Below are positions 1-64,000 of a DNA stretch of 64,000 nt, piece by piece. A model generated the notes under the pieces. It had not been told where the DNA came from, did no database searches, and saw only the letters and a list, made by a program, of their open reading frames with translations. Source of the stretch: Boswellia sacra (lineage: Eukaryota > Streptophyta > Magnoliopsida > Sapindales > Burseraceae); NCBI GenBank assembly GCA_013180625.2, contig SNVD02004916.1, positions 62,001 to 126,000 of the forward strand, in the 5' to 3' direction. How positions within the stretch are numbered: position 1 is the first letter of the stretch; the number at the start of each line of letters is the position of its first letter. Position numbers and translations under genes: made by a program.

Positions 1-1825
1 CACCAAACATTGCTTGAGATTACTTATCCATCATAATGCCAGTTTAGGAAATTCATGCGTAAAAATAGCATAACATGAAAAAATAATATATAAATATAGA
101 GTAATGTAATGTTATACTTAAAAACTATTAATACAAACTCACTCATATCAATCCACGTAACATTATTATATTATTGTTATATCATCAATCTTTAATTAAT
201 ATTATTAAGTTTTTAAATCAACAATGTCACATCAATTTTATAGTAAATTTATATTTTAAAAAAATTGTATGTTAATTGTATAGTAAATTTATATTTACAA
301 GAATTGCATGTATGTATGTATGTTATTATTATATCTGAACTTTCTACAAGACTTATTATTAACTCTACATTAGATTTTTTACCATTTAATCAATTAAAAA
401 AAACAGCCTAATTTCCAATCATTAGATTTTTTTTTTCAAATATAATACCGGCCAACCTGCTTTGCTGGTTTGCTCGCCGTTTACACCAACCATGATCCGA
501 TAGATGTGGATTTATTTGAAGTAACAATCCAATCCCTTAGGAAACCATCTCAAGATAGTCTTCCTTTTCTGGCACATATATTAATCTAAGACAAAAACCA
601 ACTCCACCAAAATAATCACATGTTTTCATAACTGTTTATTAGCAGCTGCACCTGGTCTGCAGTATATATCAAAACCCCACTTGGACGAAAGGGTCCCATT
701 TCTTCATTGTTAATTTAGGAATAAATAAATAGCTTGACTTGTGACGAAGTAAAAACAGAACTATGGATTGGAACCGTTCTCAGCGATGATCCATTTATAT
801 ATTAAACAAACAATTATAATTACACATTAAGTAAATTTGTCGTGGAAGTATGATCAAGATCTACTACGTTGCTATAAAGTTTCAACGTCCAAGCTGAGGA
901 ACTTATTGATATCATTAAGGGAGGGAGCCATTTGGGGACGAGTGCGGCAATTGCCACCACTAAAGTCCAATGTTTCCCTTTTTTTATCGGTTTCAAAAAT
1001 GTTTTCATGGTCCTTTTAGCTTAATTAATTTCACCTTTCCCCCAAAACTTATGAATTCATTTGTCAAATCCTTTTCCATAAAATGTGTTATACGAACTCA
1101 TTATTTAAAATATAAAACTACATCATTTAAATTATTAACAAGGTCTACCGACTTATATCTAGTAAAACTCCTCTTTCTTTGTATATTTTGTTTTTTATAT
1201 AATTTATATTCATTGTTAATTAAAGTATAACTACTTCTAATCTATGAAATTAACTTGGAATTAACTATTCACTTTTAACATACCATTTTTTTTAATTGAT
1301 TATTTTTAATTGATTGCCAAGTTTATTATCAATTGAGATTAACTATAAGACAAACATTTGCATATTATATTCTTAAAACTAAAAGGTAATTACAAAAAGA
1401 GATAAGTTTTAAAATTAATATGTAATCTTCATTATTTTTACTTAGTTATCAAATATTTAGTATTATATATTTTTAATATATAATAATGTATCAAAGAAAG
1501 CCTATTTATTATATATTATATTTTTATTTTTATTACATTCAAAATTGTCCCCACTGATTCACTTTTTCGACTCCATCACTGATATCACCATATGGCATCT
1601 TGCTATATCATCATCTCTCATTAGGTCCACTCAATGACGTTCAAAACATATCAAAATCTAAATATTAGAATAAAAAATTCAAGCACAAAAGTGAAAGAGG
1701 AGAAATCATGTATATTATTAATCAATGACTCCATGAGATCAATCATAGTATCCACAATAACTGACGAAGTAGAGCTCTTAAAAATCACTAACAAATTTCA
1801 GTGTTAGGAATGTGAGGGTGTTACA
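1..1825. other. AT-rich intergenic DNA, no gene recognised
   Basis: Long A/T runs and stop-dense frames dominate. I found no exon with a recognisable domain and no terminal inverted repeats. The short open frames around 820-1230 have no protein-like composition or splice context. Confidence 0.6.
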
Positions 1826-2245
1826 AACCCATGGGTATAATTCACCTTTAGAAACCGGCTTGTAAGGGGAGGAAGCCCGTAGGCTTATAAGGCACCAACT
1901 AATCCCATGTTTAGTCGTTGTGGGATCCTACTGATACCATAAACTTATACCATATTTAGTTGATGTGGGATCGTAATATACTACCACGTCTCCGACACCG
2001 ACATCCATGGTGACCCACACTCTGACCTTCCCAGGTCGCCCCTTCCACAACGTGGGCCTCGCAGGGGCATCTCTTATACCAATTGTTATCAACCCATGGG
2101 CAGAACTCACTTTTGAAAACCAGCTTGTAATGAGAGAAAGCCCATAAGCTTATAAGCTACCAACTAATCTTATACTTAGTCGATGTAGGATCCTAGCTAT
2201 ATCACTAACTAATCTCATACTTAGTTGATGTGGGATCGTAATGGA
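1826..2245. repeat. Two-copy tandem dispersed repeat, period about 265 bp
   Basis: The phrase AACCCATGGG begins at 1826 and again at 2091. Each is followed by the same order of words: CAGCTTGTAA-like, AAGCCCATAAGCTTATAAG-like, CACCAACTAAT and CTTAGTCGATGTGGGATC-like. A further half copy ending in GATGTGGGATCGTAAT lies near 2205-2245, and one more near 1936-1975. The first copy carries a GC-rich insert (1985-2085) that the second lacks. No coding potential. It looks like a dispersed plant repeat with TRIM- or SINE-like size, but I could not find LTR ends or a target duplication. Confidence 0.55.
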
Positions 2246-2534
2246 GGGATTTTAGGCTAGTCTTCTCCTATCTCCTCCTTGTAACTTTCTTGTAAAATTG
2301 AGCAGTTGATGATCTTCAATTGCTTTAGTGTTGAAAGTTGAAGAATGTGATATGGCAGTGACTTTGACGCAAAGCAATGTGCAATTGACAATGAATTAAG
2401 ACACGACATGATTGTAATATCTTAATCTCTCTTCTTTATAATATCCACTCTTTTTAGTTTATGCACCCAGAAAACACATAAAACCTCAACTTGGTTAATG
2501 ATACCATCCAATTCGATGATATAATTTTTCCTTT

Positions 2535-3361
2535 CTAATAATATATCTTCAATGTCTCTAAATTGGGAGGGAGTTGTAAGGCTTCAAAAATAACTTCATC
2601 AATCCTATTCCTATTCGCCCTCACATCACCATACCTTCTAAAATATAAACCCAAAGAAAAGAGGTTTCTCTTATTCGGAAGGTTCGCTTTATTAACCTTA
2701 GCAACATTTCCCACATCACCCAGCATGATAATATCAAGAAACCCTCAAAGATTGCTTGAGTTTCTTAAATATTCAAGACCACTCTCTTTGGTATCCTTGT
2801 CATTTCTACATACACTGAATTCTGTCAAAGTCTAACGAAAAGTCAATCATTCAATTCCCTTTGGAGGCTCTGACTGAAATAACGAACACGTTTGTTTATT
2901 AAGTGCCCAAGTTAATTAATTTTCCAATCTCTTTGAGGCAATTTTTTAAAAGCCCAACAATTATTGAGATCTAAAATTTGTAGATTATATAAGTCGCATA
3001 ATGTCTTTGGTAATTTTGATAATTTCAAATTTTCTAATAAATCAAGATACCTCAATGTATCAATTGTTTTATTTCTCTTGGTAACATTTTAATGCACAAT
3101 TACTCAAATCTAATCCAAGACGCCAGGTAAATTCAACAAAATACTACACATATTTTTTGCATTATTAATATACGTAGGAAATGAGTCGCCACATTCTCAA
3201 ATCCAACCACTAAATGTCAAGCTTTTTTATTAAAAATTTTTGGAGTTAAGAATCTTTAGAATCATCATAATTATCTATGATTAAAAATTCAGTCTTAGTA
3301 AGAAATTGAGCAAAATCATGCACTATATCATCCATCTTACAACTTTCTATGCTATCATCAG
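2535..3361 (-). pseudogene. NB-LRR resistance protein remnant (MHD region and start of LRR)
   Basis: Read on the minus strand, the segment starts with CKMDDIVHDFAQFLTK (about 3342-3295). This is the end of the NB-ARC domain and corresponds to the MHD motif of RGA-type coiled-coil NB-LRR proteins. It continues into leucine-rich repeats: LRYLDLLENLKLSKLPKTLC and DLYNLQILDLNNCWAFKKLP (about 3055-2925), then a third stretch ending EALQLPPNLETLKIYY (2535-2726). These proteins are intracellular pathogen sensors. The pieces lie in different frames with several stops (for example TAA after DSKDS near 3250), and no P-loop or NB-ARC core is seen upstream. It is therefore a truncated, dead copy. The middle residue of the MHD triplet is Asp instead of His. 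Family assignment is firm from motif order; expression is not expected. Confidence 0.85.
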
Positions 3362-3464
3362 AAAAATTTGTCCTAAAATCATGAAAAAAAATGCTGAGTT
3401 TTCAAAATACTTTTCAAAAAAAATGCACAGGATTTTTAGTATAAATGAGTCCATGGGCGAGCTA

Positions 3465-3890
3465 GAAGAGATTGGAGGTAGTCTCTTTCACTTTTTGTTG
3501 ATTTATTTATTTTGTTTTCTGGGTTTATGTGTGAATCGTGTGATGATGGTAGTTTTGTTGGTTGATGAAATTGTTAAAGAAGTGTTTTTGTTTTTTTTTT
3601 TTTATTTTGTAGGGAAGTCGATAGCTTTTGCTTTCCTTTCAATTTTTGTTTTGTTTTGTTTTGTTTCCTGTCTTCTCAAGTCGGAGTTTGTAATTTTTTT
3701 GCTCGGTTTAGAAGAGATTGGAGGTAGTTTCTTTCACTTTTTGTTGATTTATTTATCAATTTCTGTTCAGTTTTTTTCTCGATTGATGAAATTGTAATGT
3801 ACTTTCTGGGTTTGCTAGCTTTCTGTTTTGTTTCTTGTCTTCTGAATTTTGTGTTTTATTTTGTGGTTTAATGGTAGTTTTGGCTGTCAT
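3465..3890. repeat. Imperfect direct duplication, period 246 bp, in T-rich DNA
   Basis: GAAGAGATTGGAGGTAGT followed by TTCTTTCACTTTTTGTTGAT occurs at 3465 and again at 3711. Looser similarity continues downstream (TTTTGTTTCNTGTCTTCT near 3663 and 3828). The strand is strongly T-rich, which creates long accidental open frames. The rest of 3362-4436 is low-complexity intergenic DNA with no gene recognised. Confidence 0.6.
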
Positions 3891-4446
3891 TTTCTGAGGT
3901 CTAGAAGTATGTCATTCACCACTACTGGTGGAGATGGTGAAGTAGTGGTGAATGAGGGCGGTGGTGATTTGTGTTGATTTTTTTTAAACAAAATTAAGAG
4001 CAATAATTTGTTTATTTGTATAATCATTTAATTTTTATGTTTTTAATAAATTCCTGTCCATTTTTTGTTTCGCAAAATGATAAGGGTATTACAATTTGTC
4101 ACTTGAAGCTTATATAATAAACTTTTCCCAGGTTTCTTTATTATATTATTATGTAGAGGATAAGGGCATTTTCATCTTTTAGTTGCTCGCCATAATCAGT
4201 CGACTACTGAAATCCGTCCAGATTGATATTTTGAGGAGTAAATTGGAATTTCGAGGATCATCGCGGGTACTTTTGCTTAACCTCAGGGGCCAACGATTAC
4301 CTCATTTTAAATCAGCCACAGCCACTAGTTGGACATTCAAAATATTATTTAAAAGTTATCAGAATTATATGTAAACCATACCATTATTACACTTTATGTA
4401 ATTCGCAAATTCCATAAGTTATCTTTGTTTTAGGGTATTTTCATTT

Positions 4447-5647
4447 GGGATATTTCCTTTTACCCCCTGAGATAAGATAGAACCACTTATTTCCCCCTGG
4501 ATTTTTCAATAGTAATTTAACCCCTCAATTTCAATTGCTTCCGTTAACTCAAACTCATGGGAAACAAAATTACATGGATAAATATAATACATAAAAGTCA
4601 ATATAAATAATAACTATAAATAATTTAAATATTTAATAATATTTAAAAAAAAGAGATCTCGGTCACATCCCATCTCACCGTTCTCGTTTCACCATTGCAC
4701 AACCATCACCACCATCATCGTTTCTTCACCATATCACACATCCTCACCATCATTACTTCACCATCAGCAACATCAAACAACACTTTTCATACACTACACC
4801 AAGAAATCCACACAGTTTCCCGTCCTTTGGCATATAAAATCACGTATATATATTTTTTGCAATGTAAATATCCCAAACTGAAACTCAAGATGTGAAACTG
4901 AAATCATCAAATCTTTTGCTAAAATTGAAGATGCGAAACTGAAATCATTAATCAAGATGTGAAATTGAAATTCGAGGTGTGAAAAACTTGGCAAGATGGG
5001 CTTCGATTCTTGAAGGGGCTTTCGAGGGCTCTCGATTCTTATGGAGGCGAATGGAACGGGCTTTGGAGGCCGGTCTAGAGGAGCAGTTAATCAGTGGTCA
5101 GTCGATCTATCCGGTGAAGGGAGTGGTGAAGCGTAACTCATCGGTGCCTCCCCAGTTGTTATCTCTTAGAGGCAATGGTGGCTTTCCACTATTGCCCGCA
5201 TTTCGCCTCCTACAAGGTTGTAGAGGCAACAGTGGTGGCGCTGGGGCTGGTGGAAGAGGCGTCGATGGTTGTATCTGGCTCTTTTTGTCCTATGAAGGAG
5301 ACGATGGAGGTGTTGGGATTAAAAGAACATTTTTACATTTGCGCTGTGTAAATGATGGTGGTGACGGTGTGATGGTAGGCGTGACGGAGTTAGGGTAATT
5401 AAGTAAACTTGCATGATATTTAGGGCAAATTCATAAAAAAAAAAAAAAAAAAAAGTGGGTGGGTACGAGGGTATTTCAATCATGTTATGAAAATTTTCTT
5501 CTCTCTCTTGCTTTGACAATGTCAGAGGCTGTAGACTGTTTGCTTTGATGGTTGCGACTTGCGATTCGAATTGAGGGGATAAATTATAATATTGAAAAAA
5601 TCGGGGGAGAAAGATGGGACCTTATCTCGGGTAAAAGAAAACATCCC
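4447..5647. mobile_element. Non-autonomous Mutator-like element with 10-bp target duplication
   Basis: The ends are inverted repeats of about 85-95 bp. The left end starts GGGATATTTCCTTTTACCCC; the right end, read on the minus strand, starts GGGATGTTTTCTTTTACCCG. Both continue with GAGATAAG, a C-run, then TTTTTCAATA and CCCCTCAATT. The flanks carry the exact 10-bp duplication ATTTTCATTT at 4437-4446 and 5648-5657. Long terminal inverted repeats plus a 9-11 bp duplication are the mark of Mutator-like elements. No transposase is present. The inside has an AT-rich CACCATCA-rich part (4680-4780) and a GC-richer part with a 139-codon open frame (4979-5398) of no recognised family, so a captured host fragment (Pack-MULE) is possible but unproven. 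Confidence 0.85.
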
Positions 5648-5844
5648 ATTTTCATTTATAGACCTCGAACGTTAATTTAATTAAATAAGTAATTTACAAA
5701 CCAAAATTAAGTTTTTGACAATGTAAATAAATATCAATTGTAGTTTATATATTTCAAAATTTTTTTATACAAATAATAGCATCAACATTACAGTAGATAA
5801 CATAAATTGCACCAAATACATATGTGGCAAATGTTCCTATTCTC

Positions 5845-6858
5845 CTAATTTTCGAATACAGTTTTCTTCCGATCTCTTTTCGGAATCCGCAAAAGAGTGC
5901 CTTCATGTGACCGGAAGAGATAAGTAAAACAAAAGACAAAGTCATATGTGATAGCAAATTGTACAACAATGAAAGGGAAGGCAAATATATAAGCCAAGAT
6001 GCCAACCAACAAAGGAATCGCTGACATCCCGTCTTTCAAGAGAATGAAAAGATCTGCAGTAAAGGCTACCAACATTGCTATTACTGAATAGAATGACGTT
6101 GAAGCTCCAAAAGCCAACCTGAACGGCAAGCAGGAAATGAAATCTTCTTCTTCAAATCGGTTAACGGAAAGGGATAAGAATACCATTATGGACAAAGTGG
6201 ATAATACTACTGATAGTGCATCGAATTGGGCAAAAACTATGAAGCAAGAATTTTGAAGACGCATAGGAGTCCCTTCATCTTGATCGTGCCACCTGGTACG
6301 GTGAAAGCTGCGGCAAAAGTCATGATGGTGATAATTGTTGCTGCCACCAAGTGTGAATTCACACCCTCTTTAATCCCTTTCTCCTCCTTTCGATGTAACT
6401 CCTTGTGCTGTTCAGTAAATATATCTCTAGGGGTTTTCACATCTTCGTTTTTAGCTTCGGCAACCGTTGGATGTAAATTTTTCTTCACTTCCTACAATTA
6501 AAGGAACATTTTATCATTCAAGCTGGAAAAAATTATCTTTCCACACTAAAGTAAGGAATAAATATTCCCTCAAACCACAAGAACGCCATCTGCATGTGGA
6601 ATGCTGCTCTGCTCTTGAAGCTATTCTGAGCCGATCTAGTGGTGGCAACCTTGCAGCCAAATGCAAGATAGTGTCCCCTTCTTCATCTGTGTTTTGAATT
6701 AGCATATCTTTTAATGAACCAATCTCATGTATGAGTTTGAAGATTTCCATGTGACGATACAGAACAGCATATATAATGAAATATGCTATAATTATTTTCA
6801 TCGACTTCAAATATCAAATCAGGATATTCACGGATGATTATGTTTAGGAACACTATGT
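5845..6858 (-). pseudogene. Ankyrin/PGG-domain membrane protein, 3' part, frameshifted
   Basis: The minus strand encodes the C-terminal half of a plant ankyrin-PGG protein (ITN1/ACD6-like class; plasma-membrane proteins in stress and defence signalling). In order: IREYPDLIFEVDENN (from about 6836), then RHMEIFKLIHEIGSLKDML with GDTILHLAA (6514-6810), then the PGG signature ATIITIMTFAAAFTVPGG (6237-6488), then a hydrophobic four-helix part (5845-6264). Frameshifts lie just after VPGG near 6285, near 6615 after the LHLAA repeat, and near 6775. The C-terminal helices are open but out of frame with the PGG motif. The gene is cut at 6858 by a copia element and resumes at 16755, so it is a dead gene split by about 9.9 kb. 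Confidence 0.85.
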
Positions 6859-7024
6859 TGTTGAGAGAGAGAGAGAAACGAATTTAGGAGAAATATTAGA
6901 TGTGTATTCCATTGTAAAGAGGTGTACATATATATAGTACAATAAGGAGAAATAAAATAAGAAAGAGAATCAAATATGTATCTAATGGGAACACAATCCT
7001 AAATTTCTATATAGAGATTTAACA
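6859..7024 (-). repeat. 3' LTR of the copia element
   Basis: Starts TGTTGAGAGA and ends GATTTAACA on the plus strand. It differs from the partner at 16591-16754 by only two substitutions and one 2-bp indel by my alignment, so the insertion looks recent. Confidence 0.92.
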
Positions 7025-8879
7025 CTCCCACTGAAGTTGGAGTATAGATATTCTCAATGCCCAACTTGGAACATAGATGAAGAAAAACTCTTTTATGAAC
7101 TGCCTTGGTAAAAAGATCTCCAATTCGGTCTTCAGACTTAACATAAGGAGTGATAATCTCTCCACTCATTACAGCCTCACGAACAAAGTGATAAACTACT
7201 TTAATGTGTTTAGTTCTTTCATGAAAAACTGGATTGCTAGCAATATATGTTGCAGCCATATTATCACAAAACATGTTTTATGGCTTTTTGAAATCAATTC
7301 CAATCTCAGTTAAGAAATTCTTGACCCACATAATCTCACATGTTGTATGAGCCATAGCACGATACTCTACCTCTGCACTGGATCTCGCAACTACATTTTG
7401 TTTCTTGCTTCTCCAAGTCACTAGATTGCCTCCCAAGAAAGTACAATATCCACTTGTGGACTTCCTATCAGTTTTGGATCCAGCCCAATCAGTATCAGAA
7501 TAGCCAACAATGTTCAACTCTTTACCTTTCTTGTAAAGAATTCCTTTACCAATGGACTGTTTTAGATATCGTAGAATTCTACATACTGCTTCCCAATGGA
7601 TCTTCTTCGGATTTTGCATATACTGACTAACTGCTCCCACTGCAAAAGTAATATTAGGTCTAGTGACAGTAAGATAAATCAACTTTCCCACAATACTTCT
7701 ATATCTTTTCTTATCTTCAAAATCTGGACTGCTGTCACCATCCAATATTACATTAGGATCCATAGGGGTCTCTATTGGCTTAGATCCTAACATACCCATC
7801 TCATCAAGTAAGTCTTGCATATACTTTCTTTGTGATAGAATGATACCTTCTTTACTCCTTAAAACTTCTATACCAAGAAAGTATCTGAGTTGCCCCAAGT
7901 CTTTTATTTGAAAATGTGTCTTTAGCTATCTTTTCACTTCTTCTATGCCATTAGAATCACTCTCAGTCACAATGATATCATCCACATACATCACAAGTAT
8001 AACAATACCTGAGCTTGTATGTTGAACAAACACTGAGTGATCAGATTGACAATGGGAGAAGTTGATCAAAGCCAAAAAGCCACTCAATTTTTCAAACCAA
8101 GCCCTAAGTGACTGCTTTAGACCATAAATAGCTTTCTTTAACTTACAAACAGAGTTGGTTAACTCCCCCTGAGCAACAAATCCAGATAGTTGCTACATAT
8201 AAACCTCCTCATGTAAATCACCATATAAGAAGGCATTTTTGACATCTAGCTGGAAGAGGGGCCAGCCACAAAACACGGCTAGGGAAATGAGAATGTGGAC
8301 TGAATTGAGCCTGGTAACGGGAGAAAAAGTCTCAACATAGTCAACACCATAAGTTTGAGTGTACCCTTTAGCAATAAGACGGGCTTTTAAGCGTTCAATA
8401 GCACCATCAGGATGATATTTGATAACAAAAACCCAATGACAACCAACCACTTCATTACTGTCTGGTAATTTTTGTAACTCCCATGTACCACGATCACAGA
8501 GAGCTGACATCTCATCTTCCATAGCTTTCCTCCAGCCAGGATGAGCCAGATAATTTTTAGGAATAGAAACCACAGACAAACACAAAGCAAAAGAGGGAGC
8601 AGACAATGATAAGGCATTAAAGGAGACAAACTAAGAAATAGGATACCTCTAAGAATTTCTAGTACCTTTAGGAAGAGCAATAGGGAGATTAAGATCGGAA
8701 TACTCAGTTGTAGGAGGAGTCGGATCAGGAGTAGAGGCAGACTCTTGAATGATGGGCAGATCAGGGAGCTGTAAATCATCTGGTTTAGCACTGGATTGAT
8801 GTGGCTTTCGCCTAGAATAAACTAGGAGTGGTGGTGTAGAGGGACACAGTAGAACTGATACCGGTATTGGAGGATCAAC
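6999..8879 (-). pseudogene. Copia pol, 3' part: reverse transcriptase and RNase H
   Basis: Minus-strand reading gives the copia reverse transcriptase entry (WELQKLPDSNEVVGCHWVF, KARLIAKGYTQ, then FQLDVKNAFLYGDL; 8193-8606). The active-site motif VMYVDDII lies near 7970-8000. The thumb and connection follow (LGQLRYFLGIEVLRS, ETPMDPN), then RNase H (YSDTDWAGSKTDRKSTSGY, SSAEVEYRAMA, MFCDNMAA, HERTKHIKV) to about 7000, ending inside the LTR. The enzyme copies element RNA into DNA and removes the RNA strand. In-frame stops lie near 8193 (after EEVYM), near 7930 and near 7277. The YVDD Asp pair is intact. The 5' side stops at the CACTA insertion and resumes at 13821. Confidence 0.88.
7025..7032 (-). 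other. Polypurine tract of the copia element
   Basis: AGTGGGAG on the minus strand, immediately before the 3' LTR. This is the expected primer site for plus-strand DNA synthesis. Confidence 0.75.
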
Positions 8880-8898
8880 TAGCACTACGTGAAAAATG

Positions 8899-10427
8899 AC
8901 TTTTTGCGACGAAATTTTTCGTCGCAAAAAGTTAAAATTTCGTCGCAATAAGTTTTTGCGACAAAAATAAATTCGTCGCGCTCCAGTCGCAATATGTGAG
9001 TCGCAATAGGTTTTTTTGCGACGATTCTGGAATTCCTCGCAAAAAGTCTTTTTGCGACAAAATTTTTCTCGCAAAAAGTGGTATTCTGCGACAAATATTT
9101 CGTCACAAAAAAGATCACATAACGTCAACTTTTTGCGACAAAATAAAAATTGTCGCAAAAGAGTATATTTTGCGACGAATTCCAATATTGTCGCAAATTG
9201 TTAGAAAACAACTCATTTTTTAATAAAATTATTTTAGTTAAAAAAGTTTATTGCGACCAATTTTTTCTCGCTAAATACTACCTTTAGCGACAAGAAATTC
9301 GTCGCAATAAATTTTTAACAAAAAAATTGATTTTTTTTAAGAATTTACAGATTTTATTTTTTAATTAGTTATAAATTTTAGAATAAATGACATGTCTCAT
9401 TACACAACTTAATTCTTTATATTAATAATTTTATTAATTAACAACAAATTACCAAAAATTTATCACAATATATTTTTACAATATATCAACCTTTGTACAT
9501 AGCAAAATTAAAAAAAAAATACAAAAAAGAGAAAGAAAAATACAAAACTTCATCCTCCAAAAATTCTTTTGTTGTTGACTTTGTATGAATCCTCCAATCT
9601 TCAAGTACAAGCCATCTTCAAAAATACCTATTAAAAACAAAAAAATAAAAATAAAATGTTAAGTAAAAATTAAAGCATAAAAAATGAGTTTATGAAAAAA
9701 ACAATGTTGAAGAAGCAAAGAATTTGATAATGTTGAGAATGTTGAGTTGTATTCCATCTTCAAAAATACCTATCAAATAAAAGACAATAATATCAATCAA
9801 ATATTAAAATAAATAAAAATATATTAAACTATTAAAGAAAATATATTATAACACAAAAGTAAAAGAAAGAGTAAAAGTATTTACCAAATGTTGGGAAAAG
9901 AAAAGGAGTAGAGAATTGGAAGTGATAGAAGAAAATGAAACAATCCAAAATTAACCCATGTATATATAATAAAAGTTGGATATTTTGCGACAAAATTTTA
10001 ACCTTTAGCGACGAAAATTTTGTTGCGAAATAGTTTTTAAAATTATGAAAAAAATCAAAGCGGGAAAAAGTTCGCCAAAAATTTTTTTTTGCGACAAAAT
10101 TTTGATATTTTGCGACAAAATTTTCGTCGAGAAAGAGTTTCAAAATTTTGAAATTTCAAGAGCGGGAAAAAGTCCGCCCAAATTTCATTTTGCGACAAAA
10201 ATTTTGATCTTTAGCGACAAATTTTTCGTCGCTAAAGAACTTGAAATTTTTAAAATTCTCAAGCGGGAATAAGTCCGCCTAAATTTTATTTCTTGCGACG
10301 AATATAAATTCGTATTTCGTCGCAAAAAACCTCATTTTGCGATGAAATTAAATCATCGCAAAACATCATATATTGCGACAAAATATTAATCTTTTTGCGA
10401 CGAAAATTTCCTCACTAAAAATCTTTA
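8899..10427. repeat. Left subterminal motif zone of the CACTA element
   Basis: Dozens of TTTTGCGACRAAA and inverse TTTCGTCGCAAAA motifs are arranged as inverted pairs that would fold into hairpins, densest at 8900-9310 and 9975-10410. The gap between (9310-9970) is plain AT-rich DNA. Phrases such as AGCGGGAAAAAGTYCGCC recur at about 10058, 10160 and 10262, about 100 bp apart. Confidence 0.85.
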
Positions 10428-10429
10428 AA

Positions 10430-12197
10430 AAAATGTTAAAGACTCTTTTATTTGTCATAAAAAGTATACAAATGTGAAAATTATAATAAAAAACTAAGAA
10501 GATTTTGAAATTAATCATACTTGGACTTTGATAATTATAAATTTATTTAGTAATTAAATAAATTTATCCAACATAATTAAATTTATTTAATATTAGGTTA
10601 AACCATACTTAGACTTGGATAATTATAAGTTTATTTATTAATTAAATTTTCATCCATAATTAAATTTATATAATATTGGATTGGTATTAAATAATTTGAT
10701 GATAAATTAATAAATAATATAACAACCATATACAATAGAAATATAAAACATCATATGGTATTTAATTATTTTTTATTGAGTATTAAAATGTTAATAAAAT
10801 ATGTACAACAACTCAAGAATTATTTAACAAGTGTAAACAATAGTTAGACATTTATACATATGTCATAGTTGTTATATGAGCAATTACAAAAAAAAAGTTT
10901 CTTTAGTGATCAATAAATAATTAATTATTGATATTATAATCATATATGTAACAAAAAGATTCTATTCATTTTAGCTATAATTTATTTTAATTATCTATTT
11001 CTTTTAAAAACACTAAAAATATGTTTTACAAATTTAAAAAATTAATTTGTGATGGAGATAATTTAATTATTAACATATAAACGTATGTCATAATTGTCAT
11101 ATGTATTAAAGTGTTAACAAAATACACACAAGTCAACTATTATTAATAAATGTATAATACTTAAACATCTATACATATGACATAATTGTCATGTGCGAGT
11201 TATTGAAAAATAATTTTTAATACTTTAATAAATAAATAATCAAATATTCATATTATAATTATTATGTAACAAATGCATTTACTTTCAGTGAATATTTTTT
11301 ATTATTTATTCATTTTACAAATGCTAACAATTAATATTTAAAATATCTTGACAAATGCAAACCATAAGTTTGTAATAGTTGTAATTTAATAATTGAATAT
11401 CTATATATGTCATATTTGTTATTATAAGAAATTGAAAATAAGCTTTTCTAATTTGATTAGTAAATGATTACTTATTCATATTATAATTATATAAAAATGT
11501 AACAAAATTGCATTTATTTTCAAGTATAAAATGCCTTTAAATTAATTATCCATTTTTTTATAAAAATAACAATTATTAAAAATATTTTTTACAATTATAA
11601 AAAATATTTTTTTTCATATAAGTAATTTAATTATTAGACATATATACATATACATATGTTACAAGTATCATATGCATTACAAATTAAAAATTAGGTTTTG
11701 CCATTTACCAGTAAATGATTAATTATTCATATAGTAATCAATATGTAACAAATGTATTTATTTTTTGTTATAGAGTTCATTTTAATTATTTATCTCCCTT
11801 AAAATAAACTCTAACAATTGTTTAAAATATCTCAACAATTTACTCAAAGCTATACGATAAAAATTAAAAGTCTAAGAGAAATATATTGTCTAAATTAATA
11901 CACTTTATAACAAAAAAATAAAAAACATAATTATAGGCAACATTACATGATTATTAATTATTTATTTATTTATGTTTATTTGACATATAATTAAACGTTG
12001 AAAAATAAATTAGATTTTTAGAAGTTGGATTTTTTTTCCAATCTCATTTTCATCAATTAAAAATTAGTCATGGTAATAAGTTTATCATAATTGTAATTTA
12101 GCAGTTAGACATATATAAATCACACATAAATTAGATTATATATAAATAATTAGCAATAAATTTTATGCTTGATTATTAGATTATTAACGATTCATAT
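10430..12197. repeat. Degenerate tandem repeats in the CACTA centre
   Basis: A block starting ATACATATGTCAT and followed by TTGTCATATG-like, ATTCATATTATAAT, TATGTAACAAATGCATTTA and TTTTAATTATTTATC words recurs near 10855, 11171, 11403 and 11650, at spacings of about 230-320 bp. A shorter duplication (CATACTTGGACTTTGATAAT and a near copy) lies at 10516 and 10614. No coding frame of any length; A/T content is very high. Confidence 0.6.
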
Positions 12198-12206
12198 CAC
12201 ACACAC

Positions 12207-12247
<41 letters not shown>
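12198..12247. repeat. (CA)n microsatellite
   Basis: About 25 CA units with one G interruption near 12211, followed by a short TA run. It lies inside the CACTA element. Confidence 0.95.
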
Positions 12248-12255
<8 letters not shown>

Positions 12256-12559
12256 GAGAGTTTATTTTAATTATTTATCTCTTTTACAAACACTAAATTT
12301 AGAATATCTTAATAGTTTTTCACATTTAAAAGCATGAATGGAATCACAAATGGTCTTTTTTTTTAATAAAAATTTGTATGAATATCCAAATGACCTTACT
12401 ATATTTATAAATTGTCAATTTATATAAAATCAAATTAGATTTTTAATACTTTCTTTATTCTTTTTTTTGTCATTTTTTAAACAAAGACTTATATATTAGA
12501 CGAACCACGAACAAAGAGAAGAAAGCAAAAGAGGAAAGTTATTAAGTTTTAATTTTAAA

Positions 12560-13800
12560 AAAATAACTTTTTGCGAGGAATATTTTCTCGCAAAAGGCCA
12601 TATTTTGCGAGGAATACATATTTTCGTCACAAAATGTCCAGTATTGTCACGTGTTCATAATAAGTTAGACAGGCTTTTCGCGAGAAATTTTTTTTCGCAA
12701 AAGGTTAACTTTTTTGCGAGGAATTTATTGTCGCAAAAGATCACATTTCGCGACGAATCAAATTTTCGTCGCAAAATATCCAATATTGTCAAGTGCATAA
12801 TAAATTAGAATGGCTTTTTGCGAGGAATTTTTTGTCGCAAAATGTGAATTTTTGCGAGAAAATTTTCGTCGCAAAATATGACTTTTTGCGAAGAAAATTT
12901 TCTCGCAAAAAGTCACATTTTGCGTGGAATCTCGTTTTGTCGCAAAATGTCCAGTATTGCCACGTAAGCATGATAAATTAAAATGGCTTTTCGCGAGGAA
13001 GTTTTTGTCGCAAAAAATAGACCTTTTGCGACAAAAAATTCCTCGCGAAAGGTCACATTTTGCGAGGAATCACGTTTTTGTCGCAAAATGTCCAGTATTG
13101 ACACGTAAGCATGATAAATTAAAATGGCTTTTCGCGAGGAATTTTTTGTCGCAAAAAATATACCTTTTGCGACAAAAAATTCCTCGCGAAAGGTCACATT
13201 TTGCGAGGAATCATGTTTTTGTCGCAAAATATCCAGTATTGCCACGTGTGCATGGTAAATTAAAATAGCTTTTTGCGAGGAATTTTTTGTCGCAAAAAAT
13301 AGATTTTTTGTCGCAAAAAATGGATTTTTTCCGAGGAAATTTTCCTCGCAAAAGGTCACATTTTGCGAGGAATAATTTTTTCGTCGCAAAATGTCAAGTA
13401 TTGCCATATATGCATGGTGAATTAGAATGGCCTTTAGTGAGGAATTTTTTATCGCAAAATGTCTTTTTTTCGCGAGAAACATTATTTTGTCGCAAAAAAT
13501 GTTCATGTTGCTATAAAATTTTTGTCACAAAAAGACGTATGTGTGTTATACGTTTTGCGATGAAAAATTTGTCGCAATAGGTTTATTTCGTCGCAAAAAA
13601 AACTTCTCTAATTAGTCACTCGAGTTTTTAGCGAGGAAATGAATATTCGTCGCTAAAGGTTTTATTTTGCGACGAAAAATTCCTCGCAAAATATCTTTTT
13701 TTTGAAATGCTACCTTTTGTGACGAAATAATAATTTCGTCGCAAAAGGCCGCTTTTTGCGACGAATTTTATTTCGTCGCAAAAAATTTTGTCGCAAAAAA
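12560..13800. repeat. Right subterminal tandem array of the CACTA element
   Basis: About six units of 141-171 bp. Each carries a TCCAGTATTG-CACGT phrase (near 12648, 12790, 12961, 13102, 13243, 13404), then AAATTAAAATGGCTTTT-like spacer, then paired GCGAGGAA and TTGTCGCAAAA motifs. Units at 12961, 13102 and 13243 are nearly identical and exactly 141 bp apart, pointing to recent unequal exchange. Open frames here come from the repeats. Confidence 0.85.
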
Positions 13801-13820
13801 CTGTTTTTCTTGTAGTGTAG

Positions 13821-16040
13821 ACTAGTATCAAGTCTAGAACCACTAGATGAAAAATATGGTGTGGACTCAAAAAAGGTGACATCTGCACTTACAAAAGTTT
13901 TTTCCTAGCAAGGGTCAAGATATTTGTAACCTTTCTGAGTTCTAGAATACCCAAGAAAAATACATTTAGTGGACTGAGAAGACAATTTACCAAAAACTCG
14001 ATGAAGATGGACAAAACAAACACAACCAAAAATGCGAGGAGGAAGAGGAAAAGCAGGTTGATTAGGGAATAAGATGGAGTACGGAGACTGAAAATGAAGA
14101 ACAGAAGAAGGAACCCAATTAATGAGGTATCATGTGGTAAGTAATGCTTCCCCCCAATATTTTGATGGGACTTTCATATGAAATAATAGAGTTCGAGCCA
14201 CGTCTAACAAATGTCTATTTTTTCGCTCAGCAACCCCATTTTGCTGAGGGGTGTAAGCACATGATGTTTGATTTAGGATCCCATGAGTACTACAAAAAGT
14301 AGATAATGAGGAAGAGGTATATTCTAAAGTATTATCAGAACATAAAACTTTAATAGGATTACCAAACTGAGTCTTTATTTCATTGTAAAACATTTGAAAC
14401 ATATTAGGGACCTTAGATCGATCTTTTAACAGATACAACCAAGTAACTCTAGAATGATCATCCACAAAGGAAACAAAATATTTAAACCCATGACTGTTGG
14501 TTACCCGACAAGGATCCCTTACATCTGAATGAACCAAATCAAACGGTTGGTCACTAATGTTATTGACTCGACTACGCAACAAAAAACGAGAATGTTTACC
14601 TAACTGACAAGACTCACATTCAATTTGAGTTGGACTAGAAACACCCATATGTTGAAGCAATTTACTAGAAGGGTGACCTAAACGATAATGCCATTGTTTT
14701 GGAGAGACAGAAGAAGTGAGAGCTATATGAGTGGACGAAAGTGCTTCAAACAAGTGATAGACGTCATTCTTTTTATGTCGGCCACCAATTATTTTCCTCG
14801 TACCAAGATCCTGAAAAATACAATAGGATGGAAAAAAGGTGACTGAGCAATTTAAATTCTTAGTTAACTGACTAACAGATAAAATATTAACAGGAAATTT
14901 AGGAACATATAACACCGAAGACAAATGCAAACTACATGTACGAATGGTTCCAAACCCTTGTACTTGGGTTTTAGAAACATCAGCAAGAACAACTGATAAC
15001 TATTTATTAGAAGGAATAAAGGAACTAAAAAAGGAATCATTACCAGTCATGTAATAAGAAGCTCCAGAGTCTATAATCCAATGATGTGGGTCCGAAGAAG
15101 AAAATAAGGCAGTTGGCTTACCTGTTTAGACTAAGGAAGCTGAAGGCTCACTGGCTGGTTGACTTTCAGATTTAGGATCAGACTATGCAGAAGGTGGAGC
15201 ATGAGAGTTAGACGAATTACCAAAGGAAAGACGCTGCTTAGAGCTTTGATTTGCCCATTCAGGTTTTCCAAATTTATCCCAACACTTTTCTGAAGGATGA
15301 TTAAGCCGACCACAATGGGAACAAGGAACTCTTCCACCTCGTCCTCTAACACACCCTCTACTCCAACCAGAAAAACTTCCTCTGCCTCGATTACTAGACA
15401 CAACTAAGGCAGAAGCTTCTTGATTATGTTGAGAGGTGGGTAACCGTTGGAGTCAAGCATATGCTGTTTTAAGACTCGGGAGATCTTTCTGAGTCAAGAT
15501 GCTATTCTTAGCACTTTCATAGACAGGATTTAAGCTAGACAGGAACTTGACAACAAATAATTCTTCTCGTTGTTTCCGTAATGTCTCAACATCAGTAGTA
15601 ACAAGATGATAAGAGTTAAGCTCACCCATTAATGCTTCGATTACTCCTAAATATTCACTTAACGTTCTATCACCTTGCTGACAAGAAAATAAAGTAGAGT
15701 AAACATAAAAAATGTGAGGAACATTTTGAGATCCGTCAAACCTGTCTTGAAGTGAAGTCCACAACTCTTTGGTAGTATAAACCCACATCACAGTTGCTGT
15801 AAGTGATGGCTCCATACTGTTCCACAACCATGTAGTAATCAAATTGTCTTCCTGAATCCATTTAGCACACTCCTTTCAATCAGATGATGGAGAATCTTGT
15901 GTAAGATAATTATGTTTCCCTTGGCTAATCAAATATTTAGTTACTGATTTCGCCCATAACTTGTAATTTGAGTCATTCAATTTTACAGCTGTGATGGAAC
16001 CACCAACTCCAGGAGGATTAGAGGACAGTTGAGAAGCCAT
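13821..16040 (-). pseudogene. Copia gag, protease and integrase, stop-ridden
   Basis: The minus strand starts at ATG 16040 with gag (NDSNYKLWAKSVTKYL, then 15453-15842). The zinc knuckle CSHCGRLNHPSEKC follows near 15330-15290, then the protease motif WIIDSGASYYMTG near 15075-15040. Integrase comes next, with HYRLGHPS...CESCQLGKH zinc-binding residues, acidic residues in VHSDVRD and CSDNTLEYTS, and PQQNGVAERKNR (14130-14930). In-frame stops interrupt it at least six times (near 15880, 15450, 15184, 15127, 15000 and 14127). Several sit where Trp or Gln codons would be expected, consistent with C-to-T or G-to-A change. Products would package RNA, mature the polyprotein and integrate DNA; this copy cannot make them. 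Confidence 0.88.
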
Positions 16041-16578
16041 GGAAACCCCAAACACAATTTATCTTCCAAACAGAGCCACCACACGAAAAAAATTTCAAGA
16101 AAAAATCTGAAAATACCAAATAACACCACACGATTGGCTATGAATACTCAGACAAGAATGTATGATCATTAAAACTATAGTTGGGATATGAAACAACAAT
16201 TTTCGACTAGATTCAAGTGAGACAGAATTTTTCTGGCAATTGAAAATTTTTTTCGGCGATAGAAAATTTTTTCGACAGACTGTTTTTTAACACTGACAGT
16301 GAAATTTTGTTCACCAGCGATCGGCGACCTTAATGGAGTGGTTTTCGGCCATTTTCGAACACTGCAGCAGATTTTTCGGTGATCGAAAAGTTTTTTCGGT
16401 GGACTATTCTGGCGAAGATAGAGGGCTTTTGCTCACCAACGACTGGTGATCTCAGAGGAGTGGGCGGTGATAGTCACCGCTGACCGAAGGTGGGGGATCT
16501 CCCTTTAGATAGAAAACGGTTAGGATTTGTATTTTTGTTTTTAATAAAAGAAGAGAATGGAAGGAGGATCTTGATCCT

Positions 16579-16590
16579 GCTCTGATACCA
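16579..16590 (-). other. Primer-binding site, initiator tRNA-Met type
   Basis: TGGTATCAGAGC on the minus strand, with no gap to the 5' LTR. It matches the usual copia primer site for plant initiator methionine tRNA. Confidence 0.88.
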
Positions 16591-16754
16591 TGTTGAGAGA
16601 GAGGGAGAAACGAATTTAGGAGAAATATTAGATGTGTATTCCATTGTAAAGAGGTGTACATATATATAGTACAATAAGGAGAAATAAAATAAGAAAGAGA
16701 ATCAAATATGTATCTAATAGGAACACAATCCTAAATTTCTATAGAGATTTAACA
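16591..16754 (-). repeat. 5' LTR of the copia element
   Basis: Partner of 6859-7024, with TG and CA ends. It is followed at once by the second copy of the 22-bp flanking duplication. Confidence 0.92.
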
Positions 16755-18461
16755 ATTATGTTTAGGAACACTATGTTTCCTTGTTTCACAGCAGCAAAAT
16801 ATTAGTGACCAAGGTTTTCTTATAATCTCTAAAATTTCGGAGTCATCCAAAAGTTGTATAACTTGTTCCCGAAGGATTTGGACTAGTTATATTAACTGTA
16901 ATATGCACATAGTAGATCTAGACTTGAGCCTCTCTCATTTGTAATATGCGCTACAAATTTAAGATTTTGAAAGTTTTTGGGTCTCACTTACTAGACTCTC
17001 TTAGCTATTAAGTTGGATTCTTCTATTTGAAGTAGTTCTCCTTTTTGGATTGAGGCTAAACTTCTATTTTAGTCAAAATTCCAATAGCAACAAAATTACG
17101 AAATAGACAGGGAAAGTTTTCTTTGGTTGATATTGAGAGCAGTACTATCACATTCTTACAAACAAAAGAGTTGCATATCTCTATTGCCATTAACTGGATA
17201 TTATGAGAATGAAGCTCACTAGTACAAAAGGAAATATAAGTTTTGTTATAAAACCCAAAATAGTTACATAATTAATGAAGGCATGATGAACGTGCTATAT
17301 AGATCAGAGAGAATAACTACCCACTGTGAAATATAGTATTCCCGAAACTCCCTTCTCATTAATAATTAGAGGCATTTGAGCCAAGGAATGCAATGCTATC
17401 TCATCCTTTTTATCATGTACAGTTGCCATCTCTGGGTGTATCTTTACCAAATCCAGTACAATATGTAAGAACACAACATTCAACAACTAAGCTATAAAAT
17501 CAGAAACAACTATGAATTGTGTTCCATCAACTAAAACCAATATAAAAGAATCAAACATGTCAAGTACATGCGCACTTAGGCCAAGTTAAAAAAAAGGGTT
17601 AATTAGTGTTTGCCAAACAAATTGGTTTTTATCAGAGCGATAAGTAACTCAATGAAATCCTCACTACTTTAATGATATCTAGTGGCTTCACAATGGTGCC
17701 GCACTATCTCTCTGTGGCCATTAAAAGCTGCCATGTAAATTGGTAACTCACCCTTTCCACCTCGGATGAATGCAAAGTTTCCATTCTTATCCAACATTTT
17801 CTTGGCAAGTTTCACATTTCCTGATGCAGCAGCAGAGAAAAGAGCTGTACTGCCACCATTGTTTGTCGTGACTAGATCCTCAGTATGCATCTCTTCTACC
17901 AATTTGAACCCTAACTTACAGCTTGGTAATGCAGCAGCAATGTGGACACCGATGTCCTTTTCATTTGAGATCCTAGCAGACATAATTTTTAGCTATATCG
18001 CAATCATCTTTCAGTGCAGCTCGATTAAATTTAGTGTGTATCCTTCTGATTTTGATATCTGTCAAATACATGAGTTGACAAAAGAACAAGTTAATTTATA
18101 CTTAACAAGTTGAAACCTGTAATGTTAGTTGTCTCGTAGCCTCAAAATTCTCCTAGTTTAAAGATACCGTAATATCTAGCTCATTACATTGGATACAAAA
18201 TTGATTTTTCCTTTTTATTACAGGTAAACCAAAATTGATTAATAAAGTGGCTTATTAATATGATTATCAATGTTTAATCAAACAATGAAAATGAAAATAA
18301 CATCTTAGGAAATTGAAAATAGCATACTAATTGCGCAGTTCTTAATAATAAATTTACGGACCAACTTCTCGTCTGTGAGTTGAACCAATTATCGCATTCT
18401 CAATATCATCAAATTGCCCTTCTAATGGAATGCTATCCCTCATGGTTTCAACATTGAACAT
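16755..18461 (-). pseudogene. Ankyrin/PGG-domain protein, 5' part
   Basis: Minus-strand exons in order: a probable first exon from ATG 18461 to about 18362 (MFNVETMRDSIPLEGQFDDI) ending at a GT; an ankyrin exon from about 18065 to 17640 (RAALKDDCDIAKNYV, ARISNEKDIGVHIAAA, GSTALFSAAASGNVKLAKK, LPIYMAAFNGHREIV); a short exon 17488-17304 (VLDLVKIHPEMATVHDKKDE, then ALHSLAQ); and the start of the last exon from about 16890 (QVIQLLDDSEILEIIRK, then AAVKQGNIVFLNII). The repeats match the ankyrin half of the protein whose PGG half lies at 5845-6858. Frameshifts near 17985 and 16815 and poor repeat signatures (VHIAAA) show decay. Exon edges are approximate. Confidence 0.75.
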
Positions 18462-20161
18462 TCGATGTGAATCTAAAACAAATTTTATGTGATTATTTTA
18501 CATAGGGTAAAATAATTAAAAATGATTATAAAATAATCTGATTTATTAAAGATTTTCAGAGAAAATTTTTTACGATTTTGAAATTTGATTACTTCCTACA
18601 GCGTTTTTGCTTTTTAAAATTTCAATACTACCCTCATTAAAAATAGGGAAAAAAAATTCCATCCTCTTAATAATGGAGAGTTCACAAAATTAATCCCTTA
18701 TTTGGACATTTACACATTACATTAATGAAAACACTTTAGTTTATCAGACACATAGTCAGTTTTTTAATAACACCAACTTCTAAAATGTTTTTTAATATTC
18801 TTTGCAATTTTTATTTTTAAAGTCATAATTACATTTTGGGTCAATATCAGTTACTACTGCTCTTGAGGTTTGGCTTATTTACACTAAGAAAGCAACTATA
18901 CCATTTTGTTACCACATCCACCATCCATCATCAGCTAGAAAATGAACGAGAATTTGCAAGCCAAAAATGAGAGATTAAAGGAAATGCTAAAAGAAAATAA
19001 TAGAGGATGTTAAAGGAAAATAAAAAGCTACGGAAGAAGATATTGAAGAGCTGAAGAACAATGTCGAAAAATAGTAAAATGGAGTTATCAAAAGAAAGTG
19101 ACGAGCTTTCTTCTTCTCAAAGGTTTCAGGGATTAATGGAAGTCTCCTAGTGTAGTCAGATCTAATAAAGACTCTGACAAGAGTAGTATGGACATTGTTG
19201 TTTTTCCATCGAGTTCTAATTATGTTAATCATCAACACAAGCTTGGAGAGTGAATAAGGTAAATTAAGTCAATTGATTAAACGAGCAATGGTAATGTGTG
19301 GATGAATAAGTAATATAGTTCGGTTTATATACATGAGTTTAGCCACAAAATTTTAACTCACTTTATTAATAAAATTTATGATCATTGATCTCCAAAAATC
19401 TAATGATTGAGATTAAAAATCAACAAATTATATATAATACTACCAACTTATCAATCATCTCAATCATTGGATTTGTGAATCAATAGCTATAAATGTATAT
19501 CTAGTTTTGTATTAAAAAATTTTTATCAAAAGATCTCTACCTTTATATATGTAATCCCTATTAATTCAAAATTTTAACTTAACTTTTTAACACAAAATAT
19601 TAAATGTTGATCCATTGTATTCCAATGGATATATATACAAATGTTTGTTAAATTAAATTTATAATAAAACAAATTTTTTATCTTAAAAAATGGGCTTTGT
19701 TCCTTTCAGTAATTTTAAGTTAAATATGTATGTAAATCTATTATTTAAGAAGAAAAATAGTAATGGAAAGGCTTAGTTTGATTAATGTGGGAATTAACTA
19801 ACATTCAGTTAATCAAGGACATAACATATGTTGAAAGGAAAACTGACTAGAAATTTGAATATATCTCATACATTGAAAGAATAAAAATTGTTCACCAAAT
19901 TCATTAGAAAAATGGTCTCACATAATATGTAATTGAAGCTAAAAACAAACCTTTTCCTTAGTTATCACCTCAACAGAATAATTAATTTACTTGCTAGATC
20001 TTGATGACAAACAACTTGATCATCCTTTCCCTTGACCCTTCTGATTTTGGCTGATGGTTGAATATCATGACTTTGAACTTATAATTAAAGAGGATATTTT
20101 GATAAATGAAGGTTAGCTTCTAAAGTTATAGTGTAATTGTGTGCACGGTTGGTGTTATATA
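18462..20161. other. Intergenic DNA with a possible decayed coiled-coil reading frame
   Basis: Mostly AT-rich. At 18943-19255 the plus strand reads MNENLQAKNERLKEMLKENN, then after a stop KENKKLRKKI, then MELSKESDELSSSQRFQG and, in another frame, SSMDIVVFPSSSNYVNHQHK. That looks like a charged helical protein broken by stops and shifts, perhaps a leucine-zipper type. I do not recognise the family. Nothing else gene-like was seen. Confidence 0.35.
19377..19491. repeat. Inverted repeat, MITE-like
   Basis: Arms of about 46 bp (19377-19423 and 19446-19491) pair around AATCTAATGATTGAGAT versus AATCCAATGATTGAGAT. Similarity fades outwards and I could not define ends or a target duplication. Confidence 0.5.
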
Positions 20162-20959
20162 TGTAAGTTTTGAAGCTACAGACTCAATTACGTCAAATAA
20201 AACCAAGGCAGTTATGAAAAATGTAATAGACAAAATTAAAAGTTGCACACAAGAGTTTATATGGTTCAACTTGATCAAGCCTACATCCACTGGCAGCCAA
20301 GCTAAAATTCACTATAATGTTTACGTTTACAAAGACTACAACTTTACAGTTGATGAACCTTACGTTCACTCACACTCATCTACCCTACATAAAGAATATT
20401 CTAATCTCCTAGAACTCCATCTATAGCAAACCAACTTCTTCTCTCACTACACTTCCCACAATTTGAGTCCCTCTCAAATTGCTCAAATTGTATTACAATT
20501 CCCCAATGAGATAACTACACTCTCTAGTTAATCACAATCATGATAAGTGAACAATACTTATAACTATCAAGTTTAATGAAAACAGCTTGCACACAAAAAC
20601 ATAACTAGACATAAACTGAAAATCTTCTAGTTATACACATCTAGCGAACTTTCCTTTTTGAATAAGGATTCTTCAAGATCTTACAATATATTCATTATCT
20701 TGTAAATCTTGTAAATATAGGAAAGCTAAATCACGTGAATATATTGAATAAATAATTATAATATACATCTTTTCCTAAAGTGAGATAAATAAAAAACTTT
20801 CCTAATCCAAATCCATAACTTTGAAAATATTATCCAGTTAAGTTACACATAATTGAATCAGTTAAAATAGGAAAGTAATAAATCACTAGATTTGTTTTCT
20901 CCAAAATGCCAACACATCAATGCCACATAGATTGAAGTCCACATGGCATTGCCCTAACA
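20162..20959 (-). repeat. 3' LTR of the Sirevirus-like element
   Basis: Begins TGTAAGTTTTGAAGC and ends GCCCTAACA on the plus strand. It aligns along its full length with 29381-30040 plus 41463-41601. Its uninterrupted copy shows the CACTA empty site (ATTATCCAGTTAAG near 20829-20842). Confidence 0.88.
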
Positions 20960-21225
20960 ATCTCCCATTTTTGCATTTTGTTAGAAAAACAACAAATTAA
21001 TGTAACATGTAAACAATTAGTTAAAATAAACATAACTGAATCAGTAGACAAAAGTAGAGCTGCACTTAGACAGTTATAAACAAACATATCCGGCAAAAAA
21101 GCATTAGCAAAGCTCATGCAAACCAAGCTCAGAGCAAAACAAACCATCAAAAACTAAATTTTGAAACACAAATTAAAAAAAAGTAAAACTAACAATACTC
21201 CCCCTAAATATGTTCTTCTCCCCCT
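20960..21225 (-). other. Cluster of polypurine tracts
   Basis: On the minus strand, ATGGGAGAT abuts the LTR (20960-20968). Two TAGGGGGAG tracts lie at 21198-21206 and 21218-21225. Repeated polypurine tracts upstream of the 3' LTR are a described Sirevirus trait, which supports the lineage call. Confidence 0.6.
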
Positions 21226-21375
21226 AAAATCAAAACAATATGCAAAAAGTTTCAAATTTCATCAGCAGTCAATAATTAGCAAATGGCTCCAAAGTCTGCC
21301 TTACTCCCCAAATTTCCAAATGCACTCTATACTCCATTCCTTTTTTTTTTTTTCTTTACAAAGTTCCAAAGAGCA

Positions 21376-23295
21376 CTACTTTTGATGTCGACTAGACCTC
21401 CTGGGCAAGAAATCTTTCCTCAGAAAGCCATCTCTTGTCCTTGGTCTTTTTCTTGTGAAAGGTGTAGTAGGAGAAGGGATTGGAGTAAATTGTTCAGATG
21501 ATGTGGTCGTCATTGCAACAAGAGTCTTAGTAACATCCTCAGCTTGTTGAGCTTAACTTCAGGAAAAAGAAAAGACATTTGCAGAAGGTAAGCAACTGTA
21601 GCAGCTGGTGAAGAAGTATCCTTTTTAGCTAAAATGGAGGACGAATGATGAGAAGCTACAGTAGATTGAGTTGGAGATGGAACAGGTTCAACTACAGCTT
21701 GAGTGATTGGTGCAATGATATCAACTACAACAATTTCAGTTGGAACAATGGAAGTTGTGATGGTAGCTAGAATGGTTGTTGTAATTTCTATAGTAGTAAC
21801 ATGAACTGGAGTAACTAGTGGTGATTCAAATAGTTTATGAGCTATTGTTCTGACAATTGCAATTGTAAAAACTGCAATTAGAATTTCTGAAAATGGAATG
21901 TCAACAGCAATAGCAGGAATTGGTGGTGATGCTTACTGTGTGGTTGCAATAAGGGATGGGCTTGATGGAGTTTCAGAATGTGAGGTTCCTACATAAGGTT
22001 GAATTGGTCCAGTTGAATAGAAACTTGCAAAGTACTTTAACAAAAATTCATTATGAGTTCGAATTTTGGCATCACTTTCTTTTTTATGCTTCATAAGCTA
22101 TTGCTGATTAGCCAAAATTTGTTGTTGTTGCTGAAACCAAGATTGTTAGACAAATTTTGTAAGTTATCTTCCACAGATTCTAAGGACTGCTATATGGTCA
22201 TTTTGCCCTTATTGGAGGTGGCTCAACTTCCTCCCCTTCTTCTTCTTCATCATCTTCAGTGTCAATTGCTCTTCAGAATCCTCTTCATCATCCTCTCTCT
22301 ACTATCCCTTTACCCTTTACATAAAACCACTTGTGATAGGTGACTCTAATGGTTCAATGATATCATCATTCTCAAGTTCAATGCCATTTTTCATAAGAAT
22401 TCCTATTATCAAACAAGGAAAAAACAATCTATGGGAATGGTTCTTAGCAACAACAACAATATAATCCTATATCCCATTCCCAAATTAATGCTCTTATTCT
22501 TGTCTAAGCAGTATAAAAACTTGGCTCTCTCATAGCTAATGGCAGTAGAATGAGATGTAGGAATCTAGTCATGTCTAACAATTTTATTCAAAATTATATA
22601 TCTAGGCAACAATTAAAATTGATTAATCTGTTCTTGGCCTTTGATAGAGTAACCAACAAGTTCTCCCTAAATAATTGTAACTTTCAAAGAATAAATTTCA
22701 TGATCAACACCCCTAGAAATCTCTAGATAATCATTAATAACATTTAGAGAAAAATGAACATCTTTTCCTCTATAATAGACTAGATGATATCTAACTTTCG
22801 ATGCATCATTCACATCATCAACCATATTTGCACAAAATTCTCTAATTAAAGAAGTAGCAAGAAGTTGAAACTGAGTTACCAATTCACTCCATTGTCTGTC
22901 TTGAAGAAGTGTATCAAGAGTATATATGGCAAATGTCTCCACTTTGATAAATCATTCCTTCTAGAGCTCTTTTTTTCTAAGATAGAGCTAGCACGTCTCT
23001 CCTTGGCTTCTTTAAAGACAAATTTGCCTTCAACGGGATTGAAACCCTCAAGACCATTGAATTGATTCACTTGCATGTCATAGTCTTCACTCCTTGCTGG
23101 ATCATCATGGTCAGAGGATTGTGTTTCTTTATCGTTTTGAGCTTTTGAGATTTCTTGATTAGCATTTGACCCCTATTCTTGTTCTTATGAGGGATCAACT
23201 TCTTCTTGGATTTCTTATTACGTCGATGGTGACTTTTTCGGTGGTGCCTCCCAAGATAGCGACTGTGATGATGAATCATGCAGAACCAGTTCCAT
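21376..23295 (-). pseudogene. Env-like third ORF of the Sirevirus-like element
   Basis: Starts at ATG 23295 (MELVLHDSSSQSLSWEAPPK). An acidic stretch (KETQSSDHDDPARSEDYD) comes next, then the core FEGK-like block VNQFNGLEGFNPVEGKFVF, then the most conserved part ATSLIREFCANMVDD...KVRYHLVYYRGKDVHFSLNVI (22667-22942). A Thr/Pro/Ser-rich tail follows (to about 21550), and a basic end RKRPRTRDGFLRK finishes at TAG 21376. The core resembles the 'putative plant transposon protein' domain found in plant retroelements. Several stops and shifts (near 23240, 23170, 22300, 21940) make it a pseudogene. The function of such ORFs is not established. Confidence 0.65.
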
Positions 23296-24189
23296 CTTCC
23301 TTGACTGGGATCAAAGTTTTGGTGCCCTTTTGGTAAACTAAAATTGTAATATAAAAAGCCCTAGCAGGGGAGATTTAGTTCAATTCAAATGAGGAAAGAA
23401 ATGGGATAAACTTGGAAATGAAAGATAGTTTCACTTATCCAAGAATCCAAACAAAATCAAGATAACACAATTTCAAACTCCCCTCAAAACCTGATTTAAT
23501 TTTCAAAAATTCCTCAAGAAACTAAATCACGAAGAATTAGGAATTTAATGAAATAAATACACTGTTTAAAATCAATTAAGTCCCGCAACTGTAACAATAT
23601 TTCAATTTTAAACATCTTTGTTGATGAGTCTTCCTTATACACTTGTAACTCACACAATCAATTACACAATTGAGTTAGACAAAAAAAATTAAATTAAATC
23701 AAGCAATCATACATAACATAACTACACTTGTTATCTCAGTCTTAACTATCCTGACATCATGTAATTTATTTTAACAAGGCATAAAATAGAGATGCATTAA
23801 TCAAAATAAATTAATTTGTAATGCTGTATTTTTCTTATGAATCAAAACTTAATTAAATGGCCAATCTTAGCGTATCTCCAAAATACATAGAAATTAATCT
23901 TAACTGAAATTAACACAAACATAGTAGCTTCATACATGCATGGTGGTAGTGTTTTTCAAGTTGACTAGGCAATCTAAGAATTTTTCTTAGATACACATGA
24001 ATTATTTTTAACTGATGGCTCTCATTCAGAATATACAAGTAGCCCTTTCTACATTCGCGATAAAATTTCATCAATTAAAGATGGCATTAAAAAGCACTGA
24101 ATTAAACATAAACAACTCAAAAATGCAAATTTAAACGAAATTTCTTAATGTTCTAGTATGTGACTAAGGCAATGCTCATTCATGCAACT

Positions 24190-25760
24190 GACATGCACTA
24201 AGAGCCTTTCTCAGTTTTTTTATATCTTGATGAGTCTAGTGCCTTGCTAAACAAATTAGCTGGTTGGTTTTCTGTTGAAACATGCTTAATATGGCCTGTC
24301 CTAGATTCAACTAACTCTCCAATGAAATGATACTAAATGTCTATGTGCTTAGTTCTTGCGTGTTGGACAAAGTTTTTGGAGATGTTTATTGCACTTGTGT
24401 TATCACAAAAGATTGTCATGGATTCTTGAGTGATACCATAGTCTTCCAACATTTGTTTCATCCACAGCAATTGAGTATAATAGCTACCAACAGCTATGTA
24501 CTCAGCCTTCATAGTAGAAAATGAAATTGAGTTTTGTTTCTTGTTGTGCCAAGACACCAGGTTGTTCCTAAGATAGAAGCACCCCCTTGTGGTACTCTTT
24601 CTATCATCTACATTGCCAGCCCAATCAATATCACTGTAACCTACAAGGAATGAATTTGTGTCTTTAAAAAACCAAATTCCATAGTCTATAGTCCCTTGAA
24701 TATACCTGATTATCCTCTTGACTGTTGCCAGATGTTGTTCCTTTGGACATGAGTGGAACAGTGCACATAAACCTACACTGAAACCTATGTTCGATCTACT
24801 TGCTGTAAGATACAAGCTTCCAATCATACTTCTGTATAAGTTTTGATCAACATCATTCTATGCACTATCCCTTGAAAATTTGAGATTGGTAGCAATAAGT
24901 GGCCTCTAAGTTCTTTGCGTACCTAGCTTGAGAGATAAAAATACCATCATCAAGTTATTTGACTTAAAGCCCAAGAAAAAATGTTAGTTCACCTACCATA
25001 CTCATCTCAAATTCTTCCTGCATAAGCTTAACAAACTCATTAGTCTTATCATCAAGTGCAAAACCAAACATTATATAATCAACATAGATTTGAGCCACAA
25101 TAATATACTGAGATGCATGTTTTATGAACAAGGTTTTGTCATTGCTGCCTCTAGTATATCGTTTACCAAGTAGAAAGGTTGTACGCCTTTCATACCAAGC
25201 TCTTAGAGCTTCTTTCAGAACATACAGAGCCTTTTTCAGTTTGTAAACATAACTGCGATGCTTAAGGTCAACAAAGCCTTTTGGCTGCTCAACAAAAGCT
25301 TCCTTATTTAAAATCCCATTTAAGATGGCTGTCTCAACATCCATTTGAAATAGTTTTAAATTTAACAAACAAGCAATAGCAAGCAACAACCTAATAGATT
25401 CTAACCAAGCTACATGTGCAAAGGTCTCATCAAAATAAATTCCGTCAATTTGTGTATACCCTTGAGCAACTAGTCTAGCCTTATTCCTAATCACTTATGC
25501 ATTTGCATCACTCTTGTTCTTGAAAATCCATTTAGCTCCAATGACGTTAGTGTTTTTAGGTCTAGAAACTAAAGTCCAAACTTTATTTCTTGTAAATTGA
25601 TTCAACTCATCTTGCATAACTTGGATCCAATATTCTTCCTTAAGAGCATCATTAACATTCTTAGGTTCAACAAGTGGCGCATAGCATGAGAAACTCACCT
25701 GATTCCTCGTTTTGACTCCTCTTCCTCGATCGCCAATAATAAAGAATGCAGGATGTGCCT
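24190..25760 (-). pseudogene. Sirevirus-like reverse transcriptase and RNase H
   Basis: Minus strand: NKVWTLVSRPKNTNVIGAKW (25495-25791) leads into reverse transcriptase RNKARLVAQGYTQ, FQMDVETAILNGIL, YVYKLKKALYVLKEALRAWY (24964-25494). RNase H follows (GYSDIDWAGNVDDRKST, KAEYIAVGSYYTQLLWM, FCDNTSAINISKN, HARTKHIDI; 24333-24827), then a short tail to about 24190. The catalytic YVDD box reads YVDY (near 25075), losing the second metal-binding Asp. Stops lie near 25497, 24962, 24858 and 24330. It is inactive as it stands. Confidence 0.88.
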
Positions 25761-25868
25761 TTGTAAAAGATCTGCTACAAACCGAATACATTTATTTTTC
25801 AAATGATTCATATCGTCAAGTGCACCCATTCCAAATTTCAGTCCAATCAAATTATCCGCAGCTGTTGC
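25761..25868 (-). pseudogene. rpoB: Plastid rpoB fragment captured in pol (NUPT)
   Basis: Minus-strand reading gives [19 protein letters not shown] followed by [17 protein letters not shown]. This is the conserved stretch of the plastid-encoded RNA polymerase beta subunit, well before its catalytic region. It is about 36 codons, flanked on one side by an rpoC1 piece and on the other by retroelement pol ([20 protein letters not shown]). Some differences from the plastid protein as I remember it (Arg to Cys, Ser to Phe) fit C-to-T change. The fragment is in a different frame from both neighbours. Identification is by recall of the family, with high confidence because the run of matching residues is long. 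Confidence 0.88.
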
Positions 25869-25870
25869 AG

Positions 25871-25995
25871 TTTTTCCCATACAATCGGACCTTTTTCCTG
25901 AATTTTACTCTTAGCAACTCCTATGTTTGAAGCAAGATGTTGGCTAATTAGACCACAAATTACAAATGTCTGTAAAAGCTCTCTTGCGATTTCGC
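25871..25995 (-). pseudogene. rpoC1: Plastid rpoC1 fragment captured in pol (NUPT)
   Basis: Minus-strand reading gives [20 protein letters not shown] then [20 protein letters not shown]. This is the plastid RNA polymerase beta-prime subunit segment just ahead of the NADFDGD metal site (which is not included). It follows pol in frame (NPPAWIQK precedes it). It ends at a junction with rpoB within a shared CTGCAA-like word at about 25866-25871. In plastid genomes rpoB lies upstream of rpoC1 in one operon. Here the order is reversed and the intervening kilobases are absent, so two separate pieces were joined. No promoter or function is implied. Confidence 0.88.
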
Positions 25996-27480
25996 AAAGT
26001 TTTTGAATCCAAGCTGGGGGATTCTTAGTCCTATCATCATCTCTAATTTCATCTCTGCTTAAATCAACGCTATCAGACATCTCAATTTCATCTATCTTAA
26101 CTTTTGTAATTTTATTATGTGTGACTGATTCTAAGTTTTCTATAGATTTTGCTCTAGTTGTAGTAGTAGATTTAGTAAGGCTTTATTTGATTTCCTCTTA
26201 TGAAAAATCTACATAATCATCACAATCATCAAATACAACATTAGCAGATTCCATTATGTTTATAATTCTCTTATTATAGATCTTATATGCTTTGTTGTTC
26301 AAGGAATAACCAATAAAAACACATCATCACTTTTGGCGTCAAAATTTGCCAAGTTATTCTCTATCATTGAGAAAATAACACCTGTAACCAAATACATTGA
26401 AATATCTGAGGCTAGGCTTTCTTCCTTTCAGCAACTCATAAGGTGTTTTGATAGGTTCCTGACCTTAAAAAAACTTTGTTGATGATGTAACATGTTGTAT
26501 TGATTGTGACTGCCCAAAGCCTTTTTGTTAACTTCTTGTTGTTCAACATTACTTGAGCCATCTCTTGCAATGGTCTATTTTTCCTCTCTACTACTCTATT
26601 CTGCTCAAGAGCTTTTAGAGCAGAAAATTCATGAGTGATGTCATGAAGTTTGTGAAATTTAGTATAGCTTTCATTCTCAAATTCCTTCCCATGGTCACTT
26701 CTAATTCTGGCAATTCTTCCAAAATTTCTGTTTTGTTCAGTCTCCAACCTGACACATAGATTTCTAAACACATCAAATGTATCAGATTTCTCTTGAACAA
26801 AATATAACCAAGTATACCTTGAATAGTTATCAACACATACAAAAACATACATTTTCCCTGTAATGCTTTGAATTTGCATTAGACGCATATGAGATCCATA
26901 TTTAATAGTTCAAGAATGTTAGAGGTACTAAGAAAAGAATTGGAACCATGTGAACTTTCAATCTGGTTACCTTTTTGGCATGGGCCACACATAATGTCAG
27001 ACTCATGGTCAAACTTAAGCACTCCTCTAACTGCACCAGTCTTAGTCAATTTAACTGAGTCCTTATAATTCGTGTGACCAAGTTTTTGATGCCATAATTC
27101 AATCTTAGAATTATTAGCAAACAATGCACTCAGTTTAGTCAATAAGTAACAATTGTCATTAGACCTACTGCCTTCGAGAATGCAATTCTTGTTGAAATCA
27201 AGAACCATGCATTTATTCTTAGTAAACTCAATAGTATATTCATCATCACAAATCCGACTAATATTGAGCAAATTGGCTTTACGACCTTCAACAAAAAGTA
27301 CATCAATAAATTTAGGTAAACTAGCAACACATAATGTACCTTTACCCAGCATTTTATTTTTAGCATTATCTCCAAAAGTGATTAAACTTTGACTACATGT
27401 TTTGAAATTTTTCAGCATTTCTCTTTTACCTATCATATATCTTGAACAACCACTATCAAGTGCCAAGAGTCATTAGTTGA
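25996..27480 (-). pseudogene. Sirevirus-like protease-integrase region
   Basis: Minus strand from about 27480: MALDSGCSRYMIGKREML (aspartic protease-like DSGCS), FGDNAKNKMLGKGTL, LLNISRICDDEYTIEFTKN, then the integrase zinc site LWHQKLGHTNY...CGPCQKGNQ (26879-27466). The core follows: VDNYSRYTWLYFVQEKSDTF, RIRSDHGKEFEN, and SALKALEQNRVVERKNRPLQEM (26436-26888). A poorly conserved linker rich in Asp and Ser (26000-26330) leads to NPPAWIQK at the plastid insert. Frameshifts lie near 26880 and 26460 and stops near 26020-26280. Enzyme role: cut the polyprotein and insert cDNA into the genome. Confidence 0.85.
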
Positions 27481-27564
27481 TGCATTTAAAATAGTTAAAG
27501 CAATATTACACTTTGTCGTGTTCTTTTCAACCCAATTCTGTTGTGTGTTATATGATTGCCTATA

Positions 27565-29321
27565 CTATTGTTCATGTTGATAAAGCAAATTGTTAAGTTT
27601 ATAACATCTAGGCCTAATATATCCCCTAACACCACAAAAGTAACATGTCGAAATAAATTTTCTAGTTATTGATACTGTAGATTTCACAAAATGTGATGAA
27701 GCACTATGAAATAAACTTTTAGAACGTTTAGATGAAGAATTTTTTCCTACACTTTGAGATTTGCTACCTGACTTGAATGAGGTATCTGATTTTGCTGATT
27801 CTGACTTTTTTTTATTTGAAGAATCTAACTTTGTGGAAGAATCTGATCTAGATGCTTTCACAAAAGTTGTTTTCAAAGTTGATGGCTGATTGTAAGCTTC
27901 AAATCCAAGTCCTTGCTTATTTATGCTCATTCTTCCTTGAATAAGGATCTCATTTGGCTTCTTACTTCCCTTTGACATGTACTGAATGGAAGCTTCATCT
28001 TCCTCTATGAAATCATTTTTTTAGCCAACTCTCATTTCAGTTTCTCAATGGCTGTTTCAAGTTCAGAAACATTTTCTTCTAGAAAAACTCTTTTGCTAGT
28101 CAAAATTTCAATTTTTTTCATAAGCACCTAAATTCTCTTTTCATTTTCTTTTTTCTTCTGAACCTCTATTTCCCATGCATGATGAAGATCAATTTAGACT
28201 TCCTATAATTCTTTAAAATACGTTAGATCAAAAACAAAACTAGTATCAGCATCATTAGTTAGCACTATTGTGACAGATTTAGTTGTCTTCGTTATGACTC
28301 CCTTTCCTTTGTCTGATACATATGCAACAAATGCAATGTAACCATTTTGTTGTTCATGCTCATCTTCATTGCTTTCAGAGTCACTATTACTCAAGGTCAC
28401 ATTTAAGCCTTTGCCTTTCTTTTTTAAATTTGCACATTCAAACTTGATATATCTAAGTCTCGAATATTAAAAAAGAAACACTTCACTTGTGCTTTTCTCT
28501 CTAGTTTCATGTTGAATTTCTTAAAGTCAGCTGCACTTTGCTCCTCTTTCTAACCCTTAAATTGATTCTTCTTTTTGAAATTTCTCTAAACCATTAAAGC
28601 AACTTCTTGATCAACTGAGATTTTTTAATTATCATCACACTCTCCAGTCTTTGATGATGAGGCTGCTAATGCAATAGATTTATTTTTCTTGATCTGTGGC
28701 ATGAATCTTATTCCATAATACTGAAGTGATCCCAGTGGCTCATCAATTTTCAACTCATTAAGGTTCAGAGTATTAGCAATAATAGTAGTTTTGGCTTGAT
28801 ATTTCTCAGGCAATGAATTAAGTGACCTTAGAATAACATCAACATCATTATAAGTCTTCCTTAACAAGGCTACAGCATTTGTTATCTCAAAAAGTCTTGC
28901 ATAGAATTTTCAAACTGTCTCATCCTCTTGCATTTTGATTTTGTTGCGAGCAAGCATTAAGATTTTTGTTCTCTTAACTGATACAGTCCCTTCATATTTG
29001 TTTTGAAGTCTCTCTAATGCATCTTTATATGATATGCAAGAAGAAATAACACTGAATACCTTAGGATTAATTGCATTGAAGAGGGAATGAATGGCCTCGG
29101 AATTCCATTGAGCTGTATTATTATCTTACTGATTCTAAGCTGATTGTTCCTTCACAACGATTAACTTGAGTAGGTGGACTCTAACCATTAACAATAGTTT
29201 TCCACACCCTTTTATCAATTGCTTTAAGGAAGAACATCATCTTTGCCTTCTAGTACCTATAATTGCTTTTATCGAAAAGAGGTGGATGGCTTATTGATCC
29301 TCCATACTTATGAAAGTCCAT
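27565..29321 (-). pseudogene. Sirevirus-like gag
   Basis: Starts at ATG 29321 (MDFHKYGGSISHPPLFDKSN). Helical capsid-like blocks follow, including LRSLNSLPEKYQAKTTII (28625-28867), then Glu/Ser-rich stretches (28203-28400), then a Lys/Ser-rich part (SRSDSSTKLDSSNKKKSESA) and a zinc knuckle CYFCGVRGYIRPRC (27565-27978). In the knuckle the usual His is Tyr, so zinc binding would be weakened. Stops interrupt near 29258, 29190, 29130, 28915, 28550 and 28195. Gag would form the particle that packages element RNA. Confidence 0.8.
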
Positions 29322-29366
29322 AGCTAAAGAACAATGATAGGATCTGCACAAGTATACTAGTGCTTT

Positions 29367-29378
29367 GCTCTGATACCA
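29367..29378 (-). other. Primer-binding site of the Sirevirus-like element
   Basis: TGGTATCAGAGC on the minus strand, separated from the LTR (29381) by AT. Confidence 0.85.
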
Positions 29379-29380
29379 AT

Positions 29381-30040
29381 TGCAGGTTTTGAAGTTGCAG
29401 ACTCACTTATGTCAAACAAAACACAGTACTTACAAAAAATGTAACAGACGTAATTAAAAATTACACAAAGGAGTCTTATGTGGTTCAGCTTAATCAAACC
29501 TACATCCACGAGCAGCCAAACTGCAATTTACTATAATGTTCACGTTTACAAAAACTAGGACTTTATAGTTGACGAACCCCACATTCACTAACACTCACCT
29601 ATCCTATATAAACAATATTCTAATCTCCTAGAACTTCATCCATAGCAAACCAATTTCTTCTCTCATTGCACTTTCCATAATTTAAGTCCCTCTCAAATTG
29701 TATTACAATTCCCCAATGAGATAGCAACACTGTCTAGTTAATCACAATCATGATAAGTGAACAATAATTATCACTCAAGCTTAATGAAAATAGCTTGCAC
29801 ACAAAAACATAACTGGACATAAACTAAAAATCTTTTAGTTATACACATCCAACAAACTTTCCTTTCTGAACAAGAATTCTTCAAGATCTTCCAATATATT
29901 CATTATCTTGTAAATCTTGCAAATATGGGAAAGCTAAATCATGTTAGGATATTGAATAAATAATCAGAATATATATCTTTTCCTAAACTGAGATAAATAA
30001 AAACTTTCCTAATCCAAATCCATAACCTGGAAATATTATC
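29381..30040 (-). repeat. 5' LTR of the Sirevirus-like element, first segment
   Basis: Aligns with 20162-20830 and stops at ATTAT, where the CACTA element starts. Confidence 0.87.
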
Positions 30041-30145
30041 CTACAAGAAGGGGCGGCTTATACTACGCCCATCTTCGGCGGTTTTTAAAAACCGTCGTAG
30101 GTAGATTTACGCGAAAATATGTGCGGCGGTTTTGAGAACCGCCAT

Positions 30146-33100
30146 TTAAATGGCCTCAAAATCCCCAAATCAATTTTGCCCTCATGCTAGTATCGTCTCG
30201 TCTCTCTCAAGTCTTCTCTCCATTGAAACGCGATTCTGCCCTCACCCCCTCCTTAAACTCGATTGAAACTGAAGTCATCACCCCATTGAAATGCCAGTTC
30301 CCTCTCGTCTCTCTCAACTGTTCTCTCAATTGAAACTCGATTGAGTGCCGGTTTCGCATCTCGTCTCTCTCATGATTATCAATCCCCATTTCGCATGCTG
30401 TAGAGGGCACATATAGAAAAATTAAGTCCAGGCAATTGCATGCTTTAGAGAGCTTTGTCTCTGAACTTGTTTGCTGGAGTACACAGCGATCGGAGTAGGC
30501 GCAGACGACAGACAACCCTCGCTCTCAAATGGCTTTCGCTGTTACAGGAAATTCCAGGATTGGTGATTTTGTTACAGGTTGGTGCATTAGCTTTCAAAAG
30601 TTTCAGCTTTTAGAAGGTATTGATACCATTTTGGAGTTTTTGAAATTATGCTTATGGCCTTCTATGTGTTGTTCTATCACATATCTCCAGGATTTTTTGT
30701 AGCTACTCTCTTTGTTCAATTTTATCTAATATTAATGAACCTATTTTTTGTTATATGAGTTGAGTGTCTGATAAAGGCAGATGAGGTTGGTTGAAATTTC
30801 CAAGCATGTACTTGGCACAATAGCATTGTTTCTGTTCTCTGTTGGCCTAAAGGGTTGTATTATTTTTCTAGGATGAAATTTGAGTTTCATGAGGAATCAC
30901 TGTTATTGAATGTAAAGCCAGTTCAGCCATCTCTATGTACTGATGTATATAATTATATGAAATCATTAACCTCTGCCTTGCTAGAGCTAAAAGAATTATG
31001 AATAAACTAATGCTTTAAACTACTAGTACCTTTTCAAGGACTCATGAAATCATAATTCATCCAGGCCCTTAACCTGACCAAAGTCATCTCATGAGGTATA
31101 AATATAGGTTTGTCATTTGTTAGTCTCTAAACTCTGTATTTTTGGTGGAAACTATTAATTAGTTTGTTTTTAATTGTAGATAATATTGTTGAGTTGGGTT
31201 GTCTATTGGCATGCTAAGTGGGGATCAATATATCAAACTGGGTTGATAAATTGATACTTATTGATAATTGTAGGAACTGAATAAGTTTGATTATATCTCC
31301 ATGAGTGATGTCCAAGAGAGAATAAATAGTACAAATATGTAGCCTTGCAAATCCCAGTTGTGAGTGACTTCTTAATTTATGAATAATTAAATAATTTTTT
31401 AGTATAAATTTATGAATGACTTTTCTGATGAAAGAGAAAAGAAAATATTTATTTAATATTTAGTATATTGGACTAAAGGCATTATTTCAAGTTATCATGG
31501 TTATTCAGTTTAATATAATACACGTTTATTGATTGACTTCTTGTGCTTGGTTCAATTCCATTTGGGTTTTGTTCAATCATAAGTTTAATGTTTCACAGGA
31601 AATGAAATTTGTTTGGTATTTTCGTTATCTCAAATTAATACGGGTTTTTGATAATTTTATGTTTGTTTCTTCAACATCATTTTGTAAATATATCTGTGCA
31701 ATTTGCAAGATTTGAAAATACATAATCAAAGTGCATTTTGTCACTGGTACACTAGAACCAGCTTTCTCTGTCTGCTCAATTAATTGTTCAAGTTTTACTT
31801 TTTCAGGTATCTTTTTGAAACTTTGAGGCTAAGCTACTGTGTCAAAGCTTGCGTTTAAAGAAGGTGGTCTTGATTTGTAATTGATAGCCGGAAGTGAGGT
31901 ATAGTTAAATTTTTATTGATAAAAGTCTTACATATCTTTAATATTTGAAAGTAAGTTGAAAATCTAAATAAGTTTCTGTTTTATTTTTCTAATGTTTTAC
32001 TTTATTTTCATAATGAGTTTTGCTTTGATGATGCTTTCATTGGCACTTGACCTTGTACAAACATGTATTAAGAAGGGGCCTAAAAGAAGAACAATAAATA
32101 AAGGGGAACCAAACAAAGAAAAATCGTAAAATCAAGGGCTGACTGCGAAAATATCATCTTTTATGCATGCAATTTGAAAATATATCTTTATTGGGCTTGA
32201 GGATGCCCATAAGGTAGCTCTGCCCCTTGTAAAGCATCAAACTTATAGTATAGTAGAAAACTACTTTAAGTACAACAGCATGGTGCTGTTGGCATCTTGA
32301 TTCTGATGACTATTATGCCTGATGCTGCTTTCTATTAGTATATCAATGATATTGTCCTGAATTTGGATAGCTGATTTTGAGCTTTTGTTGAATTTTAGTG
32401 AGATTCAGTGAAAAGGGTTTGCAGAATTGAGAACTTTGGATCTAATTTAGCTGTATATCATGCAATTTGGTTTAGTTGGATATAGCAAACCTGAAGGTTC
32501 TAATGACAATGTGTAAGTGCAAAATGATCATTGATGGAGAAGATTTCCAGTTTATTGGATGAAAATTATAATTGTATTGTTGATAGTTTGACTGGTTTAT
32601 GGCTATAATGTGTTGATTATTGAACTATATTTGCTTGGTGATGGAATATAGAGGTACTACCTAATCTTGTTGATGATACTTCTGTAATCATATCTTTCTA
32701 GTTCATAGAAGGATGGGAATGAGTTAATAATATGCTTTGTATTGCTTCTAAATTCTGCTCTACTTTATTTTCATGGTCTTTATAAGTCCATCTGGATGTG
32801 GCTGTTGAGCTCTTAGTGTTCTTGCTTGATTGTGTTAGCAGTTCTTTCAAGGTGCTTGTCATTGCAAACTTTTTCAATGATTGATTGTTAATTTTTATTG
32901 TTGCTGTTCGTCAATGACTCAGCTAGGTTTTTTTACCATTGTTCATTTGTTGTATGTATTCTCATAGCATACCTTTATCCTGACATTATTTTAATTTATT
33001 GTGTTATTTCTGTTAATTTTCTGTTGATTGCCTTCTAAAGTTGAATCAGATCATTAAGGGTTTAAATTCATTGTCTATAAAAATTAGGAACAGTAATAGT

Positions 33101-33358
33101 AGGTGCCAAGAATTAAATAGAAGTCATGAATTAAAGACTTTTTATATATTATTACTATCATCCTATATATATCTCTGCCTTCGAAGAACAATTTTTTATA
33201 AGCAAATTAGGAAGAGAAGAGAGAAAGTGTGGACAGAATAATTGCCCTAAGTACAAGGGTACATCCTTACCCTTTTGAACTGTGGGGTGCCATGTAAATG
33301 AGGCATGCACTAGTGAAGAAGATGCAGTCTCGTGTGCACCCATAAAAATCAAAACATA

Positions 33359-33397
<39 letters not shown>

Positions 33398-34250
33398 GGG
33401 TCTGTTGAGTGTTTGAAGTTTGTTGGAATTTTGGTGAGGACTAAAATTAAGGGCTTGTTGGTGATAGTGGTGGGACAAACTTTTGTGATTGTACATAATT
33501 AATATAAATTGCTATACTATGGTTGGTAGCTAGATTTGGTGCTTGCTGCTTACTGTCCATATGCGGTTTGGTTCATTAATTAAACATTTATAAGTATTAC
33601 ATTTTTTATTAGTTGATGAATGCATGCTGCCATTATTTACTGATATATAGAATGGAACATTCTCCAATTAGGATGACAAAGCCTCAAGTACATTCACATA
33701 CTCTTAACAACACAAAATAGGGATTATGGTGACAAAATCAAAGAGAAATGTTGTTGAGAGGGAAATTAAATGAACACTGTGGAGAAAGAGTTTTGACTTT
33801 AACAAGGAATTTTTTAGTATTCTTATTATTCTTCTTATTTGTTAATTTATTTATTTTAATATTTGGTTTAGAAATACTTATGTACTGCATTACAATAAAC
33901 AAAATTGAGTTTTCTCTGTTAGGTAGTTGCCTTTGGAAACCTTCAATTTAATGCTCTTCTGAAAGCCAACTTTGAAGTTGTTCCTAGGAGTATACCCATA
34001 GTTGCACTTTCATTTGTTTACCAAGTAACATCGGTTCATCACCAATTAACCTGCATTGGTTCCATATTGAGATACTTGTAACGTATTATATCCTCTTGGT
34101 TCAGAATGTCGTACCTGTTGTTTGTATAAATCTTGAAGGAAACCTGTCAAAAGTAAAGTGATGAATCCTTTCATCCTAAACTGTTTAAATTACATAAATA
34201 AATATAGAAAATATAAAAGAAATGGGATTAGCCAATGTATAAATGAGATA
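30146..34250 (+). other. Long non-coding leader of the CACTA element
   Basis: About 4 kb of T-rich plus-strand DNA between the left subterminal motifs and the TnpD gene. It contains TATA-like words and many candidate splice signals, for example TTACAG/GTTGG near 30575, and could hold untranslated exons and introns of the transposase transcript. I saw no recognisable domain. The longest frames are under 105 codons. Confidence 0.5.
33362..33396 (+). repeat. (CT)n microsatellite
   Basis: About 17 CT units in the leader of the CACTA element. Confidence 0.95.
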
Positions 34251-34680
34251 CAGCCCATACACATTCTGATCTAATGCCAGCCCATTAAACAAAAGCCCAC
34301 AACCATAATAAAAATTGTCAGCCCATTAAACAAAAAAATTAATAAAACCAGCCCACTAAACTAGAAACTATGTCAGCCCATTAAACAAAAGCCCACAAAC
34401 ATAATAAAAACTGCGGTTAGACATTAATTTAGGAGGCTGGTGTCATTAATTTTTTTGATATTGAATTTTATCAATAAAATTCAATAAAATATAAAATAAA
34501 ATACACCACCCCACTAACCGCTTTCTGCGTAAAAAAATAGACAACTAATCCAACAAAATACCTATAGTAGTCCACTAAACCATAAAGGAAAGTGCACTTC
34601 CCCACTAAAGCAACCAACAGAAACATCATAGCCCACTTTTCTAACCCTCATTCCTAATTAAGTTTAATGGGTAGCCCATA
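34251..34680 (+). promoter_or_regulatory. Cluster of nine AGCCCA (site II-like) motifs upstream of TnpD
   Basis: AGCCCA occurs nine times on the plus strand in about 430 bp, three of them as AGCCCATTAAAC. A phrase AGCCCATTAAACAAAAGCCC is duplicated about 94 bp apart (near 34279 and 34374). AGCCCA is the complement of TGGGCT, the plant site II element bound by TCP factors and common in promoters of genes active in dividing cells. It sits about 270-700 bp before the TnpD start. Promoter function is inferred. Confidence 0.5.
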
Positions 34681-34948
34681 CATACCTGGATACAGTAGTC
34701 CACTGAACCGTACCCACTATTCCCAAATTAAAAAAAATGAAAAGACACTATCCAACTACCCAAAAAATTCTAAGTTAATAGTTAATATTTTTAGTAACTA
34801 TTGGATTTTATGGTTTGTATCTCTTCGTTAATTATTATCATTATTTTGTTCTATCTATGTTTGTTTTTCATGCTTAGAAATTGTTCAATAGTTATTATTT
34901 TACCTATCTTGATATGGATTACATGTACTTTCTTTAAGGAACATACCC

Positions 34949-37900
34949 ATGGATAAGAGTTGGATTGACTTACAAAATCGCTGTTGTCAAGCATATTTCA
35001 ATGGGGTTGAGGGATTTTTAAATTTTGCTTTTGGCAATCTAGTTAATGATACTAGAATTTTATGACCACGTAAGAAATGTCACAATCGATATCGTTTGGA
35101 TAGATACACAGCAAGAGAGCATTTAATCTGTAATGGGTTTCTTAGAACATATAAAAGGTGGACCTTACATGGAGAACAATATACACCACTTGAGTCTGAC
35201 CAACCCAACCAACCCAACCAACATTTGGAGGTTGGTTGTGATTCCACTGTGGGTGATGATATGGTCAAAATGATACATGAAGCCATTGGGCTTCCGAATA
35301 ATGATTTTGGTGAAGGTAGTAGTCATCCATTGGATCAAGAAACTGAGAGATATTTAAAACTTCTTCAGGAGGCAGAGTGTCCATTGTATCCAGGTTGTGA
35401 GATTTTTACTTCACTTTCCTTTACTGTTCAACTTTTGCAATTGAAAGTGTTGCACGGATGGACAGACACTTCAATGACAAAGTTACTAAAACTGTTGAAG
35501 AAAGCCTTTCCAGAAAATTCCAAAGTTCCTTCTTCATATTATGAGGCACAAACGATAACTACTGACTTGGGGTTTACATACCAGTCTTGGGATGCTTGTC
35601 CCAACAATTGTATGTTGTTTAGAGGTGAGTATGGAAATTTGGATAGGTGTTGCATATGCCATAAGTCTAGATATAAGAACTTTGATGAGGTGAATGATGC
35701 ATCAAATCCCAATGGTAAAATTGCTGCAAAACAAGTAAGATACTTTCCATTAATTCCTAGGTTGCAAAGATTATTCATGTCTTCAAAAACTACTTCTTTA
35801 ATGCGATGGCACGCAGAAGATCGTATTAAAGATGATGTGCTAAGACATCCCGCTGATAGCCCTTGTTGGAGAACTTTTGACGAAAAGCATCCTGCTTTTG
35901 CTGCTGATTCTCGTAATGTCAGACTTGGATTGGCAGCAGATGGATTTAATCCATTCAGGACTATGTCCATAGCACATAGTACATGGCCTAATATGTTGAT
36001 GCCATACAACTTACCTCCTTGGTTGTGTACGAAGGAAACTTTTTTCATTTTATCTATGCTAATTGATGGTCCAAAAGGTCCTGGAAATAAAATTGATGTC
36101 TATATGCAGCCGCTGATTGATGAATTAAAACAATTATGGAGTGAAGGCGTGCTAACCTATGATGCATCGTGTCGACAAATGTTCAAACTACATGCAGCAT
36201 TATTATGGACTATCAATGATTTTTCGGCATATGCTAATCTGTTGGGTTGGAGCACTAAAGGTGAGAAAGCATGTCCTTGCTGTATGGAAAATACGGTATC
36301 TAAATGGTTGTCTCATAGTAGAAAATTTTGTTACATGGGTCATCGGTGATACTTGCCCAGTACTCATAGATTTCGAAGGGATAGGATATCGTTTAATGGG
36401 AAAGCGGAATTGGGACCACCTCCAGCTTGCTTGTCTGGTGTTGATGTAAAAAGACAATTAGAAAATGTTCTAACCGAGTATAAGATGGAAGACCTTCAGA
36501 GAAGAGTGAATAATTCTGAAATGACAAATCAAGCAAACAGTTGGAAGAAAAAAAGCATTTTCTTTGAACTACCATATTGGGAGCATAACTTGATTAGACA
36601 TAATCTTGACGTCATGCACATTGAGAAGAATGTATGTGATAATATACTCTGGACATTGTTAGGGGATTCGAGGAAATCAAAAGATTCATTGAAGGCTCGA
36701 CTTGATTTGGGGGATATGAAAATAAGGAAAGCTCTGCATCCTCAACAACGAGGTGCTAACAAATTGTATTTACCTCCTGCATGCTTCTCAATGAACAAAG
36801 ATAAAAAGATGTCTTTCTTAGTGTGTTGAAGAAAGTGAAGTTACCGGATGGTTATGCATCAAATATTCGACGGCGTGTTCACATGAAAGAGTGGAGCATT
36901 TCAGGTTTGAAAAGTCATGATAATCATATTTTGATACAACAATTGCTTCCTCTTGCTGCTCGAAGGGCTTTGCCAAAAAATGTTGTTGTTACTTTGATTG
37001 AGTTAGCAAACTTTTTCTAGCAACTGTGCTCCAAAGTGAATACTGCAGATGACTTAAACTCTATTCAACATTGAGTTGTGCTTACACTGTGCCATCTTGA
37101 GAAAATTTTCCCACCTTCATTCCTTGACATAATGGAGCATTTGCCCATTCATCTTGCTCAAGAGGCATCTTTAGCGGGACCGGTACAATTTCGATGGATG
37201 TATCCTATTGAAAGGTATTATTAAGTCACATGTTACGTAATGTTCTTTTAACTTCCATTCTTATCAATGAATATCTACTAAGAAAGATTTCAGATTCTAT
37301 AGGTATTTACTAACTCTGAAGAGATATGTGCGCAACCGTGCACACCCGGAGGCTTCTATTGCTAAGGGATATCTACTGGAGAAGTGCATAAATTTTTGCT
37401 CAAGATATTTTGATGAAGTCGAAACTAAAATTAATCAAGGACCTCGAAATAAGGATGGTACCTCTAGTGAAGGAGAGCATTTTGAACTTGATCATGTCTC
37501 TTGGGCTCAAGCACATAGATATGTGCTAGTTAATACACCTTATATTGATCCCTTTCGAGAGTAAGATATGCATCATCATTTCTTTTTCTAAGCAACTTAC
37601 TGAGTTTGACTTGCATAGTTAGTAATGTCTTTTGATGTCTTCTTACGCAGGAAGCATCTAAATGAACTTCAACGACAAAGGCCTTGTTTTACTATTCATG
37701 AAATCCATAAAGAGCATAACAAAACCTTCCATGAATGGTTTCGAAGTCATGTAAGTGTTAGTTATATATTGAAGTGCTATCATTATACTGACTTTCGATT
37801 CTAACTATGTGTTTCTATAGGTTTACTCCTTACAAGAGACCTCAAATGTATCATTGTCTAAGGAAATCATCAATTTAGCTAATGGGCCTAAATCGGGCGC

Positions 37901-38522
37901 ACATCGTTATAAATCTTATAGTGTTAACAGCTTCAAATTTCGAACCAAAGACACCGATAAGCACAAAACAACTCAGTAATGTGGTGTTATTTTGAAGGCT
38001 GATACCATGAGCTATGCTAGGGCACAAGATAAAAATCCTCTTTCAGGCAATGTTACATTTCTTGGAGTGTTAACAGATATAATTCAAATTCGTTATGTCA
38101 ATGACATGACTTTTATGTTGTTCAAGTGTGATTGGGTTGATAATCGGATTGGAAAGAAGTGTGATGAATTTGACTTCAGCTTGGTTAATTTTAATCATCT
38201 ATTATATAAAGATAATCATGTGGATGATGAACCTTTCATTTTAGCAGAACAAGCTGAGCAAGTTTGTTATATTCAAGATCCAATGGATGAAGATTGGCAT
38301 GTTGTGCTTAAAATGACAATGAGAGATACATATGATTTCACTTCCAAAAGTTCATCTACCGCAAACATGGTGCCACAAGTTGAGCTATATACACAACAAG
38401 AATTTGATGAAAGAGGTTATTTTCGTGAGGAAGATGTTCAATGGGTTAGGCAAGGAGTTGAAGGCACAACAATTATCATTAATAGAGAAGACAATGATGA
38501 TGGGATGGATGATATTGATTGA
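34949..38522 (+). pseudogene. CACTA TnpD-type transposase, multiple stops
   Basis: Starts at ATG 34949 (MDKSWIDLQNRCCQAYFNGV), an N-terminal transposase-associated domain. The transposase core (Transposase_21 class) follows, with TSLMRWHAEDR, LAADGFNPFRTMSIAHSTWP, PGNKIDVYMQPLIDELKQLW and HNLDVMHIEKNVCDNIL. Then come a DUF4218-like part (LEKIFPPSFLDIMEHLP, WMYPIER) and a DUF4216-like C-terminus (TFLGVLTDIIQIRYVND, FKCDWVD). Introns fit at 37215-37312, 37561-37650 and 37751-37820. In-frame stops: TGA 35063, TGA 36347, TAG 37018, TGA 37072, TAA 37977. A 1-bp loss in an A-run near 36806 shifts frame. The first stop falls in the Cys cluster of the N-terminal domain. The enzyme would cut and join element ends; this copy cannot. 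Confidence 0.9.
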
Positions 38523-38772
38523 CTATTCTTTTGGGTATGCCCTTTTTTTTTATTCTGTCATTTTGTATCTTATTTTGGTTTTGCGGGGCATTTGTTATAT
38601 ATCCCCCTCGAATGGGTGTAACAATAATTTTTTATGAATGACGTATATAGTTTGTTCTTTTTTGTTTTTCTTAAATGGATTGTGATTTTTTTTATATGCA
38701 TATGTTTCATATTATGATGTGTACGAAATGATGTTAACATGGTTATCTATTTTTGTTTTTTTGTAGGTAACT

Positions 38773-40659
38773 ATGCCACCAAAGAGACTTCGAGACATTT
38801 CAATGGAGAGTATAATACAACGGGAAGCAGAATCTCAACGACAGTCGACATCTTCCCAAACTCAGACAAATAACGGAGAGCAAGGTATGTACATAAATAA
38901 GATGGCTTTACTAATTAATATTTAAAGTTGTTTTCTCATTTGTTTATTTGTTTTTTAGATGATGGTGGTACGTCAAAGGTTGTAAAAGGTCGTGGATCAG
39001 CTCGCACTATTCGTGAGTGGGGAATAGGGCAAAGGTTGCATGTAGAGTTTAACTCTCAGTGGCAACCAATAAATGCAAACAAAGATAAATTTACCTCCCA
39101 ACTTGGAATCATAGCAAAGAATGGCAACATGGCTCCGCTGAATTATCCGCGATGGCAAAACATGCCACAACATCTGTTAGATGACATTTGGAAAGAAGTA
39201 AAGGTGAGTATTTTATATGAAATTCTTAGGCTATAACATATTTTTTTGTATCTATATTAATCTATTATGATTTGTGGTTGTAGGATAATACAAATGTTCC
39301 TGATGAGTATAGAGTTCATTGTCTAAAAGCAGTTGGGAATCTTTGGAGGGATTGGAAAGCTCGTGTCAAGAGAGAGTATTACAAGAAATTTGATACAGAT
39401 GAGGATCGGTTAGCTTTCACTCCTCCTAGAGTTAACCCGGACCAGTGGCCTATTCTTGTAGCTTATTGGGGGACGGAAGAAGCCAAAGTATATGTCTAAC
39501 TCAACACATGCTATATATACCAAAATAGTTGTTTTTAAGTAGTTATAAATTCTATAATACGTAAACTTTTGAAATTGTTTGTATTATAGGGAGTTGCAGA
39601 GAAGAATAAGGTAAACCGTGCACAACAGGTTGCACTTCATCGGACAGGTCGTACGTCGTTTGCCCAGAAACGAGAAGAGGTAAGTTTTGCATAACTATGT
39701 ATATGTCTTTATCTATATGCTATTTATTTATTAGTTATGAAGATACTACTTCAATGGAGATATGAAGGAAGTGGTTGTCTTTCTATTATGTTACCATTGT
39801 ATTGCTAAGAAATGGGATGCGTTTATTTTTTATGATGTTTTTGGTAAGTAACTTCACTTTTTAAGTACTTGTACATCATGATAAAGCTTTATATTAGTTG
39901 TTTTCTTTTCTTTTTTTGGTTAGATGATAAGAAAGGGCGAACAAATTGATCGTATTAGTGTCTTCATCAAAACCAGAATAAAAAGTAATGGGGAAATAGG
40001 TGATGATGAAAGTGCAGAAATAATTGTAAGTTCTCCAATTTTTTGAACCTATATATTCATCTAGTATGTATGAATTTATTTTGCTTATTGTTTTATCTTC
40101 TTTAACTTGTTATTTGTTTTGATAATGTTGTAGAGTCAATTTAATGAAGGTTTGTCTCAATTTACACAAGAGCAACAAACTCAACAAGTGAGAGAAGAAG
40201 TTTTTGGCAACGTAATGGGACCTGATCATCGTGGCTATGCTCGGACATACGGTTATGGTCCATCTCCAATTGACATTCACGGATGCAGCAGCTCATCTGA
40301 TAATCAATGGAGGGAACAATTTAGTGCCTTACAACAAGCACACAACAATTTGAATGCAGCTCACAACAACTTGAAGGAAGAATATAACAACTTGAAGATG
40401 ACGCATGCTGAAGTCCTTTCCTTTCTACAGGAGACGTTTCCAGAATTTGCACAGCAGCATGCAAATAGATCGGTATTCACATATTTCCATAAAAGTTAAA
40501 AGCTTCAGATGATTCATAGTTTAACTTGCGTTTTGTATTCTTTTTTCTGAATAGGTTCCAGATGCTTCAAGTGGACACCGAAGTCGTTTTCAACTTGATA
40601 GTCATGGAACAGATAATATCACACGTGACACATCAGATGAGGAACATGAGTACGTATAA
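38773..40659 (+). CDS. CACTA accessory protein, TnpA/Transposase_24 type, seven exons
   Basis: Exons 38773-38884, 38959-39203, 39284-39487, 39590-39679, 39924-40025, 40134-40472 and 40555-40659 all have GT/AG borders and join to 1,197 bp: 398 residues with no stop or shift. Start MPPKRLRDISMESIIQREAE. The central part (RGSARTIREWGIGQRLHVEF, KAVGNLWRDWKARVKREYY, NPDQWPILVAYWG, RAQQVALHRTGRTSFAQKRE) matches the Transposase_24 family of plant En/Spm elements. The C-terminal third holds AHNNLNAAHNNLKEEYNNLK, a likely coiled coil for self-association. Such proteins bind subterminal repeats and help the transposase. An acceptor-like TTGTAG just before the ATG suggests an upstream untranslated exon. 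It is intact beside a ruined TnpD gene. Confidence 0.87.
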
Positions 40660-41026
40660 ACAATCTTCTTTGTTCCAAATTAAACAATCTTATTAAATGA
40701 ATATTATCTAAGTTACAAATTTATTCTTGCAGGTAAGTTCAAGTTTTGTGGTTTGCACTTATGTGGACGTTAATGAACTATTAGAGATGTTTAACTATTT
40801 GCTTATCAGATGTTAAACTATGTGAATTATGATACAGATACATTTGATTTGTTTTTTGCAATATGTTTAAAATCACTTAAATGAGATGCTTTCATATTTC
40901 TTTTGTTCCTATATTAATATTGAATGCATAAAATTATTGAAATGTTATGTAATAATTTTTTTTAGGCATGTGAATTCAATTTGTAAACAGCACAGCAGGT
41001 ACAAATTAATTACAAAAAAATTAAAA

Positions 41027-41452
41027 AAAAATTTTTACGGCGGTTCGAAAACCGTCGCAACTAAATATCGTGGGAAACATATGCGGCGGGCCTATGTTCG
41101 TCGCAAAAAAAATTATTTGCGGTGGTTATTGTGTTTGACGCAAAAAAATTATTTACAGCGGTTATCGTGTTCGACGCAAAAAATTTATTTACGGCGGTTA
41201 TCGTGTTCGACGGAAAAAAATTATTTACGGCGGTTAGGAACCACCGTAAAAGGGTGTGGCGAAAGCAGCATCGATTTCGTCAAACTTTTTTACGTCGAAC
41301 AAAGGAACTGCCGTATAAAACTATTTACGGCAGATAAAAACTGTCGTAAAACTTTTACTGCGGTTTTTTTTACGACGGACAAGAACCGCCGTAAGACTGC
41401 TGTAAAAGCTCTTTTGCGGCGGTTTTTGTCCGCCGTAAAAAGTCTCTTCTGT
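41027..41452. repeat. Right subterminal motif array of the large CACTA element
   Basis: Four units of about 38 bp (TTATTTACGGCGGTTATCGT type, 41107-41235) are followed by inverted ACGGCGGTTT / AACCGCCGTAAA pairs up to the terminus. The left subterminal zone has the same motif in fewer copies. Confidence 0.85.
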
Positions 41453-41462
41453 TGTAGTGTGG

Positions 41463-41601
41463 CCAGTTAAGTTACACATAATTGAATCAGTTAAATTAGG
41501 AAAGTAATAAATCACCAGATTTGTTTTCTCCAAAATGCCAACACATCAATGCCACATAGATTGACTTGGCATGTGGAAATCCATGTGCGGTTGTCTTAAC
41601 A
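41463..41601 (-). repeat. 5' LTR of the Sirevirus-like element, second segment
   Basis: CCAGTTAAGTTACACATAAT onward matches 20834-20959, ending TCTTAACA. With 29381-30040 it rebuilds a full-length LTR. Confidence 0.87.
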
Positions 41602-44600
41602 ATATGTTATAAGGAGAAACATTAAGGAAAGAAACATTAAGGGCTTTAGAATAAGAAGTAACTAGTAATTGCAATGAAGAGAATAAAGGAGTAAGATCTC
41701 TAGACTAAAAGGCTTATATATCATCTAATGAGAGGCAAAGAATAATTTGGATCAAGTATTGCCTACCGTTAGCATATATTAAGTTGTAGAGAAAATAAGA
41801 ATTATTTTTCTTATATATTAATAGTCTTCAATCCAAAATTCAGAATCCAAAGCACTTTTTAATTTCTTTTACTTAAAAATTCACAATTTAAGAAGCCAAA
41901 TGCTAGCATCACTTGGATTATATTGTATCTCCACTCTTTGCATGATTTGTTCTTAATTAGAACTTTTGATTTGGAAAATGAGAGAAAACGCGAGAATTCT
42001 TAGAGAATAATAGCTTTATTACTTCTTCATCACTTAAAGTACAATTCATCCATGATTGACTACTCTCATGACTCACTTTTAATTTGAACTAGTTAGAACT
42101 TGCAACCTTAGCTTTATTTTAAGGTGGCATTACAGCCCAGCCACTTTTTTAAAAACTATGGTCCATTTTTGGGTTGCTGATTTTTTCCATAGCAGCAACA
42201 ACTAGGCGTTTGGGATTGCACTCATCCTGCTTCAAAATGAAGCTACTGCTGAAAAAATTAGGTTTAATGAAGGAGTCTAAAAGTAGTGAACCATCTACAT
42301 TTGAAGACCAACTTCTGCCTCTAGAAATTGAAATACCAAATGTCTTCAATAAAAAACAAAAATATAAATTTACCCTTATTTATTAAACTTATACTTATAA
42401 TTAAAATAAATAATTATTTATTTTCATAAAATATTTTTTTAAAATATATTATTATGAAAATACCTTTAATTAATAATAAAATTTATAATAATTATTAAAT
42501 ATATTAGTAATTTAATAAAAAAATTTATGAACATAGAAAAATGACATATTTAGAGTCATTAAAGCATGAGTTATGCAATAATAAAGTACTGAGGCATAAT
42601 TTTTTTAAATAAAATTTATATATTTTGTAAAAGAATTTATAAAAAAACTTGTAAATAATAAATTTTTTTTGGGTAAAAGCTAGGATACAATAGGCATTGG
42701 GCTTTTCTCAATTTTTTTATTTTTACGAGTTTGGAATATAAGTTCAATTGCTTAAAATTAAATGAATATAATTTTAATTAAAAAATATATTAAATAAATC
42801 AAACAAAAATTAATAATTAAAAAATATAAAATCATATTTGTTAATTTTTATATTATTATAAATTTTAATTTTATAAATAAATATGTAGAATTTTCCTTTT
42901 AAATGTTATTTTTTCAATTAATTTGATTATGCTAAAAATTAAATTTAAACTTTTATGTAAGTTATACAATCATACATTTTATATAAATTAAACAATGATT
43001 TATACTTTTAAAATATTATAAAAATTTATATTTATTAAAATAAAATTGTATAAATTTTGTTCTACATAGTTAAAAAATTAATAATGAATTCAATATTTAA
43101 ATAGTCTACAAAGTAATAATACACATGTCTATTTGGCCATTCATACATAATAAAAGCTACAGCTACAGCAATGCCAAACTCTTTTATCCTACTTTTGAAA
43201 AGCAATGTAGTTTTTAAGAGTTCGTTTACGAAACACCCTTCCACTTTTTTTAGAGCTTATTTTCTACAGCAAAGTAGAAGTTAATTTTTTTTTTCACAAC
43301 AGTAGCAACTCCAAATTAGCCCCATATGTATCAACATAAATTATAGAAATTATAATATTTCAAAAAAATAAGAGAAGACAACATAATAATGTATACATTT
43401 TGTCATTGAATTTCTTTTGAAAAAATATAAAGTTTTATGATAATTCCATCTCATGATGATTATTCAGTTCATTATGACAATAACTTACTTATATATATGA
43501 ATCATTTTCTCATTTTTTACCCTCCAAAACCTTTATCTATGAGGTGAAATTATTTTTCCAATCATTATATTGATAAACACAATGATGATACTTGTTTGTA
43601 AGCAAAAAGTAATTAAGCATGGAAGAACAAGATGATTGATACTTCTGACTTTTAAAATTTTCCAAACTTTTCATGTTTAAATTATTAAAAACTGAAGCAT
43701 TTACATCGTGTACTAACGATATTATTTTTATATTATTTTTCTCATATATCATTTTTATGTCTTTTACTTTTTTTTTTATTTAAGTAACCTCTAGAAAAGT
43801 TTAAAAATATAACGAACCTATTGGTTTATTTTAATTTATTATTTTATTTAAGTTCAACTTAAAACTATGTTTAACAAATGAATATTATAAGAATTTACCA
43901 TAACTTATACATGAAAATCTGTTATAACAAAAACTAAATTTTAAAAACAGGATTACCTATAAAAATGATGATAGATAACTTGGTTCTCCCGTAGTCCCGT
44001 TTATTTGGTAAAAATAACACAACAAAAATCGATTGCACATTTTTTAGTTGTAATTTATTCGAAAGGGTTTTTAGAAAAATAGCATTTATGAGGTTTTGAT
44101 GAAACATTTCACTTTTGATAATTTCTAATAAAGATGTTCTAATAGTATAGAACTGAATTAATGGCATTTTAAGAAATTTGTTCATGCAAATTTGTCTTAC
44201 GTGTAGGGTACACAGACGAGTTTTTTAAGTGCTACACAAAGCAATGGTGACGGGTAAGGATTTATAGCTCAATAACAGATCCTTGACCCACTGCAGCCCA
44301 TAACAAACTAAGGCCATTTAATGTTAAAGTTAAAAGCCCATTTATTTATAGGACGGAGGAGGTCAGAGGCAGCAAAAGTTGAGAGCTGTTCTACTTGTCT
44401 CCCAACACGAAATTAAGGGGTACAACACTTTTTACCCTTTTAAAAATACTTTTTCAACTGCAAATTTATCCAGGTAGTAAATTACCTAAAAACCAATAAA
44501 AGCTTATCATTTTTTTTTCTTCAATATATGTAATTTAAGGGAAATTAGAATTTCATGTATGTAGCTTAAGGCTATCAGCGGTGAAAGAAAAGATTTCACT

Positions 44601-44839
44601 GAGCAAAATCCAGAAGTTGTTTTTGAATAAAAAATGTATAAAAACTGACAAACTTGCTTGACGAAGAACAATTGGATGGATTTACTCTCTCAAAAAAAGT
44701 TTGTAAAAGAAAGGAAAATATAACCTTTCAAATGATTATTAAAAAAAAACTCAATTAAATTTCTTTCTCAATTATGTATAGAATACTTCTAGATGTAAAA
44801 CCACATTATTCAATCCCATTTGATATAAAGTTATGAGAT
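41602..44839. other. AT-rich intergenic DNA
   Basis: No host gene recognised. It contains a likely hAT-type element (42208-43322). The rest is A/T runs. Confidence 0.55.
42208..43322. mobile_element. Possible non-autonomous hAT element
   Basis: The left end reads TAGGCGTTTGGGATTGC. The right end on the minus strand reads GGGGCTAATTTGGAGTTGC and continues with GGTGTTTCGTAAACG and CTACTTTTGAAAAGCA-like words, which are typical of short plant hAT derivatives. TGCTGAAAAA and CTTCTACTTTGCTGTAG words occur near both ends. No matching 8-bp target duplication was found, so the boundaries are uncertain. Confidence 0.4.
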
Positions 44840-45030
44840 TTACTACATTTTGTGTAAAAATCATAAACACATGTGTAAAAATGATAAACGAATGAATAAA
44901 AGTTATATATAAACAAAAAATCGTAAATGAAAAATATGTAGAAGTTGTAAATATATTTTTTTCACTCGTTTACGATTTTTACACATACATTTACAATTTT
45001 TTCACAAAATATATAGTTACTGTATGAGTA
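44840..45030. repeat. Inverted repeat with about 70-bp arms
   Basis: Left arm (44840-44915) has TTTTGTGTAAAAATCATAAA and a second GTGTAAAAATGATAAACGA. The right arm (44958-45030) is its approximate complement (TCGTTTACGATTTTTACACA). It is MITE-like. No clear target duplication. Confidence 0.55.
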
Positions 45031-45244
45031 CAGCAACTGTGTCGTAGCAAAACCTATAAAGTTATTGAATATATATGACTCACTTTTTCATTAAAAATTT
45101 TGTAATTTTTTTTTATTGTTACATCCAAGGAATTTGTGTCACTTCAGATTTAGATTACATGAATTTAGCTGTTTGACTTAATTGAATAAGTAGGACTACT
45201 ATTTTTTGTGTGTGTGTATAGAGGTTAGGTTTTATGACATTATT

Positions 45245-45365
45245 ATTTTTACACAAATTATAAACCATTAGATCAATTCAAATTCAATAGTTGAGATTCA
45301 ATTTTTAGATTTTATTTCAACCGTAAAAGTAGGTCATTTGCAGCTTACAATTTGTGTGAAAAAAA
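45245..45365. repeat. Small inverted repeat
   Basis: TTTTTACACAAATTATAA on the left pairs with TTACAATTTGTGTGAAAAA on the right, about 120 bp overall. Possible MITE remnant. Confidence 0.4.
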
Positions 45366-45699
45366 AAAAATGGTGTCACGAGTCTACCTTTGAAACTTCC
45401 ACTACTTTATTATTATTTTTTTTTTACTTTCTCCAATAAATTTTTATCACTCAAATTGTGAGAAGTTAATTATAAATGTACCATTGGCCATAGACGAATG
45501 GATTTTGAGGAAATCAACTATATTTGAGAAACGTAAGTGAAAAGAAAACCACCTTCAAAGTGGTGAAGGCGTCAAGCCAATAACTCAAAAGAAAATTGGG
45601 TGCACAGCACTCAGCGCTTGAAAGAAGGAAGTAGAACGTAAAAAATAGCTTTGAAGTTTTCATTGTGGCGGTCAGTGGAGTAACGGTGACCTGACATTG

Positions 45700-47430
45700 G
45701 AAATTCGCTGCCAAAAGCAGGTTTTGTTTATATATTTATTCGTTTTTAGTTTGTTTGTTTCTTTATGCCCCTTTGATAAAAATTATATTATAATATGTTT
45801 TCATTTCTTTTCAATTTGCTTTCATGATAGAATTGTTTGAGCACCTTGTCTCATGATTCATGGTGAAGAATTATAGATGATGATCTTTTAATTTAATATA
45901 TATTCTTTTGCAACAACCAACCTGCTGGAAATATTTTAAAAATCATTTTGGAACTTGAATTGGAGTTTCACTGATTCTTTCCTCGGCTAATCAAATGTAT
46001 ATTTGTGATGAATAAGAGAGAGAAAGTGCAGGAAATTATGGGAAAGTGGCACAAAATATAGCTAGTAGAGAAATTTGTTCTTTAGAGATTAGCCAAAGAT
46101 CATTATGAGTGTTGAAATGTGTTCTCCGCATTGAGAAGTATTTATAGGTACAAGGATCTTATGTGGAAGCCTCTGATTGTATCTTTACAACTAACTTGAA
46201 TGAGCTAGCAGCCAGAGTATTAAAGGGGAAATTTTTTTTTTTTTTCTTGTACTTACTATGTGGTCTTAATTTTTGTTAGACCTGTAAATCCTGCAAACTG
46301 TTCTGAAAACAATCTACTACATTACATGTGAAGGTTTGGTACTTGTGAGTTCAATTGCATTTTCGAGAAAAAAGTGATATATGGGTATTATAATCATATG
46401 TAATAGTTAATCGAAACACACAGCTTCAATATTTTCTTATTCTGCTGTACTCTGTTTTTCTCATTACAGATCAAACTGCCAATTTTGTATTCGGAGTGCG
46501 ACACCTAAAGTTGATTTACCCCTTCTATCTATCTTGCGGTTTTGGAAAACATAAGCTAATTTGTTTCATTTAACTTGGTAAAAACTTTTCCCCTCCACTT
46601 CCCACATTGGCCACTTATTATAGGTTTGAATGGCTACTTTTTCTCACTTCACTTTTGAGACAATCGGTATTTTAACTCTGTGCTGCAAATCACTTGCAAT
46701 AATTGCTTTTGACAATGACATTGTAAGCAAGTAGATTGGAAAAGCTTTTGACTCACATTTGGAAATGATGAGTTATATTCGTGAACACCTGTGAGTCATT
46801 TGTCGCAAAAGTATCTACTTTTAATTGGAGCTTGTATCACAGAACATAATTAGTGTTGCGTAGTGGCCATTTCTCCTCTTGCCTTGCTATTTTCGTAACC
46901 AATTTGCTTCTTACGTTCATTAAATAATTACCACGTGAAAGGGGATGCCCACTAGTATTAATGCTTAGTGGAAGTTGTTAATTTATGGATGATAAATAAG
47001 CCGATGGAACAGAGTACTGTATTTATGTTTGCTTGGGAAATGCTAATTCTCCTTACATAATTTTTCTTTCCCTCCCTTTTTTCTATAAATTTTTATTTTA
47101 ATTCTATTTTGGTGTTATTACTAAGTCATCAGCTGCCCATTTGAGCTCAACAACTAAAAAATATTGTGATAGTGTCTGTGATTGCCCTAGCTGAATCATA
47201 GTCTCATGGTGAACAATACAGACACAAAAAATCATGGAAGACCAACTGGAAGGTGCATTATTCCACTTCCAATTGGTATTTTTGGCTATTATTATTATTT
47301 GGATCGAAAGAAGAATTTCTTTTGCCAAAAACTTTATCTTCGTGGCTGAAGATAGGTTTCATTAAAGTGCGATGATAACATCAGTAACATTTGACATTTT
47401 AATATATTTGCAAGAAATAGGACCAAGCTG
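45700..47430. repeat. Duplicated 3' flank of receptor kinase copy 1
   Basis: Blocks recur in the same order at 54230-56147. Examples: GATAGAATTGTTTGAGCA (45829) versus GATGGAATTGTTTGAACA (54358); ACATTACATGTGAAGGTTTG (46323) versus TGTTACATGTGAAGGTTTG (54620); CCCACTAGTATT...GGAAGTTGTTAATTTA (46948) versus the same (55310). This shows a tandem segmental duplication of gene plus downstream DNA. No gene was recognised within it. Confidence 0.75.
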
Positions 47431-50400
47431 TTAGTCATCTTCTAGAATATTGGAAGAAGAAATACCATGAATGGAAGATGTGTCACCATTTAGGTATCTC
47501 TTGAGGTGATCCAAGTCATCAACAATGTCTAGCATTGTAGGCCTACTAGAGGGAGACTCTTGTGTGCAAATAATAGCCAACTCAATCAATTCTCCTATTG
47601 CAATGTACCACATTCTTCTCACTTCAGAGGACTGGTCTCTTGAACCTCTCACCAATGCAGGGTCAATAACTTTTTCAATCCTTCCACGGTAGTGAGTCCT
47701 AACCCATTTCTGCAGGCTTAGCCCACCTACAAACATATCATCCGTCGGCCTTCTTCTTGTAATCAACTCAAGGACAATTATTCCAAAGCTGTAAACATCT
47801 CCTTTCTTTGATATATTAGATCCAAATGCATATTCTGAATAGATAGAATAAAAGTCTTGATTATTGTCATAATTTTTCTTCTTTGGATGAAAAATAGAAG
47901 AATAAGGAGGTAAATTGACTTAAACTAAATTTGATAATAATAAATAAGGCTTGTGAAAATACAATGATGAAAATTTGATGCCATGCATTTATTAGTGAAC
48001 AATTTGGTTGACATTGTGTTCCTTATTAGTTGGATCATAGTTCATTCTTTCTTTTTTTTTTTTTTTTTTTTAAGCTTCACATTTGTTGTCAAAAATGATT
48101 CCAGAATAGAAAATATAGTGATGTTTTCTTCAATATGTATGTTATGAAAGTATCACTTCACATCTGATCTTGGCTAAGTAGTATGAATTAACCACTTCTC
48201 AATTTGTGCTACCCTAGTATTAATTTCAGTTTTGAAGACATTCTTTTCCTTTTCTACTCTTTTTAAGATGCAGAAGTAAAGGAGATATCTGTACCTGGTG
48301 CTATGTATCCAATTGAACCACGTAACATGTTAGCAGTAGAGTTTCCCATGATCTCAACGTCCCCAGCATTTTCCTCTCCAACTGGTGCAACTAACCTTGC
48401 AATCCCAAAATCAGAAACCAGAGCTGTCATGTCATCATTGAGAAGAATATTACTTGGCTTTAGGTCACAGTGTATAACACTGACAGGAGAATGATGATGC
48501 AGATAGGCCATTCCGTCAGCTATGTCACTGCAAATATTCACCCTCTGGATGAGAGTCAAGTCTGAGGACTCAGACCTTCTCCCTGGATGTGTATAAAGAT
48601 GGCCCTCCAGGCTCACATTTGCCATGTAAGGAAGAACAGGTGCCTTGAAATCAGGTAAACTGCAAACCGTTATAATTTTTATCGGATTTCTATGGCGATT
48701 CCTCTTTAATACTTGACATTCTCTCTTAAAACTTTTTGTTGAATTTCCAGATTGCGAATGTAGCACCTTGACGGTTATGGCTGTTCCATCCGAAAGAATT
48801 CCCTTGTAAATCCGTCCATAGCTACCAGTCCCAATAACTGTCTGTTCATCAAAACCCAGAGTGGCCTCTGACAGTTGTCTGTATGTAATTCTTGGGAAAT
48901 GTGGGATCACTGCTGGTGTTATTTGCCTTCTTATAATTTGAGATTTTGCAGAGGAAATCATGACTTTAATGTGGTGTAACTTTAGCACACAAAACGATGT
49001 TGATAAGAGTGCTAGTATGCATATGACCGAGATGTAAATGATCAAGAACATTTGCAAATGAAACCAATGTTGCTTTTGAGAGCAAATGGGCACACCAGGA
49101 ACCACCCCGCAAAGATTCTGATTGCCTAAGAAGGACGATTTTGTTGCTGAATCAAAGACGCCTCCAGAGGCAATCATACCTTCAAACTCATTAAAAGAAA
49201 GATTGATGAAAGTAAGGGTTTGAATTTTGTTGAGGCTCAGTGGTAAAGTACCAGACAAGTGGTTGCCTGAAAGGTCTATGGATTCCAGGTTTTTTAGATC
49301 ACCTAGAGTGTCTGGAAGGTGTCCCTCAAGAGAATTATGTGACAGATTTATCATTCTCAACGCAATGCAGCTTGATATCTGAGAGAAGATATTTCCAGTG
49401 AATTTGTTTGATGAAAGGTCAATCTCTTGAACATTTTCCAGCTTGCTAAGCTCCATTGGCAATGGCTCTGCAAGTTGATTGTGAGAGAGGTTTAGAGATA
49501 TTCTAATTTCTTGTATACCTGAAATAATTTCTGGGAGAATTCTCCCTGTCAATCTATTGTAGGACAAGTCCAGCCTGTAAAGATCAGTGCACTGTCCCAA
49601 TGTTCCAGGTATTGATCCTGAAAGGAGGTTGTTGTTGAGAAACAGAGAAGTCAGTCCAACCAAATTTCCTAAACTTTCCGGGATTTGACCACAGAAATCA
49701 TTGTATGACAGATCAAGCAGACCAAGATGAGGAAGTCAACCTAATGCTGCTGGAATTTGACTGGAGAACAAGTTGTGTGATAAGAAAAGCTGCTCCAATT
49801 TGGGCAATGCACCAATCTCTTCTGAAATATTTCCATTCAGAAGGTTTGAAGTCAAATTCAGTGACATAAGATAGGAAAGATTCGCTATATATGGAGAAAT
49901 TGATCCAGTAATCTGGTTTTCTTGAAGTAACAGTTTTGTAGTATTGGCCGAGAGATTGAGGTAATGTTCCTCCGAGGCCCATGCCAACCAACCAAAGTTC
50001 GTCCAAGTCAGTGCAACTTTTCAGAGAGTGAAGAAGGGATCAAGATTGGTATTGTTGTCATGACTTACCATGTTGTTAAATGATTGTTGGAGATATTTGA
50101 GTAAAGGCAGCTTCCCTAGCATATCTGAAGGCAACTCACCAGAAAGATGATTAGACTCCACATCCAGATTGTACATTGAAGTATTAACCAAAGATGTAGG
50201 AAGCTGTCCTGTAAACTGATTGTTGTATAGATTGAGGTTCCACAGACCTGGACTATTTCCTATTTCTCGTGTAAGAGAGGTCTGTGTTTTTCAATGAAGT
50301 GCAGTTTAGGAATACGAAAGGTGGAAGTGTTCCTGTTAATTTGTTATCACAAAGAGTTAGCAAACTGAGTTTTTAGCAAACTGAGTTTAGAAAGAGAAGC

Positions 50401-50739
50401 AAAGGACTCTGGTATTTGACCGTGCAAATTGTTCCCATCTAGCTGGAGGTAACGGAGGTGTTTGAGGTGAGAAATTTCAGGTGGGATGACTCCAAGGAAG
50501 TTATTGTCAACGAGCACTAGGGCTTTAAGGCGAGTGAGATTTGAGATAAAGGGTGACAAGAATCCCACTAGTCCATAGTCTGGTAGATAAAGTTCAGCTA
50601 CACGGTGATGACCCTTGTCACATATGACACCTCTGAAGTCCCAGACATCAACAGCTTCCTCCCAGTTAGCTAGAGTGGCGTTGGAATCAGATTTTATGGT
50701 GCGCTTCAACGCCAGAAGAGCAGCCTTGTCTGTGAGCAA
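47431..50739 (-). pseudogene. LRR receptor-like kinase (At2g24130-like), copy 1, broken ectodomain
   Basis: N-terminal cap LLTDKAALLALKRTIKSDSN then LRRs (50347-50739; 49713-50240; 48900-49735). A transmembrane helix follows (QMFLIIYISVICILALLSTS, near 49040), then the kinase: GTGSYG loop, Lys in ITVKVL, Glu in FKRECQ, HCDLKPSN (non-RD type), SDFGIAR, and across the intron GYIAP/EYAFGSN. It ends NILEDD at 47431. Exon 1 ends at 48295 and exon 2 starts at 47834. The ectodomain has a TGA at 49736-49738, shifts near 49935 and 50025, a 16-bp tandem duplication at 50359-50390 and no signal peptide in frame. From ATG 49663 a shortened protein (about 5 LRRs, membrane helix, whole kinase) would still be open. 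Such receptors sense extracellular ligands at the plasma membrane. Confidence 0.88.
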
Positions 50740-51889
50740 AGAGTGGGAACTTTGGTTGTGATGCGTGATAGTTGCATGACTTGCATGACTTGAACTTAGT
50801 GGTTTTGGTTAAGGTAGAAATAGATCAATTGGAAAGATAAATAAACTGCATGGTATGATTTGGAAACCGTTTAGTGCAGGGTATGATTTGTGAACCATGG
50901 TGAGTTGATTTTTCAAGTCAACTTAAATTAATGCAAGAGATAGGACTGCATTAACAACAAAATTAAAGCTTATTAGATCATACAACATGCTTCACACAGT
51001 CACAAATGAGTAATATTTTAGTGCTTCCGCGAGAATTCAGCCTGTGCCAAAAGACACAGAGATTTGTGTAATCTTTGGGGATTGCTAGCATTACTAGTGT
51101 TCAGTGGTTGTTGGGCAACTTTGTCAAGAATGAATTGCAAGCCAAAAGCTATGTTTGATTGGCAACAATTTGACAGTCAGAAATGGCACGTGTCCATGAT
51201 TGCTTGTATTGTATGTTTTCTAATGTTTTATGCTCTTTTCATTGCCGAAAGAGACACATTTAAACAAAATTAACACATCTTTTTGTCGTTAATTGATGAA
51301 GTGATTACAACATTCTAGGTTAATTATCACAAAAATGACAAATACGATAGTACATTTTTTATTTAACTTTATGAAAAGAGTGAGCGAATGGGTCAAATCG
51401 ACCGGGCAGAATTTGAAATTTTCTCATGAAATGGTATGATCGTAGCACCAACATCAACCACAAAGCACAAATGGGTCTGAAGTTGGATTTTATCAAGCAC
51501 AATTCATTCGTCTTTGTTAGGCACGTGTGCATATGTTTTGAAAATAATGTCAGTTATTTGAACCCCTTTGCTTTAATAATTAATTGATGTATAGTGACTA
51601 TGATACTAATAAATATTTTAATAGAAAGCATTCACAATACGTACTTTCGTGTAGGGAAGAAGAAGCTTTTATGCACTTTCTCATCTCTCCTTATTCGTTA
51701 TTTTGACACTTGTATACAAAATTTTTATTTAGCTGTAATAATAACACGTGAGTCATCAGTTTTAATCAGTAATTATTAGATTTTGTAGAAGCATGTAAAT
51801 ATAATAAAGAGAGTACGTAATAGCCATATTATATCGTGCAATTTAATCTGTTACATTTATTTTTATTTTCAACTCGTTCAATATTATTT
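50740..51889. other. Intergenic DNA upstream of receptor kinase copy 1
   Basis: No convincing gene. A 69-codon plus-strand frame at 51064-51273 has one hydrophobic stretch but no family I know and no splice or promoter context. Confidence 0.5.
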
Positions 51890-52099
51890 GAGCATTACTA
51901 TACTTATAATCCATCTACAACCAACTCTGAGTCGATAAAATATTACTGGATAGATAAAAAATGAAAAAACATTAAGAAAATTAAATATAATTATCCTTCC
52001 GATAATATTTTGTAACTCAAGTTGTATAAAGAATTAGTTGTAAATGAGTTATAAGTGATAACTATTGATTGTATATGAGTTATAAATATAACATTACTC
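51890..52099. mobile_element. MITE-like inverted-repeat element
   Basis: Ends GAGCATTACTATACTTATAA and, on the minus strand, GAGTAATGTTATATTTATAA, continuing similar for about 35 bp. The flanks share TTATTT (51884-51889 and 52100-52105). AT-richness makes this duplication weak evidence. Confidence 0.5.
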
Positions 52100-52136
52100 T
52101 TATTTATGTATCTGACTATAAATTTAAATAAAATAT

Positions 52137-52355
52137 CAGTAATATTAGACTTACAACCTATATACAATCCTAACTCTACACCCTGATATAATAGTTTACA
52201 TGATAATATCCTATTTGTGATATAATTCTCCTCGTTCTTTTTTGTTTTTTTGGCCTTTAGTGAATTTTTACCATGTAAACTGTAATATCAAATTATAAAG
52301 TTTTAGTTACATATAGAGTTTAGGTCTTATATAGGTTGTGAGTCTAATACTACTG
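52137..52355. mobile_element. 219-bp MITE with exact 9-bp target duplication
   Basis: Terminal repeats of about 45 bp: CAGTAATATTAGACTTACAA and, from the other end, CAGTAGTATTAGACTCACAA, then CCTATATA and AACTCTA in both. The flanks are ATAAAATAT at 52128-52136 and 52356-52364. A 9-bp duplication points to Mutator-like mobilisation. No coding capacity. Confidence 0.8.
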
Positions 52356-52364
52356 ATAAAATAT

Positions 52365-53569
52365 GTCTTACCTATAATTTTTTTATTACATGTTTATTTT
52401 TATTTACGATTGCCTATCAAATTAAATTAAAAAAAGAAAATTTATGGAATGATTCATATTTTTACTATTTGTCCCAGATGTTCGAGGTTATCTAAAAACA
52501 TACTAAAAATTTTAATGGTGCAATCTATTAGATAAAATTCTAGAGATACTATTACTTCAGTTATTTTTCTGCAAGTTTACATGATTTTTGTGAGATTTGA
52601 AATCTAACACATGACTATAGAAAAGCAATAACTGAATGAAAATTACAGTACAAAAAGATTTGAGTTGTTTTACAATTGCTAATATCGTACTTGAGAATAA
52701 TTGAGATATGTGAGCCTTGATCTATATGCAAGTGCACTTGAGTTCTTTGCATGCAATATACATGTTAAAACTTAAATATTAAAATTAAACTCATATCTAG
52801 CTTTATAAAATATTATAAATAAAATATATAATTATTATTACATTTTTTTATTTGTTAAATATTGAAACATAATTTTGTTGACTGTAGGATCAAGATTCAT
52901 ATTCTTATGTTTGATTTAACATAATATTGATAATTATTTCCATATTATAACCGATTATGGATTTCATGAAAGATTACCTGTGTGCTCTATGTTGGTTGAA
53001 AATTTTTGGATAATTTCACAAACAACCAAATTTAAAGATATTATTTTTAAATTTAGTTAAACATGGATCATTTCATTGCTTAATAAAGAGCCAACTTCAG
53101 TGGTTGATTAAATGCCCCCTTATCACTGACAAGAACAAATCATTTATAATAAATAATAGCCAAGAGCCCACAAATGGTATTTATAATTTGATAAGTGAGT
53201 TGTTCATCAGTCATTTTGAAATGACAAGTTGTGAACTAATAAGTATAACTTATTAGATCTGTTCCATCGTCATAAGCTTACTATTAGCAAATCTTAAATT
53301 TGTTTAGATAGGTATTTTTATTATGGAAGGAGAACTTTTTATGCAAAAGTTTTTGACATGAAATTAAATTTAAATTTTTAATCATTGATTAAAAAAATTT
53401 AATAATTGATATGATTCATGGGTTGTTAATATAAAATATAATTTTTTAATTTTTAATTTTAATAATTAAATTTGATGAGACGAAGGTTATAAATTTATAT
53501 CAACAAATTATACCCAAAATTTACAATAGGATTTAGGTTGGATTTATTAGATAGTGAAAGAAAATATGG
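52365..53569. other. AT-rich intergenic DNA
   Basis: No gene, terminal repeats or long open frame recognised. Confidence 0.55.
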
Positions 53570-53577
53570 ATCCAAAT

Positions 53578-53960
53578 TAGAGATGGCAAAAAAACCCAGG
53601 TAATCCGGGAAAATCCGGGTTAAAAATCCGGGTGCGGGGATATTTTAAAAAAAAAAGTCCGGGTGCGGTATTGCTAATAAACCCCGCACCCGCATAATTC
53701 TTAAAAAAATTAAGAAAAAAGTAACAAAAAAATCTGGGAAAATCCGGGTTTTTTCGGGTGAAGATAAAAGTGGAAAAAAAATCCAGGGAAATCCGGAGTT
53801 TTTTTCCGGGTGCGGGTGCGGTAATCTCAAAACCCGTAAATACCCGCACCCGGAAAAATCCGGATTTTTTCGGGGACCGGGGACAAGATACAAAATCCGG
53901 GTCCGGGTGCGGGTGTGGAAACGTAAAACCCGCACCCGCACCCGGATTTTGCCATCCCTA
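53578..53960. mobile_element. 383-bp hAT-type MITE with 8-bp target duplication
   Basis: Ends TAGAGATGGCAAAA and, on the minus strand, TAGGGATGGCAAAA. The flanks are ATCCAAAT at 53570-53577 and 53961-53968. The inside is built from CCGGGTGCGGG and AAATCCGGG words in both orientations, making it far more GC-rich than its surroundings and prone to fold back. An 8-bp duplication with TAGGG-type ends fits hAT mobilisation. Confidence 0.87.
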
Positions 53961-54229
53961 ATCCAAATAGCCCTCTCAACTTTAATTTTCGAAACTTTTT
54001 TGGGACTTGTTAATGTCCGAAAGGCTCCCAAAGCTTGCCTATTTCAATTTACTTCCCTAAAATACAATAAAAGCGGTTAGATGCCGAAAGTAGCAATCCA
54101 GGGAGAAATTTAGTGCAGAAGCACCAACAGCATTTGGAGGACGAAAGAGAAAGCATTGAAGCTTTCAAGTGTTCACCGCGATGGTTGGTGAAGAAAAGCA
54201 CGAAGGGTATTGGAAATTTCTGGACAAAA

Positions 54230-56147
54230 AGAGATTAATTCTTTATTTTTATTTTTTGGCTCAAGTCTTTGCTTTTCTTTCTTTTTGTCTTTGCTTTTGA
54301 GTTGTGATGATAGTGTAGAAAGTGTTTTCATTTTTTTTTTTTTTACTTTGCTTTTATGATGGAATTGTTTGAACAAATTTTTTCATGATCATGGCCAAGA
54401 ATTACTGGGTTCTCTTTGGATAGATAATGATCTTTTAATTTTATATCTATGCAACTACCCACTTGCATATGCCAATCAATAAGAGGATTTTTTTTTTTAT
54501 TTTTGTTTTTGGGAATGAAATATAAAGGGTTACTTTCACTTGAATACTTAACCTCTTATTATGTAGTGTTGAATTTTGGTAGACCAGTAAAGCCTGCTAA
54601 TTGTTTTGAAAATAATTCTGTTACATGTGAAGGTTTGAGATTCAGAACTTCCTTGACTTTGCTAGAAAATTGTATTATAGGTACAATATATACTTAAAAG
54701 CTATCAGAAACTCAATGTTTCGTTATCCAAATTCTGCTGTACCATGGCTTCTGATTATATACCAACTGAAAATTTCGCGTTTGAGTGCAACAGTTAGTTG
54801 ATGTAGTCTATCTCATGGTTTTGGAGAACCTCACAATATCTTGTTTGATTTAACATGTTGAATCTTTTATTGCTTGAAAATTTTTCTGTTCACTTTCCCT
54901 TTTTCAACTTTGAGACAATTTTTACTTCAACGGTATGTTAGAAAGCGGTTGTGCAATGAAACATTTCGGCAATGATATGGGAAGCAAGTACTGGACTGGG
55001 AAATCTTTTGATAGAAATTTGGAAATGCGAAGCTATATTCAAGAACATTCATTTGATGTTGAGACCACTTCTACCCTTGTTTTTGTGATTACGGCAACAT
55101 ATTTACTGTTTGATCCCGTATGCTCATAATGGAATGTTTCCTCTGTGACTGAAAGAATTATTTGAAGCTCTTGTTGGTAGCACATAATTATTGTTGCCTG
55201 CATCACTGCAGTCATTTGTCGTCTCTTGTGGTGGCGATTCTCATGATCCTTTTAATATGCTTCATTCATTCATTCATTCATTAAGTAATTACCATTTGAC
55301 AGAAAATTCCCACTAGTATTGGTGCTTATAGGAAGTTGTTAATTTACGGATGATAAAGCAGCACATGGAACAGAGTACTTTATAATTGTTACTTGACTAT
55401 TGCAGCGCTTGGTATCTAATTTCTCCTTTCTTTTCCTTATAATCTATTTGATTATTATTGCAAAGTTATCAGCCATCCATTTGCATTTGACTACTCATAA
55501 ACACTCAATTTAAGTTAATGATAGTTCCATAATGGCCCAGTGGTTGTCACCATAACCCACCACTCTTATTACACAAGCTCAAACAGGATCTTTTGGTCAA
55601 CAATACAGACCACCAAGAATGATTATAAAAGTCATTCGGAATAAGCCACTTTACATATTTTCTTCATATTATGTCCAGAGGTCTGAAAGAGGGAGAAAGT
55701 AATATATGCTAAGATGATTCTTTCTACTATTTTTGAGACTTATGCGCAAGATCGTAGCGTTAGTATGATTTATTTTTATTTTATTTTGTTTTTGGGGATT
55801 GAAAGAAATTGCATTATACCTTCCAAATGTTTGTATTTGCTGTGTGCAATTAACTTGTACTTCTCTTTTGTTTCATGTCTATCAAATATGTAGTTTTGGA
55901 CCATTGGCTTCTTAGCATATCGAATGATTAACAGATGATTCCGGGTTATAACTATGGGAAAATTTCAATTCATTCAGTGATTGTCACATGATATTTCCAG
56001 GGGATCTATGCTTTTAGTACTGAAATCTAGAATAAGAAAAAGATCATATGGTAATTGAAGATAAGCTTTAGGAAAGTTAAATGCAAAACTAAGGTAGCTA
56101 ACATTTGACATTTTAAAAAATGTTCAAGAAATAAGGCAAGCTGTTGG
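54230..56147. repeat. Duplicated 3' flank of receptor kinase copy 2
   Basis: Second copy of the unit at 45700-47430 (matching words are given in that entry), with its own indels such as a CATT tetramer run at 55262-55281. No gene recognised. Confidence 0.72.
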
Positions 56148-56571
56148 TCATCTCCAAAAGTGGAAGAACAAATACCAAGAGGAAATTTTGTCACCGCTTA
56201 GGGATCTTTTGAGGCAATCCAAGTCATTAGCAGCATCTAGCATTGTAGGCCTGGAAGAGCGAGACTCCTCTGTGCAAAGAATGCCCAATTCAGTCAATTC
56301 TCCTATTGAAACATACCACATTCTTCTCACTTCGGGGACTGTTCTCTCGCAGCTCTCAGGAATGAAGAGTCGATAACTTTTTCAGCCCTACCATGGTAGT
56401 GAGTATTAACACATTTGTGTAGGTTTAGCCCACTGCTAAACATGTCAGCTGTTGGCTTTTTCCTAGAAATCATCTCAAGGACTATTATTCTGAAGCTATA
56501 AGCATCTTCTTTTCTTGATATGTTAGATCCGTATGCATATTCTGAATGGATAAAAATACAAAGGAAATGGA

Positions 56572-56632
56572 TATTGTTATTGTTATTATTATTGTTATTG
56601 TTGTTGTTATTATTATTACTATTATTATTTTT
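56572..56632. repeat. (ATT/GTT)n microsatellite in the copy 2 intron
   Basis: About 20 trinucleotide units, mostly ATT with GTT variants. Confidence 0.9.
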
Positions 56633-58920
56633 GGATAAAATATAGATAAAAAGGAGATAAAATCCGCTTACATTAAATTTGACTCTGACAAATAAGGCTT
56701 TTCGAAACACAAGGGTGAGAATTTGATTCCATGGTTTATTATCTAATGTTTAGCATTCACATTATGTGCCATGGGTTTGCTTAAGTTTTGTTTATGTGTT
56801 TTGCCTTTATTGTGGGAAGTGAGTCCCAGATATGAAAATATATGATGCTTTCTTCTGCAAAAAGGTTTGATGAATGTATTAATTCACATATGCTCTTAAC
56901 TAAACAGTAGGATTTAACACTTGTAAGTTTATAGCATCCTGCATTATTTCAGTTTTGAAGACATCCTTTTAGTAAATGTTTTCAAATGCAAAAGCAACGG
57001 AGAAATGTACCTGGTGCTATATATCCAATAGAACCATGTAACATATTAGCAGTAGAGTTTCCCATGAGCTTAACATCCCCGGCATTTTCCTCTTCCACTG
57101 GCGTAACCAACGTTGCAATCCCAAAATCAGAAACAAGAACTGCCATGTCATCGTTGAGCAGAATATTGCTTGGCTTTAGATCACAATAAATAACTCTGAT
57201 AGGATGATGATGATGCAGATAGGCCATGCCATCAGCTATGTCACTGCAAATATTCACTCTCTGGATGAGAGTCAAATCATCTGGGGAGGTCAAACCCAAA
57301 CCTGTCCCTGAATGTGGAAGAACAAGTGCCTGGAACTCAGGTAGACTGCATACAGTTATAATCCTCATAAGATTTCTGTGGTGAATCCTCTTTAAAACTC
57401 GACATTCTCTGTTAAAACTCTGTTGAATTTCCAGATTGAGAATATAGGACCTTTACTGCTATGGTTTTTCGATTCGAAAGAATTACCTGGTATATACGTC
57501 CATAGCCACCTGTCCCAATTAGTCTCCGTTCATGAAACCTCCAGTGGCCTCCGAAAGTTCTCTGTATGTAATTCTCTGGACGTCTGGCATCGATTCTGGT
57601 GTTCTTTGCCTTCTTATCACATTTCAGTTTTGGCAGAGTAAATTATTATTTTAATGCGGTGGTACCCAATCACACAACATATTGTTGATAAGAATGATAA
57701 TATGCATATGACTAGGTAGAATATGATCAAGATCATACGTGAACGAAACCAATGTCGCTTTTGAGAGCAAGTGGACATGCCCGGAACAAACAGAGCTGCT
57801 GGTTGCCTAAGAAGGACATATTTGTCACTGAGCCAAAGATGCTCCCGAGGGAATTTCAACTTGAAACTGGTTAAATGAAAGATTGATGAAAGTAAGGGTG
57901 TGAATTTTGTTGAGGCTTATAGGTATTATACCAACTAATTTGTTGCTTGAGACACAATGGATTCAAGGTTCTTTAGATCACCTAGAGAATCTGGAAGATG
58001 CCCCTCAAGAGAATTGTGTGACAGTTTTATTATTCTCAATGCACAGCTTGATATCTGAGGGAAGATATTACCAGTGAAATTGTTTGATGAGAGATCTATC
58101 TCTAATATTTATAGGAATGCTCCCTGTCAACCTCTTGTAAGACAAGTTTAGTTTGTTGAGATCTGTGCAATGTCCTAATGTTTGAGGTATTGATCCTGAA
58201 AGGCAGTTTTCACTGGGAAATATATAATCCACTCGCACCACATCACCTAGACTTGCTGGGATTTGACCAGAGAACTTGTTGTATGATAGATCAAGCAGAC
58301 CCAGGTGAGGGATTCGACCTACCACTGCTGGAATTTCACTAAAGAATAAGTTGTGTGATAAGAAAAAAATGCCCCAATCTTGACAACTGGCTAATCTCTT
58401 CTGAAATTGTTCCATTCAAATGATTTCATGTTAAATTCAGTAACCCAAGATAGGAAAACTTCCCTATATATGGATACTAGTTAAGGTTTTGAATTTTGGT
58501 TAGGCTCACTGGGATCATACCAGCTAAGTCTTGTAATATCACGTAGAGAATCTGGAAGGTGCCCTTGAAAAGTTTTGTGGGAAGATATTTAAAATCCTTG
58601 ATGCAATGTAGCAAGATATATGAAGGGAGATATTTTCATTGAGAGTTTCTATCTCATCAACATCTTCCAGCTAGCTAGGCTCAATTGGCTTAGGCCCCTC
58701 AAGTTGATTGTGCGAGAGATTTGCAAATATTCTGATTTCTCATATACCTGATACTTCAAGGGGAATGCTCGCGGTCAACCTATTGTATGACAAGTCTATC
58801 CTGTGTAGATCTCTGTCATTTTGGAGGTTGGAGGTATTGATCCTGAAAGGAAATTGTTATTTAGAGACATAAAAAAGCTTCTAGCCAAATTTCCTCAATG
58901 TATGATAGATCAAGCAAACC

Positions 58921-59295
58921 GCCGTAAGCGACTCTGACCTAACTGAAGAAAGTGGAGTTTCCTTAAAGGTTTTTCCTGTACTTTAATTGTTGGTTCTTCA
59001 ATTGAATTAGAAGAAAAGAGATAGAACGAGTGAACTTGGAGTTTTGGTGATGAACTTATGTCAAACTACAAGGATTGGAAAGGACTTTATCAACTTTTTG
59101 ATACTAAGAATTCTTCTTCTTTCTCTGGAGGAGCTCTCTCTAGAATGCTTCAGTCTTCACTCTTTGGAGCTTTTTTGAACCAGCCGAGAAGAACTTTTGG
59201 TTTAACAAAATATCAGCCCAATTACATTGGATTATGCTAAATTATCAGATTATATGATTGCCCCTAATTTTGATTTACATTTATATACTAACATG
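58921..59295. other. Unexplained insertion of about 375 bp in copy 2
   Basis: Alignment with copy 1 (49700-49760) is interrupted between GATCAAGCAAACC (to 58920) and GCAGGAATTTCACC (from 59296). The insert has no LRR character and no terminal inverted repeats. On the plus strand it holds an open 60-codon frame (59058-59240, DWKGLYQLFDTKNSSSFSGG) of balanced composition that I do not recognise. It could be a captured exon or filler DNA from double-strand break repair. Confidence 0.55.
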
Positions 59296-60940
59296 GCAGG
59301 AATTTCACCAGAGAATAAGTTATGTGATAATAATAGCTTCTTCAATATTGACAACCACTCATCTCGACGGGAATATTTCCGTTCAGAAGATTGGAGGTAA
59401 AATCCAGATGCCTAAGACTGGAAATATTGGCTATACTTGGAGGAACTGATCCGGTTACATTGTTTTTCTGCAGTGACAGTCTTGTTAAATTAAGTTGGCC
59501 GATGGATTTAGGCAATGTTCTTCCGGGGCCCATGCCACCTAACTCAAGTACTACTAAATATGTGCAATTTTCCAGCGCAGTGAAAAAGGGTTCAAGACTG
59601 TTGTTGTCATCATGACTTACTATATTATCACATGATAGCTGGAGATAAGTGAGGTCAGGTAGCTTCCCTATAATGTCTCAGGGCAACTCACCTGAAAGAT
59701 AATTAAACTCCACATCCAAGTTATACATTGAAGTGTCAACTAAAGATGCAGGAAGCTGTCCTGTAAAATGATTCTTGTATACAATGAGGTTCCATAGGTC
59801 TTCACTATTTCCTATTTCTTGTGGAATTTTTCCCGGCAAATAATTATAGGAGAGCTCTATGTTTCTAAGTGAAGTGCAGTTGTAGAGTGCGGAGGGTGAG
59901 AGTGTTCTGATGAAATCATTATCAGAAAGAGTTAGTAAGCTGAGTTTAGAAAGAAGAGTAAAGGACTCTGGTATTGGACCATGAAAAGTGTCACACCCTG
60001 TATCCAACATAGTAATACTGCAGCGGATAATAGCTTGCTAAGGGAACACAGTTGTCACTATGCCGAAATTCTCCTTTAATCTTTATCTGATCGAATACCT
60101 GAGGTACACAATAAACTAGTGAGTATGAAACTCAGTAAGCAGCTAGAATTATAAAAATTGGCGTAACACTCAAAATAAAACAATTAATGGTGATAACCAT
60201 TTCAGAATAGGACTACTATTCAATACTTATTCCATAAATCACTAATTACTGTTCATATCTTGGTATTCAAGCCACCAGTGCTCCCCTAAGAAAATCAGAA
60301 TATTGATTTCAATGTTCAAGGAACGCGCCCCTGTACGAGGAAATTGGTACGGTGACGTCAAGTTTCTGATTTCCAATCCGTTGCAAATTTCAGTTTCGCG
60401 CTCCTACGCCAAAGGAAAGGCACGTATGCGCCAACTCTCTATTCTCTCTTACTTGAGTCGGTGCAAGTGGTGCTCTAGTGCGAAAGGTATGGCGCAGCGA
60501 TGTCAATTCTCTGCTTATATCTCTTTAGATCCGTTAAAGATGCACTCTTGTATCATTTAATTATGCTCCTGTACCAACCCTGTATCATTGGCCATATCCT
60601 AGACCAATTGCTCTCTTATCCAGTCACATTCCTAATTCCATAAATACCTGTCTATGGGTAATCAAGCATGGCTTTTCCATATCAAAACTCATCACATACA
60701 CCCATTTACATGCACATGTCTCATTTATAATTAAACTTTCCACAAGTCTATTACATACTCATGTGCTCCCATAAACATATAAATCATTCACACATGAGTT
60801 TCCATAAGCTAGCTACATTGTTCATATGGATATGTATTTCACATAATTTCGGAAGCTTCTACAGTACAATCACAGACACTTAGGAACAATGTTCTCTAAT
60901 CAAGGTAGGACCTTTCGTTTCACAGTCAGTTCCCATATGT

Positions 60941-61350
60941 AGGCCTACCCATGAATCAGCTCAAGGCTAGTCTGACAATCCGGGTGATACCGGGCCCATG
61001 CTATCAAATCTCGTCTAGAGAAACACATGGTCTAGACCTCCCCTCAAGCCATGAGGATACGGAACAGTACAGATACATTCAGAGGCCTACCCATGAAATA
61101 GCTCAAGGCTAGTCTGACAATCCAGGTGATACCGGGCCCATGCTACCGAATCTCATCTAGAGAAATACATGGTGCAGACCTCCCCTCAAGCCATGGGAGT
61201 ACGTAGCAGTACGGATACATTCAGATGCCTACACTTGAAATAGCTCGAGGCTAGTCTGACAATCCGGGTGATACCGACCCAATGCTACCGAATCTCGTCT
61301 AGAGAAACACATGGTCCAGACCTCCCCTCAAGCTATGAGAGCCAAATATC
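60941..61350. repeat. 142-bp tandem repeat, three copies, in the solo LTR
   Basis: GGCTAGTCTGACAATCC, GGTGATACCG, TCTAGAGAAA and GACCTCCCCTCAAGC recur in order from 60941, 61083 and 61225, exactly 142 bp apart. Confidence 0.9.
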
Positions 61351-61390
61351 CTAAGTTGTGGCATGCCACTCACATATCCGTTTTCACATT

Positions 61391-61605
61391 CAGTTATATA
61401 AGTGAAGCTCTATATTAAGCTTTCACTCACATATAACATTTCACATCTCAGTCACATAAGTGAAGCTCTATATTAAGCTTTCACTCGCATATCATGTTTC
61501 ACATTTCAATCACATAAGTGAAGCTCTATATTAAGCTTTCACTCACATATTACATTTCACATTTCGATCACATAAGTGAAGCTTTATATTAAGCTTCTAA
61601 CCCAA
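61391..61605. repeat. 58-bp tandem repeat, four copies, in the solo LTR
   Basis: AGTGAAGCTCTATATTAAGC starts at 61401, 61459, 61517 and 61575 (last copy with one change), each followed by TTTCACTC-CATAT in the first three copies. Confidence 0.92.
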
Positions 61606-63910
61606 TCACAACTTGTCACAATTCATTCACTTTCATGCTAGCATTTAACAGTATCACATTTCACATTCGTCATTCAATATATTCCCAAAGACTTGGCATG
61701 TAATTTCAAATTCATAACACATCACATAGTGATGCATGCCTTCACACAACAAATATTGTTGTTCGCTTTCATTGAGGTTCTACGTAGGCTTCTCACTAAT
61801 CACATATGCATTCATAAATACAATAAGCCTACATATCTCATAAACACTTATGGATGTACACAATCCACACATTGGCATCATTCTTACACACATAGAAACC
61901 TATTGACTTCTTTATCAGTGTCAACCCTTCCATTACTCTTCGGTATATTTCAAACATATCGTTACACAACTATGTCCATGTACAACTGGTCTCATTCATT
62001 TCCCAGTCATACATATTCAGGGAACTCTAATACACATATTATTTCATAGACATTCATTTGTCATGGCATCCACATGAGGAATTAGTAGTATCCTAGAACG
62101 TTTGGCATATATTTCATTCTTCATATACACACATAGTTTCATTGACAATATTATTCAAGCCATATCACAACAAATTCACATATATGAGGGCGCATTCACA
62201 TTTCTATATCTCACACACATAGAAGTTACACCAACATGTCAATCACATACACATCAAAGTGTGTGAAATCACACATTTCATAAATCACTATAAACCCCAA
62301 TCAAACAATTTCTTATATCAAGGTCCATGTATTCATGGCCCCATACACATTCCATCCACACAACTCACATATATTCATAATCACAATCATTAAACACATT
62401 TCATTAATAGTTAACGTCTGTTGTGTCCTCAAAAGGGTCTAGCTACTTACCTGGTTAGCCTCGCCTCTTAATTTTGTTTTCATGTATTTCTTGATAAGCA
62501 ATTGTTTAAAGTTCATCTCTCCTTCTTCTCCTTTCTCTCTGGTAATCATTGCTATAGTCATGACACACTGATTAGTGTCCATTTAGAAGTCATTAAATCC
62601 CTTATAGGTTAACAACAATTCAACCAACCAATAACATCATTTATTAAACTCTATCACACACACATATTGGTTGGATTATTATAATAAGAGGTTATTCATT
62701 TCCAATCATCACCAAAATTCATGAAAATCAAATAGACATACATATTATAGTCCATGAATTTTATTTAGTCAAAATAAGGTCATATACCCCTTGAAAATCC
62801 TTAATTTCATTCACACAGCAAATCTGTCTACAGACCTCTCCACTGAACAGTAAAACTTTGAAGAATTTTATAAAATTCTACAATAATTCAATCTCTACCA
62901 AACTTTCCAGTATAAAACTATACATATATAAGAGTCATTCCACCAAAAATCATGATTTTCAAAGGAGGCTAAGGCAGTCAAACGGAATTTATTTCACATA
63001 CTCTGTTCTGGAACTTAACATTCACAGTTCTTTAAGTCCAGATTTGAAAAATCATAAAAATTCATACACAACTCCAAAAACCATGAAAATTTACAGTCTA
63101 ACAGAAAACATACCCAAGGGTTTTTTTATTAAAAATCACGAAATTTTACAAATATTTGCCCCCTCAAATCGAGTCCATTCTGCCTGCCCTGTTTTAAAAC
63201 AAGGGAATTCACAATTTCGAACCAGAAATTCAAAAATTCATTACAATTCACACACTACGAATTTTCAAGTGTTTAAAAATTATATAAACTCCTTGAGATG
63301 TCTAGTTTATCATATAAAAATTTCAGAGTCAGCAAGCATCCATGGAATTTATAAGAATTTTTGGACTAACCCCTGTTCAGCAAAGAGGCTCTGCAGGAAT
63401 TTCACTTAATTATGTTTCCTAGCTTCCCAAACATCATCCCTTCTCCTTCAATATACCCTAACACATATAATATCATGATTTCACACAAATTTCAGAATGC
63501 ACATAACACAATTATTCCAAAATTTATAACATCTCACATCAATTTCCTGTAAAAATAATGGAACGATGAAAGGAAATGGGAGGAGAAGTTGATTTCTACC
63601 TCTAGTTGTCTCCAGATTTCTTCCTCTTGCTTAATTTGTTGGCAACAATGGAGAAGAAAGAGATGAGGGCTAGTTGCTGGGATTGGATCCAAAATGAATA
63701 CATTTCTCTAGAATTTTCTCTTTTATACTTATCCAATTATGCAAAATTTCAGCCTAACCCTTTAAGCTTTCAAGGCTTATTAATTAGCCCTTCCATCTCA
63801 TTTAATTGCATCTCACTCCATATATATACACACCTAATTCATAATGGTAGTAATACATATTTTACAATATAATTGCAAGTCAAACTTACTTAAAAATTTC
63901 GAGTGTCACA

Positions 63911-64000
63911 AAAAGTGTTTGCATCCAGCTGAAGATGACAGAGGTTTCTGAGGTCAGAAAAATCGGATGGAATGACTCCAAACAAATTATTGTCAACAAG
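63911..64000 (-). pseudogene. LRR receptor-like kinase copy 2, continuation beyond the solo LTR
   Basis: Minus strand reads LVDNNLFGVIPSDFSDLRNL then CHLQLDANTF, an LRR pair matching VDNNFLGVIPPEISHLKHLR in copy 1 (50440-50510). It joins HGPIPESF across the solo LTR and runs off the window end. Confidence 0.85.

Follow-up and report, generated by a model that had tools for sequence, protein, structure and literature searches.

In this Boswellia sacra window (the window being the whole stretch of 64,000 nucleotides analysed), a Ty1-copia, Sirevirus-like retrotransposon has its pol region interrupted on the minus strand by a complex plastid-derived insert of approximately 241 bp at 25760-26000, the ends of which, placed from the flanking reading frames and from PDB sequence matches, are ambiguous by a few bases. 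Read along the minus strand, a piece of rpoC1 is followed directly by a piece of rpoB, after which pol starts again. Very probably, the insert is a complex NUPT, that is, two non-adjacent plastid fragments that became linked and were inserted by end joining into a double-strand break in pol. Taken as a whole, the observation is genuine but unremarkable: a complex NUPT within a retroelement that is dead.

The plastid-type origin of both pieces is apparent at the protein level. The rpoC1 fragment (25865-25993, read on the minus strand from 25993 to 25865) matches codons 407-449 in the numbering of PDB chain 8w9z_C, with 36 of 43 residues identical and a best E of 3.7e-15; bit scores were 51-55 for three plastid-type chains versus at most 24 for the other chains matched. 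This fragment may extend to 25999. The rpoB fragment (25761-25862, read on the same strand from 25862 to 25761) matches codons 289-322 in the numbering of 8w9z_B, with 31 of 34 residues identical and a best E of 3.5e-13; here, bit scores were 43-48 for plastid-type chains versus at most 20 for other chains. The top-scoring PDB entries, such as the 8w9z chains, are presumably plant chloroplast polymerases. An earlier note on this DNA had described rpoC1 and then rpoB pieces inside a Sirevirus-like pol at 25761..25995. That composition is confirmed by these identities and by the pol frames on both sides, and the plastid origin of the two pieces and their transfer to the nucleus are supported by the protein-level matches; the insert is thus real, but its limits are corrected to those given above. 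Moreover, significant matches to plastid rpoB and rpoC1, on whose presence the note had made its reading depend, were obtained for both genes (the best E values just cited). That these residues instead belong to a conserved segment of Sirevirus pol, or resemble plastid sequence by chance, has next to no probability: E values to plastid-type subunits are approximately 4e-13 and 4e-15, the pieces occupy two frames with the second outside that of pol, and nothing was found in favor of such a reading, which the plastid-type matches in effect refute. Ty1-copia, CACTA transposase, and leucine-rich-repeat (LRR)-kinase sequences surround both plastid pieces, and this nuclear context places the insert in the nuclear genome.

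At the codon resolution of a protein-level comparison, the rpoC1 match passes into the rpoB match within approximately 1-2 bases. In the plastid operon, rpoB precedes rpoC1, and the earlier description of the order as opposite to that of the operon holds. Calculated from residue numbers and chain length together with the rpoB-rpoC1 gene order, rpoB 289-322 and rpoC1 407-449 are separated in the plastid genome by at least approximately 3.4 kb of coding sequence, and the rpoC1 intron would widen this distance. Residue changes number 7 of 43 in the rpoC1 piece and 3 of 34 in the rpoB piece (Fisher p 0.50), a similarity that is consistent with a single event in which both pieces would have entered together, though they may also have entered stepwise, by two insertions. 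Plastid insertions are common in plant mitochondria, and mitochondrial recombination would explain joined, reordered pieces, which lends some appeal to a detour (an MTPT) in which plastid DNA was rearranged in the mitochondrial genome and then reached the nucleus within a single contiguous stretch of mitochondrial DNA. Such a detour is nonetheless very unlikely, since at either end only a few bases separate the plastid-type matches from pol, which leaves no room for flanking mitochondrial sequence.

Searches for related sequence covered several collections. Within the window, the insert shares no 14-mer with the rest of the sequence. Plastid patterns, exact or degenerate, gave 0 matches in viral contigs and matched one Clostridia contig (L001) among genome contigs, and all blastn matches to plasmids (14 records) and phages (3 records) had E values close to or above 1. 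Patterns for the junctions also gave 0 matches in viral contigs, a result that says little, since plant nuclear genomes would not be expected in such a collection.

The reading frames on either side define how the insert disrupts pol. On the 5' side, an open pol frame between integrase and reverse transcriptase (26001-26182, minus strand) ends in NPPAWIQK, the last base of which is read at 26000. On the 3' side, pol (25498-25761, minus strand, placed by frame reading) picks up again at 25761 in the same frame as the reverse transcriptase ORF, from which it is separated by one stop at 25495-25497. The rpoC1 and rpoB pieces lie in two different frames, and rpoB is not in that of pol; the pol frame remains open through the rpoC1 part and then meets a stop at 25847-25849. 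Further, the length of approximately 241 bp is not a multiple of three and shifts the pol frame. The frame shift together with the stop at 25847-25849 leaves the insert no coding role. A captured exon was also considered and is ruled out by the length, by the different frame of rpoB, and by the stop after rpoC1. Most likely, the insert has no function and decays along with the element. The original pol sequence at the insertion site is one that we infer purely from the reading frames. The pol pieces of a second copia element in the window (7197-8393 and 14112-15074) were compared as an empty-site control; between integrase and reverse transcriptase, this element holds repeat-like sequence with no recognisable counterpart of the motif. 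A text search of the literature for the letters of the pol motif gave no match.

The host element has the domain order of Ty1-copia, with integrase before reverse transcriptase, as identified from Pfam matches to RVT_2, integrase core, gag_pre-integrase, and Pol_BBD. On the minus strand, Pol_BBD, gag_pre-integrase, and the integrase core span 26436-27469, a region broken near 26890 by a frameshift into two overlapping ORFs in different frames. The reverse transcriptase (RVT_2, Ty1-copia; PF07727, E 1.7e-40) lies at 24964-25494, and it is followed at 24333-24857 by a region that is probably RNase H-like, a name given by position; this region is 43% identical to the window's second copia element and is without a Pfam match. 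The 3' LTR (20162-20959, minus strand) was delimited from the LTR pair aligned by blastn and from its ends, and the inner part of the 5' LTR (29381-30041, minus strand) from the same pair and from the junction motif described for sireviruses (PMC2829016). Sireviruses are marked by multiple identical AGGGGGAG octamers upstream of the 3' LTR that are rare elsewhere and by CA/ATTGG followed by the PBS TATCAGAGC at the 5' LTR, with a terminal octamer and AT/TG at the 3' LTR, CGG-CCG boxes in the LTR, and an inverted repeat at the PPT/LTR junction as further marks (PMC2829016). Here, CA/ATTGG and TATCAGAGC are present as an exact match on the minus strand inside 29367-29382, at the 5' LTR junction. 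Two exact copies of AGGGGGAG occur in the linker near the 3' LTR (21198 and 21218) with no third in the element, and the window has one further copy at 8163, inside the second copia element. The 3' LTR junction reads AT/TG beside a PPT-like tract at 20962-20969, where the terminal octamer is mutated; this copy is old. Given the junction features and the AGGGGGAG copies, and with the terminal octamer mutated, the label Sirevirus-like is reasonable. With frameshifts and stops outside the insert as well, the element is dead. A search of viral contigs for relatives of the reverse transcriptase gave 6 pattern matches, none of which was confirmed, and scans of the window with Rfam and for tRNA found nothing.

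The 5' LTR is split by a CACTA (En/Spm-type) transposon at 30042-41462 on the plus strand, which was recognized by its termini and by Transposase_21 (E 7.6e-83) and DUF4216 matches; it carries a tnp2 transposase, and its left terminus is incomplete. Beyond it, the outer part of the 5' LTR (41463-41601, minus strand) was located from the blastn LTR pair. The flanks outside the LTR ends read ATATG at 41602-41606 and ATATA at 20157-20161, probably a target-site duplication with one change. Within the LTRs, 20834-20935 differs from 41463-41564 at 2 of 102 sites versus 79 of 657 in the inner part (Fisher p 0.0008, for a stretch picked post hoc; the entire outer part, with 10 of 126 sites different, gives p 0.22). 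Gene conversion, uneven change, or chance are possible sources of this low difference.

Other repeats were observed in the window. The second copia element, a more distant Ty1-copia relative at 6859-16747 (minus strand), has LTR-like repeats that are 98% identical over 157 nt and carries at 16579 the same PBS letters as TATCAGAGC. Between 46908 and 59826, stretches 79-88% identical and 8.4-9.6 kb apart contain leucine-rich-repeat and kinase domains; they probably represent a receptor-kinase gene present twice, the ORFs being shorter in the second copy. Local tandem repeats occur at 12548-13479 and 60941-61366, with copy spacing mostly of 141-142 bp.

The age of the insert bears on how it arrived. 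The inner LTR pair differs at 79 of 657 sites (12%; 61 transitions and 18 transversions), which gives a K2P distance of 0.134, or 0.067 per lineage; the outer LTR part differs at 10 of 126 sites. The insert carries 10 residue changes in 77 codons, requiring at least 11 base changes. When neutral decay was simulated, these changes correspond to approximately 0.06 per site, with values of approximately 0.03-0.10 acceptable and those below 0.03 or above approximately 0.10-0.12 fitting poorly, although the figure is uncertain in that residue changes native to this species' own plastid genes could inflate it. The clock therefore does not separate an arrival before, during, or after transposition of the element. 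That the two divergences are close is what would be predicted by RNA-mediated capture at the last transposition, in which reverse transcriptase in a virus-like particle switched from element RNA to a plastid rpoB transcript, to an rpoC1 transcript, and back, so that the chimera arose with, or before, the transposition of this copy. Such template switching would also account for the sense orientation shared by pol and the two plastid pieces. However, the sense match is expected one time in four by chance and the agreement in date has a wide error (approximately 0.03-0.10); further, the process requires three switches and a return to pol without visible loss, and plastid transcripts sit inside the organelle. 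We regard this route as highly improbable. The same low probability is assigned to the wider claim that a Sirevirus-like element captured two plastid transcripts and carried the chimera here, and perhaps elsewhere, such that a retrotransposon spread plastid gene sequence. It should be noted that the shared sense strand of the pol, rpoC1, and rpoB parts also counts against capture of the fragments as filler, which would yield that arrangement approximately one time in four.

CpG content provides a second line of evidence. The observed/expected ratio is 0.83 in the insert versus 0.21 in the element body, approximately four times as high, and the 241-bp insert contains 6 CpGs versus 1.4 expected from the element body. 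Among 770 overlapping windows of the internal region, none reaches the CpG ratio of the insert and 2 reach its CpG count. The insert thus keeps a plastid-like composition, as expected of foreign, originally unmethylated DNA. The earlier suggestion of methylation decay is upheld in part, in that, taking the shortest codon path, CpG transitions account for 3 of the 10 residue changes (Arg to Cys twice and Arg to Gln once), but at least 5 of the 10 require a transversion along such paths, and the 6 CpGs survive against the 1.4 expected. Methylation decay is accordingly partial: it acted on the insert without being its dominant signature. Of the CpGs in the LTRs, 1 is shared by the two copies and 8 occur in just one of them; at 6 of these 8, the other copy reads TG or CA. 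Retention is at most approximately 6 of 9 inferred CpGs in the insert versus approximately 0.25 per lineage in the LTRs (7 sites). On these few usable sites, CpG survival gives a weak hint that the insert arrived after the element had integrated, which also stands against capture by template switching.

The preferred and simplest account, that of a complex NUPT, would begin with two short, non-adjacent fragments of plastid DNA, one from rpoC1 and one from rpoB, that became joined to each other. A double-strand break would have arisen in pol of the Ty1-copia, Sirevirus-like element in the plant nuclear genome, and the joined fragments would have been ligated into it as filler, with end joining as the putative repair pathway. 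Complex NUPTs, in which multiple organelle stretches from different places and in different orientations are presumably joined before or during integration, with 1-7 bp of microhomology or bluntly, are described in two papers (PMC6215612, PMC7037861), and the fit of the insert to this published class argues for the double-strand-break filler account. The view in the earlier note that such a composite within a retroelement coding region is unusual is not supported, as multi-fragment NUPTs are an established class (PMC6215612, PMC7037861). Work in tobacco treats double-strand breaks as integration sites, and impaired repair lets breaks persist and results in more transfer (PMC12181080). Among titles and the beginnings of abstracts, no exact match was found for plastid DNA in copia elements, NUPTs nested in LTR elements, or template-switched plant retrogenes, though such cases may still be published. 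Read as a complex NUPT, the insert adds one more small case in which plastid DNA served as filler when a chromosome was repaired; the same junctions in other copies of the family, if present, would mean a retrotransposon that distributes plastid sequence and would matter more.

Compared with known systems, the insert most resembles the complex NUPTs, in which several plastome fragments from different places are joined at one nuclear site, by end joining in the published class (PMC6215612; review PMC7037861). In contrast to those described there, the pieces here are short (approximately 130 and 100 bp) and the site is inside the pol of a retroelement. A second comparison is with the NUPTs of a sex-specific region, in a species that is presumably papaya. 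These NUPTs have multiplied, with Ty3-type elements nearby, and likewise bring together plastid DNA and an LTR element (PMC7037861), whereas in the present case the element itself contains the plastid DNA, which is known from a single copy. Finally, the host element has in common with the Sirevirus genus, as described (PMC2829016), the Ty1-copia domains, two exact AGGGGGAG octamers, CA/ATTGG-TATCAGAGC, and AT/TG, and it differs from that description in its mutated terminal PPT octamer.
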